Source of the DNA: Gemmatimonadota bacterium
GTDB lineage: Bacteria; Gemmatimonadota; Gemmatimonadetes; Longimicrobiales; Gaopeijiaceae
Length of the DNA: 64,000 nucleotides
NCBI GenBank assembly: GCA_022823365.1
Contig: JAJDXG010000056.1
Span: 62,001-126,000 of the forward strand
Direction: 5' to 3'
Of this stretch, positions 1-64,000 are shown piece after piece. The notes under the pieces are model-generated. The model had not been told where the DNA came from. It made no database searches and worked only from the letters and a program-made list of their open reading frames with translations. The translations under genes and the position numbers were made by a program. Every line of letters starts with the position of its first letter. The stretch's first letter is position 1.

Positions 1-36
1 GTGGCCGCCGGCGAGGAGCTGGGGGGTTCGGCATGA
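1..36 (+). CDS. atpD: ATP synthase F1 beta subunit, C-terminal end (partial)
   Basis: Only the last 11 codons are in the window (reading VAAGEELGGSA, then TGA). The assignment rests mainly on the next gene: atpC follows atpD in most F-ATPase operons, and the two overlap here as ATGA (stop at 34-36, atpC start at 33). The visible residues alone would not identify it. The gene continues to the left of the window. Confidence 0.6.
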   Translation: MAAGEELGGSA

Positions 37-302
37 GTTGCCTCAACGTCAAGGTGGTAAACCCGGAGCGTGTGCTCTTCGAGGGCGAGGCGGCTTCGCT
101 GGTTGCGCCCGCATGGGACGGCAAGGTGGGCATCCTGCCCAGCCACGCTCCCTTCCTCACCCTGCTCGGAGAGGGAGAGGTGGACGTGGATCTCGTGGGC
201 GGAGGCAGTGCCCGACATCCGGTTTCGGGCGGCGTGCTCAAGGTACTCGCCGATGAAGTGATCGTCCTCACGGAGTCGGGGCGCACCACCCCTTCCGACT
301 GA
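33..302 (+). CDS. atpC: ATP synthase F1 epsilon subunit, short form
   Basis: Central-stalk subunit that couples rotor movement to the F1 catalytic head at the inner membrane. The 89 residues cover the N-terminal beta-sandwich domain, with the usual landmarks near the start (NPERVLFEGEA) and the GILPSHAPFLTLL stretch around residues 33-45. Typical bacterial epsilon subunits have about 130-140 residues because they add a C-terminal two-helix domain that inhibits ATP hydrolysis. That domain is absent here; the frame closes shortly after the beta-sandwich with no sign of a frameshift. Short epsilon subunits are known from Chlorobi and relatives. It starts inside the atpD stop (ATGA), and the next gene begins 4 bases after its own stop, so all are probably co-transcribed. 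Confidence 0.93.
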   Translation: MSCLNVKVVNPERVLFEGEAASLVAPAWDGKVGILPSHAPFLTLLGEGEVDVDLVGGGSARHPVSGGVLKVLADEVIVLTESGRTTPSD

Positions 303-306
303 ACCG

Positions 307-1122
307 GTGCGTCTGGACCTGCACCTGCACTCCCAGGCCTCGGACGGCTCCGAGCCTCCGTCGGGTGTCGTGGAGGCTGCCGCCGCCGGGCGGCTGGACG
401 TGATCGCGCTCACCGATCACGACACTACCCAGGGTCTCGACGGCGCCCGCGCGGCCGCCGCGCGAGTCCCGATCGAGATCGTTTCGGGTATCGAGATCAG
501 CACGGCGCACGCGGGCAGGGGGCTTCACATCCTGGGCTACTTCGTGGATCCCTCGACGCCCCGGCTGCGCGCCTACGAGACCCGCGCCCGCCACCGGCGC
601 GAAGAGCGGATGCGGGAGATGATCCAGCGGCTGGCCGCCCGCCGCGTGCACGTGCGCTACGAGTCGGTGGTCGAAATCGCCGGGCCCTCGCGCCGCAGCC
701 TGGGTCGGCCCCATCTCGCGCGGGCCCTGGTGGCGGAGGGGTACGCGGACAGCGTACCGGACGCGTTCGACCGGCTCATCGGGAACCAGCATCCCGCATA
801 CGTTCCAACGGCCTTCGTTTCGGCTGAAGAAGCCATTCGGATCATCCTGGAGTCGGGCGGTATTCCGGTCTGGGCTCATCCTCCCTACGAACTTCTGGAA
901 GGGCTTCTTCCCGGGCTCAAGCTGGCCGGGCTGAGGGGGATCGAGGTCTACAGGCCCCGAACTTCACCCGAGCGCATTCTCTCGCTGGAGCGGATCGCCC
1001 GGTCCTGGAACCTGCTGATGACCGGCGGCTCCGACTGGCACGGTCCCGACTCGGGAACGCTGGGCGATTTCTGCGTCTTCGGGGATGAGGTGGCGGGGTT
1101 CCTGGAAGCGGGAGGGATGTAG
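307..1122 (+). CDS. PHP-domain phosphoesterase, YciV/RNase AM type
   Basis: Metal-dependent phosphoesterase of the PHP family. The closest group by motif is YciV/RNase AM, which removes nucleotides from short RNAs or dephosphorylates 3',5'-bisphosphonucleotides. Metal-binding motifs appear in order: DLHLHSQASDGS at the N-terminus, ALTDHDTTQG near residue 35, GIEIS near 61, GRPHLARAL in the middle, WAHPP near 193 and GGSDWHG near 240. The length of 271 residues fits the family. The start is GTG, 4 bases after the atpC stop, so it is likely translated from the ATP synthase transcript. The exact substrate cannot be told from sequence. Confidence 0.85.
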   Translation: MRLDLHLHSQASDGSEPPSGVVEAAAAGRLDVIALTDHDTTQGLDGARAAAARVPIEIVSGIEISTAHAGRGLHILGYFVDPSTPRLRAYETRARHRREERMREMIQRLAARRVHVRYESVVEIAGPSRRSLGRPHLARALVAEGYADSVPDAFDRLIGNQHPAYVPTAFVSAEEAIRIILESGGIPVWAHPPYELLEGLLPGLKLAGLRGIEVYRPRTSPERILSLERIARSWNLLMTGGSDWHGPDSGTLGDFCVFGDEVAGFLEAGGM

Positions 1123-1142
1123 GGGGCGATAGCCGGGCCTGG

Positions 1143-1793
1143 TCAGCGCCACCCCTCCACCGCCTCCAGCAACCGGCGTGCGGCGTTCGCGGGGCGACGG
1201 GCCGCCATCACCGCCGAGATGACCGCCACGCCGCCCGCCCCGCTCCCGCCCAGGAGCGGGACGCGCTCGGCGGTCACGCCGCCGATGGCAAGCACGGGGA
1301 TGCCCACCGAGCGCGCCACGGCGGCGAGCCCGCCGACCCCGACGGGCGCGCCCGCGTCCGTCTTGCTGGTGGTGGGGAAGACGGTCCCGCAGCCCAGATA
1401 GTCGGCGCCGTCGGCTTCGGCCCGGCGAGCCACGCCGGGATCGTCGGTCGAGTGACCCAGCAGGAAGCCGTCGGGCACCACTCGGCGCGCCGCCGCGACG
1501 GGTACGTCGCCGGGGCCCAGGTGGACGCCGTCCGCGCCTGCCGCCAGGGCGATGTCGAGCCGGTCGTTGACGATCAGCAGGGCCCCGTGGCGGGTGGTGA
1601 CGGCGCGCAGGCGGTGGGCCAGGGCGAGGAGCTCTCGCGGCGGCGCCTCCTTGTCGCGCAGCTGAACGGCGGTGGCGCCGGCCGCCACGACCTCGCCCAC
1701 TACCTCTTCCAGCGGCCGCCCGCAGCGGGGGCGAGGATGGGTGATCACCATCAGGCGGAGCGCGCGCCGGAGCGGATCCGCGGCGCCGGTCAT
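1143..1793 (-). CDS. thiE: Thiamine-phosphate synthase
   Basis: Joins the hydroxymethylpyrimidine pyrophosphate and thiazole phosphate halves of thiamine in the cytoplasm. The 216-residue TIM barrel shows the family landmarks: AVQLRDKEAP, VNDRLDIALAAGADGVHLG, GHSTDDP, the pyrophosphate-binding stretch GTVFPTTSKTDAG and the phosphate-binding AIGGVT near the end. The frame remains open upstream into mltG, but the ATG at 1793 overlaps the mltG stop as ATGA and gives a normal-length protein. It is the last gene of a leftward operon after ruvX and mltG. No other thiamine gene is in the window. Confidence 0.93.
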   Translation of the reverse strand: MTGAADPLRRALRLMVITHPRPRCGRPLEEVVGEVVAAGATAVQLRDKEAPPRELLALAHRLRAVTTRHGALLIVNDRLDIALAAGADGVHLGPGDVPVAAARRVVPDGFLLGHSTDDPGVARRAEADGADYLGCGTVFPTTSKTDAGAPVGVGGLAAVARSVGIPVLAIGGVTAERVPLLGGSGAGGVAVISAVMAARRPANAARRLLEAVEGWR

Positions 1794-2875
1794 CCGCCGC
1801 CCGGACCCGCCCCGGCGGCCCCCCGCCGCGACCGCGCGACCGCGCGGTTGTGCTCGCTCAGGGTGCGCGAGAAGGTGTGCGAGCCGTCGGCGTTGGCGAC
1901 GAAGTACAGGTATTCCACATCTGCCGGATGTAGCGCGGCGTCCAGCGCAGCGGCTCCGGGCGCTCCGATGGGGCCGGGGGGGAGCCCCCCCTGGGTGTAG
2001 GTGTTGTAGGGGTGATCGGCTACCGAATCCATCGCGGCGAAGAGCAGGCGGGGGCGGTGGCCGCCCAGCGCGTACAGCACGGTGGGGTCGGCCTGAAGGA
2101 GCATGCCGATGCGCAGGCGGTTGTGGTAGACCGCCGAGATCGCCGGCATTTCGCCGGATGCGCGAGCCTCCGCCTGGATGATCGACGCCAGGGTCACCAC
2201 CTCCCGCTCCGACAGTCCCAGTTCCGCGGCCCGGGCCTCCCGCGCGGGGGTCCAGTAGCTCCGGTAGCTCTCGCTCATCGCGTCGACCACGGCGTCGAGC
2301 GGGACACCTCCGGCGAAGAGGTAGGTGTCCGGAAACAGGTACCCCTCCAGACCCGGCCCCGGCAGATTCCAGCGGGTGTGGGCGTCTTCCCCGCCCAGCC
2401 TGACGCGCACGGTGTCGGCGGGCAGTTCGGTGATGCCGGCGATGCGGGTGGCGATCCGGGGAAGCGTGAAGCCTTCGGGAATGGTGACTGCCACCATCCT
2501 GACCCGGCCTTCGACAAGGGCGTCGAGCAGGCGCGGCCATCCGGTTCCGGCGTCCAGCGCATATGTCCCTGCGCGTACATTGCGCTCGTCCCGCCGCAGC
2601 CGCCCGTAGGCGCGGAAGAGGAGGGGGCGGCGTATCAGTCCGCGGGCCACCAGCGTGTCGGTGATCTGCCCGAAGGTGGCTCCCGGCGCGACGGTGAACA
2701 CCACGGTCTCACCGTCCTCGGGCAGGCCGCCGGGCGTTTCGACCGGCGCCGCCAGCCGGAGCAGCGCCGACCCGCCGCCAAGCAGGATCACGCCGGCAGC
2801 CGTCGCAACCGCGATCCTCGGCCAGCCCAGGGCCGCGCCCCGCCTGCCGACGGCCCGCATCACCCACCCGGTCAC
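1790..2875 (-). CDS. mltG: Endolytic murein transglycosylase
   Basis: Membrane-anchored lytic transglycosylase that cuts nascent peptidoglycan and so helps to end glycan strands. After a short cytoplasmic N-terminus there is one transmembrane helix (about residues 18-38), then a LysM-like region, then the YceG domain with VTLASIIQAEA (the catalytic Glu lies here), SAVYHNRL, LQADPTVLYALG and YNTYTQGGLPPGPIGAPG. I place the start at GTG 2875, which overlaps the ruvX stop as GTGA and has AGAGG about 8 bases upstream. ATG 2860 is the alternative and would remove 5 residues. At 361 residues the length is normal. The neighbours ruvX and mltG are adjacent in many bacteria. Confidence 0.92.
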   Translation of the reverse strand: MTGWVMRAVGRRGAALGWPRIAVATAAGVILLGGGSALLRLAAPVETPGGLPEDGETVVFTVAPGATFGQITDTLVARGLIRRPLLFRAYGRLRRDERNVRAGTYALDAGTGWPRLLDALVEGRVRMVAVTIPEGFTLPRIATRIAGITELPADTVRVRLGGEDAHTRWNLPGPGLEGYLFPDTYLFAGGVPLDAVVDAMSESYRSYWTPAREARAAELGLSEREVVTLASIIQAEARASGEMPAISAVYHNRLRIGMLLQADPTVLYALGGHRPRLLFAAMDSVADHPYNTYTQGGLPPGPIGAPGAAALDAALHPADVEYLYFVANADGSHTFSRTLSEHNRAVARSRRGAAGAGPGGG

Positions 2876-3303
2876 CTGAGGCGCCTCTCTCCCGCGTCCA
2901 GCCATCTCTGCAGAATCAGTGCGGCCGCCGCCGCATCCACGCGTTCCTTTTGCTCCCGCTTGCGCCGGGGCAGTGCGAGCGAGCGTACGACCCTCTCCGC
3001 GCGGGCGGATGTCATGCGCTCGTCGACATAGTACACGTCGAGTTCCAGGCTGCCACCGAGTCGATCTCCGAAACGCCGCACTTCCGCGCACCATTCCGTC
3101 TCGGTCCCGTCTGCGGCGAGTGGGAGCCCGACGATCAGCGCGATTGCGCCGTGGTCACGCGCGAGCGCCTGAAGGGCGCCCATGGGCGGCCGCTTGCCGC
3201 GCCGCCGCGTCAGGGTAGGCAGGGGCGTGGCGAAGGTACCCGTCGGATCGCTGATTGCGACACCGATTCGCCGTTCGCCATAATCGATGCCGAGCACGCG
3301 CAT
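2872..3303 (-). CDS. ruvX: RuvX/YqgF-type RNase H-fold nuclease
   Basis: Homologue of YqgF, a cytoplasmic RNase H-fold nuclease implicated in processing the 5' end of pre-16S rRNA and proposed as a Holliday-junction resolvase. The 143-residue protein has the N-terminal motif VLGIDYGERRIGVAISDP with the first catalytic Asp, the central IVGLPLAADGTE, and VYYVDERMTSARAE with the later acidic residues. The ATG at 3303 is chosen because the fold begins directly after it; the frame runs further upstream without family similarity. First gene of the ruvX-mltG-thiE operon, transcribed divergently from the phosphorylase gene. Confidence 0.92.
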   Translation of the reverse strand: MRVLGIDYGERRIGVAISDPTGTFATPLPTLTRRRGKRPPMGALQALARDHGAIALIVGLPLAADGTETEWCAEVRRFGDRLGGSLELDVYYVDERMTSARAERVVRSLALPRRKREQKERVDAAAAALILQRWLDAGERRLR

Positions 3304-3423
3304 GCGAGGCTGTCTCTCACTGTTCTGGAGGCTGTTGTCCGGATTGGATCCTACCCGCACTCACAAATGTCGCCAACAACATCACACTCGGCTCCGGTCG
3401 CCGTCGACCGCCCGCGTACCTCC

Positions 3424-4752
3424 ATGAGCGCGATTCGCATCATTGAGCGCAAGAGCGCCGGCCAGACCCTGGAAGCCGGAGAGCTGCAGGCCTTCCTTGG
3501 CGCGTATCTTGAGGGTGACGTCCCCGACTATCAGATGGCGGCCTTCCTGATGGCCGTCTGGTTCCGTGGCCTCTCGGGCGCCGAGCTGGATGCCGTCCTC
3601 GACACGATGATAGCCTCGGGAGCCTCGCTCGATCTCTCCCATCTCGATGGCCCGCGGGTCGACAAGCACTCTACGGGCGGCGTCGGAGACAAGGTGTCGC
3701 TGGTTCTGGCTCCCCTCGCGGCGGAGTTGGGGCTCTACGTGCCCATGATGTCGGGCCGCGGTCTCGGCCACACGGGCGGCACCCTCGACAAGCTGGAGTC
3801 GATTCCGGGCTTCCGCACCGACATCGCGCTCGACGATTTCGTGTCGATACTGGAGCGGGAGCGGTTCGCGATGATCGGGCAGACCCCGGAGATCGCGCCC
3901 CTCGACCGCCGGCTGTACGATCTTCGCTCGGTGACGGGCACAGTGTCGTCGATTCCCCTCATCGCGACCAGCATCATGAGCAAGAAGCTCGCGGAGGGGC
4001 TGACCGGGCTGGTGCTCGACGTCAAGGCAGGTTCCGGCGCCTTTCTGCCCGGGGTCGACGACGCGCTCGAACTGGCGCGGACGATGGTGACCCTCGGCGT
4101 GCGCGCGGGAGTCGACACCGTCGCCATGGTGACGGCGATGGATCGTCCCCTTGGCCGCGCCATCGGCAACGCGCTGGAGGTGGCCGAGGCACTGGACTGC
4201 CTGGCCGGCGGCGGTCCCGCCGATCTCAGGGAAGTGACGCTCGGCCTGGTCGCCCAGATGATGGTCGTCGGAGGTCTCGCGCGCGAAGCGGGAAGCGCCC
4301 GGGCGCGGGCGGCCGCGGCGCTCGACTCGGGCCGCCCGCTGGAACGTTTCGCGCGCGTGGTGGCGCTTCAGGGAGGCGACACCCGGGCGGTTCACCGTCC
4401 CGAGAGGCTGCCGGCCGCAAGGGTTCGCCGCTATGTGCGCGCGCAATCGTCCGGCTTTGCGGCGGCCATCGATCCGCGGACGCTGGGCCACGGGGTAGTC
4501 GAGCTGGGGGGTGGCCGGACGCGGCTCGGGGCAACCATCAACCGCGGGGTAGGCTTCAGGCTGGAAGTCCAGGTCGGGGAAAAGGTCACGTCCGGCAGCA
4601 CCCTGGGGGTTGTGCACGCGGCCACGTCGGAGGACGCCGACAGGGCGTCCGAAATGCTCCGTCGAGCGATTCGGGTCGCTCCGGACGTTCCGCCGCCGCA
4701 GACGCCCCTGATGTCCCACCGGGTAACCGCAACCGGCGTCGAGCAGCTCTAG
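3424..4752 (+). CDS. Pyrimidine-nucleoside (thymidine) phosphorylase
   Basis: Reversibly splits pyrimidine nucleosides with phosphate into free base and (deoxy)ribose 1-phosphate for salvage. The family signature SGRGLGHTGGTLDKLE begins near residue 110, the phosphate-binding KHSTGGVGDK lies near 81-90, and LDVKAGSGAF follows near 200. C-terminal sequence includes the alpha/beta-domain GVGFRLEVQVGEKV. The length of 442 residues matches the family. ATG 3424 is preferred because it gives the family-like start MSAIRIIERKSAG; an ATG at 3367 would add 19 residues, and neither has a strong ribosome binding site. Deciding between thymidine-specific DeoA and the broader Pdp enzyme is not safe from sequence alone. 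Its stop codon overlaps that of the convergent PBP1A gene in a shared CTAG. Confidence 0.92.
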   Translation: MSAIRIIERKSAGQTLEAGELQAFLGAYLEGDVPDYQMAAFLMAVWFRGLSGAELDAVLDTMIASGASLDLSHLDGPRVDKHSTGGVGDKVSLVLAPLAAELGLYVPMMSGRGLGHTGGTLDKLESIPGFRTDIALDDFVSILERERFAMIGQTPEIAPLDRRLYDLRSVTGTVSSIPLIATSIMSKKLAEGLTGLVLDVKAGSGAFLPGVDDALELARTMVTLGVRAGVDTVAMVTAMDRPLGRAIGNALEVAEALDCLAGGGPADLREVTLGLVAQMMVVGGLAREAGSARARAAAALDSGRPLERFARVVALQGGDTRAVHRPERLPAARVRRYVRAQSSGFAAAIDPRTLGHGVVELGGGRTRLGATINRGVGFRLEVQVGEKVTSGSTLGVVHAATSEDADRASEMLRRAIRVAPDVPPPQTPLMSHRVTATGVEQL

Positions 4753-6872
4753 CGTGGCACGCCGCCGAAGATCCGCGACGCGTCGCAGGGCTCGGTCGGC
4801 TCCGTGCCCGGAACGAATATCTCCTGGTAGCGCTGAACCTCCGGACACCACTCCGAGGCCAGAAGTCCGGTCTTGTTGTCCACCTCGAGCCGGAGGAGGG
4901 CTTCCGGCAGCCGCCAGCGTGAGGGAATCTCGCGCAGCGGAGGTATGTCGGGGTGCATCTCGTCGCCTTCCCACCCGTAGTACACGCTACGCATGAAGGC
5001 GCCCCAGACGGGGGCCGCGTCGCCACCGCCGGTAGAGTTGGGACGGATCTCCTGCGGCTGGTCCATGCCGTACCAGACGATCGCGTGCAGGTCGGGGGTG
5101 AACCCGTTGAACCACGCGTCCGTCGAATTGTTGGTCGTGCCCGTCTTGCCGGCCGCGGGGACTTCGTGCGGAAGCCCGGCGACGATGCGGATCGCGGTGT
5201 AGCCGGTTCCGGCCGCGACCACGTCCTCCAGCATGTGCACGATCACCCGCGCCTCGAGGCTGTCCATCACCGGAGTCTTCTCCGGCTGGGGTTCCCAGAG
5301 CAACTGGCCCTCGGCGTTCTCCACCCGCAGGATGCCGTGCGGCTCGACGCGCGTACCCAGGGTCGCGAAGGACGCGTACGCCTTGGCCATGTCGATGGGA
5401 AGCACCTCCGCCGAGCCGATGGTGGTCGAGGGGAAGCGCGGGATGTCGCTGCTCAGGCCGAGACGGGTGGCCATCTGGGCGACGGTCTCGATGCCCACGT
5501 CGTCCCATCCGAGCCGGATGGCGATCATGTTGCGCGATTCCCGCAGTCCCTGCCGGATGGTCATGCGCCCCTTGAAGACCTCGTCGAAGTTCTGGGGCAG
5601 CCACGGCTCGCCGGTCACTTGCATGTAGGCGAAGGGCGCGTCGACCACGACGTGCGAGGGCGGGATGCCGCTCTCGACCGCGGCCGCGTAGACGAAGGGC
5701 TTGAACGACGAACCCGGCTGGCGCATGGCCTGGGTGGCGCGGTTGAACTTGGAGTGGACGAAATCCCGGCCGCCGACCATCGCGAGCACCTCGCCGGTCG
5801 AGGGCTCCAGGACAATCATCGCCCCCTGGACATATGGGGTCTCGAAGGCCTCGGTGGCTTCGGCGAACTCCCCGTACAACGGATGATCGAACCCGGGCCG
5901 CGCCTCGATGCGCTCGAATCCCCACTCCATGGCCCGCTCGGCCAGGAACTGCATGTCCAGGTCGAGCGTGGTCTGGATTTCGAGGCCCGCCGTGTACAGC
6001 TGGCTGCCGTAGCGGTCGTCGAGGATCTGGCGGATCCATTCCTCGAAGTAGGGGGCCACCGGTCCCCCGCTGCGGGTGCCCGGCGTCGGGAGTGGAACCG
6101 CCGACCACCGTTCAAGCTCTGCCGGGCTGATGATCCCCTGCTCGGCCATGCGGCGCAGAACCAGGTCGCGCCGCGATTGGGACTCTTCGGGGTTGAGGAA
6201 GGGGTTGTAGCGGCGCGGACGGTTGGGGATCGCCGCAAGGAGTGCGGCCTCTGCCGGGTTGATCTGCGTCGCCGGCTTGCCGAAGTACTTGCGGGCGGCT
6301 GCCTCGATGCCGTACACCCCGTCGTAGTTAACCTGGTTCATGTAGGCTTCGAGAATCTGGTCCTTCGTATAGGCGCGCTCGAGCTCCAGCGCCACCTGCG
6401 CCTCCTTGAGCTTGCGTACCAGCCGCTTCTCGAAGCCGATGTCCTCGTCCCAGATGTTGCGCGCCAGCTGCTGCGTAAGCGTGCTTCCTCCGCCGTGCTC
6501 CAGGGATCGCGTGAGAACGAGGTCGCGCAACGCACGGGTTATGCCTATCGGGTCCACCCCGCCGTGGCTGTAGAAGCGCTTGTCCTCTACCGCGACGAAG
6601 GCGCCCGGGACATAGGCGGGCAGGGAGCCGATGGCCACGGGGGTACGGACCTGGATGCCGAACTCCGAGATGATGCGGCCGTCGCGGGCGAGCAGCTTCG
6701 AGGTCTGGCGGGGCTCCCAGTTGTGAATCTGGGCGATGGAGGGGCAGTCGCCGCAAAGGTTGCGCCAGGAGCCCCACACGAAGCCGCCGGCAAGCGCAGC
6801 CGTCGCCAGCAGGCTCCAAGATACCGCCGGCACTGCGAGCAGTGCTCGAATCGCTGAAACAGGGGTCTTCAT
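4749..6872 (-). CDS. Penicillin-binding protein 1A (bifunctional glycosyltransferase/transpeptidase)
   Basis: Builds and cross-links peptidoglycan on the outer face of the inner membrane. After a short cytoplasmic tail comes one transmembrane helix (about residues 8-35). The glycosyltransferase domain follows with catalytic Glu96 in VEDKRFYSHGG, then GGGSTLTQQLARN and YGIEAAARKYFGK. The transpeptidase domain has the SxxK nucleophile at Ser388-Lys391 (GSSFKP), SRN near 440 and KTGTT from Lys576. All residues needed for both activities are present. The start ATG 6872 gives 707 residues; an upstream codon at 6905 is possible. Convergent with the phosphorylase gene, sharing a 4-base stop overlap. 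Confidence 0.95.
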   Translation of the reverse strand: MKTPVSAIRALLAVPAVSWSLLATAALAGGFVWGSWRNLCGDCPSIAQIHNWEPRQTSKLLARDGRIISEFGIQVRTPVAIGSLPAYVPGAFVAVEDKRFYSHGGVDPIGITRALRDLVLTRSLEHGGGSTLTQQLARNIWDEDIGFEKRLVRKLKEAQVALELERAYTKDQILEAYMNQVNYDGVYGIEAAARKYFGKPATQINPAEAALLAAIPNRPRRYNPFLNPEESQSRRDLVLRRMAEQGIISPAELERWSAVPLPTPGTRSGGPVAPYFEEWIRQILDDRYGSQLYTAGLEIQTTLDLDMQFLAERAMEWGFERIEARPGFDHPLYGEFAEATEAFETPYVQGAMIVLEPSTGEVLAMVGGRDFVHSKFNRATQAMRQPGSSFKPFVYAAAVESGIPPSHVVVDAPFAYMQVTGEPWLPQNFDEVFKGRMTIRQGLRESRNMIAIRLGWDDVGIETVAQMATRLGLSSDIPRFPSTTIGSAEVLPIDMAKAYASFATLGTRVEPHGILRVENAEGQLLWEPQPEKTPVMDSLEARVIVHMLEDVVAAGTGYTAIRIVAGLPHEVPAAGKTGTTNNSTDAWFNGFTPDLHAIVWYGMDQPQEIRPNSTGGGDAAPVWGAFMRSVYYGWEGDEMHPDIPPLREIPSRWRLPEALLRLEVDNKTGLLASEWCPEVQRYQEIFVPGTEPTEPCDASRIFGGVPR

Positions 6873-7027
6873 GTCTATCCGGGGTTGGGCCTTTGCGGGA
6901 AACATGATGTCACGATCTGGTCAGGCTCATGTAACGAAAAGGTAACCGCGATTTCGTCGCACTCCGCCGATCTCCGCTCCAAATACCCCGCCTCGTGCGT
7001 CCCGGATCCCGCACCTGCAGACCCCCT

Positions 7028-7055
7028 TTGCAGGGGATAGCGGCTGTGTTAGTAT
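7028..7055 (+). promoter_or_regulatory. Candidate sigma-70-type promoter for the surface operon
   Basis: TTGCAG at 7028-7033 and TAGTAT at 7050-7055 are separated by 16 bases, close to the sigma-70 consensus. It sits in a 472-base gene-free stretch (6873-7344) before the TonB receptor gene and would give a 5' leader of about 280 bases. No transcript data are available, so this is a sequence match only. Confidence 0.45.
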
Positions 7056-7061
7056 GCTCTC

Positions 7062-7344
7062 AATCCGGGCTGACGCACCGAGGTCAGCGACTCGGGTGGG
7101 GCAGGTACGTGAGGGGATTTGGCAGGGTCGCCGTCCGGCATGGCGTGTTCGGAAGCGGTTTCCGGGGACACACTGGGCAGGGAGGTTGCCTGTGACGCAA
7201 TCCATTGTTCGATCGACACCCACAAAAAACCCGACAGCAAACCCAAGACGTTCTAATCCGACCCCGATATTGTCGTATCGGCGCTTCGAGAGCGGGCGCA
7301 CCTTTGCGGTGGCGCCCGTTTTTCGTTGGTTCAAGGAGGCGATC
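7062..7344 (+). promoter_or_regulatory. Long 5' leader of the TonB receptor gene, possible attenuator
   Basis: If the promoter at 7028-7055 is used, the mRNA has about 280 untranslated bases ending in a GC-rich hairpin with a U-tract (7293-7323) and then the ribosome binding site AAGGAGG (7333-7339) and ATG 7345. An intrinsic terminator placed directly before a ribosome binding site is the arrangement of a riboswitch or attenuator. I could not match the leader to a known riboswitch class, and no short leader peptide stands out. Confidence 0.35.
7293..7323 (+). terminator. Terminator-like hairpin upstream of the TonB receptor gene
   Basis: CGGGCGC (7293-7299) pairs perfectly with GCGCCCG (7312-7318), with a possible inner ACC/GGT extension, and TTTTT follows at 7319-7323. 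This is a small but good intrinsic terminator shape. It ends only about 10 bases before the Shine-Dalgarno sequence of the next gene, so it would either stop read-through or act as a regulated attenuator. Confidence 0.5.
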
Positions 7345-10300
7345 ATGACACGTATTCTCTCTGCAACCCCGGGACTGCTCGGGATCGCCGCGGCGGCGAT
7401 TCTGCTCACCGCCGCGCCAGCGGCCGCCCAGACCGGAAAAGTGACCGGCGTGGTCACGGATCAGGCCACCGGCGAACCCCTCGCAAACGCTTCCGTCTTC
7501 ATTGACGGGACCGGGCGCGGGTCGCTGACCCAGGACAACGGCCGTTTTTTCATCATCAACGTTCCGCCCGGCACCTATACGCTGGTGGCCGAGCTGATCG
7601 GTTACGCCAGCGAGCGGCGCGAGAACGTCGCCGTCTCCATCGACGTCACCGTGCAGCAGAACTTCCAGCTGGCCACCGAGGCCATCGCACTGGGTGAAGT
7701 CGTGGTGTCGACCAGCCGCACCCCCCTGGTGGTGGAGGGTCAGACCGGTTCGCTCGAGATGATCTCCAGGGACGAGATCGACGCGCTCCCGGTCACCGAC
7801 ATCATGGGCGTGCTCGAACTGGAGCAGGGCTTCCTGCAGGTGCCGGAGGACAACACCACGGTGGTCTCCTTCGCGCAGCAGAGGCAGGGAGTTACGGCCC
7901 TCCGCATCCGCGGCGGGCGCGGGGCCGAGACCACGGTCATGATCGACGGCATCCCGATCAACAACTTTGCGCTCGGCGGCCCGGCCTTCGACATCACCAA
8001 CAAGGCCATCGAGCAGGTGGCGATCTTCACCGGGCAGCTGGACGTTCAGTACGGCAACGCACTCTCGGGCGTGGTCAACTACGCTACCCCCGAGGGCTCC
8101 GACGAGCTGCAGGGCGAGCTCGAGTTCCGGTCCTCCGAGGTGGGCGGATGGCTGGGCAACCAGTACGACCAGACCCGCGGGTTCGACATGTTCGAAGGGG
8201 TCATATCGGGCCCCATCCCCATGACCGGCGACAACCTGCGCTTCCTCATCGCCGGCCGACAGAGGTACGGAGCGGCCCGCGCCTACGAGTTCGACTACGA
8301 CGTCTTCGACCCGTCGAACCCGTCCTCCGATTTCAACACGCCCGACCCCAACGACGTCATCCCCGGCTGGCGGGCGACCGGGTTCGACGAAGTGCGGGAC
8401 GGCTACGCCAAGCTCACCTATTACGCGACCCCGGCGGCCAAGCTGAACCTTTCCTGGGCGGGGTACGAGCGGGAGTACAAGCCTTACGACTTCGACTGGA
8501 CCCTCGCCGTCAACCCGCTGGAGTACATGACCACCGCCACCGACAGCGCCTACTACCTGGCGCGGACCAGAACTCTGGACTACCAGAACCTGGTGCAGAA
8601 CTCGCTCCGGCTGGACCGCAACCTGTTCATCGCACGCTGGGACCACACCTTCGGGCGTTCCGCCTACAAGATCACGGTGGGACGCTTCGACCAGAGCCGC
8701 GAAACCTGCAACGTCATGAGCGGTGTCTGCCTGCAGAACCACTATGAGGACCCCAACTTCAACGGGGGCTTCGTGGCTCCGGGCCCCGCGGTGTACAACA
8801 ACACGCCCACCGCCGGTACCGACCGCTTCTGGGGCGGGGAGAGCGTGCTGACCACAACCGGCCGCTTCGACTTCCAGTCCCAGGTCTCGGACAACCACAA
8901 CATCTCGGGCGGCGTGTTCTACCAGGGTCACGACCTTACCTACGACGAATGGGACGACGTGGGCGTCAACGACGTGGTCAAGCTTCACCAGCTCTTCGAG
9001 GCCCAGCCCTGGGACGGGGCCGTCTATATCCAGGACCAGATCGAATACGACTTCCTGACGCTCAAGCTGGGCGCGCGCTTCGACTACGGGAGGGCGAGCG
9101 GACTCTTCTTCGCCAACCCCGTCGATCCGACCAACGGCACCACCGCGCTCGACGTGTGCACCAATCCCTCGCAGTGGCAGAACGTCACCGTGCGCGAGTA
9201 CGATCCGGCGACCGAAACCGTTAGCACGTCCACGCTTTCGGCCGATCCGAGCTGGACGCTCGCCGGCTGCACCTTCGAGGTCCGCGACGAAGCCACGCGC
9301 ATTGCGTCTTCCGACGACTTCTCGGAGGCGGATACCCGCTCACAGTTCTCTCCCCGGATCGGCGTGAGCTTCCCGGTCACGGAGAGCTCGAACCTGTTCC
9401 TGAACTTCCAGCGCCTCTCGCAGAACCCGATTCTCATAAACAACTACCGGAACTCGGGTATCGGCACCGCGCGCGAGGGAACCATCGCGGGACCCGCAAT
9501 CTTCGTGAACGCTTCGGCGGGGCAAACTCCCTTCCTGGGCAACCCGCATCTCGTCACCGAGCAGGCGACGACCTACGAGATCGGGTATTCGCAGGAGATC
9601 GACGGCCAGTACGCCCTCTCCGCCGTCATCTTCTCGAAGGACCAGAGCGGCCTCACGGGGGTGGCCCGCGTCGGCAGCCCGCCCTACACGGTCATCGATC
9701 CGGGCGCGACCTACGGCTTTTCCGCGCCGGACTACGCCGTCCTGACCAACCAGGATTTCGCGACCACGCGGGGCATCGAGATCGCTCTGCGCCGGCGTGT
9801 GGAGAACTACTGGGGCTTCGACGTGAACTACGGCCTCTCGGCGTGCCGCACCAACGCCGCGGATCCGGAGCGGGAATTCGAGGCTCAGACGGAAGAGAAC
9901 GATCCGTTCGTTCGCGACGAGATCCCCTGCGAAATCGACCAGCCCCACAAGTTCACCGGCGTCTTCCGGCTCGCGGTGCGTGACGACGTGCCCGAAATCC
10001 CGTTCGGTGACGTGCTCGCCAACACCAACCTTTCGGTGATTTTCTCCGCGTCGAGCGGTTTGCCCTACACGCCGACGCTGACGTTCGAGGGCTTCGGGGA
10101 ACTCGAACAGTTCGACCGTTACAGCGGGCGCGCGCCCATGCTCATGACCCTCAACCTGCAGGCCCGCAAGGACTGGACCATCAACAACGTCCGCTACGGG
10201 TTCTTCGTGAACGTCAACAACCTGACCGACCGCCTGAACTGCATTCAGGTGTACGAGTCGACCGGGAAGTGCACCGACGGCTCGGAGGACCAGAACCGGC

Positions 10301-10410
10301 GCCGCGCGGGCAACACGGTGGGAACCAGCACGGATTCCACCTTCTTCGACCGCCCGCACTTCATCGGGCAGCGCAGGACGATCACGGCCGGCATGAGGGT
10401 CACCTTCTAG
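7345..10410 (+). CDS. TonB-dependent outer-membrane receptor with N-terminal carboxypeptidase-like domain
   Basis: Outer-membrane transporter that moves a large substrate into the periplasm using TonB energy. The order is signal peptide (residues 1-29, ending APAAAQ), carboxypeptidase-regulatory-like beta-sandwich (about 30-115, VTGVVTDQATGEPLANASVFI), plug domain (about 120-240, including LRIRGGRGAETTVMIDGIPI) and a long 22-strand-type barrel that ends in phenylalanine, as barrels do. The 1021 residues and the SusC-like layout fit the RagA/SusC side of the family, but no SusD partner follows. The start has a textbook AAGGAGG. It is the first gene of a rightward cluster with a secreted protein and a PorV-like barrel. 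The substrate is unknown. Confidence 0.92.
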   Translation: MTRILSATPGLLGIAAAAILLTAAPAAAQTGKVTGVVTDQATGEPLANASVFIDGTGRGSLTQDNGRFFIINVPPGTYTLVAELIGYASERRENVAVSIDVTVQQNFQLATEAIALGEVVVSTSRTPLVVEGQTGSLEMISRDEIDALPVTDIMGVLELEQGFLQVPEDNTTVVSFAQQRQGVTALRIRGGRGAETTVMIDGIPINNFALGGPAFDITNKAIEQVAIFTGQLDVQYGNALSGVVNYATPEGSDELQGELEFRSSEVGGWLGNQYDQTRGFDMFEGVISGPIPMTGDNLRFLIAGRQRYGAARAYEFDYDVFDPSNPSSDFNTPDPNDVIPGWRATGFDEVRDGYAKLTYYATPAAKLNLSWAGYEREYKPYDFDWTLAVNPLEYMTTATDSAYYLARTRTLDYQNLVQNSLRLDRNLFIARWDHTFGRSAYKITVGRFDQSRETCNVMSGVCLQNHYEDPNFNGGFVAPGPAVYNNTPTAGTDRFWGGESVLTTTGRFDFQSQVSDNHNISGGVFYQGHDLTYDEWDDVGVNDVVKLHQLFEAQPWDGAVYIQDQIEYDFLTLKLGARFDYGRASGLFFANPVDPTNGTTALDVCTNPSQWQNVTVREYDPATETVSTSTLSADPSWTLAGCTFEVRDEATRIASSDDFSEADTRSQFSPRIGVSFPVTESSNLFLNFQRLSQNPILINNYRNSGIGTAREGTIAGPAIFVNASAGQTPFLGNPHLVTEQATTYEIGYSQEIDGQYALSAVIFSKDQSGLTGVARVGSPPYTVIDPGATYGFSAPDYAVLTNQDFATTRGIEIALRRRVENYWGFDVNYGLSACRTNAADPEREFEAQTEENDPFVRDEIPCEIDQPHKFTGVFRLAVRDDVPEIPFGDVLANTNLSVIFSASSGLPYTPTLTFEGFGELEQFDRYSGRAPMLMTLNLQARKDWTINNVRYGFFVNVNNLTDRLNCIQVYESTGKCTDGSEDQNRRRAGNTVGTSTDSTFFDRPHFIGQRRTITAGMRVTF

Positions 10411-10467
10411 AAGGCCAGGGGCCGCCGGTATGCAAAGAGACGCCAAACTTGTCCAATCGGAGTTCTC

Positions 10468-13400
10468 ATGAAGAAACTTCTTACGCACAGGGCAGGCCTC
10501 CTCATCGCGGGCCTGTTCGTGCTGCCGCTGGGTACGCCCGGCGAAGCGCGAGCCCAGGAAGACGTGACGGTCATCGACGCGGGGGGTGTGGGCAACGATC
10601 TTCTGGTGCCAACGCGCCCGAACCTCTTCCAGTTGCGGGCGTTCGGCGATGAGGGCGCGGCCGGGGTTCGCACCAACGGATCCAACACCTGGTGCCTGCA
10701 GAACATTCAGGGCTTCTCGAGCCGTTTCAACTTCGGCTGCCGCACCGGTTGGTATGTCCGCCAGGTCAACGGGTTCTACACTTCCGCCATCTTCGACATG
10801 GGGATGAAGTGGGGCGCGCCCGCCAGCGACCTGCCGGACGTGATCGACCCGGCCACCAGCGGGCTCGGCGGCGGCGGGTTTACCGTGAACATGACCACCC
10901 TCATCATCGGGGGAGCGGTACAGGGTGGGGGCGACAAGCTCTGGGCTTCCGACCGGAGCCCGGTCGATCTGCTGAACCTGGCGGCCAAGACCACCGAAGA
11001 CGCGACCTGTACCAACCACACCGCCCGGCGCGACGGCTTCATGTTCACGGGATTCCAGCTCACCCCTACCTCCGACTGCGAGACGACCCACCCCGCATCC
11101 GGATGGAAGGGCAGCCACCCGATTCCGGCTGAATCGTATCTGGCACTTCAGGCATCCGCGCCGGAGTTCGGCGCCATGTACGACGCGATGAGCCCCAACG
11201 ACTACGATCCCTTCGCCTTCTGGCGCGTCCCGGAGGAGATGCAGGCCACCGAGAAATTCCTCGGCGACTGGCAGACCTACGGCGAGTTGAGCGACTGGTA
11301 CCGGAACGCTCTCGAGCGCTACGGCACGGTGATTCCCGGAGGCGCCGGATCGCCCAACTACGCAGGCTGGCCGCTGGGACTCACCCAGTTCTACGACGGG
11401 TTCTACTTCGGGTTGCCGACGGTCGGAAACGTGATGTACTTCCAGTCCATCATCGTCAACGAGTCGGAGAAGGTCTACGGCGTCGGCATGACCTACGACT
11501 CGGTCTACATCGGCATGAACGTCGACCCGTTGCTGCAGGGGCAGGGCGACGCCCACTACTTCGATCCCGTGCGCAGCGCGATGCTCTGGAAGGAGACCGG
11601 GAGCCGGTGCGCGGACGCGATCGATCCCCCGGGTTCCGGCTGCAACCGGACCGGTGACGACGACTGGGCCAACGGCGCCGCGGGCGCGGGCATCGTGTTC
11701 CTCAAGACGCCCATCGGCGACGCGCGCTACAAGCTGTTCAGCGACCCGTCGAGCGACTTCTACAATCCCGCGCACCCGCGCGCCGGCGACACCATCATGT
11801 TCCAGCACCAGCGCCAGTGCGGGTTCGGGGGCTGCATTCCGCGCACCTGGAGCCGCAGCCAGCGCGCCCACTTCGGGCACTTCGCCTCGATCGGCGAATA
11901 TACGCTGGACGGGGAGACGCCGGGCGACCTGTCCGACGGCGCCTACCACCGGATCTTCCGGCCGGAAGCGTGGCCGGAGCGCACCGGCGTCTACAACAAG
12001 TACGTTCCGGGTGAGGGGGAAGCAGGCGCGCCCACCTGGGACTGGAACCACGACGGGCAGCCGGACACCATCTACGCCGACGCCTGCGGCAGCCGAGGTT
12101 GCGTGGCTCTTTGGGCGGACACGCTTCCGTCGGGCTATACCAACAGCTACGGCAATATCGCGGATGTCGCGGTGGGTCCGGTGCACATGGCCCCCGGCGA
12201 CACCGTCCCCTTCGTGGTGGCGCTGGTGGGTGCCGCGGACTCCACCTCGATGGAGTCCGCCCTGGACAACGCCATCGGCTTCTACCAGCAGATGTACCTC
12301 GGGCCCGAGACGGCGCCGCCGCCGGTGATATCGGCGGTGGATGTGGTTGGAGGCCAGGCCGCGTCCACGGGTGAGATCGACGGAAACGAGATCTCGCTCT
12401 TCTTCGACGATGCCCCGGAGGAATGGGTCGATCCCTACCTGGCCAACCTCGATGTGAGCGCCGACATCGCGCGCAACTACTGGCTGGCGGATTCGGTCGC
12501 GGCACGCTCCACCAACAACGTGGCCGCCATCCACATCTTCAAGTCCTGCGACGGGGGTTCCACCTGGACCCAGGACGGGGACTGCGACGGCGACCCGGTC
12601 TTCGACGAGACCTCCAAGTGGTCGAACTTCGGGTGGCAGCCCTACGAAACCTTCGAGGCCGAGGACGACGGTACCCTGCCCAACGTATTCGAGGACGAGT
12701 CCCTGATCCCCGGCGTGACCTACACCTACTCCATCGTCACCGAGACGCGCGGAGCCAGATTCAACGTGGTGCGCGGCACGCACGTCGACTCGCTGCTGGC
12801 CGAGGAGGTGGTGTTCGCGCCCGAGCTGATCGGGGCCGTGTCCGCTTCGGGCACCAACCCCAACGTGGCGGTGGTGTACGCGCCCCTCAACCTGGCGGCA
12901 GGCGCCAGCCGGGCCGAACTGAACGAGGTCTCCCGCAGCGGGAACTCCACCGTGCCGGTCGAATTGTCCGTGGTCGGAACCTCCCCCGTCTCCGGGCAGT
13001 ACCGGATCGTCTTCGGCGACAAGCTGGTGGTCAACCAGGTGGACAACCTGGACGACACCGGTACGCCGACCTCCAGCCAGACTACGGTAGCCGCCCAGAC
13101 GGTGCGCACCGTCACGGGCATGGAGGGGGAGCCGAAGGAGGTCGTGATTGCCGCTGTGGACTTCAACCGGTCCGGCACCGTGACCTTGTCCGGGCTGGAT
13201 GAACTGCCGGTCGACAGCGCCATGCAGAGTTCGATGCAGCGCACCACGGTGTTCGAGGGAGGCTTCGGCATGGTGGTCGCCGCCGGGTCCACCCCCTTGC
13301 TCGCCTCGACCACCCTCGAGGGCGACGAGGCCACCCCCGGCGCCTTCTTCAGCCGCGAGGACTTTCCCTTCTTCACGGTGTCGGTGGACGCCGGGGAGGG

Positions 13401-14508
13401 GGGTACGCTGGACCCGCCGTCCAGGGTCTTCACCACCGCGTCGGCCGACACCGTTGCGGACCGGGTACAGCCCACCGTGTGGTGGCTCACGAGTTCCTCC
13501 GGATATGTGGGCGGCAACGAATACGGAGAGTACGCGATCGTCTGGAACGCGGACGCCTGGGGCGCCGGCGCGCCCTTCCGGCTTCCGGATGCCGCGATCG
13601 AGGCCACCGTGGCCGCGTCCCTGTCGGGACGTCCGGCGGCCTCCACTTCGAGCACGGGCGAGGACGTCCTGGCAGCCGTGCAGGAGGTCAATCCGGACGT
13701 CGAATCCCTGGAGTCGTACGCGCTTCCGTTCTCGGTGCGCAACAACACCTACGGTCGCGACGTGCAGATTGCGGTGATCGACCACCAGGAATCGGTGCTC
13801 GTCGGACAGGCGGTCGACACGGCCCGGGTGGAGGTTCCGGCCGGCGTGTGGGTGCCTGGCGACCAGATCTACTTCGTAGAGACCGTGACCCGGGAGGTGA
13901 CCGACGACCAGGGCAACACGGTCCTCGACGCGGGCGGGCAGCCCGCGACGGAAACGGCCACGGTCGTGACCTTCGACGTGACCCTCGGCTGCGACGCCCC
14001 GCGTCCCTCCTGCGATCCGACCACCGGAGGGTCGACCGAGTCCGGCTACATCCCGGTGACCGAGCAGGTGACGCTGACGGTCCCGTGGCTGGTCCCGCTT
14101 CAGTCGGGCGACGAGGTGGTGGTGGACGTGCAGAGGGCGATCACGGCGGCGGAGGCCGCGGCGACGGGTGCGGTTTCCCTCGACGACGTACACGTGGTGC
14201 CCAACCCGTACTTGTATGCGAGCGCGTTCGAGCGCGCGACCGACGCGCGGGTTCTGAAGTTCACGAACCTTCCCCAGGAAGGGACCATCCGCATCTTCGA
14301 CGTGGCGGGACGATTCATCCAGGAGATCGTCTATGGTCCCGAGGATCTCCAGGGGATTGATGCCTACTGTGGCGCCGGAGATTGCGGGGGAGACTTGAAC
14401 TGGGACATGCAGACCCGCGAGCGGACCAACCTGGGAGCGGGACTGTACATTTTCGTTCTCGAATCCGGCGGCCAGAAGAAGATGGGCAAGTTCGTCGTCA
14501 TTCGCTGA
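10468..14508 (+). CDS. Very large secreted protein with type IX-like C-terminal sorting domain
   Basis: A 1346-residue exported protein of unknown function. It begins with a signal peptide ending near GEARAQ (about residue 30). The body is rich in Gly, Asp, Tyr and Trp with beta-rich, fibronectin-like segments and paired cysteines, but I recognise no enzyme domain. The last hundred residues, from about 1242, read VHVVPNPYLYAS, then TIRIFDVAGRFIQEI, WDMQT and GLYIFVLESGGQKKMGKFVVIR. That pattern is the Por/type IX type A sorting domain (FlgD-like Ig fold), which in Bacteroidota directs export and surface attachment. It lies between a TonB receptor and a PorV-family barrel, which in type IX systems is the sorting-domain acceptor. 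Confidence 0.8.
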   Translation: MKKLLTHRAGLLIAGLFVLPLGTPGEARAQEDVTVIDAGGVGNDLLVPTRPNLFQLRAFGDEGAAGVRTNGSNTWCLQNIQGFSSRFNFGCRTGWYVRQVNGFYTSAIFDMGMKWGAPASDLPDVIDPATSGLGGGGFTVNMTTLIIGGAVQGGGDKLWASDRSPVDLLNLAAKTTEDATCTNHTARRDGFMFTGFQLTPTSDCETTHPASGWKGSHPIPAESYLALQASAPEFGAMYDAMSPNDYDPFAFWRVPEEMQATEKFLGDWQTYGELSDWYRNALERYGTVIPGGAGSPNYAGWPLGLTQFYDGFYFGLPTVGNVMYFQSIIVNESEKVYGVGMTYDSVYIGMNVDPLLQGQGDAHYFDPVRSAMLWKETGSRCADAIDPPGSGCNRTGDDDWANGAAGAGIVFLKTPIGDARYKLFSDPSSDFYNPAHPRAGDTIMFQHQRQCGFGGCIPRTWSRSQRAHFGHFASIGEYTLDGETPGDLSDGAYHRIFRPEAWPERTGVYNKYVPGEGEAGAPTWDWNHDGQPDTIYADACGSRGCVALWADTLPSGYTNSYGNIADVAVGPVHMAPGDTVPFVVALVGAADSTSMESALDNAIGFYQQMYLGPETAPPPVISAVDVVGGQAASTGEIDGNEISLFFDDAPEEWVDPYLANLDVSADIARNYWLADSVAARSTNNVAAIHIFKSCDGGSTWTQDGDCDGDPVFDETSKWSNFGWQPYETFEAEDDGTLPNVFEDESLIPGVTYTYSIVTETRGARFNVVRGTHVDSLLAEEVVFAPELIGAVSASGTNPNVAVVYAPLNLAAGASRAELNEVSRSGNSTVPVELSVVGTSPVSGQYRIVFGDKLVVNQVDNLDDTGTPTSSQTTVAAQTVRTVTGMEGEPKEVVIAAVDFNRSGTVTLSGLDELPVDSAMQSSMQRTTVFEGGFGMVVAAGSTPLLASTTLEGDEATPGAFFSREDFPFFTVSVDAGEGGTLDPPSRVFTTASADTVADRVQPTVWWLTSSSGYVGGNEYGEYAIVWNADAWGAGAPFRLPDAAIEATVAASLSGRPAASTSSTGEDVLAAVQEVNPDVESLESYALPFSVRNNTYGRDVQIAVIDHQESVLVGQAVDTARVEVPAGVWVPGDQIYFVETVTREVTDDQGNTVLDAGGQPATETATVVTFDVTLGCDAPRPSCDPTTGGSTESGYIPVTEQVTLTVPWLVPLQSGDEVVVDVQRAITAAEAAATGAVSLDDVHVVPNPYLYASAFERATDARVLKFTNLPQEGTIRIFDVAGRFIQEIVYGPEDLQGIDAYCGAGDCGGDLNWDMQTRERTNLGAGLYIFVLESGGQKKMGKFVVIR

Positions 14509-14532
14509 GCCTGACGCCAAGGAGATAGATCA

Positions 14533-15648
14533 ATGAACCGTGCACTGCTGCTAGCGCTCACGCTCGTGGCGACGGCGGAGATGCTTGAGGCTCAGGAAAC
14601 GCTGACCTCGACGCCGGAACAAATCGTGACCCGCGTCGGAACCCGGGGCGCCGCATTTCTCGCGGTGGGCGTTGGCGCGCGCGGCCAGGCGCTGGGAGGC
14701 GCCTTCGGAGCGGCGGCGGACGACGTCACGTCGCTCTACTGGAACACCGCGGCCATGTCGCGCATCGACGGCTTTTCCGCCGGGATGACCACGGCGCGGC
14801 TCTTCGACGAACTCGACATCCAGCACACCTTCGTGGGCGTGGTGATGCCGTTCGGGTTTACCCGCATCGGCGTGAGCGTGAACACCCTCGACTCCGGGGA
14901 AATGCCCTGGCAGAGCGAGTACTGGCCCAACGCCGGCTACGGGGGCGAGCAGGATCCGACCGCCGCGGCTTTCAGCTGGACGGGAACCGCGATCGGGCTG
15001 CACTTCGCGCAGCCCATCACCGACCGCCTCACGGTGGGCGTGGCGGGCAAGGTGGTCGAGGAAGGGATCACCAACGCGACGGCGAGCTACGTCGGCGTCG
15101 ACATGAGCACGGTGTTCCGCACCGGGCTCTACGGCGTCACCCTCGGGGCGTCGCTCACCAACCTCGGGACTTCGGGCCGATTCGAGGGCAACCTGCTTGA
15201 CAACCGGGTCAACACTTCGTTCTCCGAGTCCCAGATCGACGATTTCATCCGGGTGGTGGAACTGTCCGCGGCGACCGACCATCTCGAACTCCCCACGTCG
15301 TTCCGCTTCAGCGTGATGCTGGACCTGATCGGGGGCGCCGATGCGATCGTCTCTCCGGACGCCGACCAGTCGCTCCGCCTGATGGCCGACATCAACGATC
15401 CCGTCGACGCGCCCCAGGAAACCGCGCTCGGCCTCGAGTACGGCTTCAGGGGACTGGCGTTCGTGCGGGCCGGCAAGCGCTTCGCGAACGAAGACCAGAT
15501 CGACAACGGGCTCATGCACGCGGCCGCCGCTGGCGGAGGCCTGCGGCTCCCGGTCGGGGAACTGGGCACGCTGAGCGTGGACTACGCCTACACGTCGATG
15601 GAGCAGCTGGAGAACATCCAGGTCTTCAGCTTCCAGCTGCAGTTCTGA
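14533..15648 (+). CDS. PorV/PorQ-family outer-membrane protein
   Basis: Predicted beta-barrel of 371 residues. The signal peptide ends near residue 21 (EMLEAQ). The diagnostic region follows around residues 45-75: GARGQALGGAFGAAADDVTS and LYWNTAAM, the hallmark of PorV/PorQ barrels. The protein ends VFSFQLQF with the aromatic C-terminus of outer-membrane barrels. In Bacteroidota PorV shuttles type IX cargo by binding the sorting domain. Here the gene sits 24 bases after a protein carrying such a domain, with a good ribosome binding site (AAGGAG). Whether it acts in secretion or as a transport pore cannot be told. Confidence 0.85.
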   Translation: MNRALLLALTLVATAEMLEAQETLTSTPEQIVTRVGTRGAAFLAVGVGARGQALGGAFGAAADDVTSLYWNTAAMSRIDGFSAGMTTARLFDELDIQHTFVGVVMPFGFTRIGVSVNTLDSGEMPWQSEYWPNAGYGGEQDPTAAAFSWTGTAIGLHFAQPITDRLTVGVAGKVVEEGITNATASYVGVDMSTVFRTGLYGVTLGASLTNLGTSGRFEGNLLDNRVNTSFSESQIDDFIRVVELSAATDHLELPTSFRFSVMLDLIGGADAIVSPDADQSLRLMADINDPVDAPQETALGLEYGFRGLAFVRAGKRFANEDQIDNGLMHAAAAGGGLRLPVGELGTLSVDYAYTSMEQLENIQVFSFQLQF

Positions 15649-15716
15649 TGCGGCTCGGTTTCGGAGAGGGAGGCCGGGCCGTGCTACCCCGTGGCACAAC
15701 GGGAGGAAATAGACTG

Positions 15717-16424
15717 ATGAGAGTACTGAACCGGTTGGCGCTGGCCGGGCTGGTGATGGCGCTGCCCTCGGCCGTACACGCCCAGTCCGAACAGGGCGCC
15801 TGGAGCGTCGAGGTATCTGCGGGAACCCAGATGTACGCCCCGTCGAGTTCGCTCATGAACAGCCCCATGCTCGCGCTGGAGGCGTTGTATCAGCTCACCC
15901 CGCGCATTGCGCTGGGGCCTGCGATTCAGTTCCACCGCGCCGACACCGACGGCAGCTTCTACGTGGCCGCCATCGACTTCGGTGCCGACAGCACCCGCAT
16001 CTACGAGGTAGGCCAGACGCTGAGCGCGCTCCACTACGGCTTGAACGCGCACATCAGCGTCATGCCGGGAAGCTCGCTGGATCCATATGTCGTCCTGGGC
16101 GGGGGCGGAGCCACGCTTTACCTGGATACGCAGGCCAACGACGACTTCCGGCGCGTGACCCATCAGATGGTGCTGGGGGGCGCGGGGGTGCGCTACGCGG
16201 TGACGGAGGCCGCCGGGATCCAGGTGGACGTGCGCGACGTCATCTACCGGGACTTCGACCGCGATGTCCTCAACCCGGTCGAGGAGCGACTCCGCAACTG
16301 CAAGAGCGACGGGACCTGCCGGTTCCCTGATGCGGAACGCACTGACCTCCCGGACAAACAGGACATGATCCACAACATCCGCCTGTCGATCGGGTTGACG
16401 TACGTCCCCGGACTCAACCGCTAG
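15717..16424 (+). CDS. Small outer-membrane beta-barrel protein, function unknown
   Basis: A 235-residue exported protein with signal peptide MRVLNRLALAGLVMALPSAVHAQ. The remainder alternates hydrophobic and polar residues in the manner of an OmpA/OmpX-like eight-stranded barrel (LDPYVVLGGGGATLYL, MVLGGAGVRYAVTEAAGIQVDVRDVIY). Two cysteines occur in a periplasmic or surface loop (NCKSDGTC). ATG 15717 is chosen because GGGAGGA precedes it and a signal peptide follows; the longer open frame from 15648 has neither. Fourth gene of the surface operon; its role there is unknown. Confidence 0.75.
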   Translation: MRVLNRLALAGLVMALPSAVHAQSEQGAWSVEVSAGTQMYAPSSSLMNSPMLALEALYQLTPRIALGPAIQFHRADTDGSFYVAAIDFGADSTRIYEVGQTLSALHYGLNAHISVMPGSSLDPYVVLGGGGATLYLDTQANDDFRRVTHQMVLGGAGVRYAVTEAAGIQVDVRDVIYRDFDRDVLNPVEERLRNCKSDGTCRFPDAERTDLPDKQDMIHNIRLSIGLTYVPGLNR

Positions 16425-16442
16425 CGGGCAGGAGGCGATCAA

Positions 16443-18218
16443 ATGAAAGCAGCACGCAAGCGAATCCGGCTGCACGCGGTGGGTGTCGCCCTGTGCGGCG
16501 CGCTCCTCGTGGCCGCCTGCGAGACCGACAACATTACCGACCTGACCGACGAGCGGCCGGTGCTCAAGATGACGATCGCGCCGGGGGATGCGGTGTTCCC
16601 CTCGGGCTCGGTCGCGCTCTCGAAGGCGGTCGTCTCCGGGTTCGATTTCTCGGTTCCGGACGGGTTCGACCGGGGGACGGGGGCGGGGGGGTTCTTCGGC
16701 CCCGTCGCCACCCCCATAGGTACCGCTCCAGCGGTGGACCTGGGGGGTTCGGTGCGTAATTCCTCCCAGGATCCCCGGCTGCCGGCCCTGCGAGAGGGCT
16801 CTGCGGCGTTGGGTACCCACTTCGGCCTGTTCGAACTGACCCTCTTTCTTCAGAACGGAGCTCCGGTAGGTTACTGGGATCTCTTCGGCGAGGTGCAGGG
16901 GCTCGAGCCCTCTACGGCCTATACGGTCGTGCTGGCCCGCATGACGCTGCAGGTGAACGGCGAGTTGGACCAGCATCAGGTTCTGACCGGGAACCCGGTC
17001 GACGAGCCGGACGAGTTGTCCTTCGCATCCGGCGAAACCGTCATCTACGGAGACGTCGCCTGCGATTTCGACCTGCAGGCTGGAATCACCCCGATCAGGG
17101 CCGAGATGAACCCGGTTGGCCTTGGTGTCGTCGAGACGAACGGGGCGGGCACCGGCGCTTTCGACTGCGTGCTGAGGGCCGTTCCCGGTGACATGTGGCC
17201 CGGACGAGCGGAGGGGGCCAACCTGTCGACGGCGGACGATTTCACGGCGGCGAATACGCCTTTCGGTTCCAACGAGACCGGCGCCATGGTTGGCCCCGGC
17301 CAGTTCAACTACCTGCTCCTGTACGAGGGAGCTCCGAGCGGGGGCGCCCTTCCGGCCGGCAGCCCCACCGTGCGCATGCAGTTGGGTCCCGACGTCGACG
17401 CCGACGGAAACGTCATCAACAACGCCATGGCGCCCTTCCCGGCCGGTGTAGTGCCCAACGCACCGGAGCTCTCCGGGGGAGCCAACTCCTTTGCCGCGCC
17501 GGGCCAGATCGACGTCACGCTGGAAGGCTTCTCGCCGCTCTCCGGCGGTTCGTACCAGCTTTGGCTGTACGACGCGGGCTCGGGTTCCTACTCCGCCGCG
17601 GACGCCACGTTCTACCCCGCGATGGACATGGACATGATGATGATGGGTTCCACCTTCTCGCCATCGTCGTCGGAGGACGTGTACCACGCCAAGATGGAAG
17701 TGTCGATGGATCAGAACTTCGGCGAGTTCACACACGTGGCGGTGAGCGCCGAGTCCGGGCAGGCGAGTTCGCCGACCGGGGGGCCCTTCCTGTTCCAGGA
17801 GTACCTGACCTCCGACAACCTCATGCAGCAGGGGGCCATGACGTTCGGCCACCTGGGTTCGGATGGGGAAATAGACCCCTTCTTCGGTGGTGGCTCGGGC
17901 TCCGGGTCGTTCTACGAGAGCTCGCTGCTGGTAGAACTCAACCGGCTGCCGGCGCCACCTCCGGGAATGCACTACCAGAGCTACCTCGCCGCCGTCTCGC
18001 CCACGGGCGTCGGCACTTCGTCCCGTGGCAACACGATCACGCTGGATGCCCGCGGAAACGGGATGGATCGGCTGGAAGCGGCGCAGGTCGGCGATTTCGC
18101 GTCTTTCACCCACTATCTGGTGGTGCTGGAGCCGGACGGCATCACGTCCATTACCGAGATGTGGGTGCAGCAGAGCGACGACTACAGGAACAAGTTCAAG
18201 GAGTTCTTCGGAGGCTGA
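16443..18218 (+). CDS. Lipoprotein with repeated beta-sandwich segments, function unknown
   Basis: Exported lipoprotein of 591 residues: a basic N-terminus, hydrophobic stretch and lipobox LLVAAC with acylated Cys26. At least three segments look alike: VQGLEPSTAYTVVLARM, LEGFSPLSGGSYQLWLYDAG and LNRLPAPPPGMHYQSYLAA. They resemble the beta-sandwich of the anti-sigma-K (RskA) C-terminal domain, which is common in extracytoplasmic proteins; I infer this by eye only. A methionine and aspartate cluster (MDMDMMMMG, near residues 396-404) could bind metal. AGGAGG precedes the ATG. It is the last gene of the operon and is followed by a strong terminator. Confidence 0.75.
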   Translation: MKAARKRIRLHAVGVALCGALLVAACETDNITDLTDERPVLKMTIAPGDAVFPSGSVALSKAVVSGFDFSVPDGFDRGTGAGGFFGPVATPIGTAPAVDLGGSVRNSSQDPRLPALREGSAALGTHFGLFELTLFLQNGAPVGYWDLFGEVQGLEPSTAYTVVLARMTLQVNGELDQHQVLTGNPVDEPDELSFASGETVIYGDVACDFDLQAGITPIRAEMNPVGLGVVETNGAGTGAFDCVLRAVPGDMWPGRAEGANLSTADDFTAANTPFGSNETGAMVGPGQFNYLLLYEGAPSGGALPAGSPTVRMQLGPDVDADGNVINNAMAPFPAGVVPNAPELSGGANSFAAPGQIDVTLEGFSPLSGGSYQLWLYDAGSGSYSAADATFYPAMDMDMMMMGSTFSPSSSEDVYHAKMEVSMDQNFGEFTHVAVSAESGQASSPTGGPFLFQEYLTSDNLMQQGAMTFGHLGSDGEIDPFFGGGSGSGSFYESSLLVELNRLPAPPPGMHYQSYLAAVSPTGVGTSSRGNTITLDARGNGMDRLEAAQVGDFASFTHYLVVLEPDGITSITEMWVQQSDDYRNKFKEFFGG

Positions 18219-18245
18219 CGTCGGCGCCGGCATGCCGCGACAACC

Positions 18246-18282
18246 CGCGCCCGCCGCCTGCAGGGGTGGCGGGCGCGTTTGT
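18246..18282 (+). terminator. Intrinsic terminator of the surface operon
   Basis: A perfect 10-bp stem, CGCGCCCGCC (18246-18255) with GGCGGGCGCG (18268-18277), has a 12-base loop and is followed by TTTGTT. It lies 28 bases after the lipoprotein stop codon and closes the 7345-18218 gene cluster. Confidence 0.8.
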
Positions 18283-18375
18283 TGCATCGGGGATTCCCGG
18301 ACGGGAGCCGGTGCCCCCGGCACTTGCCCCGGGTGATAGATTCCCTGCGATGCGGCAACTGGTGGAGTCCTGGAG

Positions 18376-18750
18376 ATGAAAACATTTTCCGTCCGCGTGG
18401 AAAAACCCTGGGGCTACGAACTCATCTGGGCGCACACGGGACGCTACGTGGGCAAGATCCTGCATGTGAACGCGGGCGAGGCGCTTTCGCTGCAGTACCA
18501 TCGTGAAAAGGATGAGACCCTGTACATGCTGGCCGGATCGATGCGGCTTTGGCTGGGTCCCGCGCGGGATGAACTGGAGGAGCGGATGATGAGGGAGGGG
18601 GATGCGGTGCGCATCCTTCCCGGAACCGTGCACCGCATGGAGGCGGTGACGGACGTGGACATCCTGGAGGCGTCGACACCCGAACTGGACGACGTGGTCC
18701 GGCTCGAGGATCGTTACGGGCGCGCGGGGAGTTCCGGGCGACGGGGATGA
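18376..18750 (+). CDS. Cupin protein, mannose-6-phosphate isomerase type II-like
   Basis: Single-domain cupin of 124 residues. It follows the pattern of the C-terminal isomerase half of GDP-mannose pyrophosphorylase/phosphomannose isomerases: KPWGYELIWA, then the metal-binding GEALSLQYHREKDETLYMLAG with two His and one Glu, and LPGTVHRMEA with the last His. The ending STPELDDVVRLEDRYGR is typical of this group. A standalone cupin of this kind may isomerise or bind a sugar phosphate; the substrate is not evident. Its stop overlaps the next start as ATGA, so it is coupled to the lipoprotein gene and, through that, to aroB. Confidence 0.8.
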   Translation: MKTFSVRVEKPWGYELIWAHTGRYVGKILHVNAGEALSLQYHREKDETLYMLAGSMRLWLGPARDELEERMMREGDAVRILPGTVHRMEAVTDVDILEASTPELDDVVRLEDRYGRAGSSGRRG

Positions 18751-20000
18751 GGCCGGGCATCCACGGGCTGCTCGACGCTGCTGCGTCGCCCGAACGGTGG
18801 TCGGTGCTCTTGCTGGTCATCCTCCTGCCCAGCGTTGCGTGCAGCCAGCAGTCGCCCACCAGCGGATTGGTCGTTTCGTCGGATGCCGCCCTTCAGGAGA
18901 CGGCCAACGCGCTGCTCGAGGACATCAGCGAGCGCTCGGGGTTCAGCTTTACCAGGCCGGTGCGCGTCGAGTGGCGAAGCGAGGAGGAACTGGTCCGGTA
19001 TCTGACCTTCAAGCTCGATGAGGAGTTCCAGGAAGGAGAAGTGGAGCGCATCCGCGACAGCTACGCGCTTCTGGGGCTCGTGCCGGAAACACTCGATCTG
19101 GGCGCGCTCTTCCTCGCGCTGTATACCGAGCAGGTCGGCGGCTTCTACGATCCCGACTCGGTGGCGCTGTACGTGAGGTCGGGCCAGGACGAGGCAACGG
19201 TCGAAAGCGTGCTGGTCCACGAACTCGTGCACGCCGCTCAGGACCAGGCCGTAGACCTCGACGCGCTGACCGAGCGCGGGCGCGGCAACGACCGCCAGAC
19301 CGCCGCCCAGGCGGCGGTCGAGGGCCACGCCACCCTGGTGATGCTCGAGTACGCGCTCGCGAAGCAGCAGGGATCGGAGGTCGACCTGGTGGCGATCCCC
19401 AACTTCGTCGATCTGATGGGCCCGTCGCTGGCGGCGGCCGCGAGTTCTTCACCGGTCCTGAGCACCGCTCCCGGAATCGTGCGCGAGTCGCTCATCTTTC
19501 CCTACGTGCAGGGAACCGAGTATGTCCGCGTGCTGTGGCAGCGGCGCCCGGGCCGGCCGCCTCCCTTCGGAGAGCTGCTTCCTCACTCCACCGAGCAGGT
19601 GCTGGAACCGGAGCGGGCATTCGGGCCTGAACCGGATGCCCCGCTTGGCATCGAGTTCTCCGGCGGCGGTGCTTCCGTGACCTACACGAACTCGCTCGGG
19701 GTGGCGGAGATCAGGATTCTCTTCGAGGAGGTCGCGGGGGATGGGCGGCCGATACCGGGCTGGGAAGGCGACCAGTTTGCCCTGGTGGAAGGAGACGACG
19801 GCAGCCGGGGGCTGGTGTGGTGGTCGGTCTGGGAGGACGAAGCGGCGCGCGACGCGTTCGTGTCCCGCGGCCAGGCGGTGGCCGCGGCGCTGACCGATGC
19901 AACCCTCGAGCCCGGCATGCTGGATGGGTGGCCGGCGGCGGTTCTGACGGTTGGCGCGGTACCCGCTCAGCCGTTGGCGAGGATCGTGGGGGGCGCATGA
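18747..20000 (+). CDS. Zincin-like putative metalloprotease, lipoprotein
   Basis: A 417-residue exported protein with a hydrophobic N-terminal segment and lipobox PSVAC (Cys32). The zincin motif HELVH is at residues 158-162, followed by AAQDQ. A downstream EGHAT at 192-196 would supply the third zinc ligand, Glu192, as in gluzincins. A metal-dependent peptidase acting in the periplasm or at the outer membrane is likely but unproven. The remaining C-terminal half has no recognised domain. The gene overlaps both neighbours by ATGA, placing it between a cupin and aroB, a surprising position for a peptidase. Confidence 0.7.
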   Translation: MRPGIHGLLDAAASPERWSVLLLVILLPSVACSQQSPTSGLVVSSDAALQETANALLEDISERSGFSFTRPVRVEWRSEEELVRYLTFKLDEEFQEGEVERIRDSYALLGLVPETLDLGALFLALYTEQVGGFYDPDSVALYVRSGQDEATVESVLVHELVHAAQDQAVDLDALTERGRGNDRQTAAQAAVEGHATLVMLEYALAKQQGSEVDLVAIPNFVDLMGPSLAAAASSSPVLSTAPGIVRESLIFPYVQGTEYVRVLWQRRPGRPPPFGELLPHSTEQVLEPERAFGPEPDAPLGIEFSGGGASVTYTNSLGVAEIRILFEEVAGDGRPIPGWEGDQFALVEGDDGSRGLVWWSVWEDEAARDAFVSRGQAVAAALTDATLEPGMLDGWPAAVLTVGAVPAQPLARIVGGA

Positions 20001-21115
20001 GTTCGCGCGCGTCCGCGGCGCACGCCGTGCCGGTGCGCACGAGGGGGGGGCGAGGGTATCCCGTGCTCGTGTCCCGCGGTCTGCGCCATGCGATGGCGGA
20101 GCTGCTCGCCGAGTACGCGCCCGCCCACCGCTACGCCGTGATCGCCGACTCCAACGTCGCCCGCCTGCACGGCGACGCTCTGCTGGGCGGACTGGCCGCG
20201 GGCGGGGCGGCGGCGGAACTGTTCACCTTTCCCGCGGGGGAAGAGAACAAGATCCGCCGGAGCTGGTCGCGCCTCTCCGACGAGCTGCTGGCCGCCGGAT
20301 TCGGACGCGACGGCTGCGTGGTGGCGCTCGGGGGCGGGGTGACGGGCGACCTCGCCGGCTTCGTGGCCGCGACCCTGCTGCGGGGCATCCCGGTGGTGCA
20401 GGTGCCGACCAGTCTGGTCGCCATGGTGGACGCCTCGGTGGGGGGCAAGACGGGGGTGGACACCCGGGCCGGCAAGAACCTGATCGGGGCCTTTCACCCG
20501 CCGCGGGTGGTGGTTGCCGATCCCGACTACCTGGGCACGCTTCCTGCGGCGGAGCGCGCCCAGGGGCTCGCCGAGGCGGTCAAGCACGGGGCGATCCTGG
20601 ACGAGGACTACTTCGAGGAGGTGGCGCGCTCCGCCGCGGGCGTGCTGGCGGGAGACGGCGCCGCCATGGAGGCGGTGGTGCGCCGGTCGGTGGAGCTCAA
20701 GGCCCGCGTCGTCAGCGCCGACGAACGGGAAGGGGGGCTCAGGCAGCTGCTCAATTTCGGGCACACCCTCGGACACGCGCTCGAGGCGGAATCGGGCTAC
20801 ACCCTCCCGCACGGTTCCTCCGTCTCGCTCGGCATGATTCTGGAGGCGCGGGCTGGCGGGCGCATCGGGCGGACCGCGCCGGGTACCGCCGACCGGCTGC
20901 GCGAGGCGCTCGACGCCTGCGGCCTCCCCACGGTCCTTCCCCAGGGCACGGATGCGGACGCCGTGCTGGCGCGCACTCGCACCGACAAGAAGAAGCGCGC
21001 CGGGTCCGTCGCCTACGTCCTCCTGGACCGCATCGGACGAGTGGAAGGTACAGGGGGCTGGACGCACGCCGTGCCCGATGAAACCGTGCTGGCCGTACTG
21101 AGTGAGGCAGGATGA
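19997..21115 (+). CDS. aroB: 3-dehydroquinate synthase
   Basis: Second step of the shikimate pathway, converting DAHP to 3-dehydroquinate with NAD+ and a divalent metal in the cytoplasm. Family motifs: the NAD-binding GGGVTGDLAGFVAATLLRG, PTSLVAMVDASVGGKTGVD, GKNLIGAFHPP, LAEAVKHGAI with the metal-binding Glu, and NFGHTLGHALE with metal-binding histidines. At 372 residues the length is normal. ATG 19997 overlaps the preceding stop (ATGA) and is chosen over an upstream open extension inside that gene. Confidence 0.95.
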   Translation: MSSRASAAHAVPVRTRGGRGYPVLVSRGLRHAMAELLAEYAPAHRYAVIADSNVARLHGDALLGGLAAGGAAAELFTFPAGEENKIRRSWSRLSDELLAAGFGRDGCVVALGGGVTGDLAGFVAATLLRGIPVVQVPTSLVAMVDASVGGKTGVDTRAGKNLIGAFHPPRVVVADPDYLGTLPAAERAQGLAEAVKHGAILDEDYFEEVARSAAGVLAGDGAAMEAVVRRSVELKARVVSADEREGGLRQLLNFGHTLGHALEAESGYTLPHGSSVSLGMILEARAGGRIGRTAPGTADRLREALDACGLPTVLPQGTDADAVLARTRTDKKKRAGSVAYVLLDRIGRVEGTGGWTHAVPDETVLAVLSEAG

Positions 21116-21138
21116 TTCTCCCGACAGGCATCCGCTGA

Positions 21139-22758
21139 ATGGCCGACGCCGCCGACCGCACTCCTTCGGCGCAAGGTCCGCCGCCCTCCACCGCCGCCGC
21201 ATTACTGACAGCGGCCGCCGCCGCCGATCCTGGCCGGCCGTTTCTGCTGTCCGGCGACGGCATGATGACCTACGCACGGGTCGAGAGCCAGGCCCGTGAC
21301 CTGGCGGCATCCCTCCACCACCTGGGCATCGAGCGGGGCGAGCGTCTCGCGGTCCTGCTGCCCGCCTGCCCCGAGTTCATCGTGGCGGTTTTCGCGGCGG
21401 CCAGACTCGGGATCGTCGTGGTACCCCTGAATCCCCGTCTCCCGCCGCTGGAGCTGCGCTACCGCCTCCGTCACTCGCAGGCCGTGGCCGCAGTGACGCC
21501 CGAGATGTTCGAGGGGATCGACTACCTGCAGTTCGCCGAGGACGTGTTGGAGGAGCTGCCGGAATTGGGCTACGTGATCACAGTCGGCGAAGAGGATCTC
21601 TGGTACGACGACCAGATCTACCAGTTTGAAGACCTGGTCTCGGCGGGACGGGGAAAGAAGTGTCCGCGTCCGGACGTCGCCCCGGACGACCTCTTCGCGC
21701 TTCTCTACACCGCCGGAACCACCGGAAAGCCGAAGGGCGTGGAGCTGACCCACGGCAACCTGGCGGTACCCGCGCGCCAGACCGTCGCGGAGCTTAGCGT
21801 AACTTCCACGGACCGCGTCATCGGGGCCAGCGACATCTTTCACGCCTTTGCGCTCGGTCCCGCCATCCTCGGCACCGCGAGCACGGGTGCGTCGATCGTG
21901 CTGCAGGAGAGCTTCGACGGCGATGAGGCGCTGGATCTGATCGAACGCCACGGCGTCACGGTGCACTACGGGGTGCCCACGCACTTCCTGACGGAGCTGT
22001 ACGCGCAGCGGCGTATGCCGCGCGACCTCTCGAGCCTGCGCGGCGGGATCGTCACCGGGGGTCCCATCGGGGATCCCGCGCTGCGCCATGTGCGCGAGGA
22101 GCTCTGCCCGAACCTGCAGGTGGCATATTCACTCACCGAGGCAGGATCCGTCCTCTCCATGACTCGCGCCGAGGATCCTCCCGAAAAGCAGCGCTTCACC
22201 GTGGGACAGCCGCTGAGCGACGTCTCCGTGCGCGTGTGCGACGGCGACGGATCCGTGCTCCCGGTCGAGAGCCTGGGGGAGATCCGGGTTCGCGGCCCGG
22301 GCGTGATGCGCGGATACTACCGACAGCCCGACAACACCCGCCGGCACTTCGACGCCGACCGGTTCCTGCACACCGGCGACATGGGCATCGTGGACGAAGA
22401 CGGCTACCTGCATTTGGTAGGTCGCCAGGGTGATGTTATCATCAAGGCTGGATTCGATGTGTATCCCCGGGAAGTCGAGAACAGAATCGCGACCCACCCG
22501 GCGGTGCGGGACGTAGTGGTGGTGGGCCTGCCCGACGAACTCCTGGGCGAGGCCGTCTGCGCCTGCGTGCACATGATCGAAGGGGCCATGGTCTCGGCGG
22601 AGGATTTGAGAGCGTGGTGCCGCCCCTCGCTGGCCACCTACAAGGTGCCCGATCGGGTCCACTTTTTTGACGAGTTCCCGGCGACGGCGGCCGGGAAGGT
22701 CGGACGCGGAGAACTGGCTCGCCTGTTGCGGGCCGAGGTCCTGCACCGACACGGCTAG
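21139..22758 (+). CDS. AMP-binding acyl-CoA synthetase/ligase
   Basis: ANL-superfamily enzyme that activates a carboxylic acid with ATP and transfers it to CoA. The 539-residue chain has the P-loop-like motif [16 protein letters not shown] near residue 195, the adenylate-binding YSLTEAG near 332, TGDMGIVDEDGYLHLVGR near 413 and the C-terminal catalytic lysine in TAAGKVGRGEL near 518. The layout is that of long- or medium-chain fatty-acid or aryl acid ligases; the acid cannot be named. Starts 23 bases after aroB in the same direction. Confidence 0.88.
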   Translation: MADAADRTPSAQGPPPSTAAALLTAAAAADPGRPFLLSGDGMMTYARVESQARDLAASLHHLGIERGERLAVLLPACPEFIVAVFAAARLGIVVVPLNPRLPPLELRYRLRHSQAVAAVTPEMFEGIDYLQFAEDVLEELPELGYVITVGEEDLWYDDQIYQFEDLVSAGRGKKCPRPDVAPDDLFALLYTAGTTGKPKGVELTHGNLAVPARQTVAELSVTSTDRVIGASDIFHAFALGPAILGTASTGASIVLQESFDGDEALDLIERHGVTVHYGVPTHFLTELYAQRRMPRDLSSLRGGIVTGGPIGDPALRHVREELCPNLQVAYSLTEAGSVLSMTRAEDPPEKQRFTVGQPLSDVSVRVCDGDGSVLPVESLGEIRVRGPGVMRGYYRQPDNTRRHFDADRFLHTGDMGIVDEDGYLHLVGRQGDVIIKAGFDVYPREVENRIATHPAVRDVVVVGLPDELLGEAVCACVHMIEGAMVSAEDLRAWCRPSLATYKVPDRVHFFDEFPATAAGKVGRGELARLLRAEVLHRHG

Positions 22759-22872
22759 GTCCCTGGCTTCCCAGCCCCGCTCCACGACCGATCGCGGCGT
22801 GCGCCGCCGGAGAGAGGGTGGACCGGAGAGGGAAGCTCGGCGGCCGGAACTTCGGTTGCGAGAGAACATCGG

Positions 22873-24717
22873 ATGATCAATCACTTCACGCGCGCCCCTC
22901 ACGTCGAAGGGGCGGGCCCGATCCTGTCTTCCGCGCCCAACGCGGCGCTGCTCATCGACTTCGACAACGTGACGATGGGCATCCGGAGCGATCTTTCCAA
23001 AGAGATCAAGACGCTCCTCAACTCCGACATCATCAAGGGCAAGGTCACCGTCCAGCGGGCGTACGCCGACTGGCGGCGGTATCCCCAGTACATCGTGCCG
23101 CTCTCGGAGGCGTCGGTCGACCTGATTTTCGCTCCCGCCTACGGCAGTTCGAAGAAGAACGCCACCGATATCCGCATGGCCATCGACGGCATGGAGCTGG
23201 TCTTCATTCGTCCGGAAATCGGAACCTACATTCTCCTCACGGGCGACAGCGATTTTTCCAGTCTGGTCCTGAAACTCAAGGAGTACGGCAAGTATGTGAT
23301 CGGGGTCGGGATCCAGGAATCGAGTTCCGACATCCTGGTCCAGAACTGCGACGAATACTACTCGTACTCGTCCATCGCCGGTCTCCAGAAGGCCTCCGTC
23401 GGGGACAAGGGCAAGTCGGTGGACCCCTGGCATCTCGTCAGTGAGGCATCGAAGAAGATGATCGAGCGCGGCGACGTGATGCGCTCGGACAGGCTCAAGC
23501 AAGTGATGCTGGAGATGAGCCCGGGCTTCGAGGAATCCAGGTACGGGTTCAGCAAGTTCAGCAGATTCCTTGCCGAAGCTGCCGGCCGCGGCCTCGTGCG
23601 CCTGCGCAAGCTGGAGAACGGACAGCACGAGATCCTGGCCGCAGGGGGGCGTCAGCGAGATGCCGCGGCCACCCGCGCCCCTCAACAGCCGGGCGCGCGC
23701 AGCCGGGCGGGGGCGCCCGGTGGTCCGGAACGCGGGCGGGCGGCTGCAGCCTCCGGCGAAGCGGAATCCCCGAAGAGCGAGCCGCGCCGCGAGAGCGCGT
23801 CCGGAAACGGTACTCCGAGCACGGACCCGCTGGCCGACGCGTACGAACTCCTGCGCCGGGCGCTGGCGGAAATCAGCCCCGACAACAGCTGGACACGGGA
23901 TTCGGATGTGAAGCGCCGCATGCTGGATCTCGACCGGAAGTTCGATGAGACCGGGCTCGGGTTCAGCAAGTTCAGCAAATTCCTGACGCAGGCCCACGAG
24001 CACGACATCGTGCGCATCCGCCGGAACGAAGCGGGCAACTTCGTCGTGCGGCTTCCGCGGTCGCACCGGGCGCGCAGGGGCGACGCTGCCTCCGCGGGAT
24101 CCCGGGAGGAGAGCGCAACGCCCGCCGGCGCGGATGGAGCGGCATCCGGCGCCTCGCCGACGGCTGCGGCCGGTACGCCGCGCGCGGCCCCCGAAGCGGG
24201 GGAAGGGGATGCCGCGTCCGCGGCGGTCGATGAGGCCGCACCTGCAGAGCCGGCGGAGGCGGCGGCGTCGCCCTCGGAGAAGAAGGGAGGGCGCCGCACA
24301 CCGCGTTCGCCCCGTCAGCGCATGTGGCGCCAGAGTCAGCGGGCCCGCGAGCGCGACAGGGATGAACGCGCCGCCGAGGACGGGCGTGCGGACGCGAAGC
24401 CCGCGTTCGATCCCGCCCGCCTCGGACTGCCCACGGACTCCAGCGCGGTGCAGCGTTACCTGGCCAACCGCTACCGGGGCGTGGGCGAAAAAACCGCGGA
24501 ACGCCTCATCGAGGCCTTCGGCGACCGGGTGTTCCACGTGCTGCACGACTCCCTGGACAAGGTAAACGGGGTGCTGCCGCGCAATCGGGCGGCCAAGCTC
24601 GCGGAAGCCTGGCAGGACGACTTCTCCCGCCGGTCCAGGGCGGAAGCGAAGGCCGACAGACAGGCAACCGCCACGGCGCGCCGGACCCGTCTGGGACGGC
24701 GCCGCGGGTCTTCCTGA
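22873..24717 (+). CDS. NYN-domain RNase-like protein with two OST-HTH/LOTUS domains and a C-terminal HhH domain
   Basis: A 614-residue cytoplasmic protein, probably acting on RNA. The N-terminal NYN/PIN-like nuclease domain (about residues 22-175) keeps its acidic residues: LLIDFDNV with Asp29 and Asp31, and TGDSDF with Asp125 and Asp127. Two OST-HTH/LOTUS modules follow, at about 185-255 and 317-395; both contain the near-identical core GFSKFSxFL. Between and after them run Ala/Gly/Arg-rich low-complexity linkers. The last part (about 525-585) reads [17 protein letters not shown] and continues as a tandem helix-hairpin-helix, like those in RecD2 and other DNA-binding proteins. LOTUS domains bind RNA or G-quadruplexes. 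This combination with an HhH tail is unusual. Confidence 0.85.
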
Positions 24718-24739
24718 CCGGGCACGCCCCGACGAGCGG

Positions 24740-25354
24740 ATGGTGACATCCCGTACTGCCGTGAACGGGGCGCTCGCCGGCCTCCTGTCGGGCGGCGCGC
24801 GCGCGGTGGCGCGCGACCTGCTCGGCTGGGAAGTGGAGTCGACCGTCGGCGGCTTGAGGACATCGGGCCGCATCGTGGAGGTGGAGGCCTATACCGGACC
24901 GGACGATCCGGCGTCCCACGCCGCCGAGCGCATCGGCCGCACCCGCCGCAACGCCTCCATGTTCGGTCCCGCCGGCATCGCCTACGTCTATCTCATCTAC
25001 GGCATGCACTGGTGCCTGAACGTCGTGACCGGCCGGGAAGACTATCCGGCCGCGGTGCTGGTGCGCGCGCTCGAGCCGGTGGCGGGTGAGGCCACCATGG
25101 CGGCGCGGCGGGGCCGGCACCGCGATCTGTGTTCCGGACCGGCGCGCCTCTGCCAGGCGCTGGGCGTCACCGGAGCGCTCGACGGGCACCCGCTCGACCG
25201 GGCGCCGCTTCGCCTCGTTCCGCAGAGGCCGGTTCCGGCAGGGAGCATCGCGCGGTCCCCGCGCATCGGCGTGACCCGGGCGCGCGAGCGCGAACTGCGT
25301 TTCTTCCTCCACGGCAATCCTCACGTTTCCAGGCGCACAGGCGGAACCCGATGA
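24740..25354 (+). CDS. 3-methyladenine DNA glycosylase, AAG/MPG family
   Basis: Removes alkylated and deaminated purines from DNA as the first step of base-excision repair. The 204-residue protein shows the AAG-family core: [19 protein letters not shown] with the catalytic Glu, [41 protein letters not shown], and [13 protein letters not shown]. The length is right for bacterial members. It follows the NYN-LOTUS gene by 22 bases and overlaps the antiporter start by ATGA. Confidence 0.93.
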
Positions 25355-26763
25355 ACGAACCCTCCTGGATTTCGCTCCTTCCCACCGTCCTCGCGATCGT
25401 GCTGGCCATCTGGAGCCGCCAGGTCTACGTGTCGCTCGCCGCGGGCATCTGGATCGGCTGGACGATCCTCGAGGGCTGGAACCCGCTCATCGGCCTCGCC
25501 ACCGCCATCGAGCAGACCGTGGCGGTGCTGGGCGACCCCGGGAACGCCAAGGTGATCCTGTTCACCCTGGTGATCGGGGCGATGATCGCCACGCTGGAAG
25601 CCGCCGGCGGCGTGCGCGGGTTCGTGCGCTGGATCGAGGGCAACCGCTGGGTCACCGATGGACGCCGCGCCCAGTTTCTGGCGTGGATCATCGGCATCGT
25701 GATCTTCATCGAGTCGAACATCACGGTGCTCGTGGCGGGGGCGGTGTCGCGTCCCCTCTTCGACCGCTTCCGCATCTCGCGCGAGCGGCTTGCCTACATC
25801 GTCGACTCCACCTCGGCGCCCATCTGCATTCTCATCCCCCTGAACGCCTGGGGAGCCCTGAACCTGGGTATCCTGAACGAGCTGGGCGTGGAGAATGCGC
25901 TCGGAGTGTTCATCGCCGCGATTCCGGTGAACTTCTACGCCCTCATCGCCTTCCTGCTCGCGGGCGCGTCGATCGTGTGGAAGATCGACCTCGGTCCCAT
26001 GAAGCGGGCCGAAAAGCGGGCGGCGGAGGGGCAGGTCCTGTGGCCCAACGCCCAGCCGATGGTGGACGAAACCGTCCTCTCGCCCACGCCGGTGGGCCGC
26101 ATCGCGCCGCGCGCGCGCAACATGCTGGTGCCGATCGCGGTGATGGTGCTGACCATGCCGCTCGGCCTGTACGTGACCGGCGGCGGATCGATGCTCGACG
26201 GGTCGGGGTCGACCAGCGTGCTGTGGGCGGTGCTCGCCGGCCTGGGGGCCGCGTGGCTGATGCTGCTGGCGCAGCGGGGCGCAACCCTCGACGAGCTCAC
26301 CCGCACCGGCCTCAAGGGCGCCGGAGGGCTGATGCCGCTGGCGCTCATTCTCCTGCTCGCCCTCGCGCTGGGGTCGGTGGCGCGCACGCTGGGGGCCGGC
26401 GAGTACGTTGCGCAGGTCACCGAGGGCGTGCTCGCGCCGATGCTCTTCCTGCCCCTGGTGTTCGTGGTCGCCGGCGGGATCGCCTTCTCGATCGGCTCGA
26501 GCTGGGGCACCTTCGCCATCATGCTGCCCATCGCGGTGCCGGTGGCGGAGACGCTGGGCATGCCGCTCGCCCCGTTCGTGGCGGCTGCGCTCTCCGGCGG
26601 CATCTTCGGCGACCACTCCTCGCCCATCAGCGACACCACCATCATCTCGTCCATGGCGGCCGCCACCGATCACATCGACCACGTGCGCACGCAGCTGCCC
26701 TACGCGCTGTTGGCCGGAGGGGCGGCGGCAGTCTGCTTCGCGGTGCTGGGGGCGACGCTCTGA
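25351..26763 (+). CDS. NhaC-family Na+/H+ antiporter
   Basis: Inner-membrane protein of 470 residues with about eleven hydrophobic segments. The signature [19 protein letters not shown] near residue 418 is the conserved NhaC-family motif, and paired half-motifs such as [18 protein letters not shown] and [20 protein letters not shown] occur in the first half. It probably exchanges sodium for protons, or an organic ion. The ATG at 25351 overlaps the glycosylase stop; the open frame further upstream is only the other gene's shadow. Confidence 0.88.
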
Positions 26764-26943
26764 TGGCGTCGCAACACGATGCGAGCGCATCAGGATCCGG
26801 TGCCATCGCCTTTGAGCCGGACCGCCATTCCCCTGAACTGAATCCGGTGTACCTTCCTTGGGCTGCGGCCGGCTGGCGGGCGTGAACGTGTGCGCGCGGC
26901 GGTCGCCTTCCCCTCCCGATCCTCGAACCGGAGCGACCCGGAA

Positions 26944-27693
26944 GTGAACGTGACCGTCTGCATCCGCAGGGTGCCCGACACCGAGACGCGGATTCGCGTC
27001 GGCGAAGACGGTGTCTCCATCGACACCAGCGGCGTCAAGTACATCGTGAGCCCCTACGACGAGTTCGCCGTGGAGGCGGGCCTGCGGGTGACGGAAGGCC
27101 TGGGGGCCGGCCAGGTGACGGTGGTGACCGTGGGGGACGCGGGGGCCACGGAGAGCCTCAAGAACAGCCTGGCGATGGGCGTCCACAGGGCGCTGCTGCT
27201 CGAAGGCGAAGTCACGATGGATGGGCTCGCGACCGCCAAGGCGCTGGCGGCGGAACTCGCCGAGGCCGATGCCCCGCTCATCCTGCTCGGGGTGAAGGCC
27301 GCGGACGACGATCAGCAGCAGGTGGGTCCGATGCTCGCTACGCTGCTGGGACGGCCCTGTGCGACCGCGGTAACCCGGCTCGAGGTGCGGGACGGGCATG
27401 TCCGTTGCCACCGTGAGGTGGAGGGCGGGACGGAGCTGGTGGATTTGCCCCTGCCGTGCGTGGTCACCATCACCAAGGGCACTTACGAGCCCCGGTACGC
27501 CACCCTCAAGGGCATCATGGCCGCGCGCCGCAAGCCGCTCGAACGACGGCCGGCCGAACTCCCCGCCGCCCGCCTGCGGGTGCTCGGGCTCCAGCCCCCC
27601 GCGCCCCGGCCGCCGGGACGGATCGTGGGCGAGGGCGTGGAGGCGGTTCCCGAGCTGGTGCGGCTGCTGCGCGAGGAGGCGGGAGCCCTGTGA
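26944..27693 (+). CDS. etfB: Electron transfer flavoprotein beta subunit
   Basis: Subunit of the FAD/AMP-containing electron carrier that accepts electrons from acyl-CoA and other dehydrogenases. The sequence opens VTVCIRRVPDTETRIRV and continues with VSPYDEFAVEAGLR, the adenine-nucleotide region GVKAADDDQQQVGPMLATLLG and the late CVVTITKGTYEPRYATLKGIMAARRKP, all standard for EtfB. I choose GTG 26944, four codons before the usual VCI start, with GGAG upstream; a GTG at 26890 would add 18 residues. The gene overlaps etfA as GTGA. Confidence 0.93.
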   Translation: MNVTVCIRRVPDTETRIRVGEDGVSIDTSGVKYIVSPYDEFAVEAGLRVTEGLGAGQVTVVTVGDAGATESLKNSLAMGVHRALLLEGEVTMDGLATAKALAAELAEADAPLILLGVKAADDDQQQVGPMLATLLGRPCATAVTRLEVRDGHVRCHREVEGGTELVDLPLPCVVTITKGTYEPRYATLKGIMAARRKPLERRPAELPAARLRVLGLQPPAPRPPGRIVGEGVEAVPELVRLLREEAGAL

Positions 27694-28754
27694 GCGCCGC
27701 TGCCGTGTTGGCCGAACCGATGACGATGACCGAGGACGGCTCGGAGGCGAAGATGGAGTCCGGTGCAGCGGTGGTGGCTGCGTTCGTCGAGCAGCGCGAC
27801 GGCAGCGTCCGCGCCACGGCCCACGAGGTCGTGGGGGCGGCGGCCGAACTGGCGCGCGACCTGGGTGGGGAAGTGCACGCGCTCGCCGTGGGCGGGCCCG
27901 GCCTGGGCGCGGAGTGCGGGCAGCTGGGCGCGCGCGGGGCGGGGGTGATCCGGGTGGCCGAGGGCGCCGAGCTGGCGCAATACCAGGCGGAGAGCTACGC
28001 ACACATCGTCGCCGGCATGGTCGCCGGCGGCGGATACCAGGCGGTACTCTTTCCCGCCAGCGCGCTGGGGGCCGACCTGGCGCCCAGGGTGGCGGCGCTT
28101 CTCGATGTCCCGCTGGCTTCGGATGCCACCGGCCTGGAGGTGGTGGACGGCGGGCTGGTCGTGACCCGTCCCGTGTACGGGGGGAAGGCGTTCGCGCGCG
28201 TCGCCTTCGACGCCAGCCCGGCGGTGGTGTCGCTCCGCCCGCATGTGTTCCCCCCGGGCACCCGCGCCGCAGCCGGCCGGGTGGAGGTCTTCACCCCGGC
28301 GGGAGGAGCGCCGGCGGGAGGGCGGGCAGTGGACTTCCGGGCGGCCTCGGGGGGAAGCGTCGACGTGGCGGAGGCCGAGATCGTGGTGTCGGGCGGCCGC
28401 GGCCTGCGCGGACCGGAGAACTGGGGCGTGATCGAGGATGTGCGCGACGCGCTGGGGCCGGCCGCCGCCCTGGGCGCCTCGCGCGCGGTGGTGGACGCCG
28501 GGTGGCGCCCGCACGGCGAACAGGTGGGGCAAACGGGCAAGACCATCGCGCCCAAGCTCTACTTCGCGCTCGCCATCTCCGGGGCGATACAGCACCTGGC
28601 CGGGATGCGAACCGCGCGCACCATCGTCGCGGTGAACAAGGACGCGGACGCGCCCATCTTCAACGTGGCCGACTACGGCATCGTCGGGGATGTGTTCGAG
28701 GTGGCCCCCGTGTTGGCCGCGGAGATCCGGCGGCTGAAGAGCGCGGGCGGGTAG
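27690..28754 (+). CDS. etfA: Electron transfer flavoprotein alpha subunit
   Basis: Partner of EtfB; carries the FAD. The C-terminal domain has the diagnostic FAD-binding sequence [10 protein letters not shown], then [32 protein letters not shown] and [20 protein letters not shown] start at GTG 27690, which overlaps the etfB stop (GTGA) and has GGGAG six bases upstream; the family-like start at MTMTEDG, ten codons on, is an alternative. 354 residues is somewhat longer than the roughly 320 of many EtfA proteins owing to a longer N-terminus and a Gly/Ala-rich insert. No ETF-linked dehydrogenase is adjacent. Confidence 0.94.
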
Positions 28755-28771
28755 GGATCCGTCCGGTTCCC

Positions 28772-29956
28772 CTACCGCAGCACCGGCTTGTCCAGGGAAT
28801 CCCAGCCGTAGGCCCGCTCGACCCGCTCCAGCACCTCGCGGTAGAGGCCGCCTCCGCCGGAGGAGTTGGTCATGACCACTACCCCGTACCCCTTGGCCTT
28901 GTGGGCCGTCAGATAGCACACGAAGCCCCAGTTGCCTCCGGAGTGGCTGAAGTACCAGCCCTGGCCGCGCTGTTCGATGTGGAAGCCGACGGCGTACGAA
29001 CCTACGCCCACCGGGCTCAGCATCTCCTGCGCGCTCGCGCGTGACAGCACCCGGTCCGGGTCGCCGCGGGCCGCCCTCTGCACCTCGATCGCGAAGCGCG
29101 CAAGGTCGGTGGGCGTGGTCCACAGCCCGGCCGCGGCCAGCGCGGCGTACGCGTGCCACTTCTCCACTCCCATGGGCAGGCCGTCGCCCCGGTGGCCGCG
29201 CGCGGCGTTCACATCGAGCGCCGCGGGGAGGGGATGCTCGAACGTGCTCCGCGTCATCGCCGCCGGTTCCAGGACCGTCCGGCGCATGAGGTCGGCGAAG
29301 GGTTCGCCGCGGGCATCGGTGAGGGCCAGCTGCATGATCGTGGTGCCGCCGCCGGAGTAGTGCATGGCGGTCAGGGGCAGCCGCACCAGTTCGACGGGGC
29401 CCACGTTGGACGGCGCCTGTCCCTCGAAGATCTGCACCGGTGTGGGGCGGGGCGCGTCCGGCGCGTAGCCGGGGAACCCGTGCCCGTCGCCCAACCCGGC
29501 AGTGTGACTGAAGAGCAGCCGCGGGGTCACGGTCTGCTCGTCGGTGAAGCCCCTGCCCGGGAGGGACCACGAACGCAGGACCCGGTTGATGTCGTCGTCC
29601 AGCGAAAAGAGGCCCTCCTGAACGGCGCTCAGCGCGGCCATGGCGGTCACCGGCTTCGAGATCGAGGCGGCCTGGAAGAGGGTTCCGGTGTCCACCTGGG
29701 CGCCGGTCACCACATCGGCCACGCCGTACCCCTTCGCCCAGTGCACCTCGAAGTCGCGGATGACGGCGACGCTCATCCCGGGCACACCGAAGCGCTCCAT
29801 GACCTCCGGCAGCGTAAGGATATCCAGCCCCTGTCGGCTGGGACTCTGAACGCCCTCGATGAGGGCGATGTAGTCTGCGGGCGAGTCCTGTGCGGCGAGG
29901 GGGGCCGCCGTCAACAGCGTCGCCAGGAAGGCGAGAGCGACCTTGCCGGAATTCAT
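28772..29956 (-). CDS. Exported serine hydrolase, class C beta-lactamase-like
   Basis: Secreted member of the serine beta-lactamase/penicillin-binding-like family, 394 residues. The signal peptide (LAFLATLLTAAPLAAQ) ends near residue 23. The catalytic SxxK is Ser98-Ile-Ser-Lys101 (ASISKP), the second motif is YSG in MHYSGGG, and the third is HSG in FSHSGGNWG, which replaces KTG as in many esterases and peptidases of this family. Real beta-lactam hydrolysis is therefore doubtful; an esterase or D-amino-acid peptidase is at least as likely. ATG 29956 overlaps the upstream EamA stop (ATGA). Confidence 0.85.
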   Translation of the reverse strand: MNSGKVALAFLATLLTAAPLAAQDSPADYIALIEGVQSPSRQGLDILTLPEVMERFGVPGMSVAVIRDFEVHWAKGYGVADVVTGAQVDTGTLFQAASISKPVTAMAALSAVQEGLFSLDDDINRVLRSWSLPGRGFTDEQTVTPRLLFSHTAGLGDGHGFPGYAPDAPRPTPVQIFEGQAPSNVGPVELVRLPLTAMHYSGGGTTIMQLALTDARGEPFADLMRRTVLEPAAMTRSTFEHPLPAALDVNAARGHRGDGLPMGVEKWHAYAALAAAGLWTTPTDLARFAIEVQRAARGDPDRVLSRASAQEMLSPVGVGSYAVGFHIEQRGQGWYFSHSGGNWGFVCYLTAHKAKGYGVVVMTNSSGGGGLYREVLERVERAYGWDSLDKPVLR

Positions 29957-30963
29957 GATGGCGTCCTCCTGGATCGTGCCGCCTTTTCGGTTCGCCGGCG
30001 TGCCCGCGCGGCCCGGCGGCGGGCCCGGTCGCCCGCCCTGGTTGGCGGGGCCAGGCGCACGACGGCGATGCCCGCCAAGATGACGCCCGCCCCTAGCACC
30101 TGCAACGCGCGCGGCGTCTCGCCGATCCAGAGCCAGGCCGTGAGCAGCGCGGCCACCGGCACCAGGTTGGAGTATACGGCGGTCCGGCTGCTGCCGAGCC
30201 GCCGCACGCCCCTGTACCAGATGAAGTATGCAAGCCCGATCGCCAGCACCCCGGCGTAGGCGATGCCGAGCCACGCGCCCGCCGAGAGCGATCCCAGATC
30301 GGTGCGCATCAGGCCCGGCAAACCCATCAGAACGATCGCGGGGGTCCCCAGCCAGAGGGTCCAGGCCGTCATCTCGAGCGCTCCGTTGCGCCGCACTGCC
30401 CGGCGTCCCAGCACCGTGTAGAGCGCCCAGACCACCGCGGAGGCCAGCATGAACAGGTCTCCCCGCAGCGTCACGCCTCCGAGGGCCATCCCCGCGGATC
30501 CTCCCAGAATGACGAGCGTCATTCCCGACATCGTGATGCCGACTCCGCCCAGAATCACCCAGCTGAAGCGCTCGTGGCCCAGCGCCGGGGAGAGGATCGC
30601 GATCCACATCGGGACCGTCGCCAGCATGAGCGAGGCGTTGCCGGCGAAGGTCAGCGAGAGCCCGAAGATGAAGAAGACCTGGTATGCGGCGTGTCCGAAA
30701 AGAGAGAGCCACGCGACTCTGGGCCAGTCCCGGCGGCGCGGCATCAGGCGCCGTCCCTGCGCGCGCAGGAGAACCCACACCGTCAGTGCCGCGAAGGGGA
30801 AGCGAAGCGCGTTGAAGGCCAGCGGCTCGACCTCCTGCAGCACCACCTTCACCACCGAGAAGTTCACCCCCCAGATGACGACCAGCGCGAGAAGGTCCAG
30901 CTCGCCGGCCGGGGTGCGCGCGAGCGGAAGCCGGCGCCGGGCTTCCGGCTTCGGGGATGTCAT
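29953..30963 (-). CDS. EamA-family (DMT) transporter
   Basis: Ten-helix inner-membrane exporter of the drug/metabolite superfamily with two EamA repeats. The first starts near LDLLALVVIWGVNFSVVKVVLQ; the second near GDLFMLASAVVWALYTVLGRRAV. The 336-residue length fits. The tail is long and arginine-rich (positively charged, so cytoplasmic). I start at ATG 30963; GTG 30996 would add 11 residues and lies 24 bases after moeA. Neither start has a clear ribosome binding site. Substrate unknown; metabolites or amino acids are typical. Confidence 0.88.
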   Translation of the reverse strand: MTSPKPEARRRLPLARTPAGELDLLALVVIWGVNFSVVKVVLQEVEPLAFNALRFPFAALTVWVLLRAQGRRLMPRRRDWPRVAWLSLFGHAAYQVFFIFGLSLTFAGNASLMLATVPMWIAILSPALGHERFSWVILGGVGITMSGMTLVILGGSAGMALGGVTLRGDLFMLASAVVWALYTVLGRRAVRRNGALEMTAWTLWLGTPAIVLMGLPGLMRTDLGSLSAGAWLGIAYAGVLAIGLAYFIWYRGVRRLGSSRTAVYSNLVPVAALLTAWLWIGETPRALQVLGAGVILAGIAVVRLAPPTRAGDRARRRAARARRRTEKAARSRRTPS

Positions 30964-31020
30964 GGGCCCGCGGGATCGGCTTCCGCCGCGTTCCACCCGA
31001 TGAAGGTCTTCATGGTCACG

Positions 31021-32373
31021 TCAACCCGGGTCGGCGCCCTCCGCCCCGGGAAGCAGGCCCGGGCCGCCGAACAGCAGCACGTCGACCTCCTCCCCTTCGG
31101 CGATGCGCTGCACCCCCTCGGGAATGACGGCCAGCCCGTCGGCGCGTCCCGTGGGCGCGACCAGCGCGGAACTCTGATGGCCGGAAAGCACCGCGGTCCA
31201 TCCACCTTTCGAGGCGGGCAGCAGGCGCACGCGCGGGTAGACCGCGAGCCCCCTGGGGCCGCCCATGGCCACTCCCGCGCGCGCCCGCACGACGGGAGGG
31301 AATGGGTGGCGATGCCCCGCAAGCGCGCTGATGAAGGGCCGCGCCAGGAGGTGGAAGGTGACGAAGGCCGACGCCGGATTGCCCGGCAGCCCGAACACCG
31401 GCACCGGCGCCCGCCCCTCCATGGGCAGGTGCCCGAAGCCGACCGGGCTGCCCGGTCGGATGCGCGCGCGCCAGAAGTCGGGCTGGTACCCGAGTTCGTC
31501 GAGCACCCGCTTGAAAAGGTCGCCCTCGCCCATCGACGCGCCCCCGATGGTGATCAGCAGATCCGCCTGCGCGGCGCCCCGCAGCAGGTGCTCGCGCACG
31601 CTCTCTTCGGTGTCGCGCGCGATCCCCGGCCGCACTCCCTCCCCCCCCGCCTCTGCCACCGCGGCGGCCAGCATTGGACCGTTGGTGTCGGGGATGGCGC
31701 GCCCGGCCGCCACTTCGGCGAACCGCTCTGTCGGCGCGATCTCGTCGCCGCTGGCGAGCACCGCCGCCACCGGCCGCCGATGCACCTCCACCGAAGTAAG
31801 CCCGCACGCGGCCAGCACGCCGAGCTGGCCCGCGCCCAGGGTGGTGCCGGGCGCGAGCAAGGTCTCGCCCGCCCGCATGTCCTGTCCGGCCGGACGCACG
31901 TTGCGGCCCAGGTCCCGCTCCGAGAAGACCGCCACCCGCCCCGGGTTCCGCTCGGCGTCGGTGTCCTCGACCCGGACCACGCAGTCGGCACCCTCCGGGA
32001 CCGGGGTGCCGGTCATGATGCGCACCGCCTCGCCCGCTCCCACCACCACCCCGCCCACCTCGCCCGCGTGCAGGGCTGCGGTCACGCGCAGGGTGCGGGG
32101 GGCTTCCGGAGAGGCCCCCGCGATGGAGTCGCCCTGCACCGCGTAGCCGTCCATGGCCGAGTTGTCCCAGGGGGGCAGGGTGACCGGGCTCTCCACCGGC
32201 TGCGCCAGCGCCATGCCGCCCGCCGCCTCGACCGGAAGCCGGAGCACGGGCAGCGCCCGCGCGTGCGCCATCACCCGCGCGAGCGCCTCGGCGCAGGAGA
32301 GCCAGTCGGCGGAGCGGGACTCGAATCGTGTCGCCGGAGTCCGATCCCCCCGGGCTTCCGGCCCCTCACCCAT
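31021..32373 (-). CDS. moeA: Molybdopterin molybdenumtransferase
   Basis: Inserts molybdate into adenylated molybdopterin in the last step of molybdenum-cofactor synthesis. The 450-residue protein contains the MoeA landmarks: PPWDNSAMDGYAV, IMTGTPVPEGADCVVRVED, RPAGQDMRAGE, LASGDEI, DTNGPMLAA, ITIGGASMGEGDLFKRVL and FGLPGNPASAFVTFHLL. The start ATG 32373 is in register with the family. Another cofactor gene, moaC, lies at the far right of the window, so the pathway genes are scattered. Confidence 0.95.
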   Translation of the reverse strand: MGEGPEARGDRTPATRFESRSADWLSCAEALARVMAHARALPVLRLPVEAAGGMALAQPVESPVTLPPWDNSAMDGYAVQGDSIAGASPEAPRTLRVTAALHAGEVGGVVVGAGEAVRIMTGTPVPEGADCVVRVEDTDAERNPGRVAVFSERDLGRNVRPAGQDMRAGETLLAPGTTLGAGQLGVLAACGLTSVEVHRRPVAAVLASGDEIAPTERFAEVAAGRAIPDTNGPMLAAAVAEAGGEGVRPGIARDTEESVREHLLRGAAQADLLITIGGASMGEGDLFKRVLDELGYQPDFWRARIRPGSPVGFGHLPMEGRAPVPVFGLPGNPASAFVTFHLLARPFISALAGHRHPFPPVVRARAGVAMGGPRGLAVYPRVRLLPASKGGWTAVLSGHQSSALVAPTGRADGLAVIPEGVQRIAEGEEVDVLLFGGPGLLPGAEGADPG

Positions 32374-32386
32374 CAGTCGTCCACCG

Positions 32387-33160
32387 CTAGAACCGCCAGG
32401 CGATCCCGACGGACAAACCTCTCCCCACCGCCCAGAAACCGTCGTCGGGGATGGCGGGTTCGTCGGAGCCCTCGGGTGGCGGCAGGAGTGGGCGGTCGGT
32501 GCGCAGGAAGCCGCGCGGCGTGTTGACCTTCCAGTAGGTCACGATGCCCTCCGCGCGCACCGAGATGCGATCGACGGGAAACAACTTGATCCCCGCGCCG
32601 AAGCTCCCCAGAAAGGAGGGACCGAACGAGAAGCGGTCGTCCTCGTCGAGCACCATGTCGATGTCCTGGTCCGGCGCGAGGTCCAGGGCGATGCCCCCGC
32701 CCGCGAACAGGTGGGGCGCCAGCCGATACCAGGTCCGCGGGCCCGTCAGGGTGAACTGGAGGCGCACGTCCGCCGTGCCCATTGTCACGTCCGCCTCACC
32801 GATCTTGCGGTCCCCTTCGTCCCGGCGCGGGTCGATGACGTCGCGGGTGGTTGGCAGGTATCCCAGGTTGCCCTGCAGGGAGAACGGTCCGCCGACGCGT
32901 ATCTGGTAGTAGGAGCCCATGATGCGGCCGCCCTTGGGCCCGAAGCCGAAGATCCCCGCCCGGGGCTCGACCGTGAACATGGCCGCGCCCGCCTCCTGCG
33001 CCGTCTCGATGAAGCGGTAGGCGGAGGGGATCCGCTGTGCGGACAGGTGCGCCGGACGGGTTCCCAGGGTCAGGCTGCCCGCGAGGACGAGCGCCGGGAG
33101 GAGGAATCGCCGGCTTTGCGAGACGGCAGGCGATCCCCGAGATTCCCCGCGTGTGTGCAT
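32387..33160 (-). CDS. Outer-membrane beta-barrel protein, function unknown
   Basis: A 257-residue exported protein with signal peptide ending near THLGTRPAHLSAQ. The body has alternating strands (MGSYYQIRVGGPFSLQGNLGYL, VRLQFTL, LFAGGGIALDL) and ends GLSVGIAWRF with a C-terminal phenylalanine, as in eight-stranded outer-membrane proteins. I choose ATG 33160 since AAGGA lies about ten bases before it; codons at 33169 and 33187 are also possible. It faces an oppositely oriented peptidase gene only 44 bases away. Confidence 0.75.
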   Translation of the reverse strand: MHTRGESRGSPAVSQSRRFLLPALVLAGSLTLGTRPAHLSAQRIPSAYRFIETAQEAGAAMFTVEPRAGIFGFGPKGGRIMGSYYQIRVGGPFSLQGNLGYLPTTRDVIDPRRDEGDRKIGEADVTMGTADVRLQFTLTGPRTWYRLAPHLFAGGGIALDLAPDQDIDMVLDEDDRFSFGPSFLGSFGAGIKLFPVDRISVRAEGIVTYWKVNTPRGFLRTDRPLLPPPEGSDEPAIPDDGFWAVGRGLSVGIAWRF

Positions 33161-33204
33161 CCGAACCATGTCCTTGAGACTTCGCACTTTTCAGGAACGT
33201 TGCC

Positions 33205-34632
33205 ATGAACGTGACCGAAGATACCCAATCGGCCCGTCCGTCTCTACACTCGCCGCCTTCGGCGCCGGGCGAACGCCGTTCTGCATCTGCCCGGCGGCCT
33301 GCCGCCCGGCCCTCGAACCGCGGATTGCTGCTCGCCGCCACGCTGCTGGCAGCCGGCATCGCCGCGGCGCCCCCCGCGGAAGGGCAGGAGGCGCGCCGCC
33401 GCTGGGAGCGCATGTGCCAGATTCGTGCCGAGAAGTTCGACCTGGTCCTCCCCAAGGCCATGCAGGACAACGATCTCGACATGTGGATCGTGGTGATGCG
33501 GGAAGGATTGCTGGATCCGCTGTGGGAGGCGCTGGGCCGGGGCTACGTGGGCGACTGGGCCTACTACGTGTTCACCAACCCGGGTGACGGCGGGCGCGTC
33601 GAGCGCGCGGCGCTCGGAGTGGGCGGCTACATGCTTCAGCAGTGCGGCGTCTACGACCGCTTCGCTCCGGCGGCCGCGCTCGCCGGATTCGTCGCCGAGC
33701 GCGACCCCGGCCGCATCGGCGTGAACATGGCCCCCGCCATCGGCGGAGCCGACGGCCTCTCGCACAGCTCCTACCTGCACCTGAAGGAGACGCTGGGCCC
33801 CGTCTACGGCGAACGCTTGGTTTCCGCCGAGCGCTTCGTGTCCGACTTCCGATCCACCCGCACGGCCATGGAGATCGCCACCTTCGCCGAGGCCGGCGAG
33901 ATCAGCCGCGAAATCGCCGAGCGGGCGTTCTCCAACGAGGTCATCGAGCCGGGCGTGACCGCGCTGGAGGACGTGGCCTGGTGGATCTGGGACCGGCTGC
34001 TCGAGCGAGGGCTCGAGTCGTCGTTCGACATGCCCTCCATCTACATCACCGGCCCGCTGGGCATCGAGTCCACCTCCTCGGCGCGCATCATCCAGCGGGG
34101 CGATCTGCTCATGATCGACTGGGGCGTGGGCTACCTCGACTTCTACACCGACATGAAGCGCATCGCGTACGTGTTGCGGGAGGGCGAGACCCGGGCGCCG
34201 CCCGGACTCCAGCTTGCCTTCGACCGGGCGGTGGAGGTGCGCGACGTGATGAAGGCCTCCATTAAGCCCGCGGCCACCGCCCAGGAGGCGCTGGACGCGA
34301 CCTGGGCCGCCATCGAGGCCGCCGGATTCAACCGCATCGAGTTCAACCAGCCCACCGCCGATCCCGCGGTCACCGATGTCGTCATCGGCCCGCACTCGGT
34401 GGGGAACTGGGGCCACGGCATCGGCCCCTCGCTGGCCTTCTTCAACCCGACCCAGCTCACCTACGAGCTGCGCCCGGGCACCCTCATCTCCGTCGAGCTG
34501 TTCGCCTATACGGCCAACCCGGAATGGGACAACGCCAAGGTGCGCATCCCGCTGGAGGACGATGCCGTGGTGACCGAGCGCGGCGTGGAGTGGCTCTATC
34601 CCGTCAACAACCGGATTCTGCTCGTGAGATAG
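33205..34632 (+). CDS. Exported M24-family metallopeptidase (creatinase/aminopeptidase P-like)
   Basis: A pita-bread fold enzyme of 475 residues. A long basic N-terminus precedes a hydrophobic export segment (LLLAATLLAAGIAAAPP), so the protein probably leaves the cytoplasm. A creatinase-type N-terminal domain (residues about 65-225) is followed by the catalytic domain. All five metal ligands of M24 seem kept: the two Asp in MIDWGVGYLDFYTDM, His in GHGIGPS, Glu in SVELFAY and Glu in IPLEDDAV. The family includes Xaa-Pro peptidases and creatinase; the specificity is not evident. The start is uncertain because the n-region is unusually long. A related gene occurs at 41934-43385. Confidence 0.85.
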   Translation: MNVTEDTQSARPSLHSPPSAPGERRSASARRPAARPSNRGLLLAATLLAAGIAAAPPAEGQEARRRWERMCQIRAEKFDLVLPKAMQDNDLDMWIVVMREGLLDPLWEALGRGYVGDWAYYVFTNPGDGGRVERAALGVGGYMLQQCGVYDRFAPAAALAGFVAERDPGRIGVNMAPAIGGADGLSHSSYLHLKETLGPVYGERLVSAERFVSDFRSTRTAMEIATFAEAGEISREIAERAFSNEVIEPGVTALEDVAWWIWDRLLERGLESSFDMPSIYITGPLGIESTSSARIIQRGDLLMIDWGVGYLDFYTDMKRIAYVLREGETRAPPGLQLAFDRAVEVRDVMKASIKPAATAQEALDATWAAIEAAGFNRIEFNQPTADPAVTDVVIGPHSVGNWGHGIGPSLAFFNPTQLTYELRPGTLISVELFAYTANPEWDNAKVRIPLEDDAVVTERGVEWLYPVNNRILLVR

Positions 34633-34647
34633 GCCTTGCGAGGGGCC

Positions 34648-35967
34648 ATGACCGCGAAATACGTCATCATCGGGGCCGGCATCCACGGCCTCTCCACCGC
34701 CTGGCACCTGGCCCGGGAACTCCGGGCGTCCGGGCGCGGCGACGGACGCGACATCGTCGTCATCGACAAGACCGGCGTCGGCGCGGGAGCCTCCGGCATC
34801 GCCTGCGGGGTGATACGCAACAACTACTTCCAGCCCGCCATGCGCGAGTTGATGGCACATTCGGTGGCCGTCTGGGAGAGCGATCCGGAGGGGTTCTCCT
34901 ACCACCCGGTGGGCTATCTGCAGATCAGCCACGAAGCCATGCGGGACGACGTGGCCTCGATCCACGAGCAGCAGCGGGCCATCGGGTACGAATCGACGTT
35001 CGTGGAGGGCGCCGGAGCATCCCGCGCCTACATGCGGGCCATCTTCGACGACTGGCAGGCCGGGGGCATCACCAGCGTGCTGCACGAGCGCCGGGGCGGC
35101 TACGCCAACAACATGGCCTCCCTGGAGGGCCTGCGGGCGCGTGTGGAGGCCGAGGATGTCCGGCTCGTTTTCGGGGTCCGGAACGAGGGCTTCGCGCGCG
35201 ACGCGTCGGGCGCGGTCACGGCGGTGATCACGGATCGGGGGGACATCCGCTGCGAGCAGGTGGTGGTGGCCACGGGGCCGTGGGTCCGGAGGCAGTGGGC
35301 GATGCTCGATCTCCCGGACGCCACTGCGGTCCGGGATGCCGGCAGCAAGCTCCATCAGGTGTCCACCTGGACATACTGGGCGCTACAGGAGGGAACGCTC
35401 AAGGTCGATCCCGGCTTCCTGGTGGACAACCGCGGCAACATGCCGCCGGTCGTGCACGTCGACACCGACGAGCCCCTCTTCGACGAGAAGGGACCGGTGG
35501 CCGAGGGTCCCTGGGGCATCTACTACAAGCCGGACTTCCACTTCGGGGGGGTGCAGGGCGGAACCATGCCGCGCAGGGTCGCCAGGCCCGACTGCGAGGT
35601 CGCGATCGATCCCTACGGGCCCGAATCCCCCGACTTCGTCGTCGGCGAGGACTTCCACCGCGCCTGGACGGCGGCGCTGGCCTTCTGCCAGAAGCGCTTC
35701 GAGGGAAGGAACCACCTGATCGGCCGGGAGCCCTCCGGGGGCATCGGAAGCTTCACGCCCGACAGCTTCCCCGTGTTCGACACCTTCGCCGACAACGTCT
35801 ATTTCATCGCCGACTCGAACCACGGCTACAAGATGATCGGCGTGGGCGCGCTGGTGGCGAAGGAGTTGACCGGACGGCCGCAGGAGCTGCTCGAGCCCTT
35901 CCGCTACAGCCGCTACGCCGAAGGCCGGCTCCACCCGGTAAGCAACTCGCCCTTCCCCTGGAGCTGA
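34648..35967 (+). CDS. FAD-dependent oxidoreductase, DAO/sarcosine-oxidase-like
   Basis: Amino-acid or N-methyl-amino-acid oxidoreductase of the DAO family, 439 residues. The FAD-binding Rossmann motif VIIGAGIHGLSTAWHLA is at residues 5-21, the second dinucleotide strand IVVIDKTGVGAGASGIACG follows, and HGYKMIGVGALVAKEL near the C-terminus is the usual FAD-contacting end. I use ATG 34648; TTG 34636 is another option. The gene follows the exported M24 peptidase by 15 bases, so they are likely co-transcribed, and a glutamate symporter pseudogene stands convergent. Dimethylglycine, sarcosine or another secondary amine are plausible substrates. Confidence 0.82.
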   Translation: MTAKYVIIGAGIHGLSTAWHLARELRASGRGDGRDIVVIDKTGVGAGASGIACGVIRNNYFQPAMRELMAHSVAVWESDPEGFSYHPVGYLQISHEAMRDDVASIHEQQRAIGYESTFVEGAGASRAYMRAIFDDWQAGGITSVLHERRGGYANNMASLEGLRARVEAEDVRLVFGVRNEGFARDASGAVTAVITDRGDIRCEQVVVATGPWVRRQWAMLDLPDATAVRDAGSKLHQVSTWTYWALQEGTLKVDPGFLVDNRGNMPPVVHVDTDEPLFDEKGPVAEGPWGIYYKPDFHFGGVQGGTMPRRVARPDCEVAIDPYGPESPDFVVGEDFHRAWTAALAFCQKRFEGRNHLIGREPSGGIGSFTPDSFPVFDTFADNVYFIADSNHGYKMIGVGALVAKELTGRPQELLEPFRYSRYAEGRLHPVSNSPFPWS

Positions 35968-35983
35968 GAGGCGGCGGCTCACG

Positions 35984-37353
35984 TCACCGGGACTCTCCCG
36001 CCCGCCGGACCACCGGGTCGGCAGGGAAGAACCCGATCGTCTTCCACGAAACCAACAGGAGGCCCGCAGCCACGCCCGTGAGCAGCAATCCCGGCTGCCA
36101 GACCGCCCCGCCGGCGACCCACAGCGGCAGGGTCGAAAGCACCACGATTTCGACCATCGCGATCGGCAGGTATGCGAGGCCGTAGTCGTCCAGCGTCTTC
36201 GACTTCATCTGGGGGTCAACCACGCGCAGCAGAGCGATCCCCATGGCCACCACCCCGGTGGCGTATCCGAACGTGAAGATTCCCCGCTCGAACCAGTAGT
36301 TGTGGAAGGTCCGGCGGGCGATCCACCAGGTGATGAGTGCGGCGTGGGCGAAGCCGAACACCGACATCACCAGGATGGGCGCGGCGTAGTCGGCCACGAT
36401 GGTGAGAGGAATCGACGCCACCCCGAACGCGACGAGGAAGTCCGAGATCGACGATCCGAGGCGTCCCATCGTCTGCCGGTCCACGTGCCGGCCGACGCCC
36501 AGGCCGTCCAGCAGCTTCTGGAGCACCGCGCCGCAGATCACCGCCAGCGCGAACATGGGGAGGGCGGTGAGTGGCCTCCCGCCGACTGGAACGCCCAACG
36601 GACCGCGTGCGCGGCCCCATACGCCAGAAGCACGAGCCCCAGGTGCCAGGTGAGGGTTTCGAGGGCCAGGGGGCTGACCGTCTCCCTGGCGACGGGTCTG
36701 GCGCCGGCCGGGTCGATCAGCCCGCGGCGGAGGTCGGCGGGAAGCTCGCGCGGGCTGGCGACGAGACGCGTCCAGCCCGACCGCGTGGCGAGGTTGATTG
36801 CCGCGACGCCCCCCAGCACGGCCGCCAGCAGGCCGATGGTGGCGAAGGTGTATCCGATGGCCATGGCGTTCTCGTGGCCCTGGCCGGCGAGAATGGATCC
36901 GACGGCGGTGGCGGTTCCGTGTCCCCCCGCGAAGCCCGAGGGGAGCATCAGCGCGAAGGGTCCGTCCACTTCCGGGAAGAGAGGAATGAGGACGGCGCCG
37001 GCGAACAGGAGTGCGAGGCCGAACTGTCCGATCCAGGCCGAAAGGTTGTAGAAAAAGGTGTCGCCGGCGCTGCGGATCATCGTCGCGAGGCCCGGCTCGT
37101 CCGCCCGCGAGCCCATGAACAGAGTGGCGAACAGGAGGATCACGAGTTCGCCCGGGTAGCGCCGCATCACGGGGTCCCCGCCCTCGTCGCGTGCGAAGGG
37201 GATGAGGTCCAGTCCCTCGGGACCCGCCGCCAGCCCGATCAGCCCCGCGAGGATCGGCGTGGGCAGGAGGATCGCCTGAAAGAGCCGAATCCGGGAGCGC
37301 AGCAGGTGGGCGACCACCAGCAGGCCGGAGATCAGCGCGAAATCCAGAAACAT
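35984..37353 (-). pseudogene. gltS: Sodium/glutamate symporter, interrupted by a frameshift
   Basis: The first part (37353 to about 36570) encodes a GltS N-terminal half starting MFLDFALISGLLVVAHLL, with GFAGGHGTATAVGS in the middle. It then runs into nonsense, RWAFQSAGGHSPPSPCSRWR and a stop at 36538. The rest of GltS continues in a neighbouring frame: PLTALPMFALAVICGAVLQKLL, ISDFLVAFGVASIPLTIV and so on to the stop at 35984. One missing base between about 36565 and 36590 accounts for this; repaired, the protein would have 456 residues, the right length. No classical slippery heptamer is present. A natural mutation or an assembly error is more likely than programmed frameshifting. Confidence 0.85.
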
Positions 37354-37427
37354 GGCCTGTGCCTTGCTCAGGAGGGTGGCCCGTCCGGGTGAGACCGACC
37401 GTGTGAATCGACCGGGCCCGGGCGGCG

Positions 37428-37456
37428 TTCGGGGCTCCGTGGGAGCGTGTTATACT
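37428..37456 (+). promoter_or_regulatory. Candidate promoter with extended -10
   Basis: TATACT at 37451-37456 is preceded by TGT, an extended -10 arrangement, with a weak -35 (TTCGGG at 37428-37433) 17 bases upstream. It lies in the 227-base gap before the zinc-ribbon membrane protein, pointing toward it. Confidence 0.45.
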
Positions 37457-37580
37457 TGAGAGCGCAGCCGTCGCTGTCGAGCCTCCGCGCCATGCGGGCG
37501 CGGGTTGCCGGTCGGACTGCGCGAATCCGTTCCAGCCGAATCGCCGTACGGCACTGCCGGATTCACCAGTCCGAGGACGC

Positions 37581-38438
37581 ATGGCAAAACCCCTCCGCTG
37601 TACCACCTGCGGCGCCGCCCTGGAGACCCCGGCGCGGCGATGTACGACGTGCGGCGCGGAGAATCCCGCGGGCCGCCCCCTGACCTGGGTGAAGACCTGT
37701 CCCCGATGCCGCCACCAGGGCTACGGGGACCACTACTTCTCGAAGCCCCAGCATATCGCTCTGCTGGTGGTCCTCGGGCTGGCCACCTCCGGCATCGGGG
37801 CTCTGATCTACTGGCTGATGCGGTTCCAGCACCGGCTCTGTCCGCGCTGTGGCCTGAACTGGAGACATGCTTCGTACCGCGCGATCTCGAGTCCGGATGG
37901 AGCCCCGGGGATCCAGCCTGGCGACGAAGCCCTCGCCCACTATGCGGATCCGTCGGCTCCAGCCATCTACACGCCCCCTGAAGATCGTTCGGCGCAGGGC
38001 TGGATCCGGATCGGAGGCGGCGCCCTGCTTGGCTTCATCGGTGCAGGCTGGTTGTCAGGGGGCGCCACGGTCCTCAGCATGGGTGTCTCGAGCCTTGCCA
38101 TCATGACGCTGGTGATGCTCGCCGGCGGGGCCACCGCAGTCGCCGGGGGAGCGGCGCTGATCTGGTCGGGAATCAAGAGATTGCGCTGGCGCAAGGGATC
38201 CCCCCGCCAGCTCCAGCGCGGCATCCTCCGGCTGGCCAGTCAGCACGGGGGACGCCTGACCGCGAGCGAGGTCGCGGCGTACATGGATCTCTCGCCGGAC
38301 GCCGCCAAGAAGCTCCTCGACGGAATGGAGCTCGAGGACAGCCAGCGGGTGTGCTCGGATGTGACGGATGAAGGGGTTATCGTATATGAGTTCCCGGAGT
38401 TGCGGCCAAGGCCGGGACGGGGACCGCAGAACGTGTAG
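37581..38438 (+). CDS. Zinc-ribbon membrane protein with C-terminal winged-helix-like segment
   Basis: Protein of 285 residues, not assigned to a named family. The N-terminus has two CTTC knuckles (Cys7/10 and Cys21/24), then CPRC near 40 and another CPRC near 88, so two or more zinc ribbons. A hydrophobic helix lies between the second and last knuckle (ALLVVLGLATSGIGALIYWLM), and two more follow (ALLGFIGAGWLSGGATVLSM and IMTLVMLAGGATAVAGGAALIW). The last 70 residues (LQRGILRLASQHGGRLTASEVAAYMDLSPDAAKKLLDGM, in part) look like a winged helix of the type seen in regulators. A membrane-bound sensor is conceivable, but no function is established. Confidence 0.6.
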   Translation: MAKPLRCTTCGAALETPARRCTTCGAENPAGRPLTWVKTCPRCRHQGYGDHYFSKPQHIALLVVLGLATSGIGALIYWLMRFQHRLCPRCGLNWRHASYRAISSPDGAPGIQPGDEALAHYADPSAPAIYTPPEDRSAQGWIRIGGGALLGFIGAGWLSGGATVLSMGVSSLAIMTLVMLAGGATAVAGGAALIWSGIKRLRWRKGSPRQLQRGILRLASQHGGRLTASEVAAYMDLSPDAAKKLLDGMELEDSQRVCSDVTDEGVIVYEFPELRPRPGRGPQNV

Positions 38439-38458
38439 AGAGCGGAGAGCGGCGAGAC

Positions 38459-38716
38459 ATGAGGACGTTCCAGGACGAAAGCGGGCGAACGTGGATTGCG
38501 ACCGTGCGGGAGCGGCCCGGACACGACTACAAGGGCCGCTATTCGTTCGTGTTCACGCCCGAAGGCCAGGAGGGCGGCGAGCCGATCGAGCTCGCCGATG
38601 TACGCTGGAATTCGCTTAAGACGGCGCAGCGGACGCTCGCGACCACCTCCGGCGTGGAGTTGCGCCGGCGTCTGCGCTCGGCCCGCGGCCGGGCTTCCTC
38701 GCGGGCGTTCCCGTAG
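38459..38716 (+). CDS. Small hypothetical protein
   Basis: An 85-residue frame starting MRTFQDESGRTWIATVRERP and including YKGRYSFVFTPEGQEGGEPIELADVRW, a pattern of short beta strands, with an arginine-rich tail. GCGGCGAG precedes the ATG. It follows the zinc-ribbon gene by 20 bases in the same direction, suggesting an operon. I recognise no family. Confidence 0.55.
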   Translation: MRTFQDESGRTWIATVRERPGHDYKGRYSFVFTPEGQEGGEPIELADVRWNSLKTAQRTLATTSGVELRRRLRSARGRASSRAFP

Positions 38717-38725
38717 AGGGCGCGT

Positions 38726-39190
38726 TTAGTCGGGGCGGCAGCCGTCGCAGTAGCCCACCACTTCCAGCCGCAGTTCGGTGACCGCAAAGCCGTCCATCAC
38801 GACCGGCACGTCCACGACCGACTCCGGGTTGACGGGTCCCGGCACGTCCCTCAGCCGGCCGCACTCGAGGCAGCGCGCGTGGTAGTGCGGGTCCATGCGC
38901 CCATCGTACCGGGCCGAACCGTTTCCACCGGCGAGCTTGCGTGCGAGCCCGCATCCGACGAGCGTCTCAAGGCTCTTGTAGACGGTCCCCAGGGAGATGC
39001 CGGGGAGGTCGGCGCGCACCGTGCGGTAGACTTCGTCTGCGGTGGGATGAATGTCGGTCGCGTGCAGAAAACGGAAGACGGCCGCGCGCTGGGCGGTGAA
39101 GCGCTGACCGCTCCGCTCCATCGCATCCCGAAGGATGGTGTCGCTCTGCTCGGACTGGGTCAACATCGCAAGTGGTCTTCGGCCCGCCAT
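38726..39190 (-). CDS. Fur/PerR-family transcriptional regulator
   Basis: Metal- or peroxide-responsive repressor of 154 residues. A winged-helix domain (residues about 20-95) contains HPTADEVYRTVRADLPGISLGTVYKSLETLVG. The dimerisation domain has DPHYHARCLECG with the metal-binding His residues and a first CxxC, and CDGC at the C-terminus completes a structural four-Cys zinc site as in PerR. ATG 39190 is favoured because AAGG is about 10 bases upstream; ATG 39166 would shorten the protein by 8 residues. Whether it senses iron, zinc or peroxide cannot be told. Confidence 0.88.
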   Translation of the reverse strand: MAGRRPLAMLTQSEQSDTILRDAMERSGQRFTAQRAAVFRFLHATDIHPTADEVYRTVRADLPGISLGTVYKSLETLVGCGLARKLAGGNGSARYDGRMDPHYHARCLECGRLRDVPGPVNPESVVDVPVVMDGFAVTELRLEVVGYCDGCRPD

Positions 39191-39245
39191 GGCTGACAGC
39201 CTTCGGCAACCGGGCCTGTAGCACGTATCTCCCTGACCAGCCAAC

Positions 39246-39272
39246 GTACTAGCCGGGGCGAAAATGTGTCAA
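39246..39272 (-). promoter_or_regulatory. Candidate promoter for the Fur-family gene
   Basis: On the minus strand TTGACA (39272-39267) and TAGTAC (39251-39246) are 15 bases apart, slightly short for sigma-70 spacing. The position is about 55 bases before the Fur start at 39190. It lies in the divergent gap shared with the gene at 39299, where a Fur protein might act on itself. Confidence 0.35.
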
Positions 39273-39298
39273 CCGGAAGCGAATCGGCGGGAGCGACG

Positions 39299-39865
39299 AT
39301 GACCGATCCCCACGAGAGTGCGCTGCTCACGCTGGAACCGCTGATCGATGCCGTTCGGGAGGGAATCGAGAAGGCCGGCTGGACGCTCTCCGGGATGCAG
39401 AAGACGACCAGTCACCAGTTCGAGGGCCGCTGGGCCGGCGAATCGACGCGCAGCGCCTATCTCTTCTTCCACCAACCGGGCGGACATGATCCGGTGAGCG
39501 TGGACGTCTTCCTGGACGAGACCTCCCAGGGGCTCGGCGGCAACCTGACGCTCGCCGTGCGGGGGCCGTCCCTGGGAAACCTGGGGGACTTCAGGGAGAC
39601 CCTCGGGGAGCTGACGCGGGTGACGAATCGCGAGTTGACCCGGGGGCACAGCACGCCGGTGACGCTGCGCGCGACCGTGCCCCACCGGAACGCCAGCGCC
39701 GGGGACGCCCGCACCGAGTGCCGTTTCAGGCTCGTGATACCCGATGTGGCGATCGACGCGGGGGCACGCGTGGTGCGTACGCTGAGCACGGCCACGGTGA
39801 AGTCGTTCGAAGCGCTGCTGGCGAGCCGGGTTGTGGCCGGCTTTCTCGGGGCCGAAGATTCATGA
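39299..39865 (+). CDS. Hypothetical protein
   Basis: 188 residues, probably cytoplasmic. The start at ATG 39299 has GGGAG five bases before it; a longer GTG start at 39266 would overlap the opposing promoter and is less likely. The N-terminal half has one amphipathic helix (ALLTLEPLIDAVREGIEKAGWTL), then strands with FEGRWAGESTRSAYLFFH and SVDVFLDETSQGLGGNLTLAVRG. No motif identifies it. Divergent from the Fur-family gene and 77 bases upstream of acs. Confidence 0.65.
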   Translation: MTDPHESALLTLEPLIDAVREGIEKAGWTLSGMQKTTSHQFEGRWAGESTRSAYLFFHQPGGHDPVSVDVFLDETSQGLGGNLTLAVRGPSLGNLGDFRETLGELTRVTNRELTRGHSTPVTLRATVPHRNASAGDARTECRFRLVIPDVAIDAGARVVRTLSTATVKSFEALLASRVVAGFLGAEDS

Positions 39866-39885
39866 GCGGCAGTAATCACCAGTAG

Positions 39886-39916
39886 TTGACAGCAGATGAC
39901 AGTCATCAAGTACGAC
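39886..39916 (+). promoter_or_regulatory. Candidate acs promoter with internal palindrome
   Basis: TTGACA at 39886-39891 is followed, after a 19-base spacer, by a weak TACGAC (39911-39916). The 13-base perfect palindrome GATGACAGTCATC lies between them at 39895-39907, a place where an operator would block transcription. The start of acs is 39943. The -10 match is poor, so the promoter is tentative. Confidence 0.35.
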
Positions 39917-39942
39917 ATGTCACCAGGCAGCGGAGACGTGAG

Positions 39943-41901
39943 ATGAGCGGCAAACCCGGAGTGCTCGACGACCTGTTGCGGGAGACCCGGCTCTTCCCGC
40001 CCAGCGACGAATTCCGCGCGCAAGCCAATCTCTCGGACCCGGCGGTCTACGAACGCGCCGCCGCCGATCCGGAGGGGTTCTGGGCCGAATGGGCCGGGGA
40101 ACTCGACTGGTTCGAGAAGTGGCACACGGTGCTGGAATGGAATCCGCCGCACGCGCGCTGGTTCCTGGGCGGGAAGCTCAACGTCTCGTACAACTGCCTC
40201 GACCGGCACCTCGGCGGCTTCCGCCGCAACAAGGCGGCGCTTATCTGGGAAGGGGAGCCCGGGGATACGCGCACCTTCACCTACTGGGACCTGCACCGGG
40301 AGGTGTGCAAGTTCGCCAACGTGCTGCGCGGCCTGGGGGTGCGCCGTGGGGACCGGGTGGCGATCTACCTGCCCATGATCCCCGAGGCGGCCATCGCCAT
40401 GCTCGCCTGCACCCGCATCGGCGCCGCGCACTCGGTGGTGTTCGGCGGGTTCAGCCCGGAGTCGCTGTCGGGGCGCATCAACGACGCACAGGCATCCACG
40501 GTGATCACGGCGGACGGCGGCTGGCGGCGGGGCGGGTACGTCGCACTCAAGGCCAACACCGACGCCGCGGTCACGGAGTGCCCTTCGGTGGAGAACGTGG
40601 TGGTGGTGCGCCGGGGCGGGCAGCTGAGCGCCGACACTCCCGTGGAGATGCAGGCGGGGCGCGACCACTGGTATCACGAGCTCATGGAAGGGGCGAGCGC
40701 CGAGTGCGCTCCGGAGGCGATGGACGCGGAGGACCTGCTCTTCATCCTCTACACGTCCGGCACCACCGGTAAGCCCAAGGGCGTGGTGCACACGACCGGC
40801 GGATACCTCACCCAGGTGCACGCCACCGCGAAATGCGTCTTCGACCTGAAGGAGGACGACGTATTCTGGTGCACCGCCGATGTGGGCTGGGTCACCGGGC
40901 ACAGCTACATCGTCTACGGTCCGCTGGCGGCCGGAGCGACCGTGGTGATGTACGAGGGAGCTCCGGACTGGCCGCGCAAGGACCGCTTCTGGGCGCTCTG
41001 CGCCAAGTACGGTGTGACCATCTTCTACACCGCCCCCACGGCCATCCGGGCCTTCATGAAGTGGGGCGACGAGTGGCCGGCCGGGCACGACCTGTCGCAC
41101 CTCCGCCTGCTGGGCACGGTGGGCGAGCCCATCAACCCCGAGGCCTGGATCTGGTACCACGAGACCATCGGCGCCGGGGGGTGTCCCATCATCGACACCT
41201 GGTGGCAGACCGAGACCGGGGGCATGATGATCACGCCGCTGCCGGGCGTTACCGCGACCACCCCGGGGAGCGCGACGCGGCCCTTCCCGGGCATCTCGGT
41301 GTCGCTCCGCGACGACGACGGCAGGCGGGTGAAGGCCGGGTACCTGGCCATCGACCGGCCCTGGCCCGCGATGCTCCGCACCATCTACGGCGACGACGAC
41401 CGCTACCGCGAAGTCTACTGGTCGAAGTGGGACGGCATCTACTTCGCGGGCGACGGAGCCAAGGAGGACGCCCACGGCTACATCTGGGTGCTCGGCCGGG
41501 TGGACGACGTGCTCAACGTGGCGGGGCACCGCATCGGCACCTCCGAGGTCGAGAGCGCGCTGGTTGAGCACGAGGCGGTGGCGGAGGCGGCGGTGGTGGG
41601 GCGGCCCCACGAGGTGAAGGGAGAGGGAATCGTGGCGTTCGTCAGTCTGCGCCAGGGGTTCCAGGCTTCCGATGAACTGATGGCCGACCTGGGGCAGCAT
41701 GTGCGCACCAAGATCGGGCCCATCGCGCGGCCGGACGCGATCCTGTTCACGGCGGAGCTGCCCAAGACGCGCTCCGGGAAGATCATGCGCCGCCTGCTGC
41801 GGGATATCGCCGAGGGGCGTGCCCTGGGTGACACCACGACGCTGGCGGATCCGTCGGTGGTGCAACAGCTGACTGAGGCGTACGCGGACACGGAGGGGTA
41901 G
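39943..41901 (+). CDS. acs: Acetyl-CoA synthetase
   Basis: Converts acetate, ATP and CoA to acetyl-CoA. The 652-residue protein carries the ANL core motif [19 protein letters not shown] near residue 268, [10 protein letters not shown] near 420 in the acetate/AMP pocket, the hinge and FAGDGA near 504, [25 protein letters not shown] near 523, and the C-terminal catalytic lysine in [14 protein letters not shown] near 605. Length and order match Acs. ATG 39943 has GGAG eight bases upstream and gives the standard N-terminus. Confidence 0.95.
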
Positions 41902-41933
41902 GGGGAAGGGGGATTCGCCGGCGGGCCCCACCC

Positions 41934-43385
41934 TCACCGGATCACGTACCACTCCGTCTGATACGGCCGGAAGTACTCGTAACCGTCGGGAGTGAGGTAG
42001 CCGTCATCCTCCATCGGAATCGTGACCCTGCTGCCGCCGTATTCAGGGACCGCCGACGTGGCGCTGAACTCGATGGAGCGATAGGCGCCGTTCCTGAGAT
42101 GGGAGTCCCGTTCCGGGGGCGAGGACAGATCCATGTCGCGCGCGTTGATGTTCGGGCCCAGCGCATGTCCGTGGTAGCCGATTGGGTGTGAGTAGAGGCT
42201 GGGCAGGAAGTCGACGCCTTCGAGCCTTGCCGCGATGGCGAGCGTGGCCTCCCAGCCGGTCATCCCGGGACGGGGTTCGGATGCGAATGCCTCGTGCACG
42301 AGATTGGCGTTCCCGAGCGCGGTCTTCAGCCCCTCGGGGACATCGTCCTCACCGTCCCGCAGGATGTACGCGACCTTCTGCCAGTCGCTGGCGAAACCGA
42401 TGTAGTCGAAGCCGCAGTCGAGGTGGATGATGTCGCCCCGCCGGAAGACCAGGTCGTTCGGCGCCGGGTGCACGTACGGAATCATCTCGCCGGTGTCCGG
42501 ATCGTAGCGCTGCACGGCCACGTGGATCTCGAACCAGGGCACGCCGCCGACGCCGAGTTCGGCGATCGTCTCCTCGAAGAACCACTTGATGTCCTCGGCC
42601 CGAGTCTCGCCCGGGGTGATGACCACGTTCGAAAGCGCGGTCTGAGCGATGACGTCGGTGGCGAGCACGAGCTGGCGGTAATGCTCCAGCTCCTCGGGCA
42701 GCCGGGTGTCGAACACGTCCTCGATGAGGTTGGCGGCGGAGACGAAGCGGGACTGCGCGTCGGGGCCCAGCGCGTCGGCCAGGAAAAGATGGCTGTCGTG
42801 GGTGAGGCCGCTGTCGTGGCCGCGGGCTCCGCCGATGTTGAGCCCGATGGTGGCGGGGGCGTATCGCGCCATCAGCGCTTCCAGCCCGGCGCTGGTGTCC
42901 TGGATGCCGCGCGCGTTGCGCGCCGCCGGAAGCGGCTGGAAGAAGCGCCGGTAGTCGTCCGTCGGGCGCCAGTAGTCGGAGTAGGCCGCGAGCCCTTCCT
43001 CGCCCGCATCCACGAACACCATTACGTCGCGCCGGCGCGTGTAGCGCAGGGGAGGGGCGACGAACTGGGTGACGGGGTCGGGGTGGAATTCCTCGCTTAC
43101 CACGATCCACATCTCGATTCCGTGCTCCCGCATCTGTTCGAGCAGCAAAGGGCGTTTGCGGGCGAGCCAGTCCACGCGGACCTCGTACTGGGCGCGCATG
43201 CCCAGGAGTTCGGGCATCCCCGGGATGACGCGGCCGTCGAAGAGCTCGACAGGCTGGGAGGACACGGATGGACGTTCGCCGCCGGCGCGGGCGTCGGCGG
43301 ATTGTTCGGGCGGACCGCAGGAGGCGATCAGGGCCGCGATCGCAGCCAGTGATCCGGTTCTCAGAGGAGCGGGAGTCGTGTGCAT
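41934..43385 (-). CDS. M24-family metallopeptidase, lipoprotein
   Basis: A 483-residue homologue of the M24 protein at 33205-34632. The lipobox LIASC with Cys23 predicts an acylated protein on the outer side of the inner membrane or at the outer membrane. The N-terminal creatinase-like domain (MWIVVSEEFHPDP) precedes the catalytic domain, which keeps the ligands: Asp in HLDCGFDYIGFASDWQK (two Asp), His in HGHALGPN, Glu in SIEFSATSAV and Glu in PMEDDGYL. An aminopeptidase-P-like or related amidohydrolase activity is expected. ATG 43385 is used; TTG 43391 is also open. Confidence 0.87.
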   Translation of the reverse strand: MHTTPAPLRTGSLAAIAALIASCGPPEQSADARAGGERPSVSSQPVELFDGRVIPGMPELLGMRAQYEVRVDWLARKRPLLLEQMREHGIEMWIVVSEEFHPDPVTQFVAPPLRYTRRRDVMVFVDAGEEGLAAYSDYWRPTDDYRRFFQPLPAARNARGIQDTSAGLEALMARYAPATIGLNIGGARGHDSGLTHDSHLFLADALGPDAQSRFVSAANLIEDVFDTRLPEELEHYRQLVLATDVIAQTALSNVVITPGETRAEDIKWFFEETIAELGVGGVPWFEIHVAVQRYDPDTGEMIPYVHPAPNDLVFRRGDIIHLDCGFDYIGFASDWQKVAYILRDGEDDVPEGLKTALGNANLVHEAFASEPRPGMTGWEATLAIAARLEGVDFLPSLYSHPIGYHGHALGPNINARDMDLSSPPERDSHLRNGAYRSIEFSATSAVPEYGGSRVTIPMEDDGYLTPDGYEYFRPYQTEWYVIR

Positions 43386-43548
43386 CGGCAAAAACCTGTA
43401 TGAATCATGTATGAAACCTGTATGTCACGTTGGCTTGCAGGTGCGCCCCCGCCAACTCCGCGCAGGTGCTTCAACACACCATATGTTGTGGTTATTGACG
43501 TCGCGCCCACCACGTGTTGTGGATCACAGTAAACTGCGGCGCAGACTC

Positions 43549-44838
43549 CTACGTGATCGCGAAACGAATCCCGAACAGCACCGCCACGATCACCACGGCG
43601 GCGTTCAACTCGGAGGCACGCCCCGAGAACAGCTTGATGAGCGCGTAGGCGATGAACCCCATGCCGATGCCGGTCGCGATCGAGTAGGTGAAGGGCATCG
43701 CGAGCGCGGTGACGATCGCCGGCACGCACTCGGTGAGATCGTCCCAGGGCACGTTGCGCAGCGCTCGCGCCATGATGCAGCCCACGAACAGAATGGCCGG
43801 AGCGGTCGCGAACGCCGGGATGGCGGTCGCCACCGGCGCGAGCACCAGCGCCGCCAGGAAGAGGCCCGCCACCACCACCGCGGTGAGGCCGGTGCGCCCG
43901 CCAGCCCGCACCCCGGCGGCGCTCTCGATGTAGGAGGTCGTGGTCGAGGTGCCGAGGAGCGCGCCCACCATGGTGGCCGAGCTGTCGGCGACCAGCGCCC
44001 GCTTCAGCCCCGGAATCCGCCCGTCCCTGTCGGCGAGCCCGGCCTCGTTCAACACCGCGACCAGGGTGCCGCTGGTGTCGAACAGGTCGACCATGAGGAA
44101 GGAGAACACGATCGCCACCAGCCCCACCTCGATCGCCGCCGCCACGTCCAGCTGGAACGCCGTCGGCGCCAGCGAGGGCGGGGCGGAAACGAGCGATTCG
44201 GGCGCCGGGGACAGGCCGGACGCCCATCCCACCACCGCCACCGCCAGGATGCACAGCAGCACCGCGCCCGGCAGCCCGCGGTGTTCCAGCGCCACCATGG
44301 CGAGGAAGCCCAGCACCGCCAGCAGCACCGTCCACTGGCCGAGGTCGCCGAGCGTGATCAGAGTGGCCTCGCTGTCGACCACCACCCCCGCGTTCTGCAG
44401 GGCGATAATCGCCAGGAAGAATCCGATCCCGGCCGCGATGGCCATCTTCTGCGAGCGCGGGATGCTGTCCACCACCCACTTGCGCACGGGGAGCACGGAG
44501 AGGATGAACATCAGCACACCCGACAGGAACACCGCTCCCAGCGCGACCTGCCACGCGAGCCCGAGCGTGCCCACGGCGATCGCCACGAAGTAGGCGTTCA
44601 GCCCCATCCCGGGTGCCAGCGCGATGGGGTAGTTGGCCCACAACCCCATCACAAGGCAGCCGAACGCCGAGGCGAGGCAGGTTGCCACCAGCACGGCCCC
44701 GGTGTCCATCCCCGCGCTCCCCAGGACCAGCGGGTTCACGAAGATGATGTAGGCGAGGGTCAGGAAGGTCGTGCATCCGGCCAGCACCTCGGTCCGGACG
44801 GACGATCCGCGCTCCTCAAGCTGAAAATAACTCAGCAT
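43549..44838 (-). CDS. NCS2-family purine permease, AzgA/PbuG-like
   Basis: Inner-membrane transporter of 429 residues with about 12-14 hydrophobic segments, probably taking up adenine, guanine or hypoxanthine with protons. Conserved pieces: GCTTFLTLAYIIFVNP, LAPGMGLNAYFVA, LFDTSGTLVAVL, LLGTSTTTSYIESAAGVRAGGRTGLTAVVV and PAILFVGCIMARAL. Together these place it in the AzgA branch of NCS2, not the uracil/xanthine branch. A stretch of 163 bases follows to the M24 gene with nothing I can name. It complements the salvage phosphorylase at 3424 and guaB at 60259. Confidence 0.9.
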   Translation of the reverse strand: MLSYFQLEERGSSVRTEVLAGCTTFLTLAYIIFVNPLVLGSAGMDTGAVLVATCLASAFGCLVMGLWANYPIALAPGMGLNAYFVAIAVGTLGLAWQVALGAVFLSGVLMFILSVLPVRKWVVDSIPRSQKMAIAAGIGFFLAIIALQNAGVVVDSEATLITLGDLGQWTVLLAVLGFLAMVALEHRGLPGAVLLCILAVAVVGWASGLSPAPESLVSAPPSLAPTAFQLDVAAAIEVGLVAIVFSFLMVDLFDTSGTLVAVLNEAGLADRDGRIPGLKRALVADSSATMVGALLGTSTTTSYIESAAGVRAGGRTGLTAVVVAGLFLAALVLAPVATAIPAFATAPAILFVGCIMARALRNVPWDDLTECVPAIVTALAMPFTYSIATGIGMGFIAYALIKLFSGRASELNAAVVIVAVLFGIRFAIT

Positions 44839-44934
44839 GACACCCGCTCCCGCGACCGGAAGACACTCGTCATCAGATCCGCTCCTGCAGTTGAAGGCAC
44901 GCGGCGTCGGGCCTGTTGCCGGCCCACCCGGGAG

Positions 44935-45081
44935 CTATGGACCCAGCGCCCCGATCGGGATGACACCCACCTCGCCGGGGCGCACATGACCGTAGCCGTT
45001 GGGCAGGATCACGGCCAGCGCCGAGGGCTCGCCGCGGCCGCCGCGCCTCATGCGGTCGGCCACTTTGCGCAGCGTGTGAAA
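44935..45081 (-). pseudogene. C-terminal remnant of an unidentified gene
   Basis: About 48 codons stay open on the minus strand up to TAG at 44935-44937. They read FHTLRKVADRMRRGGRG, then EPSALAVILPNGYGHVRP and GEVGVIPIGALGP. Third-codon positions are strongly G/C, as in real genes, but the frame has no start or upstream body: further upstream it runs into the tandem repeats and a stop at 45114-45116. It is plausibly the tail of a gene truncated by insertion or deletion. The parent gene is not identified. The rest of the 44839-45174 gap holds only the repeats at 45070-45161. Confidence 0.4.
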
Positions 45082-45161
45082 CGGCACGAACTCAGCGGGT
45101 GGTTCGGCAAAACCTCAGCGGGCAATTCGGCGTGAAGCCAGCGGGTGAAACGGCACGACCT
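45070..45161 (+). repeat. Four tandem 23-bp imperfect repeats, possible insertion-sequence end
   Basis: Four units in exact 23-base phase: 45070-45092, 45093-45115, 45116-45138 and 45139-45161. Each begins CAGCG and shares a G-rich core; units 1 and 4 both contain GTGAAACGGCACGA. Insertion sequences of the IS21 family commonly have such multiple terminal repeats as transposase binding sites. No transposase gene or second end is present, and the array lies 14 bases from the end of the TonB receptor gene. Confidence 0.55.
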
Positions 45162-45174
45162 GACCCGCCCTCCC

Positions 45175-47853
45175 TCAGAAGTCGTAACGCACCCTGACGA
45201 GGGCCAGTCTCCCCAGCTCCGGAGCGCCCACGAATTCCTGATGCAGGTTGTCCAGGGCGTTGTAGACGGTGAACTCAACGCGCGTATTTGTTTGAAATGG
45301 AAGCAGATAGCCAGCTGTGACGTCCACGACCTGGTAGGCGTCCACGCGCCCGCTGAAGACGCCCGAACTCATCTCGAAGGCGTCGGAGAGGCGCCAGCGC
45401 CCGTCGAGGGTCAAGCCCGCGGCGCGGTCGGTGTAGGCGAAGCCGAGAGAGCCCTTGTGGCTGGGAGCGTTGAGGGCGAGGTCGTCCGGGCCGGGGCAGT
45501 GGCCGTCGTCGTCGAAGTCGAAGCAATCCGTGTTCTGGAACGAATACCCCGCGGTCAGGCTCACCCGGTCGGACACCAGGTACTGCGCGGAGAAGTCGGC
45601 TCCCCAGTAGCTCGCCGATCCGAAGTTGCGGCTGCTGAAGACCATGTCGTGCACGTCGAACCCGTCCGGCGTGACCACTCCCAGCGGCACGGACACCAGC
45701 CCCGCGGCCAGTTCGGTCATCTGTCCGGGCGTGACCAGCCCCGCCTGAACCAGCGGGCCGAGCCGGCTCTGCAGGAACGCGCCGGTCGAGGCCGGGTCCA
45801 GGAAGACGTTGGGCGACTCCACCTTCAGCGCGCCGACGAAGTTCTCGACGTTGGCGTGGTACACGTCGGCGGCGAGCCTCACGCGGTCCTGAATCAGCCC
45901 CTTGTACCCGGCCTCGATCGTATTGAAGGTGGTCGCGACGAGGGGAGGAACCGCTCTTGGTCCCGGATCGAGGGGGAAGATGTCGCCGCCCTCGGCGCCG
46001 AGCGCGTTCGGATCGAACCGCCGGAAGACCGTGCCCAACGCCGGGTCGCCGGGGCGATTCCCTGGCCCCATCAGGAGCGGGTGAAGCATCTCCGGCGCGA
46101 ACTGCGTCATCAGCGCGTCCCAGAACGGCGCGGCGTTGGCAGGGAGCTGGCCCGGCATGAAGGGCGATCGCATGCAGTAGTCCATCAACCCGCCGGCGCA
46201 GCGGTCCGAGAAGCTCATGCCGCCGCCCGGGACGCCGAAGGCGCGCAGGGTATAGCCGATGCCCGGGACGATCGGAAGCCTCCCCGAAGCGATGTCGAGG
46301 AAGAGCGCCGACGTGGAGGGGTTCGCGAAGGCGCGGTTGTAGGTCAGGCGCAGGTTGTGGCCTTCGGCGGGACGGAAGACGAGCGCGGCCCGCGGCGAGA
46401 TGTTCAAGCCGGTCAGGCGGTTGTGATCGTCGACCCGAAACGCGGTCACCAGGTCGAATCGGTCCCCGAGCCGCGTCTCGGAGTGCAGGTAGGCGCCCGC
46501 CTCCACGAGGACGTCGTCGTCTTCGTTACGCCCGTAGATGGTGCCCTGGGAGCGGGGCTCGATGCGCTGCCAGTCGATCCCGTAGGTGAAGCTCTGGCGG
46601 GTGCCGAGATCCAGGCCGTGCTGAAGCTGGGCGGCCATGGTGCGCGAGCGGTCGACGATGAGATCCCCGCTGCGCAGCAGGTAGCTGTTGTGGCCCGAAT
46701 GCGTCTGATTGAGGAAGAACTGCCCGAAGAAGCGTCCCTTCAGCAGCCGCGCCTGGGCGTAGCGGTACTGCCAGTCATGGGTCTGAGAGGAGCCGATGGA
46801 AGTGAGGTTGATGCTGCTCAGCGAGTTGTTGAGTCCGCCCGAGACGATGAACTCGCCGTCGTCCGCGAAGCGATAGTCCGCCCGCACGTCGCCGAAGAAG
46901 CGCTCGTTGAGCGGATTGCGGATCCCGATGCGCGGATGATCGGGCTCTGCCGCGCGTGCCTGAACCTCCCACGGGTCCTCGTACTCCCAGTCTTCGCCAC
47001 GGAGATACTGGCCCGATACCTTGAACCCGAACCGGTCGGAGACCGCGTGCGCGCTGCGCAGCAGGAACTGCACGACCGACCTCTCGCCGCCGCCGAGCGT
47101 GACGGTCGTCCCCGGCCTGTCGATCGGCGACCAGGTGATGATGTGCATCACGCCCTCGGCCGCGTTGGGCCCGTAGAGCGCCGCGCCCGGGCCGCGCGCC
47201 AGCTCGATGCGCTCGATATCCATGTCGGTGGTCGGGATCATGTTGATGGCGTTGATCCTGAGCGCCGGGATGCGCGCATAGCGGTTGTCGACGATGCTGA
47301 GAAGACGTCCGGACGCCACGTTGTTGAAGCCGCGCACGACCGCGTAGCTCTGGGTGAGACCGGTGCTGGCGAGGTCGACTCCCGGGAGCGTCCTGACGTG
47401 GTCTGCGGGGGTTCGCGCGATGATGCGGGAGATCTGCTGGTTGGTCAGGGTGGAGACGGAGGCCGGGGCGTCGAGTTCCTTTTCCTCCCGGCGCGACACG
47501 GTCACCACCAGTTGGTTGAGCACCAGCGCGCGCGACCGGAGCTGGATGGCGACCGAGGCCGTTGCTCCGGCCTCCACGGTCACACCGTCCGTGCGCGAGG
47601 ACTCGTGCCCGATGAGGGTGACCAGAAGGGAGTGAGTGCCGGCCGGCACGGAGACGCGGAATTCGCCGGCCGCGTCGGTCACCGAGGAGGTGGCCGTCTC
47701 ACCCAGAACCTCCACGGCGGCGGATGCCAGCGGCGCCCCGGTCTCCATGTCCGTCACTCGGCCGGCGATGGCGCCCTCCTGGGCTTCCAGTTGAACCGCC
47801 GTGAGGATGAGCGCGAACAGGGCACTCATCGGGAGTCTGCGCCGGGCTTGCAT
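45175..47853 (-). CDS. TonB-dependent outer-membrane receptor
   Basis: Outer-membrane transporter of 892 residues. The signal peptide (SALFALILTAVQLEAQ) is followed by a carboxypeptidase-regulatory-like domain (about 25-108, IAGRVTDMETGAPLASAAVEVLG), a plug domain with VSRREEKELDAPASVSTLT and RIELARGPGAALYGPNAAEGVMHIIT, and the barrel, which ends VRVRYDF. The plug resembles siderophore or vitamin receptors rather than SusC. An internal segment includes several Cys in a long extracellular loop (DRCAGGLMDYC). It faces the DUF1592 gene divergently across 256 bases, so the two may be regulated together. Substrate unknown. Confidence 0.92.
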   Translation of the reverse strand: MQARRRLPMSALFALILTAVQLEAQEGAIAGRVTDMETGAPLASAAVEVLGETATSSVTDAAGEFRVSVPAGTHSLLVTLIGHESSRTDGVTVEAGATASVAIQLRSRALVLNQLVVTVSRREEKELDAPASVSTLTNQQISRIIARTPADHVRTLPGVDLASTGLTQSYAVVRGFNNVASGRLLSIVDNRYARIPALRINAINMIPTTDMDIERIELARGPGAALYGPNAAEGVMHIITWSPIDRPGTTVTLGGGERSVVQFLLRSAHAVSDRFGFKVSGQYLRGEDWEYEDPWEVQARAAEPDHPRIGIRNPLNERFFGDVRADYRFADDGEFIVSGGLNNSLSSINLTSIGSSQTHDWQYRYAQARLLKGRFFGQFFLNQTHSGHNSYLLRSGDLIVDRSRTMAAQLQHGLDLGTRQSFTYGIDWQRIEPRSQGTIYGRNEDDDVLVEAGAYLHSETRLGDRFDLVTAFRVDDHNRLTGLNISPRAALVFRPAEGHNLRLTYNRAFANPSTSALFLDIASGRLPIVPGIGYTLRAFGVPGGGMSFSDRCAGGLMDYCMRSPFMPGQLPANAAPFWDALMTQFAPEMLHPLLMGPGNRPGDPALGTVFRRFDPNALGAEGGDIFPLDPGPRAVPPLVATTFNTIEAGYKGLIQDRVRLAADVYHANVENFVGALKVESPNVFLDPASTGAFLQSRLGPLVQAGLVTPGQMTELAAGLVSVPLGVVTPDGFDVHDMVFSSRNFGSASYWGADFSAQYLVSDRVSLTAGYSFQNTDCFDFDDDGHCPGPDDLALNAPSHKGSLGFAYTDRAAGLTLDGRWRLSDAFEMSSGVFSGRVDAYQVVDVTAGYLLPFQTNTRVEFTVYNALDNLHQEFVGAPELGRLALVRVRYDF

Positions 47854-48109
47854 CGGTCCTCGTCACCTCCGTCTGCGCGTCGGAATCATCGTGCAAAGAG
47901 ACGGGCTGCCGGAGACCCCGGCAAGCTGCCTCGCGGCCTCGCGCGGACGGACCTCGCAGGGTTCGTCAGCCGCGGTCTCCCCCCGGGATTGTGCGCCACG
48001 ACCGTCAGCGAGTGACGCGGCACCGGCGCTCTCAACCTTTTCCCGCTGGCAGGCTTCGTTAAGTTAGAGGGTTGCTCGGGGCGAGTGCCCGCTTCAGGGA
48101 GGAGACGTG

Positions 48110-50578
48110 ATGAGGTTTCTGGCCGCCGCGGTGGCGCTGGGGGGTGTGCTGCTGGTCGCGGAAGGAGCGCGCGACGCGGCGTCCGCCGGCTTACCCGACG
48201 TGACATATGGGTCTGCCCTGGATGCATATCCCGCATACGGCGACGCCCATCCGGTTCTCCCTGCCGACCTGGGCTCCACCCCGGTCGAAGACGTCGTCGA
48301 GCGCTACTGCACCCGCTGCCACAGCGAGCGCCGCATGCGCGGCAACCTGTCGCTGGAGGGATTCGACGTCACCCGCGCCGACGAGAACGCGGAGGTTGCC
48401 GAGCGCATGATCCGCAAGCTGCGCGCGGGCATGATGCCGCCGCCCGGCTCGCGCCGCCCCACCGAGGACACCCTCACCGCGCTCGCGCAGTACCTGGAGG
48501 ACGTGGTGGACGAGGCGGCGGCCGCCCGCCCGTATGCGGGCACCCGCCCCTTCCAGCGCCTCAACCGGGCCGAGTACGCCCGCGTCATCCACGACCTGCT
48601 CGGCCTCACGGTCGACCCGGAGGACTGGCTGCCGCCCGACCGCATCAGCGAGAGCTTCGACAACAACGCCGAGGCCCAGACCCTCACCCCCACCCTGATG
48701 GACGCCTACCTGGCCGCCGCCAGCGACATCGCGCGCCGCGCCATCGGCGACCGCGACGCGGCAACCACGTCGGTTACCTACGGCAACCCGCCCTCCGTGT
48801 CCCAGCACGAATGGGAGCGGGTCGAAGGGGCGCCCTTCGGCACCCGCGGAGGCGTGAGCGTCCTGCATTCCTTCCCCGCGGACGGGGAATACATCTTCTC
48901 GATGAGCTTCATGTCCGGATGGGGTGAGCGCGACCACGACATCGACATCTCCGTCAACGGGGAGCGGGTGGCGCTGCTGCGCTACGGGGGCGACATCGAC
49001 TTCCAGGGGCGCAAGGGCTTCCCGGTGCGCACCGACCCCATCCCCCTGCGCGCGGGTGAGCACCGCCTCACGGCCGCCTTCATCCGCCGGATGGACGGCC
49101 CCTACGAGGACCTGATCCGCCCCAACGACTGGTCGCTGACCGGCACCGAGACCAGCTACGGGACCACTTCGCTCCCGCACATGATGAGCCTGACGGTCGA
49201 AGGGCCGCACAACACCACGGGCGTGTCCGACTTCGACGCCCGGCGGCGGGTTTTCTCCTGCCGGCCCACGGCGGCCGCCGAGGAGCGGCCCTGCGCCCGC
49301 GAGATCGTTTCCCGGCTCGCCGCGGAAGCCTACGGCCGCGACGTGAACGACGGCGAGGTGAGCGATCTGCTCGTCTTCTACGAGATGGGTTCCGAGGACG
49401 GGGGCTTCGAAGCCGGCGTGCGGACGGCGCTCGAGGCGATCCTCTCGAGTCCGCATTTCCTCTTCCGCATGGAGCGGGAGCCGGAGGATGTGGCGCCCGG
49501 AGAGATCTATCCGCTCGCAGACGAAGACCTTGCGGCGCGCCTGTCCTTCTTCCTGTGGGGTACCGGTCCGGACCCCGAGCTGGTGGCCGCGGCCCGCGAT
49601 GGGGCGCTGTCAGATCCGGTCCGGCTCGAGGGCCAGGCGCGCCGGCTGCTGGCCGATCCCCGTTCGGAGGCGCTGGCCACCCGTTTCGCTTCCCTGTGGC
49701 TGCGCCTGCAGGACGTGGAGCTGGTCAGCCCGGACGCGTTCCGCTTCCCCAACTACAGCCGCCAGTTCGCCGATGCAATGCGGCGCGAGAGCGAGCTCTT
49801 CTTCCACAACCTGATCCGCGAGGACCGCAGCCTGCTGGAGCTCTACAGCGCCGACTACACCTTCGTGAACGAGCGGCTGGCGCGTCATTACGGCATCCAG
49901 GGCGTGCAGGGCGAGGCCTTCCGTCGCGTGGGCTATCCCGACGATCGCCGGCGCGGCATCCTGGGCCACGGCAGCATGCTCGTCCAGACCTCGCTCGGAA
50001 ACCGCACGTCGCCGGTGCTGCGCGGCTTGTGGGTGATGGAGGTGCTGCTGGGTACGCCGCCTCCGCCGCCTCCCCCCGGCATCCCCGACCTCGAGGAGAC
50101 CGCGAGCGCGCGTGACGGCAAAGCCCTGACCACGCGCGAGCGGCTGGAGGCCCACCGCGACAATCCGGACTGCGCCTCCTGTCACGAACTCATCGACCCC
50201 ATCGGGCTGGCGCTCGACAACTTCGACGTGACCGGCCAGTGGCGCATCCGCGAAGAGGGCACGCCGCTCGACACCAGGAGCACCTACTACGACGGCACCG
50301 AGATCGAGACCCCGGCGGATCTTTCTCGCGTCCTGCTCAAGCGCCCCATTCCGCTGGTGCGCCAGTTCACGCAGAGCCTGATGGCGTATGCGCTCGGACG
50401 GGGCATCGGGTATCAGGACCAGCCTGCCGTCCGCGCCATCGCGCGCGAGGCCGGGCGGAACGACTATCGCATGTCGTCCTTCATCGTCGGAGTGGTGATG
50501 AGCGACGCGTTCCGCATGAAGCAGGCACTGGCGCTCGCCGATGGCGAGAACAGCGGGGCCCGGGATACATTCAACTGA
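48110..50578 (+). CDS. Exported DUF1587/1595/1592/1588/1585 protein with heme-type motifs
   Basis: An 822-residue exported protein of the kind abundant in planctomycetes, acidobacteria and gemmatimonads. After the signal peptide (FLAAAVALGGVLLVAEGARDA) the first CxxCH, CTRCH at residues 67-71, sits in a cytochrome-c-like part. Then come DUF1587 (RLNRAEYARVIHDLLGL), a carbohydrate-binding-like beta region, DUF1595 (REIVSRLAAEAYGR), DUF1592 (RLSFFLWGTGPD), DUF1588 with the second CASCH at 687-691 and PIGLALDNFD, and DUF1585 at the end. The start at ATG 48110 has GGGAGGAG upstream. The biochemical role of the family is unknown; it may bind heme and polysaccharide. Confidence 0.88.
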   Translation: MRFLAAAVALGGVLLVAEGARDAASAGLPDVTYGSALDAYPAYGDAHPVLPADLGSTPVEDVVERYCTRCHSERRMRGNLSLEGFDVTRADENAEVAERMIRKLRAGMMPPPGSRRPTEDTLTALAQYLEDVVDEAAAARPYAGTRPFQRLNRAEYARVIHDLLGLTVDPEDWLPPDRISESFDNNAEAQTLTPTLMDAYLAAASDIARRAIGDRDAATTSVTYGNPPSVSQHEWERVEGAPFGTRGGVSVLHSFPADGEYIFSMSFMSGWGERDHDIDISVNGERVALLRYGGDIDFQGRKGFPVRTDPIPLRAGEHRLTAAFIRRMDGPYEDLIRPNDWSLTGTETSYGTTSLPHMMSLTVEGPHNTTGVSDFDARRRVFSCRPTAAAEERPCAREIVSRLAAEAYGRDVNDGEVSDLLVFYEMGSEDGGFEAGVRTALEAILSSPHFLFRMEREPEDVAPGEIYPLADEDLAARLSFFLWGTGPDPELVAAARDGALSDPVRLEGQARRLLADPRSEALATRFASLWLRLQDVELVSPDAFRFPNYSRQFADAMRRESELFFHNLIREDRSLLELYSADYTFVNERLARHYGIQGVQGEAFRRVGYPDDRRRGILGHGSMLVQTSLGNRTSPVLRGLWVMEVLLGTPPPPPPPGIPDLEETASARDGKALTTRERLEAHRDNPDCASCHELIDPIGLALDNFDVTGQWRIREEGTPLDTRSTYYDGTEIETPADLSRVLLKRPIPLVRQFTQSLMAYALGRGIGYQDQPAVRAIAREAGRNDYRMSSFIVGVVMSDAFRMKQALALADGENSGARDTFN

Positions 50579-50656
50579 TATGACCGCGAACTGCGCGCTC
50601 GTCCGTGGCCACCACGGGCGGACCCGCGTCCATCATCCTTCATCCTGGATCGTGGC

Positions 50657-52054
50657 ATGCATGTTCTGACCAGCAAGGCTCTTCCGCGACGCACCTTCCT
50701 GCGCGGGGCGGGCGCCACCCTCTCGCTTCCGCTGCTCGACGCCATGATTCCCGCCGGTATTGCGGGCGGGCGCGCGGCCGGCGAGCCGACACGCCTGATC
50801 TGCATCGAGGAGGTGCACGGCGTCGCCGGCTGCAACGAGTGGGGCGCCAGGCAGCATCTCTTCGCCCCCGTCACCCAGGGGCGGGACTTCGAGCTCAGCG
50901 ACATCAACGTGCTGAAGGGGCTCGAGCGGTGGCGTGACTACATGACCATCATCAGCAACACCGACGTGCGCATGGCGGAGGCCTTCGCGCCGCCGGAGGT
51001 GGGCGGCGACCACTTCCGCTCCAGCGCGGTGTTCCTGACGCAGTCCCACCCCAAGCAGACCCAGGGGTCCGACATCTACTGCGGCACCTCGCTGGATCAG
51101 TTGCACGCCCAGCGCTTCGGGCAGGACACGGTGCTGCCTTCGCTCCAGCTTTCCATCGAGCCCACGGACGCGGGGGGCGGCTGCGACTACAACTACTCGT
51201 GCTCGTACATGGACTCGATCAGTTGGGCATCGCCCGACCTGCCGCTGCCGATGATCCGCAGCCCGCGCGCCGCGTTCGACATGCTCTTCGGGGCCGGCGG
51301 GAGCGCCGACGAGCGGGCACGGCGGCGGCGGACCCACGGGAGCATCCTTGACTGGGTCGCCGGTGAGGTGGCCGACCTGCGGCGCCAGTTGGGCGCGGTC
51401 GACCTGCAGCGGGTGGACCGCTACCTGGATAGCGTCCGCGAGATCGAGCGGCGCATCGAGCGGGTGGAGGAGCGCAACACCAGCGGGGCTCCGCGGGAGC
51501 TGCCCGGCGCTCCCCCGGGCGTGCCCGACTCCTTTGAGGAGCACATGCGCCTCTTCTTCGACCTGCAGGTGCTGGCCTTCGAGACGGACGCCACGCGCGT
51601 GGCCGCGCTCAAAATGGGACGGGACGCGTCCAACAGGAGGTTCCCGGAGAGCGGTTCGGACCGGGCCTTCCATCCCGCCTCGCACCACGGCGGCAACGAG
51701 GAGGCCATCCTCGAGTTCAACACGATCTGCCAGTGGCGCACGGGACAGCTGGCGTACTTCCTGGAGCGGCTGCAGGAGACGATGGACGGGGAGATGAGCC
51801 TGCTGGACCGGTCCATGGTCATCTGGGGCTCGCCGATGGGCGACGCCAACCTGCACAACCACCGGCGGTGCCCGCTGGTGATCATGGGCGGGGCCAACGG
51901 CCAGCTCGAGGGCAACCTGCACCTCAAGGCCCCGGACGGCACGCCCATGGCCAACGTGTTCACCACGCTGCTGCACAAGCTCGGCCACGAGGATCTGATG
52001 ACGTTCGGGGATGCAACCGGCGAGTTCTCCCTGACCGTGCCGGTGACCTCATGA
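50657..52054 (+). CDS. DUF1552 protein, Tat-exported
   Basis: 465 residues. A twin-arginine signal with Arg11-Arg12 (PRRTFLRGAGATLSLPLLDA) sends the folded protein to the periplasm. The rest matches the DUF1552 pattern: WGARQHLFAPV, NTDVRMAEAFAPPEVGGDHFRSS, LQLSIEPTDAGGGCDYNYSCSYM and FHPASHHGGN. The end, MVIWGSPMGDANLHNHRRCPLVIMGG, recalls alkaline-phosphatase-like proteins of the DUF1501 kind. It follows the DUF1592 gene by 78 bases, the usual pairing of these families, and overlaps the ankyrin gene by ATGA. Confidence 0.9.
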   Translation: MHVLTSKALPRRTFLRGAGATLSLPLLDAMIPAGIAGGRAAGEPTRLICIEEVHGVAGCNEWGARQHLFAPVTQGRDFELSDINVLKGLERWRDYMTIISNTDVRMAEAFAPPEVGGDHFRSSAVFLTQSHPKQTQGSDIYCGTSLDQLHAQRFGQDTVLPSLQLSIEPTDAGGGCDYNYSCSYMDSISWASPDLPLPMIRSPRAAFDMLFGAGGSADERARRRRTHGSILDWVAGEVADLRRQLGAVDLQRVDRYLDSVREIERRIERVEERNTSGAPRELPGAPPGVPDSFEEHMRLFFDLQVLAFETDATRVAALKMGRDASNRRFPESGSDRAFHPASHHGGNEEAILEFNTICQWRTGQLAYFLERLQETMDGEMSLLDRSMVIWGSPMGDANLHNHRRCPLVIMGGANGQLEGNLHLKAPDGTPMANVFTTLLHKLGHEDLMTFGDATGEFSLTVPVTS

Positions 52055-54273
52055 AGTCGGCGCGGCCGATGGGAGGCCCGCGCGGACGGGCGCGCTTCCT
52101 GGGGATGGCGATCCTGCCGCTGCTTCTGCTCGGCGGCGGCTGGTCCGACGCGCCGGTGGCCGACGCGGCGGCACAGGGCGATCTGGAGGCCGTGCGTCGC
52201 CTGCTGCGCGAGGGCGCGGACGTCAATGCGCCCCAGGGCGACGGCATGACCGCGCTCCACTGGGCGGCCGAGCGCGGCGACGCCGAGCTCGCGGACGTGT
52301 TGCTCTACGCCGGCGCGCGCGTGGACGCGGGCACCCGCATCGGGCACTACACGCCCCTCCACCTTGCATCCCGGCGCGCGGGCGCCACCGTGGTCGAGGT
52401 GCTTCTGGACGCGGGCAGCGACCCCAACGCGAGCACGACCAATTCGGGCGCGACGCCGCTCCACCTGGCGGCGGCCACCGGCGATCCCGGAGTGGTCGCG
52501 GTGCTGGTCGAGGCCGGCGCGAACGTGAACGGGCGTGAGGGCGCATGGGGCCAGACCCCCCTCATCTTCGCCGCCGCCAGCAACCGGGTCGCGGCCATGG
52601 AGGTGCTGCTGGGGGCCGGCGCCGATCTGTCGCTCGCGGCCTGGTCGGTGGACGTGGCGGAGCGGGAGCGGGCGGATGCCGCGGCCGACCGCCGTCTGAA
52701 CGAGTTCCTGGCCGACTTCAAGGAGAAGGAGGGCGGCGGCCCGGAGTGGCAGCCCACCCCCAGCCAGGTGCAGGCGGCCATCGAGGCATCGCGCGAAATC
52801 CAGCGCAGGTGGCCCGACGTGCCCGACCCGGCGAACGACGGGCGCACCATGGCCAACCAGGAGGGCCAGATCGAGGCGGAGGAAGACGGGGAGGGCGATG
52901 AATCCGGGACGGAGGCTGACGCGGCTTCCGAAGCGGGGGATGAAGCCGCCGAGGCAGAGGAAGACTCCGGCGAGCCCGGGGAAGGCGGGGAGGCCGGCGA
53001 GGCATCGGAGGAAGTCGAAAGCGACGAGGACGAATCCGCTGACGACGAGGACGGGGACCCCCGTCCGGACGAAGAACCCCGTCCCATGTCCTACGCCCAG
53101 ATGGTTGGCGCCTGGGGCGGACTGACGCCCCTCCTGCACGCGATCCGGCAGGGCCACGTGGAGGCGACCCTGACGCTGCTCGAAGCCGGAGCGGAGATCA
53201 ACCAGGTCTCCGAGGGCGACCAGACCTCGCCGCTGCTAATGGCGTCCGTGAACGGCCAGTTCGACCTCGCCCTGACCCTGCTAGAGCGCGGCGCGGACCC
53301 CAACCTGGCGAGCCAGGCGGGCACGACCCCGCTCTTCGCCGTACTGGAGCGGCAGTGGGCGCCCAGGGCATCGTACGCGCACCCCACCGAGCATCTGCAG
53401 CAGGATGCAACCCATCTGGAGGTGCTGGAGGCCCTGCTGGACGCCGGTGCCGACCCCAACGTGCGCCTGAAGGCCCACCTCTGGTTCATGGAGTACACCT
53501 TCGGAGTGCTCCGCGGCAGCGGCATCAACCTGCAGGGCGCGACGCCCTTCTGGAGAGCCGCCTACGCGCTCGACGTCGACGCGATGCGGCTCCTGAAGGA
53601 GCACGGCGCCGACCCGAACATCCCGACCATGAAGCCGCCCCAGCGCCGCCGCCGCCGTCCCCCGCCGCCCCCGGAGCCGACGCTGGCGGAAGAAGCGGTC
53701 GCCGAGGCTGGAGAGGGTGAGGCCGAGGAAGGTGAGGAGGCGGTGGTTGAGGGTGAGGAGGCTGGAGCCGAGGCCCAGGGCTCCGGCCTTGCCAACGCCG
53801 AGGGCGAGACGGACGAAGAGGAGGAAGAACCCGCGCAGCAGGGCTACGGACGGGGCGACGACGACGATCTCTCCGGCGTGCCGCCCGTCCCCACCGGCGG
53901 GCCCGCCATCTATCCGATCCACGCTGCTTCCGGCGTGGGTTACGGTCAGTCTTTCGCCGGAAACGCGCACCGTTATGTCCCCGACAACTGGCTCGCGGCG
54001 GTCAGGTTCCTGATGGAAGAAGCCAACGCGGACGTCAACGTGCGCGACGCCAACGCCTACACGGCTCTCCATCACGCCGCGTCCCGGGGCGACGACGAGC
54101 TGGTGCTCTATCTGGTGGAGCACGGTGCCGACGTCACGGTGCTGAGCCGAAGGGGCCAGACCACCGCCGACATGGCCAATGGGCCGGTGCAGCGCGTGCA
54201 GCCGTTCCCGTCCACCATCGCTCTGCTGGAGCGCCTGGGGTCGAAGAACAACAACAACTGCGTGTCCTGCTAG
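52051..54273 (+). CDS. Exported ankyrin-repeat protein with acidic inserts
   Basis: 740 residues with a signal-like hydrophobic N-terminus (MAILPLLLLGGGWSDAPVADAAA). Ankyrin repeats fill residues about 38-205 (TALHWAAERGDAELADVLL, TPLHLASRRAG, TPLHLAAATGDPGVVAVL) and resume in about 350-535 and 640-720. They are separated by a long acidic Glu/Asp/Gly stretch (about 270-346) and by a Pro/Arg cluster followed by a second Glu-rich stretch (about 530-606). The protein ends NNNNCVSC. The ATG overlaps the DUF1552 stop (ATGA), so its synthesis is coupled. Ankyrin repeats bind proteins; the likely partners are the two preceding products. Confidence 0.85.
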   Translation: MKSARPMGGPRGRARFLGMAILPLLLLGGGWSDAPVADAAAQGDLEAVRRLLREGADVNAPQGDGMTALHWAAERGDAELADVLLYAGARVDAGTRIGHYTPLHLASRRAGATVVEVLLDAGSDPNASTTNSGATPLHLAAATGDPGVVAVLVEAGANVNGREGAWGQTPLIFAAASNRVAAMEVLLGAGADLSLAAWSVDVAERERADAAADRRLNEFLADFKEKEGGGPEWQPTPSQVQAAIEASREIQRRWPDVPDPANDGRTMANQEGQIEAEEDGEGDESGTEADAASEAGDEAAEAEEDSGEPGEGGEAGEASEEVESDEDESADDEDGDPRPDEEPRPMSYAQMVGAWGGLTPLLHAIRQGHVEATLTLLEAGAEINQVSEGDQTSPLLMASVNGQFDLALTLLERGADPNLASQAGTTPLFAVLERQWAPRASYAHPTEHLQQDATHLEVLEALLDAGADPNVRLKAHLWFMEYTFGVLRGSGINLQGATPFWRAAYALDVDAMRLLKEHGADPNIPTMKPPQRRRRRPPPPPEPTLAEEAVAEAGEGEAEEGEEAVVEGEEAGAEAQGSGLANAEGETDEEEEEPAQQGYGRGDDDDLSGVPPVPTGGPAIYPIHAASGVGYGQSFAGNAHRYVPDNWLAAVRFLMEEANADVNVRDANAYTALHHAASRGDDELVLYLVEHGADVTVLSRRGQTTADMANGPVQRVQPFPSTIALLERLGSKNNNNCVSC

Positions 54274-54356
54274 CGGTTGATCCCGCGTCTCCGCGAGCCC
54301 GGCTCCCGGACGTCTCGAACCAGCCTTCCTGACCCTCCGGTCCAGGCGTAGACCCC

Positions 54357-55586
54357 GTGGTGAGGTCCTCCGGACAGCGCCGCAAGGCCGCGATGATCTT
54401 CATCCTCATCACGGTCTTTATCGACATGCTGGGGATCGGCATCATCATCCCCATCCTCCCGGAGCTGATCCGGGAATTCGTGGGAGGAAGCTCCGCGCTG
54501 GCCGGGCGCTGGTACGGCGTCCTCGCCGCCACCTACGCGGTCACCCAGTTTGTGTTCGCACCGCTTCTTGGGGCGCTGTCGGACCGGGTGGGACGCCGGC
54601 CGGTCATCCTGATCTCTCTCTTCGGGCTCGGGATCGATTACCTCATCATGGGCTTCGCGCCAACGATCGGCTGGCTCTTCGCCGGGCGCCTGATCGCGGG
54701 CGTGATGGGAGCGAGCGCCACTACCGCCAACGCCTACATCGCCGATGTGTCGAAGCCCGAGAACCGGGCGCGCAACTTCGGGCTCGTCGGCGTCGCCTTC
54801 GGACTCGGCTTCATCTTCGGTCCCGCCATAGGCGGTCTGCTCGGAAGCATCGACCTGCGGCTGCCGTTCTTCGCCTCTGCAGGGCTTGCGCTTCTGAACT
54901 GGCTCTACGGCTTCTTCGTCCTGCCGGAATCACTGCCGCCGGAGAAGCGCGATGTCTTCCGCTGGCGCAAGGCGAACCCGGTGGGCAGCCTGCATGTGCT
55001 GAAGTCGTATCCGCTGGTGGCGGGCCTGACCGCGGCGTTCGTCTTCGTCATCCTCGCGCAGCGCGGACTCGAGACCGTCTGGGTTCTCTACACCGGCCAC
55101 AAGTTCGGATGGGATGAGCGCGCGAACGGGCTGTCACTGGCCCTCGTGGGGATCATGTCGGCGATCGTGCAGGGGGGGCTGGTCCAACCCGTGATCAAGC
55201 GTATCGGCGAGCGCCGGGCCGTCCTTTACGGGCTCGTCTGGGCGGTGGTCGCGTTTCTTGGCTACGGGCTGGCCACCGCCGGATGGATGCTGCTCGTGGT
55301 CATCGTCGTCGGCTCGATCTCGGGCGTCGCCGGCCCCGCGATCCAGAGCCTGGTGGCGGGCTCCGTCCCTCTCGAGGACCAGGGCAAGGTCCAGGGCGGC
55401 ATCCAGTCACTCATGAGCCTCACCAGCATCGCGGCGCCTCTGATCTTCACGGCGGGGCTGTTCAGCTACTTCACCTCCGCGAGCGCGCCGGTCGAGCTGC
55501 CCGGGGCGCCGTTCCTGCTGGGCGCCCTCATGTACGGGTTGGCGTTCTGGTCGGTGCTGAGACTGTTCCGGAGGATGCCGGGGTAG
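54357..55586 (+). CDS. Major facilitator superfamily transporter, Tet-like
   Basis: Twelve-helix inner-membrane exporter of 409 residues. The start of helix 1 (IFILITVFIDMLGIGIIIPILPEL) is typical of the tetracycline-efflux branch. Motif A occurs as GALSDRVGRRPVI in loop 2-3 and motif C-like GVAFGLGFIFGPAIGGLLG in helix 5. GTG 54357 gives a short basic N-terminus; ATG 54393 with AAGG upstream is the alternative. Similarity to Tet proteins does not by itself show drug resistance. Confidence 0.85.
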   Translation: MVRSSGQRRKAAMIFILITVFIDMLGIGIIIPILPELIREFVGGSSALAGRWYGVLAATYAVTQFVFAPLLGALSDRVGRRPVILISLFGLGIDYLIMGFAPTIGWLFAGRLIAGVMGASATTANAYIADVSKPENRARNFGLVGVAFGLGFIFGPAIGGLLGSIDLRLPFFASAGLALLNWLYGFFVLPESLPPEKRDVFRWRKANPVGSLHVLKSYPLVAGLTAAFVFVILAQRGLETVWVLYTGHKFGWDERANGLSLALVGIMSAIVQGGLVQPVIKRIGERRAVLYGLVWAVVAFLGYGLATAGWMLLVVIVVGSISGVAGPAIQSLVAGSVPLEDQGKVQGGIQSLMSLTSIAAPLIFTAGLFSYFTSASAPVELPGAPFLLGALMYGLAFWSVLRLFRRMPG

Positions 55587-55644
55587 GGGGGGAGGTCCTT
55601 CGGGAAGCCGAGCGGCCTGCGTGATTGCGCTGGAGTCGCGTTCT

Positions 55645-56733
55645 CTAGCGGTACGCCGCCAGCAGCTCCGCCTCGCGCTCCGGTGTCAGCCCCGATCTCA
55701 GCTCCTGCCGCTCCGCGTCCTGCGCGTTGAACCACTCCAGCGTGTCACGCGCGGTCTCCTCGAGCGGGCGCATCGCGAAGCCTGCGTCGAACGCCTTGTC
55801 GCCGTTGACCTGCATCATGCCCAGGTAGTCGCCCGCCGGCTCGGTCCAGTAGGTCAGGGCCGAAAGGCCTTGCTCCTCCAGGAAGGCGGCGTCCACCCAC
55901 GTCAGGGTGGCGTCGGAGCCCACGGCCGCGCGCGTCCGTTCGAGCAGGCCGCCCATCGTGAGCGGCTCGCGCGGACCGACCACGTTGTAGGTGCCGGCAA
56001 GGTCGTCCTCCAGGGACTTGATCATGAAGGCGGCCAGGTCGCGTACGTCCACGTGCTGCATGGGGTCGTCGGGGGTTCCGGGCGCGAGGACTTCGCCGCC
56101 GCGCGCCAGCCGCACCGGCCAGTAGGTGTAGCGGTCGGTCGGGTCGCCGGGTCCGATGATGTAGGTGGGGCGCACGACCAGGTGGGTGTCGGGGAAGGTG
56201 GCGCGAGCCTCGTGCTCCGCGAGCGCCTTGAGGGCGCCGAAGGTGCGGCCGTCGACCACCTCCGTCTCCGGATCGTCGATGGTGTCGACCGGGGCTCCCT
56301 CGCGGATGTCGGTGGTGAGGTAGGGGATGTAGACGCCGGTCGAGGACACGAAGAGGTATTTGCCGACGGAGCCGCGCAGCGCCTCGGCCGAGAGCCGCAC
56401 CCAGCGCGGAAGGTTGGCCGAATTGTCGATGACGACGTCCCACGTGCGTCCCTCCAGCGCCGACAGGTCGCCGTCCCGGTCGCCTATCAGGGTCTCGAGG
56501 TCGGGGAACAGCTCCGGGTTGGTGATGCCCCGGTTGAAGAGGGTGACCTCGTGCCCGCGCGCCAGGGCGCTTCGCACCTGGTTGGGGCCGACGAAGCCGG
56601 TACCTCCCAGGATGAGAATGCGGAGCGGTGCGGGCGCCGGTTCGTCCAGCCGGCAGGCGCCCATGCCCAGGCCGCCGATCGCGAGCGTCGTGGTCTGCAG
56701 AAAACGGCGGCGTGAAAGACAGGTGTCGAGCAT
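55645..56733 (-). CDS. Tat-exported NAD-dependent epimerase/dehydratase-like lipoprotein, catalytic Tyr replaced
   Basis: 362-residue short-chain reductase-like protein of the extended SDR class. It starts with a twin-arginine signal (LSRRRFLQTTTLAIGGLGMGAC) whose last Cys27 sits in a lipobox, so the folded protein would be exported and lipid-anchored. The nucleotide-binding motif GGTGFVG is at 43-49. The active-site YxxxK is expected at VDGRTFGALK, but the Tyr position is Phe165 (codon TTC), with Lys169 kept. Ser/Thr of the catalytic triad appears in VSSTGVY. It may be a binding protein or use another acid. ATG 56733 has AGGA 8 bases upstream. Confidence 0.82.
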   Translation of the reverse strand: MLDTCLSRRRFLQTTTLAIGGLGMGACRLDEPAPAPLRILILGGTGFVGPNQVRSALARGHEVTLFNRGITNPELFPDLETLIGDRDGDLSALEGRTWDVVIDNSANLPRWVRLSAEALRGSVGKYLFVSSTGVYIPYLTTDIREGAPVDTIDDPETEVVDGRTFGALKALAEHEARATFPDTHLVVRPTYIIGPGDPTDRYTYWPVRLARGGEVLAPGTPDDPMQHVDVRDLAAFMIKSLEDDLAGTYNVVGPREPLTMGGLLERTRAAVGSDATLTWVDAAFLEEQGLSALTYWTEPAGDYLGMMQVNGDKAFDAGFAMRPLEETARDTLEWFNAQDAERQELRSGLTPEREAELLAAYR

Positions 56734-56747
56734 CTTTGTTTCCTCGC

Positions 56748-57620
56748 TCAGCGCAGGAGCTTCCGGTGCCATGGCTCCTCCTCGTTCCGAAGATTCTCGC
56801 CGCGTTCCAACCGGTCCAGAAGACCCTCCAGTGCGAGTCTGGTCCGTTGCCCGGCCTTCCGCACCCCGGCCCGCGCGGAGCCTGTCCCTAGGGCCGTGAA
56901 CCCGGATAGGATCGCGAGTCCGCCCAGAAGCGGCAGGACACCGCCTCCTGTCGCCATGAACAGGGCGAAACCGCCGGCCGCACCGGCCAACCCCATTCCC
57001 CCGAACCAGCCGGCGAGCCGCCCGGCCCGAAGGTTGCCGATGTCGGCTGTCAGCGTAACGAGTGACCAGCCGCTCTCCAGGGCCGCCACGCGGATCCGGA
57101 GGTCGCGCGCCCTGGCGAGGGTATACCGGCGTCCTCCCACGTCAAAGGCGCGGCGCATCTGGTGGACGAGCCCGCTCCCCGGCTCCCAGCGCGATCCCCC
57201 CGATCGTGAACGCACCTGCCTGAGAAGCTCCTCCTGTCGCAGATAGGACTCGAGGTTAGCCTCCACTTCCGCTGGGCTGCCGGGCACCACCCGGCTCGTG
57301 CTCACGATCGCGGGACCTGCGATCCGCCGCGCGAGTCCCTCGTCCGGAGGCGCATCGGGGACGAGGGAGGCTGCCTCGACCTCGGCGAGAGCCTGTCGGA
57401 TGTAGCGCTCCTCAATCCCGACCTCCGCGCCGATCTGCACTACCTCGCCCGCCCGCAACTCCCCGCTGGCCGGCCTGGAACGGCGGAGCTGCAGATCCGA
57501 CGCCCGCAGGATTACGCGCTCGAGTTGCTCCCGCGTGACCGTCACCGAGCCGCCCGGCCGCTGCGCGGGGGGACCTGACCCGCGCGACGGCTCCTCGCGG
57601 CGCTCGTCAGCCGGTGGCAT
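56748..57620 (-). CDS. Membrane protein of unknown function
   Basis: 290 residues. The N-terminal half is soluble and helical (VTREQLERVILRASDLQ and GIEERYIRQALAEVE), a pattern seen in small regulatory or scaffold modules. A middle region has beta strands (YTLARARDLRIRVAALESGWSLVTLTADIG). Two adjoining hydrophobic segments follow (LAGAAGGFALFMATGGGVLPLLGGLAILSG, split by a Gly-rich turn), and a charged tail completes it. The ATG overlaps the end of the aminotransferase gene by 14 bases, and the reductase gene starts 14 bases after its stop, so it belongs to the same leftward operon. No family recognised. Confidence 0.65.
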   Translation of the reverse strand: MPPADERREEPSRGSGPPAQRPGGSVTVTREQLERVILRASDLQLRRSRPASGELRAGEVVQIGAEVGIEERYIRQALAEVEAASLVPDAPPDEGLARRIAGPAIVSTSRVVPGSPAEVEANLESYLRQEELLRQVRSRSGGSRWEPGSGLVHQMRRAFDVGGRRYTLARARDLRIRVAALESGWSLVTLTADIGNLRAGRLAGWFGGMGLAGAAGGFALFMATGGGVLPLLGGLAILSGFTALGTGSARAGVRKAGQRTRLALEGLLDRLERGENLRNEEEPWHRKLLR

Positions 57621-58548
57621 CCCTGCCTCGCGTCATCGGCTTCCTCTCTCCCGTAACGACCGTTCCCGCGTGGGCGGTCAGTGCCCGGAACAAGTTACTC
57701 AGGTGTGCCGTCATCGGCCCCGGCTCACCGCCCGCGATTGTGCGCCCGTCGATCTCGGTGACGCTGGCCAGTTCGCCCATCGTACCCGTGCAGAAGGCTT
57801 CGTCGGCGCGGTAGGCTTCCGTCAGGGAGAGGTCCTTCACCCGCGAAGGGATGCCATGCTCATCGCACAGCTTCAGGACGGTCGCGCGTGTGATCCCTTC
57901 GGGACATGCCACCGCCCGCCCGGTCATCACCACCCCGCCGCTCACGATGAAGAAGTTGGTGGCGTTGGTCTCGGCGATGAACCCGCGCCGGTCGAGCATG
58001 AGCGCGTCGTCGGCGCCGGCGGCGTTGGCTTCGATTTTGGCCAGGATCGACTGGAGCAGGTTGGCGTGGTGGATCTTCGGGTCGAGCGCATCCGGGTCGA
58101 AACGGCGGAGGGCGCTGGTCACGAGCCGGAGTCCCGAGCGGTCGTAGACGGGTGACTTGTGCTCGGCCAGCACGATCAGCGTGGGGCCGGACCGGTTGAG
58201 GCGCGGATCCATGCCGCTGGTGTACTTCACGCCCCGGGTGAGCGTCAGCCGGATGTGGACGCCGTCTCGCATCCGGTTTGCGGCCAGCGTGCGCCGGATC
58301 TCCTCGACGATCTCCTCGCTCGAGGGAATCTCCGCGAAGGCGAGCGCGAGCGCCGACGAGCGGAGCCGCGCCAGGTGCTCCTCAAGCTTGAAGATCCGCC
58401 CGCCGTAGAGCCTCAGTCCTTCCCAGACCGCATCGCCGCCCTGCACGACCGAGTCGAAAGGGCTCACTCCCGCCTCGTCCCGGTGCACGAGCCGGCCGTT
58501 GATGTTGACGATCAGATGCCGGTTGCGTTCGTCGAAGCGCTGGAGCAT
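57607..58548 (-). CDS. Class IV aminotransferase (branched-chain or D-amino-acid type)
   Basis: PLP-dependent enzyme of 313 residues that moves amino groups between amino acids and 2-oxo acids. Class IV marks: GVSPFDSVVQGGDAVWEGLRLYGGRIFKLEEHL near the N-terminus, the PLP lysine in DPKIHHANLLQSILAK, LDRRGFIAETNATNFFIV and CPEGITRATVLKLC, and the phosphate-binding CTGTMGELASV. The motifs do not separate IlvE from D-alanine aminotransferase. ATG 58548 is used; the frame stays open upstream without similarity. First or second gene of a leftward operon with an acyltransferase gene 91 bases before it. Confidence 0.88.
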   Translation of the reverse strand: MLQRFDERNRHLIVNINGRLVHRDEAGVSPFDSVVQGGDAVWEGLRLYGGRIFKLEEHLARLRSSALALAFAEIPSSEEIVEEIRRTLAANRMRDGVHIRLTLTRGVKYTSGMDPRLNRSGPTLIVLAEHKSPVYDRSGLRLVTSALRRFDPDALDPKIHHANLLQSILAKIEANAAGADDALMLDRRGFIAETNATNFFIVSGGVVMTGRAVACPEGITRATVLKLCDEHGIPSRVKDLSLTEAYRADEAFCTGTMGELASVTEIDGRTIAGGEPGPMTAHLSNLFRALTAHAGTVVTGERKPMTRGRDATG

Positions 58549-58639
58549 GGGTTGGGATGTCTGAGGGCTCGGGGCAGCCTTCCTGCAGGCGCGTCCTGCG
58601 TGCGCCGGTCGAGCCAATCCCGCCGGGGCCGTGAAGGAG

Positions 58640-59482
58640 CTACCCGTTGAACATTCCCGCGAACGGATCGGGCGGCGCCGTCTTCTTCGGGAGATCGGGC
58701 TTCTTGCGCACAAGCTTGGCGGGAATCCCCGCGTAGACGGCGCTGGGTTCGGTGTCCCGCGACACCACTGCCCCTGCGCCGATCATGCTGTCGTCGCCGA
58801 GGGTCACGCCGGTGAGGATGGTGGCGTGGTACGCGATGCGGACGCCCGCTCCGACCACCGTCATCCGGTTCGTGATCTCGGGGGAGTTCACGACATCGTG
58901 GCTGTGGCTGTAGATGTTCGAGTAGTCGGAAACCGAGGCGCCGTCCCCGAGCCGGATGCCCCCCCGGTCGTCGAGCAGCACGTGCCGGTGCACGACCACT
59001 CCGTCTCCCACCTCCATGTTGTAGCCGAAGGAGAACCTGACCTGGTGGAAGGCCTTGAAGTCCCTGCCGCAGCGGCGGAAGATGCGCCGGGCCAGGATGC
59101 GCCGGAAGAGCGCGCCCAGATAGAGGTTCTCGCCCAGCGGGCTCCTGTCGAACATCTCCCACATCCAGAGCAGCGGCTTGACCCTGGCGTACCGCTCCGT
59201 GTCGATGTCGGCGTAGTGCTCCGGTTCGACGGTGACGTTGGCCGGATCCATCTGCAGGAGCTGGACGCGCTCCGCGTCGGCCCGAGCCTCCCCGAAGAGT
59301 TGCGAAAGGTCTGAGGCGGCGGCACCCCATGGACGATGGATGTCGGTCAGCACGCGCCGGCACAGCTCCCGCCGGTCGCAGTCTGCGCGCGAAAGCTCGT
59401 CGTCGATGCCCTCCAGCCAGCGATGGTAGACTTCCCTCGCATCGCCGGTGATGGGAACGCTTCTCAGAGGCAGATAGGCCAT
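58640..59482 (-). CDS. Left-handed beta-helix acyltransferase
   Basis: 280-residue hexapeptide-repeat acetyltransferase-like protein. The helical N-terminal half (about residues 1-150) is not of recognised origin. The C-terminal repeats run VGDGVVVHRHVLLDD, IRLGDGASVSDYSNIYSHSHDVV, VGAGVRIAYHATILTGVTLGDDSMIGAGAVVSRD, ending with AGIPAKLVRKK, typical of transferases that acetylate sugars, serine or similar acceptors from acetyl-CoA. The His in SHSHD matches the usual catalytic histidine. The acceptor is unknown. Confidence 0.82.
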   Translation of the reverse strand: MAYLPLRSVPITGDAREVYHRWLEGIDDELSRADCDRRELCRRVLTDIHRPWGAAASDLSQLFGEARADAERVQLLQMDPANVTVEPEHYADIDTERYARVKPLLWMWEMFDRSPLGENLYLGALFRRILARRIFRRCGRDFKAFHQVRFSFGYNMEVGDGVVVHRHVLLDDRGGIRLGDGASVSDYSNIYSHSHDVVNSPEITNRMTVVGAGVRIAYHATILTGVTLGDDSMIGAGAVVSRDTEPSAVYAGIPAKLVRKKPDLPKKTAPPDPFAGMFNG

Positions 59483-59674
59483 CTACGCGGATTTCCGCAT
59501 TCGGTTGTATGTTGAAACCGCGCACATCACGGGATGGTGTCGCGGATGATCGCCGGAACAATCCGACCCTGCCAGAAGGATACGCGGTTCCGGACCCGCA
59601 GCAAGGTCAGCGCCGGGAACTCAACACGTGAGCCCTCCGTAGGGCGCCCAGGATTCGGAAAAGGATGAACGCCA

Positions 59675-60085
59675 ATGCATGATGTGCTGCGCAACCGGCT
59701 GCTGAGAAAGATCGAGAGCCTGCCCGACCGGCAGATCTACCAGGTCCTGGACTACATCGAGTTCCTGGAGGAAAAGTACGGCGAGCAGGAAGGCGAGCAG
59801 GAGCCCACCGGATTCCAGCGCTTCGCCGAAAGGCTCGAGGACAGCCTGCGCAAGCGAACCGTCAGGCCCGCCGTCATCCGGGAAGCGTTCCAGCTCCTCG
59901 CAGCCGCGGACCGCGGCCTCTCCAACGTCTCGGCGGCCGGACAGAAGTTACTGCGGGATCTGAACGGGACCGGTGAGCGCAGGGAGAGTTCCGCCGAGCC
60001 GAAGGAGGATGGCGGGGAGGTGCGCCGCGAAAGGGACGATTCCTCCGGGACTTCCCGGCGCGCGGCCGAAGCCTCTTCCGAGTAG
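59675..60085 (+). CDS. Small hypothetical protein
   Basis: 136 residues. The N-terminal amphipathic helices (LRNRLLRKIESLPDRQIYQVLDYIEFLEEKYG) resemble the short N-terminal helices of DUF2281-like or antitoxin-like proteins. The middle (FQRFAERLEDSLRKRTVRPAVIREAFQLLAAA) is also helical. The last 45 residues are low-complexity, rich in Glu, Arg and Ser, and probably disordered. No partner gene lies next to it, so an antitoxin role is not supported. It stands alone in the 192-base gap before and the guaB promoter after. Confidence 0.6.
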   Translation: MHDVLRNRLLRKIESLPDRQIYQVLDYIEFLEEKYGEQEGEQEPTGFQRFAERLEDSLRKRTVRPAVIREAFQLLAAADRGLSNVSAAGQKLLRDLNGTGERRESSAEPKEDGGEVRRERDDSSGTSRRAAEASSE

Positions 60086-60122
60086 GGCACGCGGCCTGCG
60101 TCCCGCCCTCCCGGCGCGCCGC

Positions 60123-61713
<1,591 letters not shown>

Positions 61714-61767
61714 ATTCGCGGGAATTCCCGACTCGCGGAGACCCTACTGGATTCACGGAACGCTGAA

Positions 61768-63027
61768 ATGACTCGAGGCGCGCATCTTCTTCTCATCGCC
61801 GGGGCCGCGTGGGCTTCGTCGGGCTGCTTCCTCGCGCCGAGCCGCGCGCCGGTGGAGATGCCCGCGGCTCCCTCGGAGCCGGGATCGCCGGCGGAGGCGG
61901 CGCCCGTCACGCTGACCGACGAACAGGTCCCGGCGGAGCCATCGCCCGCTCCCGAACCGGCCCTCGAGCCGACTGAGCCGCCGGAGGCGGAGGAGCTTCC
62001 GGAGCCCGAACCGGAGCCCGTTCCCGCAGATGCCGTCACGGGCTCTGCCGCAGCCGCGCACCACGAACTCGCGGACGACCTCGGCGAGTGGTTCGACTAC
62101 TGGCTGGACGACTACGGTCCCAATCTCCGGCTCTCGCTCGAACGCATGGGCCGCTACGGAGGCATGGTGGATGCCGCGCTGGAGGAGCGGGGCCTGCCCC
62201 GCAGCCTCCGCTATCTGCCGATCGCCGAGAGCTACTACAACCCTCGCGCGTACAGCCGCGTGGGGGCCGCCGGCATGTGGCAGTTCATGCCCGGCACCGC
62301 CCGCGAGCGCGGCCTCTCGGTCAACTCGCTGGTGGACGAGCGGCGGGACCCGGAGGCCGCGACGGAGGCCGCGCTGGACATGCTCGCCGAGTTGCGCGAG
62401 CGCTTCGATTCCTGGTTCCTGGCGCTGGCCGCCTACAACGGGGGCCCCAACCGCGTCGCCCGCCTGTTGCGCAGGCACCATTCCGGACCGCTCGGCGACA
62501 GCGCGTTCATCGGCATCCGCGACCGGCTGCCGCGGGAGACGCGCCACTTCATCCCCAAGTTCCTGGCGGTCGCCGCGATCGCGGATGATCCCGGCGCGTA
62601 CGGCATCACCGACATCGAGTTCGAGCCCGCCCTGGAATACGACGAAACGACGGTGCCGGACCCGACGTCGCTGGACGTGGTGGCGCGGGCGGCGGGTGTG
62701 TCCGAAGACGACATCCGGGTCCTGAACCCGCACCTGCCGGCGCGGATCGTCCCCACTCACATCGAGACGGTGCTGCGGCTGCCGGTGGGCACCGTGTCGC
62801 GTTTCGAGCGCAACTACGCGGCGATCCCCACCGAGGAGCGCCTCACCATCGTCGAGCACACCATCAGCGCGGGCGAGACGCTCGGGCACATCGCCGAGAT
62901 CTACGGGGTTCGGCTTGCCGACCTGATGGACACCAACCCGGGGCTGCGCCCGCGCTATCTGCAGATCGGGCAAAAGGTGGTGGTGCCGCGGCTGCGCCGG
63001 GTGCTGGCGGGGGAGGGAAGCGGCTAG
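61768..63027 (+). CDS. MltD-like lytic transglycosylase lipoprotein
   Basis: 419-residue membrane-bound murein hydrolase. The lipobox ASSGC has Cys20. A Pro/Glu-rich linker leads to the SLT lysozyme-like domain (about 125-265): catalytic Glu154 in PIAESYYNP, then [14 protein letters not shown] and [10 protein letters not shown]. Between it and the end lies a spacer; the C-terminal LysM domain reads [30 protein letters not shown] and [11 protein letters not shown]. coli MltD is of the same order with more LysM copies. Its stop codon overlaps that of the convergent moaC gene in a shared CTAG. Confidence 0.9.
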
Positions 63028-63506
63028 GCCGTCCAGACGCCTGAACGCCCGCCTTCCTTGCGCAGCAGGCGCACTCCCTCGATCACCATGCCGCGGTCCA
63101 CCGCCTTGGCCATGTCGTAGACCGTGAGCAGCGCCACCGACACCGCGGTGAGCGCCTCCATCTCGACCCCGGTCCGGCCCTCGATTCGGGCGACCGCGCG
63201 GGCGCCAACTCCAGGCAGGCCGGGGTCGGGCGCCACCTCCACCCGGATGGACGCGGCGGGCAGGATGTGACACAGCGGGATGAGTTCGCCGGTCCGCTTG
63301 CCGGCCATCACGCCGGCCACCTCGGCAACGCGCAGGACGTTGCCCTTGGCGACGGTGCCCTCCTCGATGGCCGCGAGGGTGGCGGGCGCCATTCGGATGC
63401 GGCCCTCGGCCACGGCGGTGCGCCGGGTGCCCGGCTTGCCGGTGACGTCGACCATGCGCGGCCGGCCGCGCGCGTCAAGGTGGGTGAGTTTCGGCGAATC
63501 GCTCAT
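63024..63506 (-). CDS. moaC: Cyclic pyranopterin monophosphate synthase
   Basis: Second step of molybdopterin synthesis, making cyclic pyranopterin monophosphate from the MoaA product. The 160 residues run in register with Moa[82 protein letters not shown], and KEGGRSGVW at the end, with the catalytic Lys and Asp of YDMAKAVD. The ATG overlaps the stop of the upstream polymerase subunit gene (ATGA). Works with moeA at 31021-32373. Confidence 0.95.
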
Positions 63507-64000
63507 GTGCGTGTCTCCAGGGCCGCGGAAGCGTCGCGCACCATGCCGTAGACGAGGAGCTGGGGGTTGACGTTGCTGGCCGCGAGGTGCTTGGCCTGCT
63601 CCACCTCCGCCACGGCGCGCGCGACTCCTTCGGGATGAATGCTCCGCCGCGCGACCTCCCGTTCGAGAAACGGACCGGCGTCCTGGTTGAAGGCGGGTGC
63701 GCCGGTCGCCACCGCTGCCAGGTCGCGCAGCCAGTCCTCCAACGCGCCGAACACACCGAGCAGTCCGCGCGCGCCCGACACCCCGACCCCGCTCGCCGCC
63801 CTGGCGGCGGCGCCGATGCCGCCGTCCAGGGCGGCTTCCAGCAGGCGGCGCGCCCGTGCCCGCTCGTGCTCGAGCGGTCCCGGCTCGCCGTCTGCCGGCA
63901 GGTAGGCCAGGGCACGCCCGATCGAGCCGCGCGACAGCGCGGCGGCCGGCCGGGCGTCGGCGGCGGGCGCTCCGGCGGCCTCCACCAGGAAGCGTTCCAC
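63503..64000 (-). CDS. DNA polymerase III delta' subunit-like protein, C-terminal part (partial)
   Basis: The visible 165 residues are the C-terminal portion of a longer protein that continues beyond the window. The pattern matches the helical collar domain of delta' (HolB), which loads the sliding clamp: [19 protein letters not shown] (after the AAA+ module), then [22 protein letters not shown] and [22 protein letters not shown] at the end. [11 protein letters not shown] is a typical HolB ending. No AAA+ motif can be checked because it lies outside. Overlaps moaC by ATGA. Confidence 0.75.

Follow-up and report, generated by a model that had tools for sequence, protein, structure and literature searches.

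A NYN-LOTUS protein of Gemmatimonadota with a predicted RecD2-type helix-hairpin-helix tail

The window analysed here, a stretch of 64,000 nucleotides from a Gemmatimonadota genome, encodes a 614-residue protein in which a NYN nuclease domain is followed by two LOTUS (OST-HTH) domains and, at the C-terminus, by a helix-hairpin-helix (HhH) domain that profile comparisons show to be homologous to the N-terminal HhH domain of the helicase RecD2. The nuclease is near-universal in the sampled phylum, and the HhH tail is limited to particular lineages. We propose, with confidence that is about evenly balanced, that the protein is a MARF1-like housekeeping endoribonuclease of structured RNA, which in one lineage would have captured a RecD2-type domain that tethers it to nucleic acid, DNA being the probable ligand. 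The features on which this proposal draws are given below in window positions.

21139-22758, + strand: acyl-CoA ligase-type gene, conserved upstream neighbour (PRK06187, 4e-120, below the model's cut-off)
22873-24717, + strand: gene for the NYN-LOTUS-LOTUS-HhH protein, 614 amino acids (open reading frame, Pfam, NCBIfam, profile-profile comparison)
22942-23364, + strand: predicted NYN nuclease domain, residues 24-164 (Pfam, 6.3e-24; VIA Z 20.1 to the mouse MARF1 NYN domain, 5yaa)
22957-22965, + strand: codons of the two acids on strand 1, D29 and D31, in IDFDN (identical in 81/81; 22/22 in alignment A5)
23167-23169, + strand: codon of D99, likely active-site acid (81/81; invariant in alignments A4 and A5; MARF1-like spacing)
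23245-23253, + strand: codons of D125 and D127, in GDSDF (81/81; invariant in A5)
23416-23640, + strand: LOTUS/OST-HTH domain 1, residues 182-256 (Pfam, 21.9 bits; model to TDRD7 LOTUS 3rco, Z 9.2)
23641-23817, + strand: linker 1, rich in R, G, A and P, poorly conserved (median identity 18.6%, 44 loci; pLDDT ~40)
23824-24057, + strand: LOTUS/OST-HTH domain 2, residues 318-395 (Pfam, 25.7 bits; TDRD7 LOTUS 3rco, Z 10.8)
24070-24408, + strand: linker 2, poorly conserved (median identity 16.2%, 12 loci)
24418-24630, + strand: RecD2-type HhH domain, residues 516-586 (NCBIfam, profile-profile comparison; pLDDT 88-96 over residues 511-600)
24634-24714, + strand: short basic C-terminal tail of 27 residues, of which 8 are R and 1 is K (composition)
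24740-25354, + strand: 3-methyladenine DNA glycosylase gene, conserved neighbour (NF002003); joint action with the nuclease is putative

The GC contents at the three codon positions of the open reading frame at 22873-24717 (0.67, 0.53 and 0.84, in a window of GC 0.69) fit a genuine coding gene in a genome of high GC. Very long antisense open reading frames (up to 914 amino acids) lie on the minus strand over coding genes, at window positions 15684-18323, 22129-24873 and others; these were rejected as genes, their length being the chance expectation at 69% GC. A scan of genome contigs for relatives matched 421 stretches, 347 of which encode relatives, and the best 80 loci were taken for comparison.

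The NYN domain is recognised by Pfam (PF01936, 85.6 bits against a curated cut-off of 24.2), with an AlphaFold model of residues 20-263, built on 22 aligned sequences including viral relatives (mean pLDDT 84.6), having as its top Foldseek matches VPA0982 (2qip, 5.8e-9), mouse MARF1 (5yaa, 6.5e-7), and human MARF1 (6fdl, 1.9e-6). Alignment of the same model with VIA-align gives Z scores of 20.1 for 5yaa (rmsd 2.4, 146 aligned), 19.3 for 6fdl, and 17.4 for 2qip, followed after these NYN rows by TDRD7 LOTUS at 9.2 and 9.0 and by other folds from 8.9 down. As modelled, the domain has the PIN-like NYN fold. An earlier AlphaFold model built on 23 rows, from which the pLDDT values of the linker and HhH are taken, left the NYN domain unfolded, perhaps because the rows were too alike there.

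A reading made from the sequence only had named Asp29, Asp31, Asp125, and Asp127 as likely catalytic residues, and all four are identical in each of the 81 aligned sequences (the window protein and the 80 loci), none of the acids being lost; D99, which that reading overlooked, is identical in all 81 as well. These five residues and D105 are also invariant in A5, the 22 rows of which include viral-contig relatives at 22-27% identity, and the position of D31 is occupied by D or E in six plasmid relatives. The NYN domain of MARF1 is a proven endoribonuclease, for which PMC6294520 gives the acids D358, D426, D427, and D452, and the spacing of D29, D99, and D125 (70 and 26 residues) may be set beside that of MARF1 D358, D426, and D452 (68 and 26, from the numbers in PMC6294520). 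Because both this spacing and the fold match MARF1, D99 is likely an active-site acid at the position of D426/D427, an assignment made by spacing and fold rather than by side-chain superposition. RNase activity is a prediction that we consider likely to hold.

Both LOTUS domains are found by the Pfam model OST-HTH (PF12872), which matches two stretches of the whole protein (E = 3.7e-10, 40 bits), with LOTUS1 falling just below the cut-off of 23.8 bits and LOTUS2 lying above it when each is taken separately. In the models, LOTUS2 aligns with the LOTUS domain of TDRD7 over 77 residues at an rmsd of 1.8, and the LOTUS1 residues align with the same structure (Z scores above). The sequence-only reading had described two nearly identical OST-HTH cores; two LOTUS modules are indeed present and share the motif GFSKFSxFL at residues 225 and 363, but identity over the complete domains is 34% (23/67). 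LOTUS domains, bacterial ones included, are reported to bind G-quadruplex RNA (Ding 2020, as cited in PMC12247748), and a study of Egl describes single-stranded RNA binding by LOTUS and complexes of LOTUS-like domains with stem-loop localization signals (PMC13186709). By analogy with the LOTUS domains of the former report, those of the present protein may bind G-rich or G-quadruplex RNA.

The kinship of the tail with RecD2 is evident from the NCBIfam model TIGR01448 (RecD2), which matches residues 519-583 (E = 6.3e-7) and is matched by 23 of 23 family members. The match covers positions 68-135 of the 713 in the model and scores 27.9 bits, the cut-off being 500, and the SF1B helicase core is absent from the protein, these being the only TIGR01448 positions matched. 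Profile-profile comparison of the tail (A2, 23 rows) with A6, which comprises the N-terminal domains of three RecD2 proteins of this phylum, gives a probability of 98.8 and an E-value of 7.1e-17, with 36% identity over 66 columns, compared with a probability of 1.1 and an E-value of 0.048 for an unrelated control profile. Furthermore, the tail as a tblastn query returned 90 plasmid records, 11 of the 15 listed being named 'ATP-dependent RecD-like DNA helicase' and four having no gene name, and among solved structures the tail profile best matched an XPF endonuclease (3.1e-6), with weak matches including the ribosomal protein uS13m (E = 0.24). A significant profile match for the HhH end is thus provided by NCBIfam, though Pfam misses the domain: none of its HhH families exceeds its cut-off, HHH_5 giving an E-value of 0.13 with the whole protein and, as the best Pfam HhH family with the tail alone, 0.0096 (16.8 bits against 27), and PF01367 matching the tail alone weakly (E = 0.029). 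The fold comparison that paired LOTUS2 with TDRD7 shows no HhH structure among the matches listed, the rows being filled by LOTUS and other winged-helix structures. Of the hairpins, the first has the canonical form (Y-[RK]-G-V-G-x-K-T-A-E) and the second is degenerate (VLPxxRA in the family, VLPRNRA here), such that the tail has one canonical hairpin rather than two. A chance HhH motif was rejected as an explanation, given the 66-column alignment with RecD2 and the presence of the tail in 77 of the 80 best loci, the remaining three of which stop at a contig end before the HhH. The comparisons show homology with the RecD2 N-terminal HhH domain across the whole of this small domain, beyond the GxG motif, in agreement with the resemblance to RecD2 that had been noticed from the sequence.

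The spacing between the modules varies, with the NYN-LOTUS-HhH frame of one genome (G136) comprising only 463 residues and its tail nearly abutting LOTUS2, so the fixed parts of the protein are its four modules and not the linkers. In the linkers of several orthologues (L173, L182-L189) RG/RGG repeats are abundant, recalling the RNA-binding, condensate-forming regions of eukaryotic germ-granule proteins, though high GC may suffice as their cause.

The modules differ in how strongly they are constrained. Over 74 loci (the best 80 minus the near-relatives L003-L008), the NYN domain has a median identity to the window protein of 90.7% (81.5-94.7), compared with medians of 62.7% for LOTUS1, 49.4% for LOTUS2, 49.3% for the HhH (70 loci), 16-19% for the linkers, and 45.8 to 68.2% for seven flanking genes (24 to 66 loci each). 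Set against ribosomal protein uS12, the NYN median is 92.0% versus 87.0% in seven genomes of family f1, and the NYN identity is 86.0% versus 71.1% in one genome of family f2, with eight genomes of the more distant family f3 having an NYN median of 75.3%, below the 82.9% of uS12; the uS12 alignment overran the true start in G017, G018, G028, and G031, lowering the uS12 values, and G018, G028, and G031 are among the genomes counted. On this comparison the NYN domain changes at the pace of a ribosomal protein within the family, but not everywhere beyond it. Such slow change points to an important job for the predicted nuclease.

The NYN profile (A3) matches 232 of 249 sampled genomes of the phylum, including 215 of the 227 of good quality, and the NYN-LOTUS gene is single-copy in nearly every genome searched; the 17 genomes lacking NYN include every one of the six sampled from family f10, which belongs to another class. 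The tail profile A2 matches 96 of the 249, distributed (as counted by eye) over 58 of 61 genomes in f1, 9 of 12 in f2 and f3 together, 18 of 18 in f7, 4 of 5 in f9, two in f5, and 5 of 6 in f10, with none in f4, f6, and f8. NYN and HhH lie in one reading frame in 80 of these 96 genomes (76 from the listed rows and four more on inspection), a count that leaves out f10, G068, G183, G029 (E = 8e-4), G024, G032, G148, G151, G240, and the split cases G008, G085, and G209, the copy of one genome being unreadable as its stretch is partly N. The tail matches of f10, G068, and G183 were rejected as fusions, the open reading frames having no NYN at the four inspected of these seven loci; they are RecD2 or RecD2-like, TIGR01448 being over its cut-off in five f10 genomes and G068 and scoring 448 bits in G183. 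RecD2 is rare in the phylum sample, the loci L178-L181 being those of f10, G068, and G183. TIGR01448 exceeds its cut-off in six of the 249 genomes, none of them among the 80 with the NYN-HhH protein, and its sole match in the host genome is the tail of the NYN-LOTUS protein; because RecD2 is this rare, its absence from the fusion genomes carries little information.

In a tree of NYN plus LOTUS1 from 28 sequences, all nine tail-less proteins fall to the same side of a single branch (support 98/93), and the tail label requires a single change on the tree, with none of 500 shuffles as low. The tree being unrooted, gain and loss of the tail are indistinguishable here. Tail-less orthologues in f4, f5, and f6 have NYN and LOTUS1 in common with the tailed proteins, which indicates that the tail is dispensable for the core job, and tail-less relatives end in basic stretches that are often RG- or K-rich. 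The tail is in effect a natural experiment, with close relatives that do and do not carry a domain derived from a DNA helicase.

The gene sits within a recurrent order of aroB-like, acyl-CoA ligase, NYN-LOTUS, 3-methyladenine glycosylase, transporter, and etfB-like genes, found in 73, 70, 80, 65, 58, and 62 of the 80 loci respectively (contig ends not excluded), with the names aroB, transporter (NhaC-like), and etfB assigned by eye. The glycosylase gene that the sequence-only reading placed 22 bases downstream is borne out by its coordinates and by NF002003, which its open reading frame matches at 204 bits against a cut-off of 182. In 65 of the 72 loci able to show it, the glycosylase gene is estimated to start between -107 and +106 nt relative to the NYN stop, the gene being missing from the other seven despite more than 5.8 kb of downstream sequence, and the glycosylase adjoins five of eight tail-less genes at loci uncut by a contig end. 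From this neighbour and the tail it had been proposed that RNA or G-quadruplex recognition may be coupled to R-loop removal or DNA repair, together with the glycosylase, and the RecD2-type tail, the glycosylase directly downstream in most loci, and the lack of overlap between the 80 NYN-HhH genomes and the six RecD2 genomes are all in keeping with such a role. We nonetheless consider this coupling improbable, as the host genome retains both RNase HI and RNase HII, each of which also occurs in 36 of 39 relatives, the glycosylase is missing from seven loci and occurs beside tail-less genes and so does not track the tail, synteny extends over a whole stretch of unrelated genes such as the aroB-like gene, and the rarity of RecD2 leaves its absence saying little. 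Removal of RNA:DNA hybrids in place of a missing RNase H was rejected, since with both RNases H present no such rescue is indicated, and a glycosylase operon tied to the tail was rejected on the same adjacency with tail-less genes. The adjacency looks like old synteny, within which the glycosylase and nuclease genes are perhaps co-transcribed, and it does not link the tail with base-excision repair.

Four records titled Gammaproteobacteria (L003, L004, L008, and L049) have the same gene order as the Gemmatimonadetes records, L003, L004, and L008 also being at least 90% identical to the window, and these metagenome-assembled genome titles are probably wrong. Outside the phylum the tail was sought on plasmids and viral contigs, and the fusion may exist elsewhere; among 29 NYN open reading frames from 28 such loci none carries an HhH. 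In none of 168 plasmid records does the match extend over 80% of the query, the 40 rows listed covering its first part only, and no viral relative was returned with the full protein, A3, or A2 as query. Short NYN relatives are encoded on 20 viral contigs. The short plasmid NYN-LOTUS genes of Novosphingobium and Aeromonas (L194:716-988 and L195:1051-1338) adjoin Phd/YefM antitoxin and RelE/ParE toxin genes. The NYN-LOTUS family may have a mobile branch. The NYN-LOTUS genes of Caballeronia and Eleftheria (L192 and L193) encode one LOTUS domain and a long basic tail, with 33-35% identity to the window protein, the highest among the plasmid relatives listed. Small relatives on plasmids and viral contigs, two of the six inspected plasmid ones lying beside toxin-antitoxin genes, would suit an active nuclease aimed at foreign nucleic acid, like some NYN/LOTUS proteins of conflict systems; we regard this as highly improbable for the present protein, and rejected a defence gene on the synteny and on the search for known anti-phage defence, in which no PADLOC family matched at E up to 0.1. 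Near-universal presence, fixed synteny with metabolic genes, and very slow evolution are, moreover, the opposite of what defence genes show.

In the chromosomal housekeeping endoribonuclease that we propose, the LOTUS pair would select structured or G-rich RNA, which would then be cut by the metal-binding acids D29, D31, D99, D125, and D127 of the NYN domain, with the disordered basic linkers giving the modules reach to different sites. The RecD2-type HhH would grip the nucleic-acid backbone irrespective of sequence, most likely that of a DNA duplex, and the tail-bearing nuclease would thereby act near the chromosome, on nascent or DNA-associated transcripts, possibly as they are transcribed. 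Nucleic-acid binding by the tail is predicted and appears likely, with descent from RecD2 making DNA the more likely backbone to be bound, although on the choice of DNA over RNA as ligand our judgement is evenly divided. HhH domains can bind RNA or protein too, and for this reason DNA tethering may be wrong. The degenerate second hairpin also tells against the proposal.

The protein might instead be a decay or processing enzyme of the RNA side only, with the HhH gripping structured RNA, or binding the ribosome or another protein partner, and with no role for DNA, a possibility that we think somewhat unlikely. Tail-less orthologues with basic, RG-rich ends do the presumed core job, uS13m appears weakly among the structures matched by the tail profile, rRNA-binding HhH-like domains exist, and NYN conservation above that of uS12 within the family suggests that the partner is itself highly conserved. 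In B. subtilis, the ribosome is the site of action of a NYN nuclease, Rae1/YacP. Its structure, 5MQ8, is named in PMC6294520. Against this stand the nearest homologues of the tail, the DNA helicase RecD2 (7e-17) and XPF (3e-6), and the want of a known partner. A fuller version of the tethered nuclease, which we hold tentatively and rate as unlikely, would make it a class-wide core RNase and bacterial analogue of MARF1, with a rate of evolution as low as that of a ribosomal protein. In one lineage it would have become anchored to the chromosome by capturing the DNA-gripping domain of a helicase its genomes lack, and would there trim or degrade structured RNAs as these are made on the DNA template. 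Given its near-universal presence in the class, its single copy in nearly every genome, and an NYN constraint exceeding that of uS12 within the family, a cultured member could reveal the role of bacterial NYN-LOTUS proteins.

No publication on an HhH-bearing NYN-LOTUS protein or on a Gemmatimonadota NYN protein was found in the openly licensed literature, in which we also recognised no experimental study of a bacterial NYN-LOTUS protein. Of known proteins, MARF1 (Limkain b1) of mammals resembles ours in its NYN fold (Z 20.1/19.3), its acids, and its combination of NYN with several LOTUS domains; ours differs in being bacterial, in having two LOTUS domains rather than the eight of human MARF1, and in its HhH tail, and the RRM characteristic of MARF1 does not turn up in the window protein even when Pfam E-values up to 10 are allowed. 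VPA0982 of Vibrio parahaemolyticus (2qip) has the NYN fold in common with it (Foldseek 5.8e-9, Z 17.4), the solved chain being NYN alone, without LOTUS or HhH. The N-terminal HhH of the SF1B helicase RecD2 is homologous to the tail, with the helicase domain found in RecD2 only. The FEN/5'-3' exonuclease and XPF families offer an analogy of layout, a nuclease and an HhH-type domain in one chain, but here more than 340 residues, the two LOTUS domains among them, separate NYN from HhH, and homology of the nuclease to XPF is not claimed. A NYN or LK-nuclease with one or two OST-HTH domains has been a standard bacterial layout since 2010 (Anantharaman, Zhang and Aravind, PMC2848206), and the N-terminal nuclease and one or two OST-HTH domains of that bacterial family are as in the present protein. 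The RecD2-type C-terminal HhH sets ours apart, the terms 'HhH' and 'helix-hairpin-helix' being absent from the main text of PMC2848206. The bacterial NYN-LOTUS layout is thus known, and what appears to be new, as far as the openly licensed literature shows, is the variant with a RecD2-type HhH tail.

Follow-up and report, generated by a model that had tools for sequence, protein, structure and literature searches.

Organisation of the locus

The DNA analysed, referred to here as the window, is a stretch of 64,000 nucleotides (C8:62001-126000) of a 3.8 Mb genome in 63 contigs. Among named records, this genome is most closely related to Gemmatimonadota MAGs, the BD2-11 clade included. Positions 48110-54273 of the window contain three genes, all on the plus strand, which encode a PSD/X132-type protein, an HXXSHH protein, and an ankyrin protein, in this order. 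Open reading frames and Pfam matches bear out an earlier annotation of this DNA (the first-pass annotation), which had described three exported proteins in order. The genes and features of the locus are listed below, with the basis of each assignment in brackets.

48110..50578, plus strand: PSD/X132-type exported protein with two CxxCH motifs, 822 aa from ATG (ORF, Pfam, model)
50657..52054, plus strand: HXXSHH (DUF1552) protein, alkaline-phosphatase-superfamily fold by prediction (Pfam, model)
52051..54273, plus strand: exported ankyrin-repeat protein with acidic linkers, ATGA-coupled to HXXSHH (ORF, Pfam)
48308..48322, plus strand: first CxxCH (CTRCH), in the N-terminal cytochrome c domain (motif, Pfam)
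48755..49222, plus strand: CBM35/36/6-like beta-sandwich between PSD3 and PSD5 (predicted model)
50171..50185, plus strand: second CxxCH (CASCH), in PSCyt3/DUF1588 (motif, Pfam)
50687..50704, plus strand: Tat motif RRTFLR of HXXSHH (sequence)
51671..51688, plus strand: HxxSHH motif, HPASHH, residues 339-344 (conservation)
54259..54270, plus strand: C-terminal CxxC (CVSC) of the ankyrin protein, stop codon directly after (sequence, homologues)
54357..55586, plus strand: MFS transporter downstream of the triad (Pfam, ortholog neighbourhoods)
45175..47853, minus strand: divergent TonB-dependent receptor, not SusC-like (Pfam, ortholog neighbourhoods)

Gene 1 likely starts at the ATG at 48110, upstream of which lies AGGAG (48100-48104). 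The ORF caller places the start at a GTG at 48107, and GTG numbering equals ATG numbering plus one. Counted from ATG 48110, the CxxCH motifs occupy residues 67-71 and 688-692. Both motifs and the first position had been given correctly in the first-pass annotation, while the second had been placed at 687-691. The ATGA said to couple the ankyrin gene to its predecessor was found as an overlap at 52051-52054. A longer ankyrin reading frame (51733-54273) overlaps gene 2 with its first approximately 141 codons. Scans for sigma-70 promoters and terminators gave no useful result.

Elsewhere in the window, at positions 7270-18218, a TonB receptor gene (1046 aa) precedes two genes whose products measure 1346 aa (10468-14508) and 591 aa (16443-18218). 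These two proteins have no Pfam match, and the region is possibly another uncharacterised surface operon.

The PSD/X132-type protein

By Pfam, the number of PSD-type domains in gene 1 is exactly five, the same as the number of DUF domains counted earlier. They follow the order PSD3/DUF1587, PSD5/DUF1595, PSD4/DUF1592, PSCyt3/DUF1588, and PSD2/DUF1585, all above the cut-off, and are accompanied by an N-terminal cytochrome domain. The second CxxCH lies inside the PSCyt3 part (residues 689-693, GTG numbering) and is invariant. Exactly two CxxCH motifs are present in each of the 66 complete PSD4 homologues, and C68, C71, and H72 as well as C689, C692, and H693 (GTG numbering) are invariant in the PSD alignment A4. 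Genes for Ccm-type heme attachment are encoded in the genome. The conserved motifs suggest that the PSD protein carries two c-type hemes at its CxxCH sites.

In silico modelling of the PSD protein resulted in a pLDDT of 79 and a pTM of 0.81. When the model was compared with known structures by VIA-align, CBM36, CBM35, and CBM6 were the top matches of residues 217-372 (GTG numbering), and the domain aligned with the C-terminal domain of the xylanase XynJ with a Z of 10.2 (104 residues, 2.5 Å). The model thus predicts a CBM35/36/6-like sandwich in gene 1, in line with the carbohydrate binding put forward in the first-pass annotation. Searched alone, residues 216-373 matched no Pfam family, CBM or other, at an E of 0.5. 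The helical PSD core outside residues 216-371, taken within the whole-protein model, gave no fold match in the PDB lists, and sequence searches including profiles found no solved homologue of gene 1, the best rows being at chance level. The alignments used for folding were shallow, with 51 rows in one and 56 rows in that of HXXSHH.

The HXXSHH protein

Gene 2 matches PF07586 with 275 bits (cut-off 30) over model positions 6-307 of 307. This match and the RRTFLR motif confirm the earlier description of a Tat-exported DUF1552 protein. R11 and R12 of the Tat motif are at least 97% conserved in 135 sequences. No solved homologue was found by PDB sequence search, including profiles, with the best rows again at chance level, and no viral relatives of HXXSHH were found.

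An AlphaFold2 model from 56 sequences has a pLDDT of 71.7 and a pTM of 0.80; its low-confidence parts are residues 106-143 and 172-197, inside which several conserved residues lie. Comparison with the alkaline phosphatase superfamily by VIA-align gave a best Z of 15.2 over 261 residues at 3.8 Å. Foldseek retrieved the same superfamily with a best E of about 1e-3. Judging by the predicted model, HXXSHH would adopt an alkaline-phosphatase-superfamily fold. D147, R314, H339, H343, and H400 are identical in all 138 homologues, S342 is identical in 137 of the 138, and C176 and C182 are present in nearly all, while E51/H54 differ between HXXSHH subfamilies. A function as type I sulfatase was rejected, as the formylglycine motif CxPxR occurs in 0/138 homologues. 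The predicted resemblance to alkaline phosphatase is one of fold, and does not imply sulfatase or phosphatase activity.

Amplification and distribution of the triad

The genome contains 12 HXXSHH genes and 11 PSD4 genes. Each of the 12 HXXSHH genes is followed by an ankyrin gene, and 12 of the 15 ankyrin proteins of the genome are triad members adjoining HXXSHH. At the HXXSHH copy on contig C25, a SusC-SusD pair is located upstream in place of PSD4. An ankyrin frame with two internal TGA stops, situated away from the triads (G000:C14:21419-22390), is probably a decayed gene. DUF1501, the family paired with PSCyt2/PSD1 in planctomycetes, is represented by one gene (G000:C51:82285-83559), compared with 12 for DUF1552.

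Twelve HXXSHH genes are found in each of four sampled species of the genus, and two Vicinamibacterales genomes contain 40 and 43. When 84,980 species genomes were scanned with the HXXSHH alignment, at least 532 relatives were retrieved. Of these, the best 80 (loci L034-L113) were examined and come from Gemmatimonadota, Acidobacteriota, and Gammaproteobacteria records. The order PSD4-HXXSHH-ANK is kept across these 80 loci, except at contig edges and in L093, where a tandem pair of HXXSHH genes is followed by a single ankyrin gene (1281-5957). Four loci labelled Gammaproteobacteria (L065, L066, L097, and L111) are near-identical to copies in this genome, and the group assigned to these MAGs is probably incorrect. 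The Woeseia MAG loci L061 and L062 are distinct from this genome's copies. The occurrence of the triad in Gemmatimonadota, Acidobacteriota, and Woeseia MAGs agrees with the earlier statement that the families recur together in several phyla.

Among 150 sampled Gemmatimonadota genomes, HXXSHH is present in 55, PSD4 in 56, and both in 55, with similar copy numbers. PSD4 accompanies HXXSHH in 55/55 genomes and occurs in 1/95 genomes without it (Fisher P about 1e-40, with relatedness ignored). HXXSHH was also detected in 18 of 119 sampled Acidobacteriota. Divergent HXXSHH copies, too, are usually adjoined by an ankyrin gene. In one Vicinamibacterales genome, 16 of 20 fetched stretches include an ankyrin gene, which is positioned upstream, downstream, or divergently, and in L152 lies beside a second HXXSHH. 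The majority of the divergent Gemmatimonadota HXXSHH copies adjoin an ankyrin gene as well.

The pairwise distances of the three proteins correlate with an r of 0.87-0.91 over 71 triads, and with an r of 0.50-0.75 among this genome's own copies. A correlation of this kind is expected if the triad is inherited jointly, and shared ancestry by itself contributes to it. The triad is a real, ordered, and amplified unit of exported proteins; the mechanism discussed below is a proposal.

The ankyrin protein and its cysteine tail

Gene 3 has a Sec-type signal at its start and ends with NNNNCVSC directly before the stop codon. A CxxC tail closes each of the 73 complete ankyrin partners in L034-L113; it is exactly C-terminal in 67 and followed by one residue in six. 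The residues before the tail are nearly always an asparagine-rich NN(x)x. This C-terminal cysteine tail of triad ankyrin proteins is previously unreported. The reading of the ankyrin end as a frameshifted or truncated CxxCH was rejected because the identical ending recurs in 73 homologues.

In this genome, the tail is present in 9 of 11 complete ankyrin partners, and another partner is cut off by the contig end. The two tailless partners (L031 7360-9324 and L033 8886-10838) belong to a separate HXXSHH clade. Their C-terminal stretches contain two cysteines about 13 residues apart, which do not form a CxxC. The tail accompanies HXXSHH with E51/H54 in 89/89 cases and is absent in 18/18 others, which have EM, FM, FN, or YN. 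In a tree built from 95 HXXSHH rows, all five EM rows group in a single clade with a support of 99. This clade is nested among EH rows, and H54M and the loss of the tail are therefore best read as one joint event. As it reflects few evolutionary events, the pattern is suggestive of a link between the ankyrin tail and HXXSHH residue 54.

Position 54 comes after the strand 46-52 of the HXXSHH model. A gapless extrapolation from the first aligned residues would locate it near the metal-binding Asp-Asp pair of sulfatases. The alkaline-phosphatase-type fold usually places metal ligands around the region that matches HXXSHH 51-54.

The ankyrin protein could also be an assembly factor that provides heme delivery or cysteine reduction for both partners, with its CxxC serving as a thiol-disulfide tool like that of CcmH. 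The spacing of the tail is that of a redox CxxC, and ankyrin proteins serving heme enzymes are known: the ankyrin-containing Cj1386 of Campylobacter jejuni, which would be the analogue, is described as trafficking heme to catalase (cited in PMC4491227). However, the genome has its own Ccm system. Furthermore, the tailless triads retain both CxxCH motifs of PSD4 and the C176/C182 pair of HXXSHH, which shows that these mature without the tail, and a requirement of the tail for the CxxCH sites was rejected for this reason. An assembly function is thus conceivable, if rather doubtful.

Neighbouring genes and possible substrates

Neighbour enrichment was computed from family searches of the genome. 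Seven of the 15 SusD genes are situated 10 kb or less from a triad (0.9 expected, P 1.3e-5), as do 12 of the 53 TonB plug domains (3.2 expected, P 6e-5); these P values are optimistic, as the 10 kb limit was picked after inspection and five copies are located on one contig. At a limit of 3 kb, the enrichment of SusD is weak (2/15, P 0.09). A TonB plug domain is found within 10 kb of 11 of the 12 triads, and a SusC-SusD pair within 10 kb of eight of the 12 copies; such a pair adjoins the copies at C8:139-149 kb and on C25. SusC-SusD lies between PSD4 and HXXSHH in the C8:139-149 kb copy (L033), and immediately upstream of HXXSHH in L032. The window copy has no adjoining SusC-SusD pair, and the nearest SusD on its contig is about 26 kb away. 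The clustering of SusC/SusD near other copies fits a polymer or oligomer as ligand, in keeping with the polymer handling suggested by the first-pass annotation.

The divergent TonB receptor, which that annotation had also reported, is a real gene. It is present at the ortholog L034 and absent at L035, L037, L038, L040, and others. Its absence beside near orthologs led to its rejection as a constant fourth component of the locus. The co-occurrence of the three families is borne out; that of the TonB receptor at this locus is not. An MFS gene is located downstream in many Gemmatimonadota orthologs of the window copy and is absent at other copies. In L040 (1890-7492), and likewise in L037, L038, and L045, a same-strand DUF5107-TPR protein, in place of the receptor, is encoded upstream of the ortholog. 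A DPPIV-type peptidase is also found upstream in L040, with a gap of 3 bases to PSD4.

The frequency of TonB plug domains near triads would also be consistent with the acquisition of iron or another metal, involving a surface heme reductase, a metal-binding cysteine tail, and TonB import. Both the cysteine tail and the histidine-rich HXXSHH could bind metal. However, most receptors adjoining triads are of the SusC-like type with a SusD partner, an arrangement indicative of organic ligands, and 12 to 43 copies per genome would be many for one metal. Metal acquisition is consequently a quite improbable function.

A scan of about 40 neighbouring proteins revealed no glycoside hydrolase, lyase, or other CAZyme. 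Peptidases of the S9, S15, and DPPIV-like types and two amidases are among the neighbours; together with the missing CAZymes, they would be compatible with activity on peptides, amides, or another non-carbohydrate polymer. S9 peptidases, however, are not enriched near triads (2/31 compared with 1.9 expected), and a peptide substrate inferred from them was rejected. The predicted CBM-like domain favours a sugar, although jelly-roll sandwiches bind other ligands too. A non-carbohydrate substrate is therefore considered unlikely.

The scanned neighbours likewise include no LPMO, which argues against the PSD protein being merely the electron donor of an LPMO encoded elsewhere. Such a role was first proposed for Cbp2D of Cellvibrio japonicus, whose X183 heme domain is reported to reduce LPMO slowly in vitro (PMC8981238). 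In later studies, the X183 domains of the two Teredinibacter proteins failed to drive LPMOs (PMC10916295), and a cbp2D or cbp2E mutant grew more poorly than an lpmo10B mutant (PMC12542752). As it also leaves HXXSHH and the ankyrin protein without explanation, this is a very unlikely role for the PSD protein.

Proposed function

The likeliest role of the triad, tentatively, is that of a periplasmic or cell-surface redox or metalloenzyme system which processes a glycan-like polymer and in which the ankyrin protein acts as a docking partner; this is a plausible reading that falls somewhat short of an even chance. Against it stand the lack of glycoside hydrolases and lyases among the neighbours scanned and the periplasmic or cytoplasmic location predicted for related proteins (PMC5615132). 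The three genes would encode a single functional unit for export, duplicated repeatedly into paralogous triads. The PSD protein, carrying two c-type hemes, would bind a glycan-like polymer or oligomer via its CBM-like domain. HXXSHH would fold with its metal before Tat export, and its reaction would take place at an unusual site rich in histidines on the alkaline-phosphatase-type fold, while electrons would pass to or from the PSD hemes. The ankyrin protein would dock onto HXXSHH, with its cysteine tail reaching the region of residues 51-54. At many copies the products might be imported by SusC/SusD or other TonB receptors, and the many copies may serve different substrates.

A bolder and improbable version describes a three-chain extracytoplasmic metalloenzyme. 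Here, the ankyrin CxxC would enter the active-site region of HXXSHH and there provide, in trans, either ligands for the metal or a redox pair, and the enzyme would be coupled to a two-heme cytochrome that binds carbohydrate. If true, this would represent a new way to attack or sense polymers, present in 12-43 copies per genome.

As a whole, the earlier reading of the locus is partly supported. The 12-fold amplification, the ankyrin CxxC, the predicted fold of DUF1552, and X132 of Cbp2D as a published relative go beyond it. Uncultured environmental bacteria carry PSD/PSCyt cytochromes and their DUF1552 neighbours in large numbers, and published descriptions assign these proteins no known function. 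The three-part unit, the predicted fold, the co-varying tail, and the SusCD link provide testable hypotheses for this gene pair.

Comparison with known systems

In the available text of He et al. 2017 (PMC5615132), PSCyt/PSD proteins are reported to occur often with CBMs and beside unknown genes, and their function is called unknown. The planctomycete-specific PSCyt3 genes of Verrucomicrobia MAGs usually adjoin one unknown family; DUF1552 is named in the files or legends, and related proteins were predicted to be periplasmic or cytoplasmic (PMC5615132). These PSCyt3/PSD genes share the PSD domain set of gene 1, but the same text reports no ankyrin third gene for the Verrucomicrobia pairs. Literature text searches retrieved no paper naming both DUF1592 and DUF1552.

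The predicted fold of HXXSHH resembles sulfatases, ENPPs, LtaS, YejM, and MCR/EptC with a Z of about 14-15 over approximately 250 residues. In contrast to this superfamily, to which identity is about 10%, HXXSHH lacks CxPxR and has a histidine-rich invariant set.

Cj1386 and the triad ankyrin protein may be compared in that both are associated with a heme-type protein. The partner of Cj1386 is a catalase, and it has no HXXSHH or PSD partner; to our knowledge, it has no link to a C-terminal CxxC. No catalase or peroxidase gene was found beside the triad ankyrin, whose partners are PSD4 and HXXSHH.

Several triad copies resemble the Sus-like polysaccharide utilisation loci of Bacteroidota in being adjoined by SusC/SusD pairs. 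They differ from these loci in that the window copy has no nearby SusD and the neighbours scanned include no glycoside hydrolase.

A close parallel to gene 1 in domain composition is offered by X132 of Cbp2D, which opens with a DUF1587 stretch and has one CxxCH (PMC8981238, PMC10916295). X132 also occurs in Teredinibacter TERTU_2913/TERTU_3803 (PMC10916295), and a CBM2-bearing Cellvibrio relative was annotated as a DUF1592 protein (PMC6004670). The DUF set of gene 1 would correspond to that of X132, a link made through Pfam names in these papers (PMC8981238, PMC10916295, PMC6004670). Cbp2D additionally contains CBM2, X158, FN3, and X183, whereas gene 1 combines one N-terminal cytochrome domain with an inserted CBM-like sandwich and is partnered by HXXSHH and ankyrin genes. 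The Cbp2D and Teredinibacter literature, in its available portions, makes no mention of an ankyrin or DUF1552 partner of X132 proteins. Both cbp2D and cbp2E are indispensable when cells grow on insoluble cellulose, and a new mechanism that cuts the polymer directly has been put forward (PMC12542752). As Cbp2D is a multi-domain protein, this cellulose phenotype cannot be pinned on X132. Through their relation to Cbp2D, the triads could mark a widespread route of polymer turnover (PMC12542752).
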